Source: Actinomycetes bacterium (lineage in GTDB: Bacteria > Actinomycetota > Acidimicrobiia > Acidimicrobiales > GCA-2861595). From it: a DNA stretch of 32,246 bases. The stretch covers positions 1 to 32,246 of the forward strand of contig JAHFUS010000045.1 in assembly GCA_023264975.1 (NCBI GenBank), given 5' to 3'. The translations under genes and the position numbers were made by a program. The stretch's first letter is position 1; each line of letters opens with the position of its first letter. Below are positions 1-32,246 of the stretch, piece by piece. The notes beneath the pieces are model-generated. The model was not told where the DNA came from. It saw nothing but the letters and a program-made list of their open reading frames with translations, and did not search any database.

Positions 1-657
1 CCCGCCGCCGAGACGCTCACCATCCGTCCCTGGCCCGATCCCGTCATCGATTCGCTGGGCCACGATCCCCGCTCCCACTACGTCGAGACCTACTGGCTCG
101 GCATCCTCGGCCCGAGTACCACCTGGCTGTTGCGGCGGCTGGTGTTCGGTCTCGAGGCCAACCCCGCCGGCTTCGAGCTGCCCCTCGGCGACACTGCCCG
201 TTGCCTCGGTCTGGGCGACAAGGGCGGGCGCAATTCGCCCTTCATGCGAGCCCTGACCCGCCTGGTGCAGTTCGACTTGGCCCAGCCCCACGGCGATCCT
301 GTGCTGGCCGTGCGCCGCAAGGTCCCACCCCTCAACCGCCGCCAGGTGATGCGCCTTCCCGCCCCCCTGCAGTCCGAGCACCTGGCCATGCAGGAGGCCG
401 ACCTGCGCACGCCGGCCGTCGACGGGCTGCGCCGCCGGGGCCGCCAGCTGGCGCTGTCGCTGCTGGAGCTGGGCGAGGACCTGGAGGCGGCCGAGCGCCA
501 GCTCCTGCGCTGGCGCTACCACCCCGCCCTCGCCCGCGAGTCGGCCGCCTGGGCGTGGGACCGCCATCGCCGGGCACTGCGGGCGGCCGGCGCCGTCGAC
601 ACCGAGCTCGAGCCGCTGGACCTTTACGAGGCACCGCCGGCGCCCGGGGCGGCGTGA
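1..657 (+). CDS. Conserved hypothetical protein, 5' end outside window
   Basis: The reading frame is already open at base 1 and closes with TGA at 655-657, giving 218 visible residues; the true start lies upstream of the window. I do not recognise a named family. The visible part holds a WLGILGPSTTWLLRRL stretch, a block with GDTARCLGLGDKGG that could be part of a small helical DNA-binding fold, and a basic helical C-terminal half rich in Arg, Leu and Ala. No signal peptide or membrane segment is seen in the visible part. Third codon positions are almost all G/C, so the frame is real coding sequence. It is followed after 35 bases by the aldo/keto reductase on the same strand. A winged-helix regulator is one possibility, but that is a guess. 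Confidence 0.75.
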   Translation, partial: PAAETLTIRPWPDPVIDSLGHDPRSHYVETYWLGILGPSTTWLLRRLVFGLEANPAGFELPLGDTARCLGLGDKGGRNSPFMRALTRLVQFDLAQPHGDPVLAVRRKVPPLNRRQVMRLPAPLQSEHLAMQEADLRTPAVDGLRRRGRQLALSLLELGEDLEAAERQLLRWRYHPALARESAAWAWDRHRRALRAAGAVDTELEPLDLYEAPPAPGAA

Positions 658-692
658 TCCCCGACGAGCAGACCGTCTGGTAGGCATCGGGG

Positions 693-1637
693 ATGAAGTA
701 CCGCCGGCTGGGGCGAAGCGACCTCGAGGTGTCCGAGATCAGTCTCGGGTCGTGGCTCACCTACGGCGCGTCGGTGGACAGCGCGCAGGCCCGGGCCTGC
801 GTCCACACCGCCTTCGAGGTGGGCATCAACCTGATCGACACGGCCAACATCTACGGCCACGGCGCAGCCGAGTCGTTCCTGGGCGACGTCCTGTCGGGCC
901 TCGACCGTTCGTCCTACGTCCTCGCCACCAAGCTCTTCTTCCCCATGACCGACACGGACCGGGGTCTGTCGGCCGCCCAGATCGCCAAGCAGATCGACGC
1001 CTCGTTGACGCGGCTGCGCACCGACCACGTCGACCTCTACCAGTGCCACCGTTACGACCCCGATACACCCCTCGAGGAGACGATGGAGGCGCTCACGGAG
1101 GTGGTGCGCCAGGGGAAGGCCCGCTCCATCGGGTTCAGCGAGTGGACGGCCCCCCAGGTCGAGGCCGCCCTCGCCGTCCCTGGCGTCGAGCGCTTCGTGT
1201 CGAGCCAGCCCCGGTACTCGATGCTGTGGCGCAAGCCCGAGGCCGAGGTGTTCCCGCTGTGTGAGCCAGAGGGGATCGGCAACATCGTCTGGTCACCCCT
1301 GGCCCAGGGCGTCCTCACCGGCAAGTACCGCCCAGGGTCGCCACCGCCGGCGGGCAGCCGGGCCGCCGACCCGAGCGTCGCCCACTGGATGGGCGACTGG
1401 CCCAAGGACGACGTGCTCACCGCCGTGCAGCGGCTCGTCCCCATCGCCGCCGACGCCGGGCTCACCATGGCGCAACTGGCGCTGGCGTGGGTGCTGCGCC
1501 GGCCCGTCGTCTCGTCGGCCATCATCGGCGCCACCCGCCCCGAACAGATCATCGGCAATGCGGCCGCTTCGGGCGTCGTGCTCTCGGCCGACGTCCTGGC
1601 CGCCGTCGACGGGGCCCTGCACGGGGTCGTCGACTGA
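693..1637 (+). CDS. Aldo/keto reductase
   Basis: A 314-residue cytosolic NADPH-dependent oxidoreductase of the aldo/keto reductase superfamily, nearest in look to the voltage-gated potassium channel beta-subunit-like group. It would reduce aldehydes or ketones; the substrate cannot be told from sequence. Family marks are the N-terminal MKYRRLGRSDLEVSEISLG strand, the catalytic-region motif LIDTANIYGHGAAE (Asp and Tyr), the Lys in LATKLFF, the His in YQCHRYD, and a C-terminal cofactor-binding segment with AIIGATRPEQI. Length is normal for the family. The ATG at 693 follows a GGGG run. The next gene begins at or just before its stop, with a CTGA overlap if CTG is the start, so the two are probably co-transcribed and perhaps translationally coupled. 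Confidence 0.93.
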   Translation: MKYRRLGRSDLEVSEISLGSWLTYGASVDSAQARACVHTAFEVGINLIDTANIYGHGAAESFLGDVLSGLDRSSYVLATKLFFPMTDTDRGLSAAQIAKQIDASLTRLRTDHVDLYQCHRYDPDTPLEETMEALTEVVRQGKARSIGFSEWTAPQVEAALAVPGVERFVSSQPRYSMLWRKPEAEVFPLCEPEGIGNIVWSPLAQGVLTGKYRPGSPPPAGSRAADPSVAHWMGDWPKDDVLTAVQRLVPIAADAGLTMAQLALAWVLRRPVVSSAIIGATRPEQIIGNAAASGVVLSADVLAAVDGALHGVVD

Positions 1638-3115
1638 CGGCCTACGACCAGGCGGCCGACGCCACCTCGTCGTGGGACGAGCGCCAGCGCGCCTTCGCCG
1701 CCGGCAATGGCGCACCCTCGTTCCCCGACCTAGCGACGGGCACATTGGTCGTGCTGCCGTCGGCCACGTTCGCAGTGAGCGAGCTGCGCAAGATCACCGG
1801 GATCCAGTACTACGAGGAGCGGCTGCTGTGCACCACCCTGCTGCTGGCCCGCCCCGATGTGCGGATGGTGTACCTCACGTCGCTCCCGGTCGACGAGGCC
1901 ATCGTCGAGTACTACCTGCGCCTGCTCCCAGACCCCGACGACGCCCGCCGGCGCCTCGTCCTCCTCGCCCTTGACGACCGCTCGTCGCTGCCGCTCACCG
2001 AGAAGCTGGTCCACCGCTCCGACGTCATCGAGCAGGTCCAGGACCTGGTGGCGCCCTTCGGTCCGGCGTCGATCCTCCCGTTCAACGTCACGCCGGCCGA
2101 GTACACCGTCGCCGCCGCCCTGGACCTGCCCATCCTCGGCCCGGACCCCGCACTGGTGGCGCTGGGGTCGAAGACGGGCTCACGGCAGGTTGCCCGACGG
2201 GCCGGCGTCGGGGTCCTCGACGGCAGTGAGAGCTTGTTCTCCCTCTACGCCGTGGAGGCGGCCATCGCCCGCATCCGGGACGGGCGGCCCACCGCCGAGG
2301 CGGTGGTCATCAAGCTGAACGACGGCTTCTCCGGCCAGGGCAACGCCCTGATCGACCTGAGCGGCCTGGCCTCGCCGCTGCCCCTGTCGGCCACCACCTT
2401 CTGCGCCGACGAGGAGTCGTGGCCCGCCTTCGGCGCCAAGATCACCTCCGGCGGCGCCATCGTCGAGGAGCTGATCCGGGCCGACGGACTGGTGTCGCCG
2501 AGCGCCCAGGTGCGCATCGCCCCGGGCGGAGCCGCCGAGGTGATCTCCACCCACGACCAGGTGCTGGGCGGCCCCCGCAACCAGGTCTACCTGGGCTGCC
2601 GGTTCCCGGCCGACGCCCGCTACCGGCTGGAGATCCAGCGCGAAGCCGAGGCGGTGGCGGCTGTCCTGGCGGCGGAGGGCGTCATCGGGTCCTTCGGCAT
2701 CGACTTCCTCGTCATCCCCGGCGCCGGCGGAGTGGACGAGATCGTCCTCAGCGAGATCAACCTACGAATGGGCGGCACCAGCCACCCCTACTGGGCCGCC
2801 CGGCTGCTCACCGGCTCCTCCTACGAACCAACGACCGGCGAGCTCACAGCCGGCAACTGCGCCATCACCTACGTGGCCAGCGACAACATGAAGTCGCCCC
2901 GCCTGGTCGGGCGGACACCGGCCGAGGTAATCGCCGCCGTCGACCGGGCCGGACTCGCCTTCGACCCCTCCACCGGCGGCGGCGTCGCCCTCCACCTGCT
3001 GGGCGCTGTCCCCGAGTTCGGGAAGATGGGCGCCACCTGCATCGCCCCCACCCTGGCCATGGCCGACGCTCTCGCCGCCGAGCTGGCCACCCTCCTCACC
3101 GACCCGCCGAACTGA
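1634..3115 (+). CDS. PGM1-related ATP-grasp peptide ligase-like protein
   Basis: An ATP-grasp carboxylate-amine ligase resembling the peptide ligase PGM1 of pheganomycin biosynthesis and its many actinobacterial relatives of unknown substrate. Marks are an N-terminal region with KITGIQYYEERLL and YYLRLLPDPDDARRRL, the nucleotide-fold segment LGSKTGSRQVARRAGV, the ATP-binding VVIKLNDGFSGQGNALIDL, and the metal-binding EINLRMGGTSHPYWAARLL. The start is unclear. The frame is open upstream, but the part before 1634 lies over the reductase gene. The only start-like codons are GTG 1487 (150-base overlap), CTG 1634 (overlapping the reductase stop as CTGA) and TTG 1745 (which would remove about 37 residues). 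CTG 1634 keeps a coding-like N-terminus and gives 493 residues. The family call is strong; any particular peptide product would be guesswork. Confidence 0.85.
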   Translation: MTAYDQAADATSSWDERQRAFAAGNGAPSFPDLATGTLVVLPSATFAVSELRKITGIQYYEERLLCTTLLLARPDVRMVYLTSLPVDEAIVEYYLRLLPDPDDARRRLVLLALDDRSSLPLTEKLVHRSDVIEQVQDLVAPFGPASILPFNVTPAEYTVAAALDLPILGPDPALVALGSKTGSRQVARRAGVGVLDGSESLFSLYAVEAAIARIRDGRPTAEAVVIKLNDGFSGQGNALIDLSGLASPLPLSATTFCADEESWPAFGAKITSGGAIVEELIRADGLVSPSAQVRIAPGGAAEVISTHDQVLGGPRNQVYLGCRFPADARYRLEIQREAEAVAAVLAAEGVIGSFGIDFLVIPGAGGVDEIVLSEINLRMGGTSHPYWAARLLTGSSYEPTTGELTAGNCAITYVASDNMKSPRLVGRTPAEVIAAVDRAGLAFDPSTGGGVALHLLGAVPEFGKMGATCIAPTLAMADALAAELATLLTDPPN

Positions 3116-3122
3116 CCGAATT

Positions 3123-3161
3123 CGAGTAAATAGGGTGTCGATTCGACACCCTATTTACTCG
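3123..3161. repeat. 39-bp perfect palindrome, copy 1 (possible bidirectional terminator)
   Basis: Two 19-base arms flank a single T at 3142; the left arm reads CGAGTAAATAGGGTGTCGA and the right arm is its exact reverse complement. It sits between the convergent ends of the ATP-grasp gene (stop 3115) and pepA, and the pepA stop codon (TAA at 3157-3155 on the minus strand) is part of the right arm. It is far richer in A/T than its surroundings. No U-tract follows on either strand. A nearly identical copy lies at 27520-27558, and the shared sequence continues to the right of the arms as GGGAAC followed by A or G, then GT. It could be a stem-loop terminator or a dispersed palindromic repeat. Confidence 0.9.
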
Positions 3162-4624
3162 GGAACGGTGAAGGTGCGGAGGAGTTCCAGCAGGGTCCGG
3201 ACGCCGACGCCCGTGCCGCCCTTGGCCAAGAAACCGTCGTCATCGCCGGCGCGCGCAGGACCGGCGATGTCGAGGTGGGCCCAAGGAACGTCGCCTACGA
3301 ACTCGCGCAGGAACAGCCCGGCCACCACCGTGCCCGCTTCACCCGCCCGGCCGATGTTCTTGATGTCGGCCACATCCGAGTCGATGTGGCAGCGGTAGTC
3401 GGCGGTGAGGGGCAGCGGCCACGAGGGCTCGCCGGCCCGGTCCCCGGCGGCGCGCACCTGGGCGAGGAACCCGTCGTCGGTGCCCATGAGCCCGCACACC
3501 TTGCGGCCGAGGGCGACGACCTGGGCGCCCGTGAGCGTGGCCAGGTCGATCATGGCGGCGGGAGCCTTCTCCGCCCCGTACGCGAGGGCATCGGCCAGCA
3601 CCAGCCGCCCCTCGGCGTCGGTGTTGAGCACCTCGACGGTGGTGCCGTTCCGGGTCGTGAGGACGTCGCCAGGCTTGATGGCCCTGTCGCCCGGCATGTT
3701 CTCGGTGATCGGCAGCAGGCCGACCACGCGCACAGCGGGCGCCAGCGCGGGCACGGCCGACATGGCGCCGAGCACGGCCGCCGCCCCCGACATGTCGGTC
3801 TTCATGGTCATCATCCCGTCGGCCGTCTTCAACGACAGCCCGCCGGAGTCGAACGTGATGCCCTTGCCCACCAGCACCACGGTGGGCACCGCGCCATCCC
3901 CCGGGGGCTCGTAGGTCAACTCCACGAACCGGGGCGGCTCGGCCGAGCCACGCGCCACCCCGAGCACACCGCCGAAGCGCTGTTCGACGATGGCCACCTC
4001 GTCGAAGATGCGGCAGCCCAGGCCCACCCTTGTCGACTCGGCCTCGGCCCGCTCGGCCAGGCGCGTCGGCGTGAGGACGCCCGCCGGCTCGTTCACCAGA
4101 TCGCGGGCCAGGCACACGGCGCCGGCCACCTCGGCACCCCACACAACTGCCGCCTCCAGCGCCTCGGCATCGGGAGCGACGATCACGACACTCGCGATGC
4201 GGCACGCCTTGGGCGACGAGCGGTAGGTGGTGAAGCGGTAGGCGGCGAGGGCAGCGCCCTCCACCAGGGCCTGGGCGGCGGCGGCCCGGTCCACGCCGTC
4301 GGGCACGGCGTCGAGGAGCCGCAGGGCCAGCGCCTTGACCCGCCAGGCGGAACGCACGGCGCAGGCCGCGGCGCGGCGCAGCCTGTCGACGGTGACCTCA
4401 GCCGGCTCGCCCATGCCGACCGCCAGCACCACCTGTCCGTCCCCGCCCACGAGCGTCTGCACCTGGCCGAACGTCGCCTCGAAGCCGAGGGCGGCCAGGA
4501 TCGAGGCGTCCAACGGCAGCGGCCACGGTGCCCCGGCCAGCGCCTCGAGGCCCGTGAACACGGGCACGACCACGACGCCGCCGGCGGGCGCGCCGGTGGC
4601 GGCGCTGAAGGTGATCGGGGTCAT
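3155..4624 (-). CDS. pepA: Leucyl aminopeptidase (M17 family)
   Basis: A 489-residue dizinc exopeptidase of the M17 family that removes N-terminal residues from peptides in the cytosol. The C-terminal catalytic domain shows the metal and active-site signature NTDAEGRLVLADAL (about residues 330-343), the Lys/Asp segment VGKGITFDSGGLSLK, and MKTDMSGAAAVLGAM. The N-terminal half is the variable regulatory domain. The ATG at 4624-4622 is chosen because it overlaps the adenosyltransferase stop by four bases (ATGA), a common coupling arrangement; the open frame further upstream is only overlap with that gene. The last four residues (TVPE) and the stop codon are encoded by the palindromic repeat and its flank, so the repeat may have reset the 3' end of this gene. 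Confidence 0.95.
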   Translation of the reverse strand: MTPITFSAATGAPAGGVVVVPVFTGLEALAGAPWPLPLDASILAALGFEATFGQVQTLVGGDGQVVLAVGMGEPAEVTVDRLRRAAACAVRSAWRVKALALRLLDAVPDGVDRAAAAQALVEGAALAAYRFTTYRSSPKACRIASVVIVAPDAEALEAAVVWGAEVAGAVCLARDLVNEPAGVLTPTRLAERAEAESTRVGLGCRIFDEVAIVEQRFGGVLGVARGSAEPPRFVELTYEPPGDGAVPTVVLVGKGITFDSGGLSLKTADGMMTMKTDMSGAAAVLGAMSAVPALAPAVRVVGLLPITENMPGDRAIKPGDVLTTRNGTTVEVLNTDAEGRLVLADALAYGAEKAPAAMIDLATLTGAQVVALGRKVCGLMGTDDGFLAQVRAAGDRAGEPSWPLPLTADYRCHIDSDVADIKNIGRAGEAGTVVAGLFLREFVGDVPWAHLDIAGPARAGDDDGFLAKGGTGVGVRTLLELLRTFTVPE

Positions 4625-5193
4625 CGGGCGTCCCTGTCGTCGTGGTCGTGGTCGTGTGCGGCGGGGCGGGTGTAGAGGGACTCGGCCTCCTGGCTGCGGG
4701 CCAGTGTCCACAGCAGGTCGGACAGGCGGTTCAGGTAGGGAACGACCTGCGAGCCCTCCGCCACCACGTCGAGCGACAGGCGCTCGGCTCGGCGCACCAC
4801 CGTGCGGGCCACGTCGAGGAGCGCTGCTGTCCGGCCCTGACCGGGAACCACGAAGTCGGCCGGCATGGTGAAGCCCGCGCCCACCTCGTCGATGCGCACC
4901 TCCAGGGCGGACACCATGGCCGCCGTCACCAGGGTGCGGCCCTCCTCCAGCTTGTGGCGGTTGGCGTGATCGGTCGCCAGATCGGCCATCAGCACCCAAA
5001 GCTCACGCTCCAGGTCAATGAGGGCCGAGTCGAGAGGCGAGCCGGGCGCTGTCTCCGCCCTGGCCAACCCGAGGAAGGCCTGGGCCTCGTCGACCGTGCC
5101 GTAGGCCTCCACCGCCGGCGCGTCCTTGCGCAGCCGGCCCCCGAGGTACAGGCCCGTCGTGCCGTCGTCGCCCCGCCGGGTGTAGATCCGCAT
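4621..5193 (-). CDS. Cob(I)alamin adenosyltransferase, PduO type
   Basis: A 190-residue ATP:cob(I)alamin adenosyltransferase of the PduO/MmaB type, which transfers the 5'-deoxyadenosyl group of ATP to cob(I)alamin to make adenosylcobalamin. Signatures are the N-terminal YTRRGDDGTTGLYLGGR ATP-binding segment, AYGTVDEAQAFLGLAR, and VPYLNRLSDLLWTLAR near the C-terminus. The protein ends in a His/Asp-rich tail (AAHDHDHDDRDAR), which could bind a metal; I do not regard that tail as typical of the family. The gene is first in a two-gene minus-strand unit with pepA. It points away from metH, the cobalamin-dependent methionine synthase, 336 bases upstream. MetH uses methylcobalamin, so the shared theme is cobalamin, not a single pathway step. 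Confidence 0.93.
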   Translation of the reverse strand: MRIYTRRGDDGTTGLYLGGRLRKDAPAVEAYGTVDEAQAFLGLARAETAPGSPLDSALIDLERELWVLMADLATDHANRHKLEEGRTLVTAAMVSALEVRIDEVGAGFTMPADFVVPGQGRTAALLDVARTVVRRAERLSLDVVAEGSQVVPYLNRLSDLLWTLARSQEAESLYTRPAAHDHDHDDRDAR

Positions 5194-5205
5194 GGGGTCC
5201 GGACA

Positions 5206-5489
5206 CTACCGGCGCCGGTTGGGGACCGGCTCCCACCCCGCGGCGACCGCCTTCTCCATGTACGCGCTCGTCCGACTGTCCAGGTCCGTGACGGAGACCT
5301 CAAAGGTCTCCCGCCGGACGATGCCGGTTGCGTCGGCTGCGAACTCGACGGTCGCACCGAGGCGTAGGAATCGAGCGCCCCCGCCACAACCGAGAGCACG
5401 GCCATCAGGGCCGCCGCCCTGGAGTGCCCCGCAGACGGGCGCCGCCGAGGGGCCCCGCATCGGACGTCGTAACGAACGCCGTGTTCCAC
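5206..5489 (-). pseudogene. Small membrane-anchored hypothetical protein, frameshifted
   Basis: Coding signature is present but changes frame. From GTG 5489 the first frame gives a basic N-terminus and a hydrophobic segment (AALMAVLSVVAGA). From about 5378 downward a second frame carries the signature, with residues LGATVEFAADATGIV to the stop at 5206-5208. The switch coincides with a run of five C at 5378-5382 (G on the coding strand). One added base there would give a continuous protein of about 94 residues with one membrane anchor and a short outer domain. The gene lies between the adenosyltransferase and metH. I recognise no family. A sequencing or assembly indel is as likely as real inactivation. 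Confidence 0.45.
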
Positions 5490-5529
5490 GCGATGGGGAG
5501 TCCTCCAATTCGCAGAGGGGGCCTCACAG

Positions 5530-8500
5530 GTGGCCGGTAGCCTGTGCCGCGTGGCGCCCAGGAACTATCTCGACGCGGTCCGCGAGCGCGTCGTCATCTT
5601 CGACGGCGCCACCGGCACCAACATCCAGCTGCGGGACCTGACAGCCGACGACTTCGGCGGGCCGGCGCTGGAGGGCTGCAACGAGGTGCTGGTCGACACA
5701 CGCCCGGACGTGATCGCCGACCTCCACCGCTCGTTCTTCGAGGTCGGCGTCGACGTGGTGGAGACCGACACCTTCGGCGCCTTCGGCCCCGTGCTGGCGG
5801 AGTACGGCCTGGCCGACCGGGTCCACGAGCTCAACCTGAAGGCGGTGCGCATCGCCCGCGAGGTGGCCGATGGCTATGGCGGCTTCGTGGCTGGTTCCAT
5901 CGGGCCGGGCACCAAATTCCCGTCCCTCGGCCAGATCCGCTTCGTCGACCTGCGCGACGCCTACGAGGCGCAGGTCACCGCCCTCCTCGAAGGCGGCGTC
6001 GACCTCATCGTCATCGAGACGGTGTTCGACCTCCTCCAGGCCAAGATCGCCATGATCGCCAGCCGCCGGGCCATGGGCGCCGCCGGCCGCCACGTGCCGA
6101 TCCAGGTCCAGGTCACCATGGAGCTAACCGGGCGCATGCTGCCGGGCACCGAGATCGGCGCCGCCCTCACCACCCTCGAAGCCCTGCGCCCCGACGTCAT
6201 CGGCCTTAACTGCGCCACCGGTCCCCAGGAGATGAGCGAGCACCTGCGCCACCTGTCGCAGCACGCCCGCACGCCCATCTCGTGCATCCCCAACGCCGGC
6301 CTGCCGTCGGTGGTGGACGGAAAGATGCACTACGACCTCACGCCCGATCAGCTGGCCGACTACCAGGCCCGGTTCGTCACCGAACTCGGCGTGTCGGTCA
6401 TCGGCGGGTGCTGCGGCACCACGCCCGACCACCTGCGCGCCGTGGTGGAGCGCTGCCGCGACCTCACGCCGGCGGCCCGCCCGGCGCGCAGCGACCCGGG
6501 CGTCGCGTCGCTCTACAGCCACGTGCCCTACGACCAGTCGCCGTCGTTCCTCGTGGTCGGCGAGCGCACAAATGCCAACGGGTCCAGGAAGTTCCGCGAG
6601 GCCATGCTGGCCAGCGACTGGGAGACCTGCGTGGGCATGGCCAAGGACCAGGTGCGCGAAGGCGCCCACGTCCTCGACCTCTGCGTCGACTACACGGGTG
6701 AGGACGGCGTGTCCGACATGGACGAGCTGGCGTCGCGCTTCGCCACCCAGGCCACCCTGCCCCTGATGCTCGACTCCACCGAGCCCGAGGTCATCGAGAC
6801 GGGCCTGCAATGGATCGGCGGCAAGCCGCTGCTCAACTCGGTGAACCTGGAGGACGGCGACGCGCCCGGCACCCGCCTCGACCGCTTCCTCACCCTGGCG
6901 CGGGAATACGGCGCTGCGGTCGTGTGCACCTGCATCGACACCGACGGCCAGGCCCGCACGGCCGACTGGAAGTTCCGGGCCGCCAAAGCCATCCACGACC
7001 TGGCCGTCGATCGCTACGGCATCGACCCGACAGACCTGTTCTTCGACGCCCTCGCGCTGCCCCTGTCCACCGGCATGGAGGAGAGCCGCAAGGACGGCAT
7101 CGAGACCATCGAGGGCATCCGCCGCATAAAGACCGAGCTGCCCGGCGTGCGCACGATCCTCGGCCTCTCCAATGTGTCGTTCGGCCTCACGCCGGCCGCC
7201 CGCCACGTGCTGAACTCGGTTTTCCTCCACGAGTGCCAGCAGGCCGGCCTCGACGCGGCCATCGTGCACGCGGCGCGCATCATGCCGCTCAACAAGATCG
7301 ACGAGCGCGCCCTCGAGGTGTGCCTCGACCTCATCTACGACCGCCGCCGTCCCGGCTACGACCCGCTCCAGGTGCTGCTGGGCCTGTTCGAGGGCGTCTC
7401 CTCGGCGTCATTGGTGAAGGAGGACCGCAGCGACTGGCCGATCGAGAGGCGGCTGTCGCAGCGCATCATCGACGGCGACCGCGAGGGCATCGAGGCCGAC
7501 CTCGACGAGGCGCTCGCCACCACGCCGGCGCTGGCCATCGTCAACGACACCCTCCTGGCGGGCATGAAGGTCGTGGGCGACCTGTTCGGCTCGGGCCAGA
7601 TGCAACTGCCATTCGTCCTCCAGTCGGCCGAGACCATGAAGACGGCCGTGGCCCACCTCGAGCCCCACATGGAGAAGAGCGACCAGGGCGGCAAGGGGCG
7701 CATCGTGCTGGCCACGGTGAAGGGCGACGTCCACGACATCGGCAAGAACCTGGTCGACATCATCTTCTCGAACAACGGCTACGAGGTGCACAACCTCGGT
7801 ATCAAGGTGGCCGTCACCGAGATGGTGGAGAAGGCCTTGGAGGTGGGCGCCGACGCCATCGGCATGAGCGGCCTGCTGGTAAAGAGCACGCTGATCATGC
7901 GTGAGAACCTCCAGGAGCTCAACGACCGCGGACTGGCCCACATCCCGGTGGTGCTGGGCGGCGCCGCGTTGACGAGGCGCTACGTGGAGCACGACCTGCG
8001 GGGCGTCTACGATGGCCGGGTCTTCTACGGCAAGGACGCCTTCGAGGGCCTGCGCACCATGGACAAGCTCATGGACCTGAAGCGCTCCGGCGCCGAGGAC
8101 CCCGACTACGGCCGGCTGCAATCGGGTCGGGCCAAGCCGGAGCCGGCGGGCGACGACGCCCGGGCCGTGCCCGTGCCGGCCCGGTCGCCATCGGTCGCCA
8201 CCGACAACGAGGTGTTCAAGCCACCTTTCCTCGGCTCACGCGTCGTGAAGGGCCTGGCCGTCGACGAGATCGCCGGCTGGATCAACGAGACCGCCCTGTT
8301 CCGCAACCAGTGGCAGTTCCGGCCCGAGAAGGGCGGCGCGGAGACGGACGAGGCGTTCAAGGAGCGCATCCGGCCGATCCTGCGCGACCAGCTCTCCACC
8401 GCCAAGACCCAGGGCCTGTTGGTGCCACAGCTGGTGTACGGCTATTTCGCGGCCAACGCCGACGGCGAGGACATCGTGGTGTGGGAGGACGACACCCGGA

Positions 8501-9006
8501 CCACCGAAGAGGCCCGCTTCTCCTTCCCCCGCCAGCAGAAGGAGCCCTGGCTCGACATCGCCGACTTCGTGCGGCCCCTCGGTTCGGAGCCCGACTACGT
8601 CGCCTTCTCGATCGTGACCATGGGCGCCACCGTTTCCGAGGCGACCGCCGCGCTCTTCGCCGAGAACCGCTACCAGGAGTACCTGCTCCTGCACGGCCTG
8701 GGCGTCGAGATGGCCGAGGCACTGGCCGAGCTGTGGCACCGCCGCATGCGCGAGGAGTGGGGCTTCGCCGACGAGGACGGCCCCACCCTCACCGGGCTGT
8801 TCCGCCAGCAGTACCGGGGCGGCCGCTACTCCTGGGGCTACCCAGCCTGCCCCGACCTCACCGACAACGTCGCCGTCGCCCGCCTGCTGGACGCGTCGAG
8901 CATCGGGGTCGAGGTGAGCGAGGAGACGGCGTTCCAGTACCACCCGGAGCAGACCACGTCGGCCATCGTGCTCCACCACCCGCAGGCCAAGTACTTCATC
9001 GCCTGA
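5530..9006 (+). CDS. metH: Cobalamin-dependent methionine synthase
   Basis: A 1158-residue cytosolic enzyme that transfers the methyl group of 5-methyltetrahydrofolate to homocysteine through cobalamin. All four modules are present. The homocysteine domain (about 1-320) carries zinc-ligand cysteines at 228 (GLNCATGP) and 294-295 (GGCCGTTPDHL). The pterin-binding domain follows (about 335-610, VVGERTNANGSRKF). The cobalamin domain (about 640-875) has the cobalt-ligand motif GDVHDIGKN with His735. The C-terminal activation domain (about 915-1158) has YSWGYPACPDL and FQYHPEQTTSA. A Pro/Ala-rich linker lies before the activation domain. GTG 5530 is chosen because an AGAGGGGG Shine-Dalgarno-like run lies about nine bases upstream; GTG 5551 is an alternative. 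I see no cobalamin or SAM riboswitch in the leader. Confidence 0.97.
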   Translation: MAGSLCRVAPRNYLDAVRERVVIFDGATGTNIQLRDLTADDFGGPALEGCNEVLVDTRPDVIADLHRSFFEVGVDVVETDTFGAFGPVLAEYGLADRVHELNLKAVRIAREVADGYGGFVAGSIGPGTKFPSLGQIRFVDLRDAYEAQVTALLEGGVDLIVIETVFDLLQAKIAMIASRRAMGAAGRHVPIQVQVTMELTGRMLPGTEIGAALTTLEALRPDVIGLNCATGPQEMSEHLRHLSQHARTPISCIPNAGLPSVVDGKMHYDLTPDQLADYQARFVTELGVSVIGGCCGTTPDHLRAVVERCRDLTPAARPARSDPGVASLYSHVPYDQSPSFLVVGERTNANGSRKFREAMLASDWETCVGMAKDQVREGAHVLDLCVDYTGEDGVSDMDELASRFATQATLPLMLDSTEPEVIETGLQWIGGKPLLNSVNLEDGDAPGTRLDRFLTLAREYGAAVVCTCIDTDGQARTADWKFRAAKAIHDLAVDRYGIDPTDLFFDALALPLSTGMEESRKDGIETIEGIRRIKTELPGVRTILGLSNVSFGLTPAARHVLNSVFLHECQQAGLDAAIVHAARIMPLNKIDERALEVCLDLIYDRRRPGYDPLQVLLGLFEGVSSASLVKEDRSDWPIERRLSQRIIDGDREGIEADLDEALATTPALAIVNDTLLAGMKVVGDLFGSGQMQLPFVLQSAETMKTAVAHLEPHMEKSDQGGKGRIVLATVKGDVHDIGKNLVDIIFSNNGYEVHNLGIKVAVTEMVEKALEVGADAIGMSGLLVKSTLIMRENLQELNDRGLAHIPVVLGGAALTRRYVEHDLRGVYDGRVFYGKDAFEGLRTMDKLMDLKRSGAEDPDYGRLQSGRAKPEPAGDDARAVPVPARSPSVATDNEVFKPPFLGSRVVKGLAVDEIAGWINETALFRNQWQFRPEKGGAETDEAFKERIRPILRDQLSTAKTQGLLVPQLVYGYFAANADGEDIVVWEDDTRTTEEARFSFPRQQKEPWLDIADFVRPLGSEPDYVAFSIVTMGATVSEATAALFAENRYQEYLLLHGLGVEMAEALAELWHRRMREEWGFADEDGPTLTGLFRQQYRGGRYSWGYPACPDLTDNVAVARLLDASSIGVEVSEETAFQYHPEQTTSAIVLHHPQAKYFIA

Positions 9007-9100
9007 CGACGGGTGGCCGGTCACCACTGCCGGCGGGTGGTGTGGTGGCGGGTGGCGGCATCGGTCACCGGCTGGGCGGCGACGGGGGGTTTCCCTACAT

Positions 9101-9118
9101 GGCGCCTTCGGAGGTGCC
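9101..9118 (+). other. Small hairpin in leader of PNAG-synthase-like genes
   Basis: GGCGCC and GGTGCC can pair around the loop TTCGGA, 13 bases before the start codon of the next gene. The stem covers the only purine-rich GGAGG in this leader (9110-9114), so folding could hide a ribosome site, although the spacing from GGAGG to ATG 9131 is long (16 bases). The rest of 9007-9100 is GC-rich, and I see no recognisable riboswitch core in it. Confidence 0.3.
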
Positions 9119-9130
9119 GAAGCTCACCAG

Positions 9131-9481
9131 ATGCGAACGAAGCTCGGCGTCACCCTCGGCGCGGCCCTCGGTTGGCCGGGGCTCGCCTGGTGCTGGTGGA
9201 AGGTCGTCGTCGACGGCCACGCGCCGACCGCCTCCATGATCGCCGTCCCTGTGCTGGTGGCTGCGCTGACGGCCGTCATCACGACATGGTGGGTGCGCCA
9301 CAACCTCGCCATCTACCGCCGCAAGGGCCCGCGAGGGGCCGGGCCCGCCTCCTCCAAGCCCTATCTCACGGACCGGCGGGCCCGGCCGCTGCGCTACGAC
9401 CCCACCAGGGCCCGCACGGCCCGCGAGATCGTCGTCCGGGTCACGGCCGAGGGCGACAAGCGCTACGAGGTCGTGTCGTGA
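9131..9481 (+). CDS. Small two-helix membrane protein, PgaD/IcaD-like position
   Basis: A 116-residue protein with two predicted membrane helices (about 7-24 and 35-57: LGAALGWPGLAWCWW and AVPVLVAALTAVITTWW), followed by a basic cytosolic tail beginning HNLAIYRRKGPRG. Its size, topology and coupling to a PgaC-like glycosyltransferase match the accessory subunits PgaD/IcaD of poly-beta-1,6-N-acetylglucosamine synthases, which stabilise or activate the synthase. It ends in GTGA, overlapping the start of the glycosyltransferase by four bases. In the E. coli pga operon pgaD follows pgaC; here the small gene comes first. Assignment rests on context and topology, not on clear sequence identity. Confidence 0.65.
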   Translation: MRTKLGVTLGAALGWPGLAWCWWKVVVDGHAPTASMIAVPVLVAALTAVITTWWVRHNLAIYRRKGPRGAGPASSKPYLTDRRARPLRYDPTRARTAREIVVRVTAEGDKRYEVVS

Positions 9482-10788
9482 CGGGCATCCTCGAGTCGGT
9501 TGCCGCCAGCCCGGTCCTCGGCATCGCCCTGGCCTTCCTCGCCCTCTATCCCGTCGTCATGGCCGTGGTCTGGGTAGTCACCTCGGTGATGTACGCCCTC
9601 CGGCGAGAGGTGAGCGACGACGGTTCGTTCGCGGCCATCCCCGATGAAGACCTCCTGTCGGTGTCGATCATCGTCCCGGCCTACGAGGAGGAGGTCGTCC
9701 TCGACGCCACGCTCGAGGCGCTGCACCACCTCGACTACCCGGACTACGAGGTCATGGTGGTCGACGACGCGTCGGGGGACCGAACGTCGGAGATCGCGCG
9801 CGGCCACCTGGCGAGCGACGGGCGCTTCCGTCTCCTGCGCAAGGAGGTCAACGAGGGCAAGGCCATGGCCATGAACGACGCAATGGCGCTCACCCGTGGC
9901 GAGGTCGTCGTCATCGTGGACGCCGACGCCCGGCTCCACCCCGGCGCCCTGCGGCCCATCGTGGCCCACTTCGTGCGGCTGCCCCGTGTGGGTGCCGTCA
10001 CGGGCAACCCCCGCGTCACCAACCGCCTGAACCTCCTCACTGAGCTGCAGACGCTCGAGTTCACCTCCATCGTCTCGATCCTCCGCCGGGCCCAGGTGGT
10101 GTGGGGCCGCATCCTGACGGTGTCGGGCGTCATCAGCGCATTCCGCCGCACCGCCCTGGAGGACGTGGGCTTGTTCGACCCGTCGATGGCCACCGAGGAC
10201 ATCGACGTGTCCTGGCGCCTCCAGCGGCGCTTCTACGACGTCCGCTACGAGCCCCGGGCTCTCATCGACATGACAGTGCCGGCTACGTGGAAGGCGCTCT
10301 GGCGCCAGCGACGCCGCTGGTCCATGGGGCTGGTGCAGGTGCTGCGCCGGCACCGCGTCGTGCTGGCCCACTGGAGGAACCGCCGCCACTGGCCCGTGTT
10401 CGTGGAAACGTGCCTGTCGGTGCTATGGGCCCACGTCTTCGTCGCCCTGCTCGGCTTCTGGGCCCTGAGCGCGCTGAGCGGCATTCCCACCCGCGGCGCC
10501 TCGCCGTTCCCGAACGGCTGGGGCATGCTCATCGCCACGCTGTGCCTCGCCCAGCTCGCCACCGGCGTCTGGCTCGACCGCCGGTACGACCGCTCCGTCG
10601 TCCGGGCGCTCCTCGTGGCGCCGCTGTACCCGCTCGGGTACTGGCTGTTCTCGTCGCTGGTCACGGTTCGCTCGACACTTCCCGAACTGCTACGCCGGCA
10701 GCGAAGCGAGGTCTCGCAGTGGCACACCGTCCGGGAGCCCGCACCGGAGGCCACCCGGCCCGCCGCCCCACGCTCGGCGGCTGCATAG
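9478..10788 (+). CDS. Family 2 glycosyltransferase, PgaC/IcaA-like
   Basis: A 436-residue membrane glycosyltransferase of the processive GT2 group. It has an N-terminal membrane helix (about 10-37), a GT-A catalytic domain and three or four C-terminal helices (about 305-400). Catalytic marks are VSIIVPAYEEE, the VVDDASGD aspartates, the DxD motif in VIVDADARL (about 146-154), the acceptor-site ATEDIDVSWRL (about 238-248), and QRRRWSMG, the QxxRW motif. The closest type is poly-N-acetylglucosamine synthase (PgaC/IcaA), which polymerises UDP-GlcNAc at the inner membrane face and extrudes the chain. Hyaluronan or cellulose synthase-like function is less likely but not excluded. The GTG start overlaps the stop of the small membrane protein. 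No deacetylase (PgaB/IcaB) or export gene is adjacent. Confidence 0.85.
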   Translation: MTGILESVAASPVLGIALAFLALYPVVMAVVWVVTSVMYALRREVSDDGSFAAIPDEDLLSVSIIVPAYEEEVVLDATLEALHHLDYPDYEVMVVDDASGDRTSEIARGHLASDGRFRLLRKEVNEGKAMAMNDAMALTRGEVVVIVDADARLHPGALRPIVAHFVRLPRVGAVTGNPRVTNRLNLLTELQTLEFTSIVSILRRAQVVWGRILTVSGVISAFRRTALEDVGLFDPSMATEDIDVSWRLQRRFYDVRYEPRALIDMTVPATWKALWRQRRRWSMGLVQVLRRHRVVLAHWRNRRHWPVFVETCLSVLWAHVFVALLGFWALSALSGIPTRGASPFPNGWGMLIATLCLAQLATGVWLDRRYDRSVVRALLVAPLYPLGYWLFSSLVTVRSTLPELLRRQRSEVSQWHTVREPAPEATRPAAPRSAAA

Positions 10789-10815
10789 CCGGCTGACGGA
10801 ACGCAGAATCTGCGA

Positions 10816-10868
10816 TTGACGTTGGTTTGATGTTGACTTTTGGAGCATGATCCAACATACTTCGATAC
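10816..10868 (+). promoter_or_regulatory. Leaderless promoter and possible operator of the fructose PTS operon
   Basis: An A/T-rich island in GC-rich DNA. TTGACT (10833-10838) and CATACT (10856-10861) are spaced by exactly 17 bases and resemble -35 and -10 boxes; transcription would then begin almost at ATG 10869, giving a leaderless mRNA. A second TTGACG sits at 10816-10821. Possible operator elements are the near-palindrome TGGAGCATGATCCA (10841-10854) between the boxes, and the pair ATGTTG / CAACAT (10830-10835 and 10853-10858). Any of these could bind the DeoR-family regulator encoded just downstream. Confidence 0.6.
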
Positions 10869-11633
10869 ATGGACGCAGAGGATCGCCGCGACCTGATCGC
10901 CGAGGAGCTGCGTCGGCGGGGCCGGGTCTCGGTCCGCAACCTGGCCGCCGCCCATGATGTCACCCCCGAGACGGTGCGCCGCGACCTCATCGAGTTGGAG
11001 GAGCGGGGCGAGCTGCGCCGGGTCCACGGCGGCGCCGTCGCCCTCGAGCGGGCGCTGGTCGAGTCCGCGGTAGCCGAGCGGTCCGGGCACATGGCGGCCG
11101 ACAAGGCCCGCATCGCAGCGGCGGCCGTGGCCCACTTCCCGGCCGACGGCGGCACCGTCCTCGTCGACGCCGGCACCACCACGGGCGCCCTGCTCCACGT
11201 CTTCCCCACCGACCGCCGCCTCACCGTCGTCACCAACGACGTCTCCCACGCCCTGGCCCTGGCCCCGATCCCCACCGTCACCGTGATCGTGGTGGGCGGG
11301 CGGCTCCGGGCCCGCACCCTGGCCAACGTCGACGATTTCGCGGTGGAGACGCTGCGCAACCTCCGCGTCGACGTCGCCTTCATCGCCACCAACGGCGTCT
11401 CCGAGCGGGGCTGCTCCACGCCCGACACGGCGGAGGCGGCCGTGAAGCGGGCCATGGTCGGCGCCGCCGACCGGGTCGTGCTCCTGGCCGACCACACCAA
11501 GTTCGGCGACGAGCACTTCGTGCGCTTCGCCGACCTGTCCGACCTCGACGCCGTCGTCACCGACAGCCGCACCGAGGACGCCGACCTCCTCCCACTGCGC
11601 CTGGCCGGCCTGGACGTGGTCGTGGCGCCGTGA
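10869..11633 (+). CDS. DeoR-family transcriptional regulator of fructose operon
   Basis: A 254-residue DeoR/GlpR-family regulator. The N-terminal helix-turn-helix (about 1-58) reads RRDLIAEELRRRGRVSVRNL, then VTPETVRRDLIELEERGEL, and the sugar-phosphate-binding domain carries VLVDAGTTTGALL and TVVTNDVSHALAL. DeoR proteins beside fructose PTS genes usually repress them and are relieved by a fructose phosphate; here that is inferred from position as the first gene of the operon. No Shine-Dalgarno sequence precedes ATG 10869, in keeping with a leaderless transcript. Its stop overlaps the next start by four bases (GTGA), so the regulator is made together with the genes it would control, implying autoregulation. 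Confidence 0.92.
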   Translation: MDAEDRRDLIAEELRRRGRVSVRNLAAAHDVTPETVRRDLIELEERGELRRVHGGAVALERALVESAVAERSGHMAADKARIAAAAVAHFPADGGTVLVDAGTTTGALLHVFPTDRRLTVVTNDVSHALALAPIPTVTVIVVGGRLRARTLANVDDFAVETLRNLRVDVAFIATNGVSERGCSTPDTAEAAVKRAMVGAADRVVLLADHTKFGDEHFVRFADLSDLDAVVTDSRTEDADLLPLRLAGLDVVVAP

Positions 11634-13150
11634 GCGGGCCGGGAGGATGGTCCGGCCACGAGCCTGTCATCGTCACCGTCACCCCCAACCCGTCGGTGGA
11701 CCGCACCCTCGAGGTCGAGCGGGTCGAGCGGGGCGCCGTCATCCGGGCGTCGTCCACGCGCATCGACGCCGGCGGCAAGGGCGTCAACGTCACCCGGGCC
11801 CTCGTGGCCAACGGGTTTGCATCCGTCGCCGTGCTGCCCCTCGGAGGCGGCGACGGCGACGTGCTCTCGCGGTTGCTGGTCGACGGCGGGATCCCCCACC
11901 GGCCCGTCCCGACCAGCGCCGGGACCAGGTCGAACATCACTCTGAGCGAGCCCGATGGCACCGTCACCAAGGTGAACGCCCCGGGTGCGCCGCTCGACCG
12001 GGCCGAGATGGTCGCCCTGGTCGACGAGGCCGTCGCCAACCTCGGCGCCGCCAGCTGGCTGGTGCTGTGCGGCTCGCTGCCCGCCGGCGCCCCTGTCGAC
12101 CTCTATGCCACTCTCACCATACGTGCCCGCGCCGCCGGCGTGCGGGTGGCGGTGGACTCCAGCGGCGCCCCCCTCGCCGCATCCATCGCCGCCGGCCCCG
12201 ACCTCATCAAGCCCAACCTGGCCGAACTGGCCGAGCTGGTCGACCGCCCCCTCGACGGAATAGACGACGCCGTGGCGGCGGCCGAGGAGGTCCGCGCCGC
12301 CGGCGTGGGCACCGTCGTCGTCTCCCTCGGCGCACGCGGCGCACTGCTCGTGGACGGCGGCGACCCTGTGCTGGCCGTGCCCCCCGCCGTCGCCGCCCGC
12401 AGCGACGTGGGCGCCGGCGACACGCTGCTCGCCGGCTTCCTGGCGGCCGGCGGCGCCGGCGCCGCGGCCCTCCGTACGGGCGTCGCCTGGGCCGCAGCGG
12501 CCGTCGCCCTGCCCGGCACCGAGATGCCGGGCCCGGCCGACATCCACCTCGCCGACGTCACCCTCGGCCCCGCCGTCCCGCAACGCCCCGCCGTCCCGCC
12601 CGACCCCGCCGCCCCGCTCCGCCCCGCCCTTTCGAACCCACCCCATCCCGTCCCGGCCACCGGCCCGCAAACCCCGATCGGAGAACCCATGACATTCGCC
12701 GTCGACGATCTCGTCACCACCGACCTCGTCGCCCTCGACCTGGCCACAACTGACCGCCGGTCCACCATCGAGGCCCTGGCCGACCTCCTCGTCGCCGCCG
12801 GCCGCCTCACCGACCGGACCGGCTTCGTGGAGGCGGTCTGGGCCCGGGAACAGGAGACCGGCGGCACCGGCATGGAGTCCGGCATCGCCATCCCCCACGC
12901 CAAGCACGCCGGCGTCACGCAACCCAGCGTGGTGGTGGCCACCGTGCCGGGCGGGGTCGACTTCGGCGCCGAGGACGCCCCCGCCGACCTCGTCTTCCTG
13001 ATCGCGGCGCCGGCCGGCGCCGACGACGTCCACATCACCGTCCTGTCCAAGCTGGCCCGCCGCCTCGTCCACGAGTCGTTCCGCAACGCCCTCCGCCAGG
13101 CCCCCAACGCCGAAGCGGTCGTCCTGATCCTGAAGGAGCAGATCCAGTGA
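11630..13150 (+). CDS. Fused 1-phosphofructokinase and PTS fructose EIIA
   Basis: A 506-residue fusion. Residues 1 to about 312 are a PfkB-type 1-phosphofructokinase (FruK): TVTPNPSVDRTLEVE, DAGGKGVNVTRAL, and the catalytic-base loop DVGAGDTLLAGF. Residues 354-506 are a fructose-type EIIA domain with phosphorylatable His423 in SGIAIPHAKHAGV. They are joined by a Pro/Ala-rich linker of about 40 residues (about 314-353). The kinase makes fructose 1,6-bisphosphate from the fructose 1-phosphate delivered by the transporter; EIIA passes phosphate from HPr to EIIB. An in-frame ATG at 12689, preceded by GGAGA (12680-12684), lies exactly at the start of the EIIA domain, so a free EIIA may also be made. 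GTG 11630 overlaps the regulator stop. Confidence 0.93.
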   Translation: MSGPGGWSGHEPVIVTVTPNPSVDRTLEVERVERGAVIRASSTRIDAGGKGVNVTRALVANGFASVAVLPLGGGDGDVLSRLLVDGGIPHRPVPTSAGTRSNITLSEPDGTVTKVNAPGAPLDRAEMVALVDEAVANLGAASWLVLCGSLPAGAPVDLYATLTIRARAAGVRVAVDSSGAPLAASIAAGPDLIKPNLAELAELVDRPLDGIDDAVAAAEEVRAAGVGTVVVSLGARGALLVDGGDPVLAVPPAVAARSDVGAGDTLLAGFLAAGGAGAAALRTGVAWAAAAVALPGTEMPGPADIHLADVTLGPAVPQRPAVPPDPAAPLRPALSNPPHPVPATGPQTPIGEPMTFAVDDLVTTDLVALDLATTDRRSTIEALADLLVAAGRLTDRTGFVEAVWAREQETGGTGMESGIAIPHAKHAGVTQPSVVVATVPGGVDFGAEDAPADLVFLIAAPAGADDVHITVLSKLARRLVHESFRNALRQAPNAEAVVLILKEQIQ

Positions 13151-14631
13151 GGCTCGTCGCCGTCACCGCATGTCCCACCGGCATCGCCCACAGCGCCATG
13201 GCCGCCGAGGCCCTCGAGGTGGCCGCCCGCGAGGCGGGCCACGAGATCGAGGTCGAGATCCAGGGAGCCGCCGGCGGCCCCGGCATCTCCGCAGCCACCA
13301 TCGCCGCTGCCGACGCCGTGATCTTCGCCGTCGACGCGGGGGTCCGGGACCGCAACCGCTTCGACGCCCTGCCGAGCGTCGAGGTCCGAACCCGCCGGGC
13401 CATCGACCGGCCGGGCGAAGTGATCAGCCAGATCGAGGAGGTCGCCCGCCAGGCACCGGCCCGCTCCGGCGCCGCCGCCTCCCCGATGACCGCCGCTGCG
13501 CCCGAGGGCGCGACCCCGACCGAGAAGTTCCGCATCTGGCTGATGACCGGCGTGAGCTACATGCTCCCGTTCGTCGTGGCCGGCGGCATCCTCATCGCCC
13601 TCGGCTTCGCCGTCGGCGGCGCGACCCGGGTCACCGGCGTGGAGGACTGGCCGACATTCGGCGACGTGTTCTCGTCCAAGCTCCTCCTCGGCGCCCTGCT
13701 GTTCAAGATCGGCGCCGTGGCGTTCAGCATGCTGGTACCGATCCTCGCCGGCTTCATCGCCTTCGGGATGGTGGACCGGCCCGGCATCGCCCCGGGCGTG
13801 GTCGCCGGCCTCATCGCCGTGCAGCTCAACGCCGGCTTCCTCGGCGGCATCGCCGGCGGCCTCCTGGCCGGCGCCGTCGTCATGCTCCTCATGCGCATCA
13901 AGGTGCGGGGGTCACTGTCCAAGATGATGCCGGTGATGGTGTACCCGATCTTGGGCACGCTCGTCACCGGGGCCCTGCTGGTGCTGGTGATCGGCAACCC
14001 GATCGCCTCCGCCCAGTCCGGCCTCACCAACTGGCTCACCGACCTCCAGGGCACCAACGCCGTGTTCCTCGGCCTGCTGATCGGCGCCATGATGGCCTTC
14101 GACATGGGCGGCCCGGTCAACAAGGCGGCCTACGCCTTCGGCCTCGCCTCGCTCGACTCGGGCAACTTCGCCGTGATGGCCGCGGTGATGATCGCCGGGA
14201 TGACGCCCCCGCTGGGGCTGGCCCTGGCCACCACCCTGCGCCCCAAGCGCTTCACCGAGCCGGAGCGGGAGTCGGGCAAGGCGGCCTGGCTGCTCGGCCT
14301 CTCCTTCATCACCGAGGGGGCCATCCCGTTCGCCGCAGGCGACCCGCTGCGGGTGATCCCGGCCCTGATGGCCGGCTCGGCCACCGCCGGCGCAATCTCC
14401 ATGGCCGTCGACGCCCAGCTGCGTGCACCCCACGGCGGGATCTTCGTGCTCGGCCTCATCGACGGCAAGATCGGCTTCCTGCTGGCAGGCCTCGCAGGGA
14501 CGGCCGTCACCGCCGGCCTGGTGGTGCTCCTCAAGTCGCTCGGCCGAGAGCCCGCCATCGACCTCACCGACGATGCCGGCGCCGCCGATCCCAAAGGGAA
14601 GGTCGGCCGCGCCGTGACCGCTCATGCGTAG
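13147..14631 (+). CDS. fruA: PTS fructose transporter subunit EIIBC
   Basis: A 494-residue membrane permease of the fructose/mannitol PTS family that imports fructose and phosphorylates it to fructose 1-phosphate. The N-terminal EIIB domain (about 1-100) has phosphorylatable Cys9 in VTACPTGIAHSAMAAEAL. A Pro/Ala linker (about 103-122) leads to an EIIC domain with about nine or ten hydrophobic segments, including VSYMLPFVVAGGILIALGF, FDMGGPVNKAAYAF and FITEGAIPFAAGDPLRVIPA. GTG 13147 is supported by AAGGAG (13133-13138) eight bases upstream, and it overlaps the fusion gene stop by four bases. The EIIA partner is encoded on the preceding fusion. Confidence 0.95.
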   Translation: MRLVAVTACPTGIAHSAMAAEALEVAAREAGHEIEVEIQGAAGGPGISAATIAAADAVIFAVDAGVRDRNRFDALPSVEVRTRRAIDRPGEVISQIEEVARQAPARSGAAASPMTAAAPEGATPTEKFRIWLMTGVSYMLPFVVAGGILIALGFAVGGATRVTGVEDWPTFGDVFSSKLLLGALLFKIGAVAFSMLVPILAGFIAFGMVDRPGIAPGVVAGLIAVQLNAGFLGGIAGGLLAGAVVMLLMRIKVRGSLSKMMPVMVYPILGTLVTGALLVLVIGNPIASAQSGLTNWLTDLQGTNAVFLGLLIGAMMAFDMGGPVNKAAYAFGLASLDSGNFAVMAAVMIAGMTPPLGLALATTLRPKRFTEPERESGKAAWLLGLSFITEGAIPFAAGDPLRVIPALMAGSATAGAISMAVDAQLRAPHGGIFVLGLIDGKIGFLLAGLAGTAVTAGLVVLLKSLGREPAIDLTDDAGAADPKGKVGRAVTAHA

Positions 14632-14902
14632 CCAGACCGTCACCCTCGCCAACCCGACCGGGCTGCACGCCCGCCCGGCCAAGGTCTTCGCCCAGGCCGT
14701 CTCGGCGAGCGGCCACCAGGTCCGCCTCACCAAGGGCGACACCACCGTGAACGCCCGCTCCGTCCTCTCGGTCCTCACGCTCGACTGCCACAACGGCGAC
14801 CAGATCACCATCGAGGTCGAGGGCGACGACGCCGACGGCGTGCTCGCGTCGCTCGTCAGCCTGGTGGAGTCGGGCCTCGGAGAGGGCGGAGCTCCGTCAT
14901 GA
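14624..14902 (+). CDS. ptsH: Phosphocarrier protein HPr
   Basis: A 92-residue HPr that carries phosphate from enzyme I to EIIA. The active-site His15 is in NPTGLHARPAKVF. Ser46 is also present (NARSVLSVL), the position phosphorylated by HPr kinase in Firmicutes; no HPr kinase is seen here, so whether Ser46 is used is unknown. The gene starts eight bases before the EIIBC stop and ends overlapping the EI start by four, so it is embedded in the operon. No clear ribosome site precedes it, which suggests translational coupling to EIIBC. Confidence 0.95.
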   Translation: MRSQTVTLANPTGLHARPAKVFAQAVSASGHQVRLTKGDTTVNARSVLSVLTLDCHNGDQITIEVEGDDADGVLASLVSLVESGLGEGGAPS

Positions 14903-16605
14903 GCGCCGAGCTGACCGGTATAGGTGCGGCGCCCGGCGTTGCCATCGGCCGGCCCTTCGTGGTGGAGCCGCCCGCAACCGAGGTGCCCGACCCCGGGCCG
15001 AGCGGCCCACCTGCCGCCGAGAAGGCCCGCCTGCACGCCGCGCTGGTGCAGGCGGCCGACGAGCTGCACGCCATGGCCGAGCGCATGAGGGCCGTGGCCG
15101 GCGAGGAGGCCGAGATCTTCGAGGCCCACGCCGCCTTTGCCACGGACCCCGAGGTCGAGGACCAGGCGGCGCCCCTCATCGACGCCGGCCGCTCGGCCGT
15201 GGCGGCCGTGTCCGCCGCCTTCGGCGCCTTCCGCGCACTGCTGGCGGCGTCGTCCAGCGAGTACATGGCCGCCCGCGCCGCAGACCTCGATGACGTGTGC
15301 GCCCGGGTGGTGGGCATCCTGTCGGGCGTGTCCCGCGGCTACGACCTGCCCGAAGGACGGTCGGTGCTGCTGGCCCGTGAGCTGACACCGTCGCAGACGG
15401 CCGAGATCCCCCGCGACCGCATCGCCGGCGTCGTCACCGAGACCGGGTCCCCCACCAGTCACGCGGCGATCCTGGCCCGCACCCTCGGCATCCCCGCCGT
15501 GGTGGGCGCGACCGGGGTGCTGGCCGTCGCCGCCGGCGCCTCGATCGTCGCCGTCGACGGGCGCACCGGCGAGGTGCACGTGGAGCCCGATGCCGACGTG
15601 CTGGCGGCATTGACGGCGCGGGCCGGCCAGGAGGAGGCCCGCCGGGTCGCGCTCGAGGCGGCGTCGCATGAGCCCGGTAGAACCGCCGACGGCGTGGCCG
15701 TCGAGCTGGTGGCCAACGTCGCCGGCCGCGACGACCTCGCCGCCGCGGTGGCGGCCGGGGCCGAGGGCGCCGGCCTGGTGCGCACCGAGCTGCTGTTCCA
15801 GGACCGGCGTACCGAGCCCTCGGTCGACGAGCAGGCGGCTTACTACGGCGAGGTGCTGGCCGCCTTCCCCGGCCGCCGTGTGGTGTTCCGCACCCTCGAC
15901 GTGGGCGCCGACAAGCCCCTGCCCTTCGTCGTCCGCGAGCCCGAGCCGAACCCGGCGCTCGGCGTGCGCGGCATCCGGCTCTCGCTGCGCCGGCCCAAGC
16001 TGTTCGAGGACCAGCTGCGTGCACTCGTGCGGGCGCACCGCGACCGGCCCGGAGGCGGGGTCACCGGCGTGATGTTCCCGTTGGTCAGCCGGGTCGACGA
16101 GGTGGTCGCCGCCCGCTCCGAGCTCGAGCGCGTGGCGGGCGACGAGGGCGTGTCGCTTGATGGCATCGAGGTCGGCGTGATGATCGAGGTGCCGTCGGCC
16201 GCCCTGGCCGCCGGCCGCATCGCCCCACACGTCGACTTCTTCTCGGTCGGCACCAACGATCTCCTCCAGTACCTGTTCGCGGTCGACCGCCTCGTGGCCG
16301 AGGTGGCCGAGCTCACCGACGTGTGCGAGCCGCTCGTGCTCGACCTCATCGCCCACGTGGTCGACAACGCCACGGCCCACGGCACCTGGGTCGGCGTGTG
16401 CGGCGAGACGGCCAGCGACCCCGAGGTCGCCGCCGCCCTCGTCGGCCTCGGCGTCCGGGAACTGTCGATGGTGCCCGGCGCCCTCGGCGAGGTGAAGGAC
16501 CTCCTACGCCGCCACGACCTGGCGTCGCTTACGACGGTGGCCGAGGACGCCCGCCACGCCGGCGACGCGGCCGAGGCCCGCGCCATCCTCGCCAAGCTCG
16601 CCTGA
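14899..16605 (+). CDS. ptsI: Phosphoenolpyruvate-protein phosphotransferase (enzyme I)
   Basis: A 568-residue cytosolic enzyme I that takes phosphate from phosphoenolpyruvate and hands it to HPr. The phosphohistidine domain carries His188 in GSPTSHAAILAR; the C-terminal PEP-binding barrel shows LVRTELLFQDR, LDVGADKPLPF, GVRGIRLSLRRPKLFEDQLRAL cut into shorter blocks, VGVMIEVPSA, FFSVGTNDLLQY, and the catalytic-cysteine region WVGVCGE. Length is normal. The start is supported by GGAG at 14888-14891 and overlaps the HPr stop as ATGA. It is the last gene of a five-gene operon that needs no other component for fructose uptake. Confidence 0.96.
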   Translation: MSAELTGIGAAPGVAIGRPFVVEPPATEVPDPGPSGPPAAEKARLHAALVQAADELHAMAERMRAVAGEEAEIFEAHAAFATDPEVEDQAAPLIDAGRSAVAAVSAAFGAFRALLAASSSEYMAARAADLDDVCARVVGILSGVSRGYDLPEGRSVLLARELTPSQTAEIPRDRIAGVVTETGSPTSHAAILARTLGIPAVVGATGVLAVAAGASIVAVDGRTGEVHVEPDADVLAALTARAGQEEARRVALEAASHEPGRTADGVAVELVANVAGRDDLAAAVAAGAEGAGLVRTELLFQDRRTEPSVDEQAAYYGEVLAAFPGRRVVFRTLDVGADKPLPFVVREPEPNPALGVRGIRLSLRRPKLFEDQLRALVRAHRDRPGGGVTGVMFPLVSRVDEVVAARSELERVAGDEGVSLDGIEVGVMIEVPSAALAAGRIAPHVDFFSVGTNDLLQYLFAVDRLVAEVAELTDVCEPLVLDLIAHVVDNATAHGTWVGVCGETASDPEVAAALVGLGVRELSMVPGALGEVKDLLRRHDLASLTTVAEDARHAGDAAEARAILAKLA

Positions 16606-16628
16606 CCGCGCCGCGCGGCCGGACGCAC

Positions 16629-16648
16629 GCCCGTTCTTTCGGACGGCG
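16629..16648 (+). terminator. Possible terminator hairpin after ptsI
   Basis: Just after the ptsI stop, CCGTTC (16631-16636) and GGACGG (16641-16646) pair around the loop TTTC with one G-T wobble; an alternative longer-loop fold pairs GCCCG with CGGGC. No U-tract follows. It is well placed to end the PTS transcript. The rest of 16649-16798 shows nothing decisive, apart from a 29-codon ORF at 16710-16799 whose stop overlaps the next start. Confidence 0.35.
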
Positions 16649-16798
16649 GGCATCGGCGGGGCGCGTTGCGGCGGCCGGAGAACGCTGGCGATGCGGCCAG
16701 ACTGACCGGATGCAGGCTCGGTACACCCCGACGTCCCGGTGGCGGACGTGGATGGGCGCAGAGCCTGGGTGGGCGAGCACCGGCGGTGCGGGGGCGTG

Positions 16799-17698
16799 AT
16801 GTCGCCTCGGGCCCTCGGCGTCGGGCTGGTCGCCGTGTCGGCGGCGTCGTTCGGGGCCATGGCGATCTTCGCCCGGCTGGCCTACGAAGGCGGGGCCGAC
16901 ATCACCGCCGTACTGTTCCTGCGCTTCGCCATCGCCACCCCGTGCATGGTCGTGCTGCTCCGTCTCCGCCGACAGCCGTGGCCCCGGGGACGGGTCCTCG
17001 CCGGTCTGATCGCCATGGGTGGCGTCGGCTACGTGGGCCAGTCGTTGTCGTACTTCACCGCGTTGACCCTGGCGTCGGCCAGCCTGGTCGCCCTGCTGCT
17101 CTACGCCTACCCGGCCATCGTCACCGTGCTGTCCGCCGTGCTCCTCGGCGTCCGCCTCACCCCGGTTCGCATCGCAGCGCTGGTGCTGGCGCTCGCCGGT
17201 AACGCCCTCATCGTCGGCCCGGAGCTGACGGGGCGGCCCTTGGGCGTGGCCCTCGGGGCAGCCGCGGCGGTCATCTACTCCGTCTACATCCTGGCCGGCA
17301 GCCGCCTCACCCCACTGGCCGGCGCCCTGCCGTCGGCCGCCGTGGTGATGGCCTCGGCTGCGGCCGTCTACACGGTCGTGGCGCTGGTGCAGCGGCCGTC
17401 GTTCCCGTCGACGGGCCGAAGCTGGGCGGCCGTCGCGGCCATCGCCCTCGTGTCCACGGTGCTCGCGATCACGACCTTCTTCGCGGGCATGGAGCGCCTC
17501 GGCGCGACCGACGCCTCGACGTTGTCGACCATCGAACCGGTGGTGACCGTGGTCCTCGCCTGGGCCGTCCTCGACGAACGGCTGTCGGGTGCCCAGGTCG
17601 CCGGCGGTGTGCTCGTCCTCACCGCCGTGGTCGTGCTGGCGCGGTCGAGGTCGCCCCTCGACGCGCCGCCCCGCGACGCGCCGGCCGGGCCACCGTAA
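16799..17698 (+). CDS. EamA-family (DMT superfamily) transporter
   Basis: A 299-residue inner-membrane protein with ten hydrophobic segments arranged as two EamA repeats of five. Examples are LVAVSAASFGAMAIFARLAY at the start, SASLVALLLYAYPAIVTVLS closing repeat one, and ATDASTLSTIEPVVTVVLAW in repeat two, the typical conserved helix of the family. Members export metabolites or amino acids; the substrate cannot be read from sequence. ATG 16799 is chosen since it opens directly into the first helix; GTG 16796 just before it is also in frame. The short C-terminal tail is Pro/Ala-rich. The PIG-L gene downstream continues in the same frame after this stop codon. Confidence 0.88.
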   Translation: MSPRALGVGLVAVSAASFGAMAIFARLAYEGGADITAVLFLRFAIATPCMVVLLRLRRQPWPRGRVLAGLIAMGGVGYVGQSLSYFTALTLASASLVALLLYAYPAIVTVLSAVLLGVRLTPVRIAALVLALAGNALIVGPELTGRPLGVALGAAAAVIYSVYILAGSRLTPLAGALPSAAVVMASAAAVYTVVALVQRPSFPSTGRSWAAVAAIALVSTVLAITTFFAGMERLGATDASTLSTIEPVVTVVLAWAVLDERLSGAQVAGGVLVLTAVVVLARSRSPLDAPPRDAPAGPP

Positions 17699-17791
17699 CA
17701 GTGCGACCGGGCGGGACCTGCCGCCCGACCTCAGCGGGCTGCGAACGTCGTCGCCACCGACCTCGTAGCTGGTCGAGGGGCAGACTGTGGA

Positions 17792-18553
17792 ATCGCCGTC
17801 ATCGTCTTCTTCCACGCGCACCCCGATGACGAGGCCATCTTCACGGGCGGCACCGTGCTCCGTCTGGTCGCCCTCGGGCACCGGGTCACGCTCGTCGTCG
17901 CCACCAGCGGCGAGCTCGGTATCCCACACCCCGAAGGTTCCACCGAGCAGCTGGCCCACGTGCGCCGGCAGGAGACCCGCCGGGCCGCTGCGTTGCTGGG
18001 GGTCTCGCGGGTCGACTTCCTCGGGTATCCGGACTCGGGCCTGGCGGGCGACGCAGCCAACGCGACGCCCGGGGCTTTCGCGTCGGTCGACGTCGATGAG
18101 GTCGCGACGCGCCTGGCCGCCCTGCTGGTCGAGGAGCGGGCCGATGCCATCGTGGTGTACGACGAGACCGGGATCTACGGCCATCCCGACCATGTCCAGG
18201 TACACCGGGCCGGCCACCGGGCGGCGGCGCTGGCCGGCGTGGCGACCGTCTACGAGGTCACCATCGACCGCGAGTACCTCCATTTCGTGGAGACCCACCT
18301 GGTCGAGGAGGCGATCCTCGCTGGGGATCTCGGCCTCGCCCGTTCCCACATCGGCGTGCCGACGGTCATGCTGACGGCGACCGTCGACGTGACGGCGCAG
18401 CTGGACCGGAAGCGGTCGGCGATGGCGGCGCACGCCAGCCAGATCCCCGAGACCACGTCTGCGCTGCAACTGGGATTGGAGCAGTTCGCGGCTGTCTACG
18501 GCTGGGAATGGTTCATGCGTCACGGCCCTCCCGGCCCCATCGACGACCTGTGA
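17792..18553 (+). CDS. PIG-L family deacetylase, no canonical start codon
   Basis: A roughly 253-residue zinc-dependent N-acetyl-sugar deacetylase of the PIG-L/LmbE family, whose members include MshB and BshB-type enzymes of thiol biosynthesis. The substrate here is unknown. The metal-binding AHPDDE motif is encoded at 17816-17833 and the second motif GHPDH near 18179. The first ATG/GTG/TTG in this frame is GTG 17855, after AHPDDE, so starting there would remove essential metal ligands. Between the in-frame EamA stop (17698) and 17855 no usual start exists. The natural N-terminus would be ATC 17792 (then AVIVFFHAHPDDE), preceded by GAGGGG at 17775-17780. Either ATC is used, or a base was lost next to GTG 17787, which is out of frame by one. 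Confidence 0.85.
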   Translation: MAVIVFFHAHPDDEAIFTGGTVLRLVALGHRVTLVVATSGELGIPHPEGSTEQLAHVRRQETRRAAALLGVSRVDFLGYPDSGLAGDAANATPGAFASVDVDEVATRLAALLVEERADAIVVYDETGIYGHPDHVQVHRAGHRAAALAGVATVYEVTIDREYLHFVETHLVEEAILAGDLGLARSHIGVPTVMLTATVDVTAQLDRKRSAMAAHASQIPETTSALQLGLEQFAAVYGWEWFMRHGPPGPIDDL

Positions 18554-18560
18554 CTGCAAT

Positions 18561-18582
18561 GGGTCGGGCGGCCGGCCGACCC
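18561..18582. terminator. GC-rich hairpin between convergent genes
   Basis: GGGTCGG (18561-18567) and CCGACCC (18576-18582) form a perfect seven-base stem around an eight-base loop, eight bases after the PIG-L stop and before the convergent membrane-protein gene. There is no U-tract, but the site and symmetry fit a bidirectional terminator. Nothing else recognisable was seen in 18583-18681. Confidence 0.5.
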
Positions 18583-18681
18583 CTCCGGGCACCACTGGGA
18601 GGTCGGTCGGCGAGTCGGTGGCGGACCGTTCCTGCTTCTTTGAGCTCGCTCGATGAGTGCAATCGAACGAAGTTTCCCGGA

Positions 18682-19539
18682 TCAGCCCGACGACAACACG
18701 GCCCGGGCCACCAGGTCGGTGCCGAAGGCGGTCAGGATGGCGAGGTAGAGCAGGCCGGTGGCCGCCATCACGGCCGAGTACGCCCGCTCCTTGAGAGCAG
18801 CCTTGGTCACGCCGGTCAGGATCAGCGTCGACACTGCACAGGTGGCCCAGAACCAGCCCAGCAGCCCGCCGTAGCCGTCGTCGATGGTGCCCGAGAAGAC
18901 CGAGAACATGCCGGTGGGCCAGAGGAGGGCGGCCACCTCGAGCGGCCACACCAGGGCGAGCCACCGGTTCAGCTCGAGCAGGGGCGCCCGGCCCAGCCCG
19001 GGCTGCACCAGGTACCAGTGGCCGAGCAGCATGGCGTCGGTGACGGCGCCGAGGAAAGCGGCGCCCACCAGCGTGCGCGCCACGGCAAGCACGTCGGGGC
19101 CGCCGGCGGCGATGCCGGCGGCCACCAGGCCCACGGCGCCGATGACGGGCGCGACAAGGTCGGCCACCGGCGGGAACTCGGGGACACTGGCATCGGGCCC
19201 CGACGGCTCCCGCTCGATCCCGGTCATCGCCGCCACCCGGGCCGTGCGTCGTGCGTGGCGGGCCCGCTCCCCCGCCACACCGGCCCGCCGCCGGACGATC
19301 GACAGGACGAGGGCGGCGCCGCTGGTCAGCGCCACCAGTGCCGCGCTCGCGTCACGCACCGGCACCGGTCCGAACACCCGACCCACGACCGCCGCCCCGG
19401 CTGCCATCACCATGTAGGTGGCGCGCAGCAGCCAGCCGTAGCCGATGCCGACCTGGCGCCGCCGGGTCGTCACCCACAGGAACAGCAGTCCCCCGGTCGC
19501 CCACTGGAGCAGCACCGTGGCCGCGTCCAGGCGGATCAT
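18682..19539 (-). CDS. Polytopic membrane protein of unknown function
   Basis: A 285-residue protein with about eight predicted membrane helices: three in the first 80 residues, a basic cytosolic loop of about 45 residues rich in Arg, then five more. Notable is the conserved-looking segment TDAMLLGHWYLVQPGLGR in the middle, with His, Trp and Tyr near a membrane face; such residues could bind a cofactor, but this is speculation. I do not recognise a named family. ATG 19539 is chosen because it opens directly into the first helix (TVLLQWATGGLLFLW). The frame stays open far upstream, but that part is low-complexity and not protein-like. The gene faces the same way as the lipoamide operon, 205 bases downstream of the SDR gene. 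Confidence 0.8.
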   Translation of the reverse strand: MIRLDAATVLLQWATGGLLFLWVTTRRRQVGIGYGWLLRATYMVMAAGAAVVGRVFGPVPVRDASAALVALTSGAALVLSIVRRRAGVAGERARHARRTARVAAMTGIEREPSGPDASVPEFPPVADLVAPVIGAVGLVAAGIAAGGPDVLAVARTLVGAAFLGAVTDAMLLGHWYLVQPGLGRAPLLELNRWLALVWPLEVAALLWPTGMFSVFSGTIDDGYGGLLGWFWATCAVSTLILTGVTKAALKERAYSAVMAATGLLYLAILTAFGTDLVARAVLSSG

Positions 19540-19585
19540 CGGCAACCCGACCCGGCTTGCGCCGACCTCGCCGCCTCGACCAGTT

Positions 19586-19599
19586 GTCGCGAACGCGAC
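19586..19599. promoter_or_regulatory. Short perfect palindrome upstream of membrane protein gene
   Basis: GTCGCG and CGCGAC are separated by AA, 47-60 bases upstream of the start of the minus-strand membrane protein. In GC-rich DNA such a 14-base palindrome may arise by chance; as an operator it is only a suggestion. The rest of 19540-19744 shows no gene or other clear signal. Confidence 0.2.
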
Positions 19600-19744
19600 G
19601 GCGAACCTCGCCGACGGAGGGGGCCGGCCCAGGGCGACCGCCGCACAAACCGTGGTGGTGGGTCTCGGCGGCGTGAGGGCCCGAACTCCGGCGGCTGGTA
19701 CCGCACGAGCGGAGGCAGCCGGGCCGCCTCGCCAATGGCAGCCG

Positions 19745-20470
19745 TCACGAAAGGGCCGTGGTCGCGGCACCGTCGACCGTGAGGGCCGCCCCGCTGACGA
19801 AGCCGGCGGCCTGCGAGCAGAGGAAGGCCACCACCTTGCCGAAGTCCGCCGGGTCGCCGAGGGCGCCACCGCCGCGGAGTTGGCGCATGCGCTCGGTGTC
19901 GTGGGGGCCCGGGAGCGCCAGGTTCAGGGTGACGCCGTCGCCGGCGAGGTCGGCGGCCGCCGTCTTGGCCCAGGCCCACAGGCCGGTGCGCGCCGTGTTC
20001 GACAGGGCCAGGTGGCCCGCCGGTTGGCGCACGTAGTACGAGGCGATGAGGCAGATCCGGCCCCAGTGGGCGGTCCGCATGTGGGGCGCAGCCTCCCGTA
20101 CGAGGCGGACCGACGTGAGCAGGTTGGCGTTGATGGCCGCCAGCAGTTGTTCGTCGTCGACCTCCAGCGCCCGGCCGGGCGGGGGTCCGCCGGCATTGCC
20201 GACCAGCACGTCGAGGCGGCCGAACCTCCCCATGGTGGCTTCTACCAAACGCGCAGGGGCGGCGGGATCGGTGACGTCGTCGACCAGTCCGAGCGCATCG
20301 GGAGCGCCGGCGGCCAGCAGCGCCGCCTTGGCTTCGAACACGGCGTCGGCGCCCCGGGCGCAGATGACCACCCGCGTCCCCTCAGCGGCCAGGGCGGACG
20401 CAGCAGCGAATCCCAGGCCCTTCGAGGAAGCGGTGACGAGGGCGACGCGCCCGGCCAGCCCGAGGTCCAC
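19745..20470 (-). CDS. SDR-family protein lacking the YxxxK catalytic motif
   Basis: A 241-residue short-chain dehydrogenase/reductase-like protein. The cofactor-binding fold is intact: TASSKGLGFAAASALAAEG (glycine-rich loop), VDDVTD, and LVGNAGGPPPG (the NAG motif). In the active-site region, after LIASYYVRQPAGHLALS, the place normally held by YxxxK reads SNTAR, so both catalytic Tyr and Lys are replaced. Annotation as a 3-oxoacyl-ACP reductase would therefore be unsafe; it may have altered chemistry or only bind cofactor. GTG 20470 is one base after the M24 peptidase stop, so the gene is the last member of that operon. Confidence 0.88.
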   Translation of the reverse strand: MDLGLAGRVALVTASSKGLGFAAASALAAEGTRVVICARGADAVFEAKAALLAAGAPDALGLVDDVTDPAAPARLVEATMGRFGRLDVLVGNAGGPPPGRALEVDDEQLLAAINANLLTSVRLVREAAPHMRTAHWGRICLIASYYVRQPAGHLALSNTARTGLWAWAKTAAADLAGDGVTLNLALPGPHDTERMRQLRGGGALGDPADFGKVVAFLCSQAAGFVSGAALTVDGAATTALS

Positions 20471-20471
20471 G

Positions 20472-21563
20472 TCAGGCCACGACGGCGAGGTCGTGCGACA
20501 CCGTGTTGAGCGACTCCGGCCCGGCGCCTGTGGCCACCACGATGTCCTCGATGCGGGTTCCCCAGCGCCCGTCGACGTAGATGCCGGGCTCGATCGAGAA
20601 GGCGTGGCCCGCCACCAAGGGGTCGCAGTTCCCGCCCACCAGGTAGGGGTCCTCGTGCTCCTCGAGCCCGATGCCGTGGCCGGTGCGGTGCACGAACTGC
20701 GGGCCGTAGCCGGCCTCCTCGATCACCCGCCTTGCGACGCCGTCGATGTCCTCGCACGGTGTGCCCACCACGGCGGCCTCGACGGCCGAGGCCTGGGCCC
20801 GCTGGACGGCGGCGTAGAGGTCGCGGAACTCGGCCGGGGGAAGGCCGGTGAAGACGGTGCGGGTCGTGTCCGAGCAGTAGCCGTCTACCGTGCCCCCGAA
20901 GTCGCACACGACGGCCTCACCTTCGCCGATGATGCGTGGGCCCGGCTCGTGGTGGGGGCTGGCCGAGTTGGGGCCGCTGCCCACGATGACGAAGTTGATC
21001 CGGTCGTGGCCCTCTGCCCGCAGCCGGGCGTGGAGGTCGGCCGCCACGTCGGCCTCGGTGCGCCCGACCAGTCTCACCTCGCCGGCCACCAGGGCGGCGG
21101 CCACCCGGTCGGCGGCGGCCGCGGCCCGGCGCAGTGCGGCTACCTCCTCAGGGTCCTTCACCGCCCGCAGCGGGCCGGTGACCACGGACGCCGCCTGCCA
21201 CGAGACACCCCGCAGGGAGGCCTGCAGCTGGAGCACGAAGGTCGCCCATGTGCGGTCGGACACAGCCAGTCGCGGGCGGGCGCCCACCAGCTCGGCCACC
21301 ACCTGCACCGGGTCCTCCGTCTCGCTCCACGGCCGCAGGCGGAAGAGGCCTGGGTCGTGCTGCACACGGGGCGCCTCCAGTCGAGGCACCACCAGCGTGG
21401 CATCGCCATCGGCCGGGAGCACCAGCATGGTGAGGCGCTCCAGCGGCATCGCCTCGTAGCCGGTGAGCCACGGGAGATCGGCGCCGAGCGAGAGCAGCAG
21501 GGCGTCGACGCCGATTGCCTCCATGCGCGCCCGCACACGCGCCACCCGCTCGACCCGGCTCAT
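20472..21563 (-). CDS. M24-family metallopeptidase (Xaa-Pro aminopeptidase/dipeptidase type)
   Basis: A 363-residue pita-bread-fold dimetal peptidase related to Xaa-Pro dipeptidase and aminopeptidase P. All five metal ligands are visible: Asp in VVCDFGGTVDGY, Asp in CSDTTRTVF, His in HRTGHGIGLEEHE, Glu in FSIEPGIYV, and Glu in TRIEDIVV. The N-terminal third is the creatinase-like domain. The substrate is probably proline-containing peptides, but exact specificity is not decided by sequence. It begins 44 bases after the LipB-LipA stop and ends one base before the SDR start, so it is likely co-transcribed with the lipoamide genes without an obvious functional link. Confidence 0.93.
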   Translation of the reverse strand: MSRVERVARVRARMEAIGVDALLLSLGADLPWLTGYEAMPLERLTMLVLPADGDATLVVPRLEAPRVQHDPGLFRLRPWSETEDPVQVVAELVGARPRLAVSDRTWATFVLQLQASLRGVSWQAASVVTGPLRAVKDPEEVAALRRAAAAADRVAAALVAGEVRLVGRTEADVAADLHARLRAEGHDRINFVIVGSGPNSASPHHEPGPRIIGEGEAVVCDFGGTVDGYCSDTTRTVFTGLPPAEFRDLYAAVQRAQASAVEAAVVGTPCEDIDGVARRVIEEAGYGPQFVHRTGHGIGLEEHEDPYLVGGNCDPLVAGHAFSIEPGIYVDGRWGTRIEDIVVATGAGPESLNTVSHDLAVVA

Positions 21564-21607
21564 TGGGGCAGCGTAAGGGACCTAGCGCGGCGACCGGGCG
21601 AGGCGAT

Positions 21608-23308
21608 TCAGCGGGCTGCCGCGCCTGCCGCCTCGCGGGCGTGGTAGCTGGAGCGGGTGAGGGGTGACGCCTGCACGTGGGCGAAGCCCATGGCGGCGCC
21701 GGCGGCGGCCAGCCTGTCGAACTCGTCGGGGTGCCACCAGCGGGCCACCGGCAAGTGCCCCGCCGTGGGGCGCAGGTACTGGCCGAGCGTGACGATGTCG
21801 ACCCCCACGCCGCGCAGGTCGGCCAGCGCGCCGAGCACCTCCGGCTCGGACTCGCCCATGCCGAGGATGAGCCCGGACTTGGTGGTGAGCCCGGCGTCCT
21901 TGGCGCGGGCCAGCACCGACAGGCTGCGGGCGTAGGAGGCGGAGGGCCGTACCGCCCGCTGCAGGCGGGCGACCGTCTCCAGGTTGTGGTTCAGTACCTC
22001 GGGCCGGGCGGCGAAGATGGTGGCCAGGGCGCCGGCGTCGCCCTTGCAGTCGGGGATCAGCACCTCCACCGCCGTGCCGGGGCAACGGTCGTGCACGGCG
22101 TGGATCGAAGCCGCGAAGGCGGCGGCGCCGCCGTCCGCCAGGTCGTCGCGCGCCACGGCCGTGATCACCGTGTGCCCGAGACCCATGGCCGCCACCGCGT
22201 CGGCGACGCGATCGGGCTCGGCCTCGTCGAGCACCTCGGGATGGCGGGTGTCCACCAGGCAGAACCCGCAGCCGCGGGTGCAGCGGGAGCCGTTGATCAT
22301 GAACGTGGCCGTGCCGGCCGACCAGCACTCGTAGATGTTGGGGCAGCCCGCCTCCTCGCACACGGTGGAGAGCGAACGGTCCCGCAGGTCGCGCTTGAGG
22401 GCCTGGTAGGCGGGGCCCATCTCCGCCTTGGCCCGCAGCCAGTCCGGTTTGCGCCGGTCGAGGGAGATGCCGGCGGCCGCGTCGACACCGGCGGCCGCGA
22501 GGCGGCCCAGCAGGCGCACAGGAACGCCGACGGCAGCCGCAGCAGGGCCGGCGGACGCCGCGACGGCTGACGATGACGCTGATCCGCAGGGCGCGGCCTC
22601 GGCACCGGCGGACGGTCGGGCCCTGCCCGACAGCGCCTCGACACCGGCGGACGCGGCACGCCACGCCACGTCCTGGCGCTCCACCCCGGAGCGACCCCAC
22701 CGCTCGCCTGCGCGGGCAGCAACCGCGTCGACGACCTCGCGCATGGTGACGTGCAGCCCCTCGGCCGCCAGCGATGTGACACCGCGGCCGACAAGGCCGC
22801 ACGGCACGATCCCGTCGAAGCACGAGAGGTCGGGGTCGACGTTGAGGGCGAAGCCGTGCATCGACCGTCCGCGCGTGATTCGCACACCGACGGCGGCGAT
22901 CTTGCGTTCCCCCAGCCACACGCCGGGGAAGCCCGGGGAGCGGGTGGCGCCGGCCAGGCCGAGGTCGGCCAGGGCGTCGATCACCACCTGCTCGACGGCG
23001 TGGACGTGGGAGGTGGTGGCGCCGGGGGCGGGCGGCACGGACAGCACCGGGTAGCCCACCAGCTGCCCTGGCCCGTGCCAGGTGATGTCACCCCCCCTGT
23101 TGGTGCGCACGAGGTCCCCCGGCAGGTCGGCCGGCGCCACGAGCACGGAGTCGAGGGTCCCTCGAACGCCGAGCGTGTAGACGCTCGGGTGCTCGAGGAG
23201 CAGCAGGTGGTCGTCCGCCGATCGGGCGTGCAGGGCGCTCTGGAGGGCGTGGGCGTCTGCGAAGGTGACCCGCCCGAGCCAGCGGGCCCGGAGCCGGCCC
23301 CACGTCAT
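21608..23308 (-). CDS. Fused octanoyltransferase (LipB) and lipoyl synthase (LipA)
   Basis: A 566-residue protein joining both steps of lipoate synthesis. Residues 1 to about 205 are LipB, which moves octanoyl from acyl carrier protein to a target lysine: RTNRGGDITWHGPGQLVGYP, catalytic Lys136 (GERKIAAVGVRI) and catalytic Cys170 (IVPCGLVGRGVTSL). About 206-280 is an Ala/Ser-rich linker. From about 282 it is LipA, a radical-SAM sulfur insertion enzyme: auxiliary-cluster cysteines 317, 322 and 328 (CEEAGCPNIYEC), radical-SAM cysteines 343, 347 and 350 (CTRGCGFC), and C-terminal RSSY. No stop or frame change lies between the halves. The start overlaps the E2 stop by four bases (ATGA). Separate genes are the usual arrangement. 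Confidence 0.95.
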   Translation of the reverse strand: MTWGRLRARWLGRVTFADAHALQSALHARSADDHLLLLEHPSVYTLGVRGTLDSVLVAPADLPGDLVRTNRGGDITWHGPGQLVGYPVLSVPPAPGATTSHVHAVEQVVIDALADLGLAGATRSPGFPGVWLGERKIAAVGVRITRGRSMHGFALNVDPDLSCFDGIVPCGLVGRGVTSLAAEGLHVTMREVVDAVAARAGERWGRSGVERQDVAWRAASAGVEALSGRARPSAGAEAAPCGSASSSAVAASAGPAAAAVGVPVRLLGRLAAAGVDAAAGISLDRRKPDWLRAKAEMGPAYQALKRDLRDRSLSTVCEEAGCPNIYECWSAGTATFMINGSRCTRGCGFCLVDTRHPEVLDEAEPDRVADAVAAMGLGHTVITAVARDDLADGGAAAFAASIHAVHDRCPGTAVEVLIPDCKGDAGALATIFAARPEVLNHNLETVARLQRAVRPSASYARSLSVLARAKDAGLTTKSGLILGMGESEPEVLGALADLRGVGVDIVTLGQYLRPTAGHLPVARWWHPDEFDRLAAAGAAMGFAHVQASPLTRSSYHAREAAGAAAR

Positions 23309-24795
23309 ACCAGCTCCTGGCCCCAGTCCCTCGTCTCCAGGATCTCGCGGAGGCGGGCGAGAAATGCAGAGGCGTACGCACCGTCGAATGCCCGGTGGTC
23401 GAAGGCGATGGCCAGGTTGCCGACGGGGTGGACGGCCACGCCGTAGCCCCCGCCGGGCAGGGCGACCGCGACCGGCTTCGGCTTCACGCCGTCCGTGGAC
23501 AGGATGGCCACCTGGGGCTGGTTGATGATCGGCGCGGTGAGGAAGGTGCCGTACCCACCCGGGTTGGTGATGGTGAAGGTGCCGCCCGAGATGTCGTCGG
23601 CGCTCAGCTTCTTGGACCGGGCCCGGCCGGCAAGATCACCGATGCCGCGGGCCAGCGCCCGCAGCCGTTTGTCGTCGGCGTCGTGCACCACCGGCACGAT
23701 GAGGCCCTCGTGGGCGAGGTCGACGGCCACACCGAGGTTCACGTAGTGGTGCACGATCAGCTCGTCGTCGCCCACCGTCGCGTTGACCGAGGGGAAGTCG
23801 TGGATGGCGTCGACCACGGCCCGGGCGATGAAGGGGAGGTAGGTGAGGCTGACGCCCTCCTCCTCCTTGAAGCGGGCACGGGCGGGAAGGCGGACTCGAT
23901 CGACCGCCTCGTAGTCGACCTCGATGACCACCAGCGTGTGGGCCGACGTGTCGAGCGACCGGCGCATGTGCTCGGCCGTCCGCCGGCGGATCTTCGAGAA
24001 CGGCACCGACTCGTCCTGGCCCGAGACCCGTCCGGGAGCGACCCCGTTCCCAGCGGCTGCGGCCGCCGTCTGAGCGGGCGCGGTGGGAGCAGGTGCGCCC
24101 GTGGCGGCGGGCGCGGCGTCGGCGGCAGAGGCCGCCGTCAGCGTCGAGGCGGGCCGGGGCGGGCCGCCCGCCCCGAGGCGGTCGATGACGGCGAGCACGT
24201 CGGCGCGGGTGATGCGGCCGCCGACGCCGGTGGCGCTGATCTCGCCGGGCCGCAGGCCGTGCTCGTTGAGCAGGCGGCGCACGACAGGCGAGAGCACCCG
24301 GCCCTCGGCGCCTGCCGTGGTGTCGGCGCCGCCGGTGGCGGAGACCGGCTGCGGGGTGGGCGAAGGAGCCGGGACGGGCGCCGGCCGCGGGGCCACGTCC
24401 TGCTCCTGCTCGTCGACGACGGCTCCACCGGCGCCTGCCGTCCCGGTTCCGACCGCCTCGTCGCCGGCCGGAGCGACCGGGGCGGCGCCGTTGCCTTCGA
24501 CACCCGCGTCCGCTGCGGCCGGTGCCGCCTCTGCACCGCCGGCGGCGGATGCCGGCTGACCGCCGTCGGTGATGACAGCGAGCTTGGCGCCCACGTCGGC
24601 CGTCTCCCCTTCCTGCACGAGGATCTCGGCAAGGACCCCGGCCACCGGCGACGGCACCTCGGAGTCGACCTTGTCGGTGGAGACCTCGAAGAGGACCTCG
24701 TCCTCGTCGACGGTGTCGCCCACCTTCTTGGCCCACCGGGTGATGGTTCCCTCGGTCACGGTCTCGCCCAGCTGCGGCATCGTGATGTCGGCCAT
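23305..24795 (-). CDS. 2-oxoacid dehydrogenase E2 component (dihydrolipoamide acyltransferase)
   Basis: A 496-residue E2 subunit. One lipoyl domain (about 1-78, lipoyl-Lys42 in VSTDKVDSEVPS) is followed by a long Ala/Pro-rich linker, a peripheral subunit-binding domain (about 166-203, SPVVRRLLNEHGLRPGEI), a second flexible linker, and the acyltransferase domain with the catalytic DHRAFDG near residue 468. It passes acyl groups from E1 to CoA. Whether the complex is pyruvate, 2-oxoglutarate or branched-chain dehydrogenase cannot be settled here, since no E1 gene is in the window. Placement between lpdA and lipB-lipA is fitting, as E2 is the main lipoylated substrate. Its start overlaps the lpdA stop by one base (TGATG). 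Confidence 0.95.
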   Translation of the reverse strand: MADITMPQLGETVTEGTITRWAKKVGDTVDEDEVLFEVSTDKVDSEVPSPVAGVLAEILVQEGETADVGAKLAVITDGGQPASAAGGAEAAPAAADAGVEGNGAAPVAPAGDEAVGTGTAGAGGAVVDEQEQDVAPRPAPVPAPSPTPQPVSATGGADTTAGAEGRVLSPVVRRLLNEHGLRPGEISATGVGGRITRADVLAVIDRLGAGGPPRPASTLTAASAADAAPAATGAPAPTAPAQTAAAAAGNGVAPGRVSGQDESVPFSKIRRRTAEHMRRSLDTSAHTLVVIEVDYEAVDRVRLPARARFKEEEGVSLTYLPFIARAVVDAIHDFPSVNATVGDDELIVHHYVNLGVAVDLAHEGLIVPVVHDADDKRLRALARGIGDLAGRARSKKLSADDISGGTFTITNPGGYGTFLTAPIINQPQVAILSTDGVKPKPVAVALPGGGYGVAVHPVGNLAIAFDHRAFDGAYASAFLARLREILETRDWGQELV

Positions 24796-26195
24796 CAGGC
24801 GTGCAACCCCCTTCCGGTCAGCGCCAGCATCGTCTCCCCGAACGTCTCCGAGAGGCTCGGGTGAGGCTGGATGAAGGCCGCCACCTCGTCAGGGGTGGCC
24901 TCCCAGTTCACGGCCAGGTAGCCCTGGCCCAGTTGCTCGGTGACCCACGGCCCCGCCATGTGGACGCCGAGGATGCGGCCCGCCCGACCGTCGGGGCCCT
25001 TCTCGGCGATCACCTTCACCAGGCCCTCGGTGTCACCCACGATCATGGCCCGGCCGTTGCCGGCGAACGGGTCCTTCTTGGTGACGACATCGAAGCCGGC
25101 CGCCTTGGCCGCCTGCTCGGTCATGCCGGCGAAGGCCACCTCGGGATGGCAGTAGATGCACCACGGGACCTTGCCGTAGTCGACCGGCAGCGGTGACTCG
25201 CCGAGGATGTCCTTCACGGCGACGATCGCCTCGGCGAAGCCCACATGGGCCAGTTGCGGCGTGGCGATCAGGTCGCCGACGGCGTAGACACCGGCCTCGG
25301 TCGTGCGGCACAACTCGTCCACCTTCACGAAGCCCCGGTCGTCGACCTCGACCGCGGCGCCGTCGCCGAGCAGACCGTCAGAGAGCGGGCGCCGGCCCAC
25401 GGAGACGGCGACGGCGTCGACGGTGACCTGCTCGCCCTCGCCGAACAGCACCGTGGTGCCGCCGCCGTCCTGCGGCTTGTGGCCGGACACCTGCACGCCG
25501 AGGCGCACGTCGATGCCCCGCTTCTTGAACGAGCGGGCCACCACGGCGACCACGTCCTCGTCGCAGCCGGGCAGCATGCGGGGAAGGGCCTCGAGCACGG
25601 TGACCTGCACGCCGAGGTCGCTCATCATGGAGGCGAACTCGCAGCCGATGGCGCCGGCGCCGATCACCGCCGCGGTGGCGGGAAGCTGCTCGAGGGCGAG
25701 CACCTCGTCGGAGGTGAGCACAATGCGGCCGTCGACGTCGAAACCCGGGATGGTGCGGGGCACCGACCCGGCGGCCAGGACCACGGAAGTGCCTGTGAGC
25801 ACGGTGCCGTCTTCGATCTCGACGGTGTGATTGCCGACCAGGCGGCCCGTGCCGGCGAAGGTGGTGATCTTCCGGCGCTTCATCAGGCCTTCGAGGCCCT
25901 TCCAGAGCTGGTCGACCACCTTCTGCTTGCGCTGCTGGCTCACGGAGAAGTCGATGGCCGGCGGGTCGGCCAGGACACCGAACTCCTTGGCGCCGGCCAC
26001 GGTGCGGAACACGGTGGCCGTCTCCAGGAACTCCTTGGCAGGGATGCAGCCCCGATGAAGGCAGGTGCCCCCGACCTTGTCCTTCTCGACGACGGCGACC
26101 GACAGGCCGGCACCTGCGGCGTAGAGGGCGGCTGCGTACCCACCCGGCCCGCCCCCGATGACGACGATGTCGAACTGCTGTGCCGTGCGGACCAC
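24795..26195 (-). CDS. lpdA: Dihydrolipoyl dehydrogenase (E3)
   Basis: A 466-residue FAD-dependent enzyme that reoxidises dihydrolipoamide using NAD+. Seen are the FAD loop [20 protein letters not shown], redox-active Cys45 and Cys50 in [14 protein letters not shown], the NAD-binding loop [21 protein letters not shown], the second FAD motif GVYAVGDLI, and the C-terminal active-site HPSLSE of the partner subunit. The GTG start at 26195 comes directly after a purine-rich GGAAGGGGAG, a close but plausible ribosome site; there is no ATG near. It is the first large gene of the minus-strand lipoamide operon, and two tiny membrane-protein ORFs lie just upstream on the same strand. Confidence 0.96.
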
Positions 26196-26263
26196 CTCCC
26201 CTTCCGGGCCAGCCTAGTGACGGCCTGTCGGGTCGGCTTCCGGGGGGCCGGGGCGGGCCGGGC

Positions 26264-26464
26264 TCAGATCTCGGTGAAGGTCTGGGCGGCCAGGACCGTC
26301 CCGACGCCGAAGATGACGGCACCGGTGACGGTGGGCAGCACCCGGTCGACCACGAGCAGCCGGTCGCGCCAGGTCGAGGTCCGGGCACGACGCCCGGGCC
26401 TGTCCGCCGTGCGGTAGGTCCGGCGCCACCGCCACACAGCGAAGGGGACCGCCCGGCTGGTCAC
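26264..26464 (-). CDS. Small single-helix membrane protein, hypothetical
   Basis: A 66-residue ORF from GTG 26464. The N-terminal half is strongly basic ([19 protein letters not shown]) and the C-terminal half is one hydrophobic helix ([16 protein letters not shown]). Almost every third codon position is G or C, which supports translation. I recognise no family. It lies 68 bases upstream of lpdA on the same strand. Confidence 0.5.
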
Positions 26465-26485
26465 GAGCCCGGCGGTCTTTCGCGT

Positions 26486-26578
26486 TCAGCGGCCGGCGAG
26501 GAACAGCTGGAGGGCGCCGGCCACCAGGATGAGAAGGCCCGTGAGGAGGGCGGCGATGATCAGCTTGCGCGTGCTCAC
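26486..26578 (-). CDS. Tiny single-helix membrane protein, hypothetical
   Basis: A 30-residue ORF from GTG 26578: a short basic head (STRK) and one hydrophobic helix ([19 protein letters not shown]), then FLAGR and a stop. Nearly all third positions are G or C, and the amino-acid pattern is that of a real membrane peptide. It is too short for most gene finders. It is the gene closest to the divergent TPP-riboswitch region and could be first in the lpdA transcript. Confidence 0.5.
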
Positions 26579-26621
26579 CGGACGATGCAGAGGTTCTGGG
26601 CTGCCCGGCGCTCCACACGGG

Positions 26622-26627
26622 TAGGCT
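26622..26627 (+). promoter_or_regulatory. Possible -10 box for thiG
   Basis: TAGGCT fits the actinobacterial TAnnnT -10 pattern and would start transcription near 26634, right at the 5' edge of the TPP riboswitch. No good -35 box is visible upstream. Confidence 0.35.
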
Positions 26628-26636
26628 ACCGACCAC

Positions 26637-26722
26637 GCAGGGGAGCTCGGCGGTCCGGGCTGAGAGGTGGGGCGTCGCCCACGACCCTTCCGATGAGCAA
26701 CCGGTCCGGTAATGCGGATCGA
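26637..26722 (+). ncRNA. TPP riboswitch (THI element) before thiG
   Basis: The conserved core elements occur in order: GGGGAGC near 26640, the pyrimidine-sensor motif GGGCTGAGAGG (26657-26667), a GC-rich variable hairpin, GACCCTTCC (26683-26691), and ACCGGTCCGGTAATGCGGATCG (26700-26720, written here in two known pieces of the pyrophosphate-sensor helix). It precedes a thiamin gene. The thiG ribosome site GGAGG (26723-26727) follows at once, so control is probably by hiding this site when TPP is bound; I see no separate terminator stem. Boundaries are approximate. Confidence 0.88.
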
Positions 26723-26734
26723 GGAGGCGTGACG

Positions 26735-27502
26735 ATGATCGACGACCCGCTGGTGATCGCCGGGAGGACCTTCTACTCGCGGCTGTTCCTGGGCACGGGC
26801 AAGTTCCCGTCGGCCCGGTCGCTCAGCGAGACCATCGCGTCGTGCGGCACGGAGATGGTGACGGTCGCGCTGCGGAGGGTCGACCCCACGGCCGCCGAGG
26901 ACATCCTCGAAGCCCTGCCGCCCGGCGTCCTGCTGCTCACCAACACGAGCGGGGCGGTCGACGCCCACGAGGCCGTCCGCCTGGCCCGCCTGGCCCGGGC
27001 CGCCGAACTGCCCGACTGGATCAAGCTCGAAGTCACGCCCGACCCCCGCTACCTCCTGCCGGACGGGGTGGAGACGCTGAAGGCGGCCGAGGTCCTGTGC
27101 GCCGAGGGCTTCACCGTGCTGCCCTACGTGAACGCCGACCCCGTGCTGTGCAAGCGCCTGGAGGAGGTCGGCTGCGCCACCGTCATGCCGCTCGGCTCCT
27201 GGATCGGCTCCAACCAGGGCCTGCGCACCCGTGCCGCCCTCGAGATCATCGTGGAGCAGTCGCTCGTGCCGGTGGTGGTCGACGCCGGCATCGGCGCCCC
27301 CAGCCAGGCGGCCGAGGCGCTGGAGCTGGGCGCTGACGCCGTCCTCGTCAACACCGCCATCGGCACCGCCGGTGACCCGCCCGCCATGGGCGCCGCATTC
27401 CGCCTGGCCGTCCAGGCCGGCCGCCGGGCCTTCGTGGCCGGCCTGCCCTCGGCCCACTCCGGCGCCGAGGCCAGCTCGCCGCTCACCGGCTTCCTCTCGT
27501 GA
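26735..27502 (+). CDS. thiG: Thiazole synthase
   Basis: A 255-residue enzyme that makes the thiazole phosphate of thiamin from deoxyxylulose 5-phosphate, ThiS-thiocarboxylate and dehydroglycine. Seen are [10 protein letters not shown] near the start, the Schiff-base Lys97 in [47 protein letters not shown], and the phosphate-binding [19 protein letters not shown] with VLVNTAIG. Length is typical. ATG 26735 is seven bases after GGAGG; GTG 26729 is also in frame. The riboswitch directly precedes it. No thiS gene is seen in the window, though ThiG needs the sulfur carrier. Confidence 0.96.
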
Positions 27503-27519
27503 CCGCCCTCACCCGCTTT

Positions 27520-27558
27520 CGAGTAAATAGGGTGTCAAATTGACACCCTATTTACTCG
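27520..27558. repeat. 39-bp perfect palindrome, copy 2
   Basis: Same element as at 3123-3161. The arms are 19 bases (left arm CGAGTAAATAGGGTGTCAA) around a single A at 27539, again a perfect palindrome. Compared with copy 1, one arm base changed from G to A and its partner in the other arm from C to T, so pairing is kept; the centre base also differs (T versus A). It lies between thiG (stop 27502) and thiH. TTG at 27540, the first start-like codon of the open thiH frame, lies inside the right arm. Confidence 0.9.
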
Positions 27559-27575
27559 GGAACAGTCCGGTTCCG

Positions 27576-28730
27576 GTGGCGTTGGAGTCGCGGCCGGACG
27601 GGGTGCCGGCGGGGACAGCGGCGGCCGACCTGGTGGGCACCGACCTGGTCGGGCTGCGGGCGCGGATCGACACGGCCACGGCGGGGGACGTGGACCGGGC
27701 GCTGCGGGCCACCCGCCCGACGCTGGAGGACTTCGCCGCCCTCTTGTCGCCGGCGGCCGGGGACCGACTGGAGGACATGGCCCGGCGGGCATCGGAGATC
27801 ACGCTCCGGCGGTTCGGCCGCACGATCCACCTGTTCGCCCCGCTCTACCTGTCCAACGAATGCGTCTCGGTGTGCACCTACTGCGGGTTCTCGGCCGGCA
27901 ACGAGATCGCCCGCCGCACGCTGTCGCCCGATGAGGTGGCGGCCGAGGCCCGCGCCCTTACCGCCCAGGGCTTGCGCCACCTGCTGCTGGTGGCGGGCGA
28001 GCACGCCCGCATCGTGAGCAAGGACTACCTGGTCGAGTGCGTGCGGGCGCTGGCGGTCGACGTGCCGTCGCTGTCGGTGGAGGTGCAGGTGTGGGACACC
28101 GCCACCTACCGCCGCCTGGTGGAGGCGGGGTGCGACGGGCTGGTCGTCTACCAGGAGACCTACGACCGCGACCTGTACGCGGCGGTGCACACCAAGGGCA
28201 AGAAGCGGAACTACGACTGGCGGCTGTCGGCGCCCGATCGGGGGGCGGCGGCAGGCATGCGGCGGCTGGGGGTGGGCGCCCTGCTCGGCCTGCACCCGGA
28301 CTGGCGCACCGAGGCGCTGGCCGTGGCCGCCCACGCCCGCGCCCTCGTGCACCGCTGGTGGCGCTGCGAAGTGTCGGTGTCGCTCCCCCGCCTGCGCCCG
28401 GCCGCCGGCGACGTCACGCCCGCCCACCCGGTGGACGACCGCTCGTTCGTGCACCTGCTGTGCGCCCTGCGCCTGCTCCTGCCCGAGCTCGGCCTGGTCC
28501 TGTCCACCCGCGAGGCGCCCGCCCTGCGCGACAGGCTGCTCGGCCTCGGCGTCACCCACCTGTCGGCCGGCTCGTCCACCGAGCCCGGCGGGTACGCGGC
28601 ACCCGACGGGGCCGAGCCGCAATTCGAGGTGGCCGACACCCGCTCCCCGGCCGAGGTGGCCGCCGTGCTGCGCTCCGCCGGCTTCGACCCCGTCTGGAAG
28701 GACTGGCAGCGGGTGGCCCGCGAACGCTGA
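27576..28730 (+). CDS. thiH: 2-iminoacetate synthase, radical SAM tyrosine lyase
   Basis: A radical-SAM enzyme of about 384 residues that cleaves tyrosine to dehydroglycine for thiazole synthesis. Marks are the family entry LFAPLYLSNEC, the CVSVCTYCGF cluster motif (CxxxCxxC), RRTLSPDEV, LLLVAGEHARIV, VYQETYDRDLYAAVH, and the C-terminal DPVWKDW. The start is uncertain: GTG 27576, TTG 27582 and GTG 27603 are possible, and TTG 27540 would place the start inside the palindrome. None has a clear ribosome site, so coupling to thiG or a new start after RNA processing at the palindrome is conceivable. ThiH rather than ThiO as glycine-imine source means S-adenosylmethionine and tyrosine are used. Confidence 0.93.
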   Translation: MALESRPDGVPAGTAAADLVGTDLVGLRARIDTATAGDVDRALRATRPTLEDFAALLSPAAGDRLEDMARRASEITLRRFGRTIHLFAPLYLSNECVSVCTYCGFSAGNEIARRTLSPDEVAAEARALTAQGLRHLLLVAGEHARIVSKDYLVECVRALAVDVPSLSVEVQVWDTATYRRLVEAGCDGLVVYQETYDRDLYAAVHTKGKKRNYDWRLSAPDRGAAAGMRRLGVGALLGLHPDWRTEALAVAAHARALVHRWWRCEVSVSLPRLRPAAGDVTPAHPVDDRSFVHLLCALRLLLPELGLVLSTREAPALRDRLLGLGVTHLSAGSSTEPGGYAAPDGAEPQFEVADTRSPAEVAAVLRSAGFDPVWKDWQRVARER

Positions 28731-28790
28731 CGGGGGGTCGGCCGGCGGGGCGGATGGTGCTGGTGAGGCTGGTGACGGAGGTGGGGCCCG

Positions 28791-28830
28791 TGTGAATCAC
28801 AAAGGTGGAATTTCACCCTTGTGTTCCACA
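28791..28830. repeat. 40-bp imperfect palindrome between thiH and DUF2786 gene
   Basis: The 20-base halves pair at 16 of 20 positions plus one G-T wobble, centred on AATT (28809-28812). The left half begins TGTGAATCACAAAGGTGG. It is A/T-rich compared with the flanks, starts 61 bases after the thiH stop and ends 25 bases before the next start. It could end the thi transcript as a stem-loop, or act as an operator for the next gene. The sequence is unrelated to the 39-bp palindromes. Confidence 0.7.
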
Positions 28831-28854
28831 GGCAGGTCCTGATTGTCTGGAGCC

Positions 28855-30174
28855 ATGGGAGTGAACAAACGCCAGCGACGGAAGGCCAAGAAGCAGCAGA
28901 AGCAACAGCGGACGGGCCAGCGGTTCCGTTGCGGCGCCGCTCCCCGCCGGGAGTGGTTCGACGGGCGTCGCCTCGACGAGGGCCACATCGACAGGGACCA
29001 GGTGGCGCGGGCGGGGGTGTTGGCCGCGGCCGAGTGCCTCTGGACCGAGACCGAGAGCGACCACCAGCTGCTGCTGGACGCCCTCGCCATCATTGAGGAC
29101 CGGCTCGGGCCCGGCGTCATCCACCGTGCCGTCACGTACTGGTTCGGGCTCGTCCTCGACGCGGCATGGACGAACGGCTGGCAACCGGCCGACGTTCTGC
29201 GGCACCTGCGCCGCACGCTCACGGCCAGGCATGCGGCGGCGGTGGCAGGTCTTATCGCAGCCAGCGGCGGCGCCCGGCCCGAGGCGGCCGTCGACGACCG
29301 GTGGGCGGACCAGGTCGCGTCTCTCTCCGCCGACGACCGGGACCGTCCCGACTTCGCTCCGCCGTCCCCGAGCCTGTCGCTCGCGGTGGAGGCGCTCTCC
29401 CGCCTCCTCTACCTGGCGCCGCTCCCGAGGCTCTCGTCGCCGTCCGGTGGCACCCGTCGGTCGGGCGGTCCGAGCTCCGCCGCCATGCTCGACCGGGTGC
29501 GGGCGCTGCTGGCCAAGGCCGAGTCGACCACGTTCCCCGAGGAGGCCGAAGCGCTCACCGCCAAGGCGCAGGAGCTGATGGCCCGCCACGCCATCGACGC
29601 CGCCATGCTCGACGCCAAGCACCACGCGGCCGGCCCGTCCGCCGTGGTGGGCTGGCGCATCGGCGTCGACGACCCCTATGCGGCGGCCAAGTCGCTGCTC
29701 CTCGACCGCATCGCCAGGGCCAACCGGTGCCGGGCCGTGTGGTCCAAGGACCTCGGGTTCACCACCGTGTTCGGCGACCGGTCCGATCTCGAGATGGTCG
29801 AGCTGCTGTTCACCTCGCTGCTCGTCCAGGGCACAGACGCCATGCTGCGCGCCGGCCGGTCCATCGACCGCTACGGCACGTCGCGGACCCGGTCGTTCCG
29901 GCAGTCGTTCCTCGTGGCATACGCCAGCCGGATCGGCGAGCGTCTCGCCGCCGCCTCGGCGAGCGCCGTCGCCGAGGGAACCGAGCGCCACGGGGAGGCG
30001 CTGCTCCCGGTGCTCGTCAGCCGGGCGGAGGCGGTGCGGGAGGCAATCGAGGAGGCCTTCCCGGATATGGTCGAGCACGGCACCAACATCTCCAACTACT
30101 CCGGCTGGGTGGCGGGCCGGGCGGCCGCCGACCTGGCGTCGCTCGGCGTGGCCGAGGAGCTGCCCATCGGCTGA
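28855..30174 (+). CDS. DUF2786 domain protein
   Basis: A 439-residue protein of unknown function. The N-terminus is very basic (NKRQRRKAKKQQKQQRTGQR), as in nucleic-acid-binding tails. A helical middle region follows, then the DUF2786 domain (about 215-252: LLAKAESTTFPEEAEALTAK and QELMARHAID), and a C-terminal part with WRIGVDDPYAAAKSLLLDRIA and SFRQSFLVAYASRIGERLAAA, usual for proteins of this group. No enzyme motif or membrane helix is seen. ATG 28855 is used; GTG 28861 is better placed relative to GGAG at 28849-28852, and TTG 28843 is a longer option. DUF2786 proteins are common in actinobacteria and have no settled role. Confidence 0.85.
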   Translation: MGVNKRQRRKAKKQQKQQRTGQRFRCGAAPRREWFDGRRLDEGHIDRDQVARAGVLAAAECLWTETESDHQLLLDALAIIEDRLGPGVIHRAVTYWFGLVLDAAWTNGWQPADVLRHLRRTLTARHAAAVAGLIAASGGARPEAAVDDRWADQVASLSADDRDRPDFAPPSPSLSLAVEALSRLLYLAPLPRLSSPSGGTRRSGGPSSAAMLDRVRALLAKAESTTFPEEAEALTAKAQELMARHAIDAAMLDAKHHAAGPSAVVGWRIGVDDPYAAAKSLLLDRIARANRCRAVWSKDLGFTTVFGDRSDLEMVELLFTSLLVQGTDAMLRAGRSIDRYGTSRTRSFRQSFLVAYASRIGERLAAASASAVAEGTERHGEALLPVLVSRAEAVREAIEEAFPDMVEHGTNISNYSGWVAGRAAADLASLGVAEELPIG

Positions 30175-30242
30175 TCCGATGGGTCGGTCCACTACACCGT
30201 CCGTGGGTGACTGCCCTCTTGTGCATCTTCGACGATCATGAG

Positions 30243-30683
30243 ATGCTGCAGCTACCCATGCCGTACTGGATGTCCATTGAGGTGCTCGACGGGGTGTTCT
30301 CCGCCTCACGTTGGGCCGACTCCCATGGCGACAGCCTGGTGGAAGCAGCCCTTTCGTCCGGCGCGTCCGACTGGGCCTGGCACCACCATTCGTGGGGCGT
30401 CGTGTTCGAGGTCGCATTCGCCGACGAGGCCGCCTGGGAGCGCTACCGCTTCCTGCACGGCGTGCGGGCCGCTCTCGACGCCGTGCCCGATCCCAACTTC
30501 GGGCTCGTCATCTCCCGGGGCCGGGGCGGGAGCGCGGGCACGCGTGATCCCCGGCGCCGGCCGCTGCTCAGCGGGTCGGGTGCCGCCGCGCTGCCCATAC
30601 CCCTCGTCGACATGCTCGACGACGATGTCTGGGGCGCCCTCCCCCGCGACATCCAGCAGTACCGCCTCGCCGCCAGCCGCTAG
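30243..30683 (+). CDS. Hypothetical protein, about 146 residues
   Basis: The protein has no membrane segment. It begins near MPYWMSIEVLDGVFSASRW, has a Trp-rich centre (DWAWHHHSWGVVFEVAF), then FLHGVRAALDAVPDPNFGL and a Gly/Arg-rich segment, and ends QQYRLAASR. Third-position G/C bias supports coding. I recognise no named family. The start is uncertain: ATG 30243 is used, ATG 30258 (MPYWMS) is equally likely, and GTG 30207 is a longer option. It lies 68 bases after the DUF2786 gene and is convergent with xth, with only 18 bases between the two stops. Confidence 0.75.
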   Translation: MLQLPMPYWMSIEVLDGVFSASRWADSHGDSLVEAALSSGASDWAWHHHSWGVVFEVAFADEAAWERYRFLHGVRAALDAVPDPNFGLVISRGRGGSAGTRDPRRRPLLSGSGAAALPIPLVDMLDDDVWGALPRDIQQYRLAASR

Positions 30684-30701
30684 GCGCCGGCCTCTCGGGC
30701 G

Positions 30702-31475
30702 TCAGTCGGCGGTGTCGACGATGAGGGGCGCGTGGTCCGAGGGCAGCTTGCCCTTGCGGGCGTTGCGGTCGATCACCGCGAAGGTGACTTTCTCCGCCAA
30801 CGGCTTGGACACCAGCACCAGGTCGATGCGCATGCCCCGGTGCTGGTGGAAATCGCCCGCCCGATAGTCCCAGTAGGTGTAGAGCTTGTCCTCCTGGTGC
30901 ACCAGCCGGAAGGCATCCTCCAGGCCCCAGGCCTCGAGATGGGCGAGTGCCTGGCGCTCCGGCGCGCTCACGTGGGTGGAGTTGACGAAGGCGGCCGGGT
31001 CCCACACGTCACGGTCCTCGGGGGCCACGTTGAAGTCGCCGCACACGGCCACCGGAACGTCCGGGTCGGCCGTGGCCTCCAAATGGCGGCGGAGGCGGTC
31101 GAACCACGACAGCTTGTAGGCGTAGTGGTCGTCCTCCAGGCCGCGACCGTTGGGGACGTAGACGCTCGACACCCGCACGCCGCCGCACGTGGCCGAGATG
31201 AGCCGGGTGTCGGTGTCGGCCTCGAGGCCCTCACAGAACCCGTCCACCACGTCGTCGATCCCCACCCGGCTCACGATGGCCACCCCGTTCCAGCGGCCGT
31301 CGCCATGGTGGGCGGTCCGGTAGCCGAGGGCCTCAAAGGCGAGGGCCGGGAAGGCGGCGTCGGCCAGCTTGGTCTCCTGCATGCAGAGCACGTCGGGCCG
31401 GGCGTACCCCAACCACTCCTCCACCCGGGGCAGGCGGATCTTCAACGAGTTGACGTTCCAGGTGGCGATTCGCAT
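30702..31475 (-). CDS. xth: Exodeoxyribonuclease III
   Basis: A 257-residue magnesium-dependent AP endonuclease and 3'-5' exonuclease of the ExoIII/EEP family, acting in base-excision repair. Active-site motifs are complete: Asn in TWNVNSLKIRL, Glu in CMQETKLAD, the YVPNGRG segment, Asp and Asn in VCGDFNVAPED, the DNA-facing YTYWDYRAGDFHQHRGMRID, and the catalytic SDHAPL near the end. Length is normal. The ATG at 31475 opens directly into the family N-terminus MRIATWNVNS. Confidence 0.96.
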   Translation of the reverse strand: MRIATWNVNSLKIRLPRVEEWLGYARPDVLCMQETKLADAAFPALAFEALGYRTAHHGDGRWNGVAIVSRVGIDDVVDGFCEGLEADTDTRLISATCGGVRVSSVYVPNGRGLEDDHYAYKLSWFDRLRRHLEATADPDVPVAVCGDFNVAPEDRDVWDPAAFVNSTHVSAPERQALAHLEAWGLEDAFRLVHQEDKLYTYWDYRAGDFHQHRGMRIDLVLVSKPLAEKVTFAVIDRNARKGKLPSDHAPLIVDTAD

Positions 31476-31487
31476 CGGCCGCCCACC

Positions 31488-31677
31488 CTACGGCCCCTCG
31501 GCCGGTCCGGACGGCCGGTCGGAGGCGATCACGGCGCCCGCACCCGCTCCCAGCTGACAGCGCCGGGTCACGCGGACCGACGGTGAGCCGCAGGTACTCG
31601 AAGGGGCGCGTCTCGCCGTGCACCACGATGCGGGTGACGTTGGCGAGAGGCAGCGGGTGGTCGGCGGTGAAGTCCAA
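31488..31677 (-). pseudogene. Small unrecognised gene with a frame switch
   Basis: Between the repeat protein and xth, one minus-strand frame shows strong coding signature from about 31677 (TTG) to about 31595, with residues DFTADHPLPLANVTRIVVHG and ETRPFEYLRLTV. Below that the signature moves to another frame, with residues VTRRCQLGAGAGAVIASD, stopping with TAG at 31490-31488, just before xth. A single indel around 31570-31595 would join them into a protein of about 63 residues, longer if it starts upstream. I recognise no family. It may be a true small gene with a sequence error, or a remnant. Confidence 0.3.
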
Positions 31678-31705
31678 ACGAAAGGGAGACGTCGGCAGCG
31701 CCGAC

Positions 31706-32246
31706 TCAGGCGGGGTCGGCGCCCCGCTTGCGGGGGGACCTTGGTGCCGCCACCTTCCTGGGTGCCGCCTTCGTCGCGCCCGCCACCTTCTTGGGCACCG
31801 GCTTCCTGGCCGCCAGCGCGTCCTTGGGGGAGGCTGCGGGCGTGGCAGCAGCCGGCGCCTTCTTGGTGGGCGCTCTCCGGGAGGGCGCCTTCGTCGCCGG
31901 CGTCTGCTTCTCCACGCCGGCGACGGGTGCCGCAGTCAACTTCTTGGCGGGCGCCGGCGCAGGCGCCACGACGGCGACCCGCTTGCTCGACCGCTTCGCA
32001 GCGGCCGGCGGCGCATCTGAGACAGCCGGTAGGCCGGGCGGGGCCGCGACAGCAGCCTTCCGACCGGCCCGCTTGGCGGGCGGCGGAGCGGGGTCGGCGA
32101 CGGCCGGTGCGGCGGGCGCATCGGGGGCGGCGCCACGGCGACGCGCCTGGCGGGCGGCGGTGGGAGCGGGGTCGATCGCCGCTGCCGGTGCGGCGGGCGC
32201 ATCGGGGGCGGCGCCACGGCGACGCGCCTGGCGGGCGGCGGTGGGA
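31706..32246 (-). CDS. Lys/Ala/Pro-rich repeat protein, C-terminal part only
   Basis: The minus-strand frame is open from the window edge to the stop at 31708-31706, showing the last 179 residues; the N-terminus lies beyond 32246. The visible part is low-complexity and basic. It begins with 27-residue repeats (ARQARRRGAAPDAPAAPA), passes through PAKRAGRKAA, and ends in a Lys/Ala/Pro tail (KKVAGATKAAPRKVAAP). Such tails occur in histone H1-like proteins, HU with a C-terminal extension, and actinobacterial topoisomerase I, and bind nucleic acid non-specifically. Which protein this is cannot be told without its N-terminus. Confidence 0.75.
   Translation of the reverse strand, partial: PTAARQARRRGAAPDAPAAPAAAIDPAPTAARQARRRGAAPDAPAAPAVADPAPPPAKRAGRKAAVAAPPGLPAVSDAPPAAAKRSSKRVAVVAPAPAPAKKLTAAPVAGVEKQTPATKAPSRRAPTKKAPAAATPAASPKDALAARKPVPKKVAGATKAAPRKVAAPRSPRKRGADPA
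32104..32246. repeat. 81-bp tandem repeat within the basic repeat protein
   Basis: Bases 32104-32165 and 32185-32246 are identical over 62 bases, giving a period of 81 bases (27 codons), and the second copy is cut by the window edge. A more diverged relative of the unit appears at about 32076-32110. The period is a multiple of three, so copy number can change without breaking the reading frame. Confidence 0.85.

Follow-up and report, generated by a model that had tools for sequence, protein, structure and literature searches.

A fused fruK-EIIA gene in a fructose PTS operon, with a candidate internal EIIA start aligned to the separate genes of relatives

In the window, by which we mean the whole stretch of DNA analysed here (32,246 nucleotides), fruK and the EIIA gene of a fructose PTS operon are joined in a single reading frame. 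Our favoured reading, to which we give a probability of roughly two in three, is that of a lineage-specific fusion with a kept EIIA start, so that the gene most likely makes FruK-EIIA together with some free EIIA. The fused open reading frame (ORF; 11630–13150, forward strand, as are all features below) runs from a GTG start to a TGA stop and encodes 506 amino acids with no internal stop. Domain profile matches place PfkB at residues 22–298 (E 4e-44) and PTS_EIIA_2 at residues 361–503 (E 2e-31) in one frame that is open throughout, which upholds the FruK-EIIA fusion proposed by the first-pass annotation. The FruK (1-phosphofructokinase) part (11666–12574) aligns to residues 1–303 of a separate FruK of 310 residues in G003, a genome of the same family and the closest relative holding the operon. 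Residues 14–306 score 293.8 bits against the cut-off of 292 of the equivalog TIGR03828, which identifies this part as FruK, and the sequence contains the GAGD motif. The EIIA part scores 109.4 bits with PF00359 (cut-off 27) and 106.5 bits with TIGR00848 (cut-off 103.5), the latter identifying it as a fructose EIIA. This domain, 153 residues in length (12689–13150), carries the conserved IPH histidine, which all 15 of the EIIAs in an alignment share and which we take to be the phosphorylatable residue. A whole-genome search with PF00359 found one EIIA domain, that of the fused ORF.

The operon consists of a deoR-type regulator, the fused gene, EIIBC, HPr and Enzyme I. The DeoR-family regulator (10869–11633) overlaps the fruK start by GTGA, and fructose EIIBC (13147–14631) overlaps the EIIA stop by GTGA; HPr (14624–14902) and Enzyme I (PtsI; 14899–16605) were assigned by profile matches. 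Across 10869–16605 the remaining junctions are GTGA at 11630, GTGA at 13147, 8 nt at 14624 and ATGA at 14899. Since every one of these overlaps start and stop, a stop-start overlap is missing from the operon only where fruK and EIIA are fused.

Comparison with related genomes shows the two domains to be encoded separately in the relatives examined. In G003, fruK ends at a TGA that is followed by a 20-nt spacer with GGGAGACCCC-ATG, and EIIA lies in another frame; its start aligns residue for residue with ATG 12689 of the window. Positions 1–19200 of the window are largely collinear with G003 contig 88 around the PTS operon. Presence of the operon is patchy, however: a search of G001, a genome of the same genus, with the fused protein gave nothing at E 0.001, and Enzyme I matches in G001 are partial only, with identity of at most 46%. 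We collected distinct and adjacent fruK-EIIA junctions, defined as loci with FruK followed by EIIA, from the order, phylum, class, relatives and genome-contig searches, leaving out duplicate junctions and 27 fetched loci lacking an adjacent pair. The genes are separate in 84 of the resulting 85 junctions and the sole fusion is the window's own, although a handful of genera (Saccharopolyspora, Pseudonocardia, Actinomycetospora and Microbacterium) account for many of the 84, which are therefore not 84 independent cases. A GGAG-containing site precedes the chosen EIIA start in 75/84 separate junctions, a figure that represents an upper view because the start-choice rule prefers SD-bearing starts (SD, Shine-Dalgarno); by the same rule three of the 84 have no start near the stop. 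An NTGA start/stop overlap is present in 43/84. In six of the separate junctions (L100, L101, L104, L114, L118 and L121) EIIA is already in frame with fruK and is separated from it by a stop, so that loss of this stop would give the same fusion.

No second FruK-EIIA fusion was found among 59 relatives, 397 genomes of the order (searched by EIIA), 395 genomes of the class, 396 genomes of the phylum (with loci retrieved for the best matches alone) or 68 genome-contig loci. Among the phylum matches listed that span both domains, all eight besides the window's own hold at least one stop. In plasmids, no hit to the fused gene reached 80% query coverage.

The border between the two domains has the sequence features of a gene start. 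The GGAGA and the in-frame ATG pointed out at the beginning of EIIA are both present, GGAGA at 12680–12684 and the ATG at 12689–12691 (codon 354 of the fused ORF). The former is Shine-Dalgarno-like in sequence, in alignment to relatives and in duplex energy, with its GGAG core 5 nt from the ATG; the latter is, by alignment, the counterpart of the EIIA gene start of relatives. An in-frame start codon with a ribosome site thus lies inside a longer ORF, as in a gene within a gene. Because the separate EIIA starts of relatives align with 12689, mostly with a GGAG-type site, the internal start looks ancestral. Energies calculated with ViennaRNA are close to those of 81 EIIA starts of relatives, both for the SD duplex (−6.6 kcal/mol vs a mean of −7.6, sd 2.0) and for the fold from −25 to +20 (−7.5 kcal/mol vs −7.7, sd 2.8), while the fold at random internal codons of the host genome averages −15.1 (sd 4.6; 289,436 bases sampled). 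The GGAG core is nevertheless of moderate strength, and the G003 EIIA site is stronger (−6.6 vs −8.6).

As a control, internal in-frame ATGs other than 12689 were taken from 155 genes crudely predicted with a simple GC-frame filter in 289 kb of the host genome, requiring GGAG at 4–10 nt and, for openness, a −25 to +20 fold of at least −7.5 kcal/mol, the site's own value. GGAG is found at 16 of these 547 ATGs (about 3%) and comparable openness at 23, and none combines the two. When GTG and TTG are counted along with ATG, the figures are 80/2487 with GGAG, 53/2487 as open and 0/2487 with both. By simple arithmetic, independence would predict about 0.7 (of 547) and about 1.7 (of 2487) sites with both features, so the zero counts are not striking alone and it is the rarity of the combination that counts. 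Within the fused ORF, 12689 is the only one of 26 ATG/GTG/TTG codons with a site of this kind. In a sample of crudely predicted starts of the host genome, 31 of 149 have such an SD, which makes the SD a limited guide to initiation in this genome. The mRNA structure over 12620–12760, considered as a special feature, was set aside (z 0.88, an unremarkable fold). From the start-like features of the site we infer that ribosomes may initiate at ATG 12689 at present.

The most serious alternative is a true fusion with an inert internal site, in which the cell would make FruK-EIIA alone and GGAGA-ATG would be a relic of the start that EIIA once had. We regard this as unlikely but worth serious attention. 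A single fused genome is known, so that selection for keeping the site cannot be shown, and in a recent fusion retention of the SD may simply reflect inertia. In addition, coupled reinitiation is lost when there is no nearby upstream stop; for two gene pairs of E. coli, an intergenic distance of 38 nt is reported to give 80–90% less downstream product (PMC10666635). Against an inert site stands the match of 12689 to real EIIA starts in both ribosome site strength and openness, a combination absent from the 547 other sampled internal ATGs.

The linker joining the domains is roughly 36–43 residues long and has a GC skew down to −0.46. Its description as Pro-rich is borne out by 15 prolines in the 43 residues 311–353, and its first half consists of an 18-bp in-frame tandem repeat (12567–12628 or slightly beyond; 3.5 copies, TRF score 83) encoding the units PAVPQR/PAVPPD/PAAPLR/PALSNP. 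Lag-18 identity of this segment is 0.82, compared with 0.51 after shuffling, and was reached by 0 of 5000 shuffles; since its repeats were the reason for choosing this segment, the statistic is a description rather than a test. A dispersed repeat element was rejected, the 14-base unit occurring five times in the genome with two of those here. Codon scores over 12569–12628 weakly favour the fused frame (0.02 vs −0.38 and −1.04), whereas over the second half (12629–12688), which holds the ribosome site, the three frames score alike (−0.53, −0.58 and −0.57) and none is preferred. For the full linker the fused-frame codon score lies above composition shuffles (P 0.025), and the lack of a stop is weak evidence alone, as 73% of composition shuffles are likewise stop-free. 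In an AlphaFold2 model built from a 29-row alignment, both domains are of high confidence and residues 328–352, with pLDDT below 50, are predicted to be disordered. The suggestion that the linker is intergenic DNA read through is therefore retained in part: the last 60 nt or so (12629–12688) look like a former non-coding spacer, but such an origin for the entire linker is rejected because expansion of the 18-bp repeat accounts for the first half. Most of the extra linker length is thus repeat expansion and not an inherited spacer; G003 has a spacer of 20 nt, and in many other relatives fruK and EIIA overlap.

A C-rich repeat at this place also raises the possibility of a sequence or assembly error, in which an indel or base error would hide the fruK stop and the genes would in fact be separate. 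Tandem repeats are prone to error, the host genome is a draft of 139 contigs and the separate state is found in 84 of 85 junctions. In frame +1, moreover, fruK would end at TGA 12690–12692, giving an ATGA overlap of a kind common in relatives; and since same-genus G001 has no match, there is no second copy of the gene to compare. However, an error in copy number would leave the frame intact, because the repeat unit is 18 bp, and the codon scores of the repeat favour the fused frame. Thirteen G003 genes that strongly match the window (fruK, EIIA and 11 others) each correspond to one unbroken frame, and only the fruK/EIIA junction differs between the two; a fourteenth is a match of 31%. We consider an error improbable. 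That GGAGA-ATG is a chance match within a GC-rich coding linker is scarcely credible: a suitably spaced GGAG does precede about 3% of internal ATGs, but the position aligns with the separate EIIA starts of relatives, the homologous start in G003 contradicts chance, and SD plus open structure recurs at none of the 547 other sites.

Under the favoured reading, a fusion with a kept EIIA start, the ancestor would have had fruK and EIIA adjacent, with the SD and ATG of EIIA at or just past the end of fruK. In the host lineage the fruK stop would then have been lost or shifted out of frame, and an 18-bp in-frame repeat would have grown between the genes. Together these two changes would have given a single frame whose linker is flexible and Pro-rich, while the old EIIA ribosome site was retained inside the joined gene. 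Ribosomes coming from fruK would read on and make FruK-EIIA, and some may load at 12689 to make a free EIIA of 153 residues. Among closely spaced gene pairs, the NTGA overlap seen in relatives is described as the most frequent arrangement and as falling within the range of efficient coupling (PMC12548453), and moving the stop away lowers reinitiation (PMC10666635). With termination-reinitiation coupling lost in the fusion, any free EIIA would have to come from direct initiation, and its share is for that reason probably below the ancestral level. We tentatively suggest that the fresh fusion may be a two-product gene, supplying kinase-tethered and free EIIA in a ratio set by the internal ribosome site.

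Actinobacterial fructose PTS operons (for example those of G003, Pseudonocardia and Saccharopolyspora) share the fruK-EIIA order and a correspondingly placed, SD-bearing EIIA start with the window, but their genes are separate, often with an NTGA overlap, where here there is one frame and a linker. A C-terminal part readable alone from an internal start is also described for Cas11b inside cas8b (PMC11899642) and RpnS inside rpn (PMC10327210). Initiation of both is reported there as experimentally shown, whereas that within fused fruK-EIIA is deduced from sequence; unlike these two, the nested product here would come from a gene that used to stand alone and has newly merged with the one beside it. 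FruB, as described in PMC2405797, likewise has IIA-Fru fused to proteins of the same pathway, but its partners are other phosphocarriers (HPr, sometimes EI) and here the partner is 1-phosphofructokinase. Fusions of IIA-Fru with PTS proteins and internal-start genes are thus already known, and what appears to be new is the FruK-EIIA pairing, seen in 1 of 85 junctions. We found no FruK-EIIA fusion in the literature surveyed by titles and abstract openings, and do not claim its absence from print. The separate genes of G003 and the fused gene of the host form a natural before/after pair for how operon neighbours turn into fusion proteins, and the pair also bears on whether retaining the start of the second gene serves to keep a free subunit available. 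It predicts that free EIIA can survive such a fusion, here from the sole PF00359 EIIA found in the genome. If the two-product reading is true, the gene would represent an intermediate state on the way from coupled operon genes to a complete fusion.

A minor observation concerns the other end of the gene. FruK of relatives opens with MIVTVTPNP, and in the window (11630–11680 region) the position matching this Met is GTC. The sole in-frame fruK start is GTG 11630, located 12 codons upstream of the GTC and overlapping the deoR stop; its ribosome site is weak (duplex −3.0, fold −22.7), and a GGGAGG-ATG at 11641–11649 lies out of the fruK frame.
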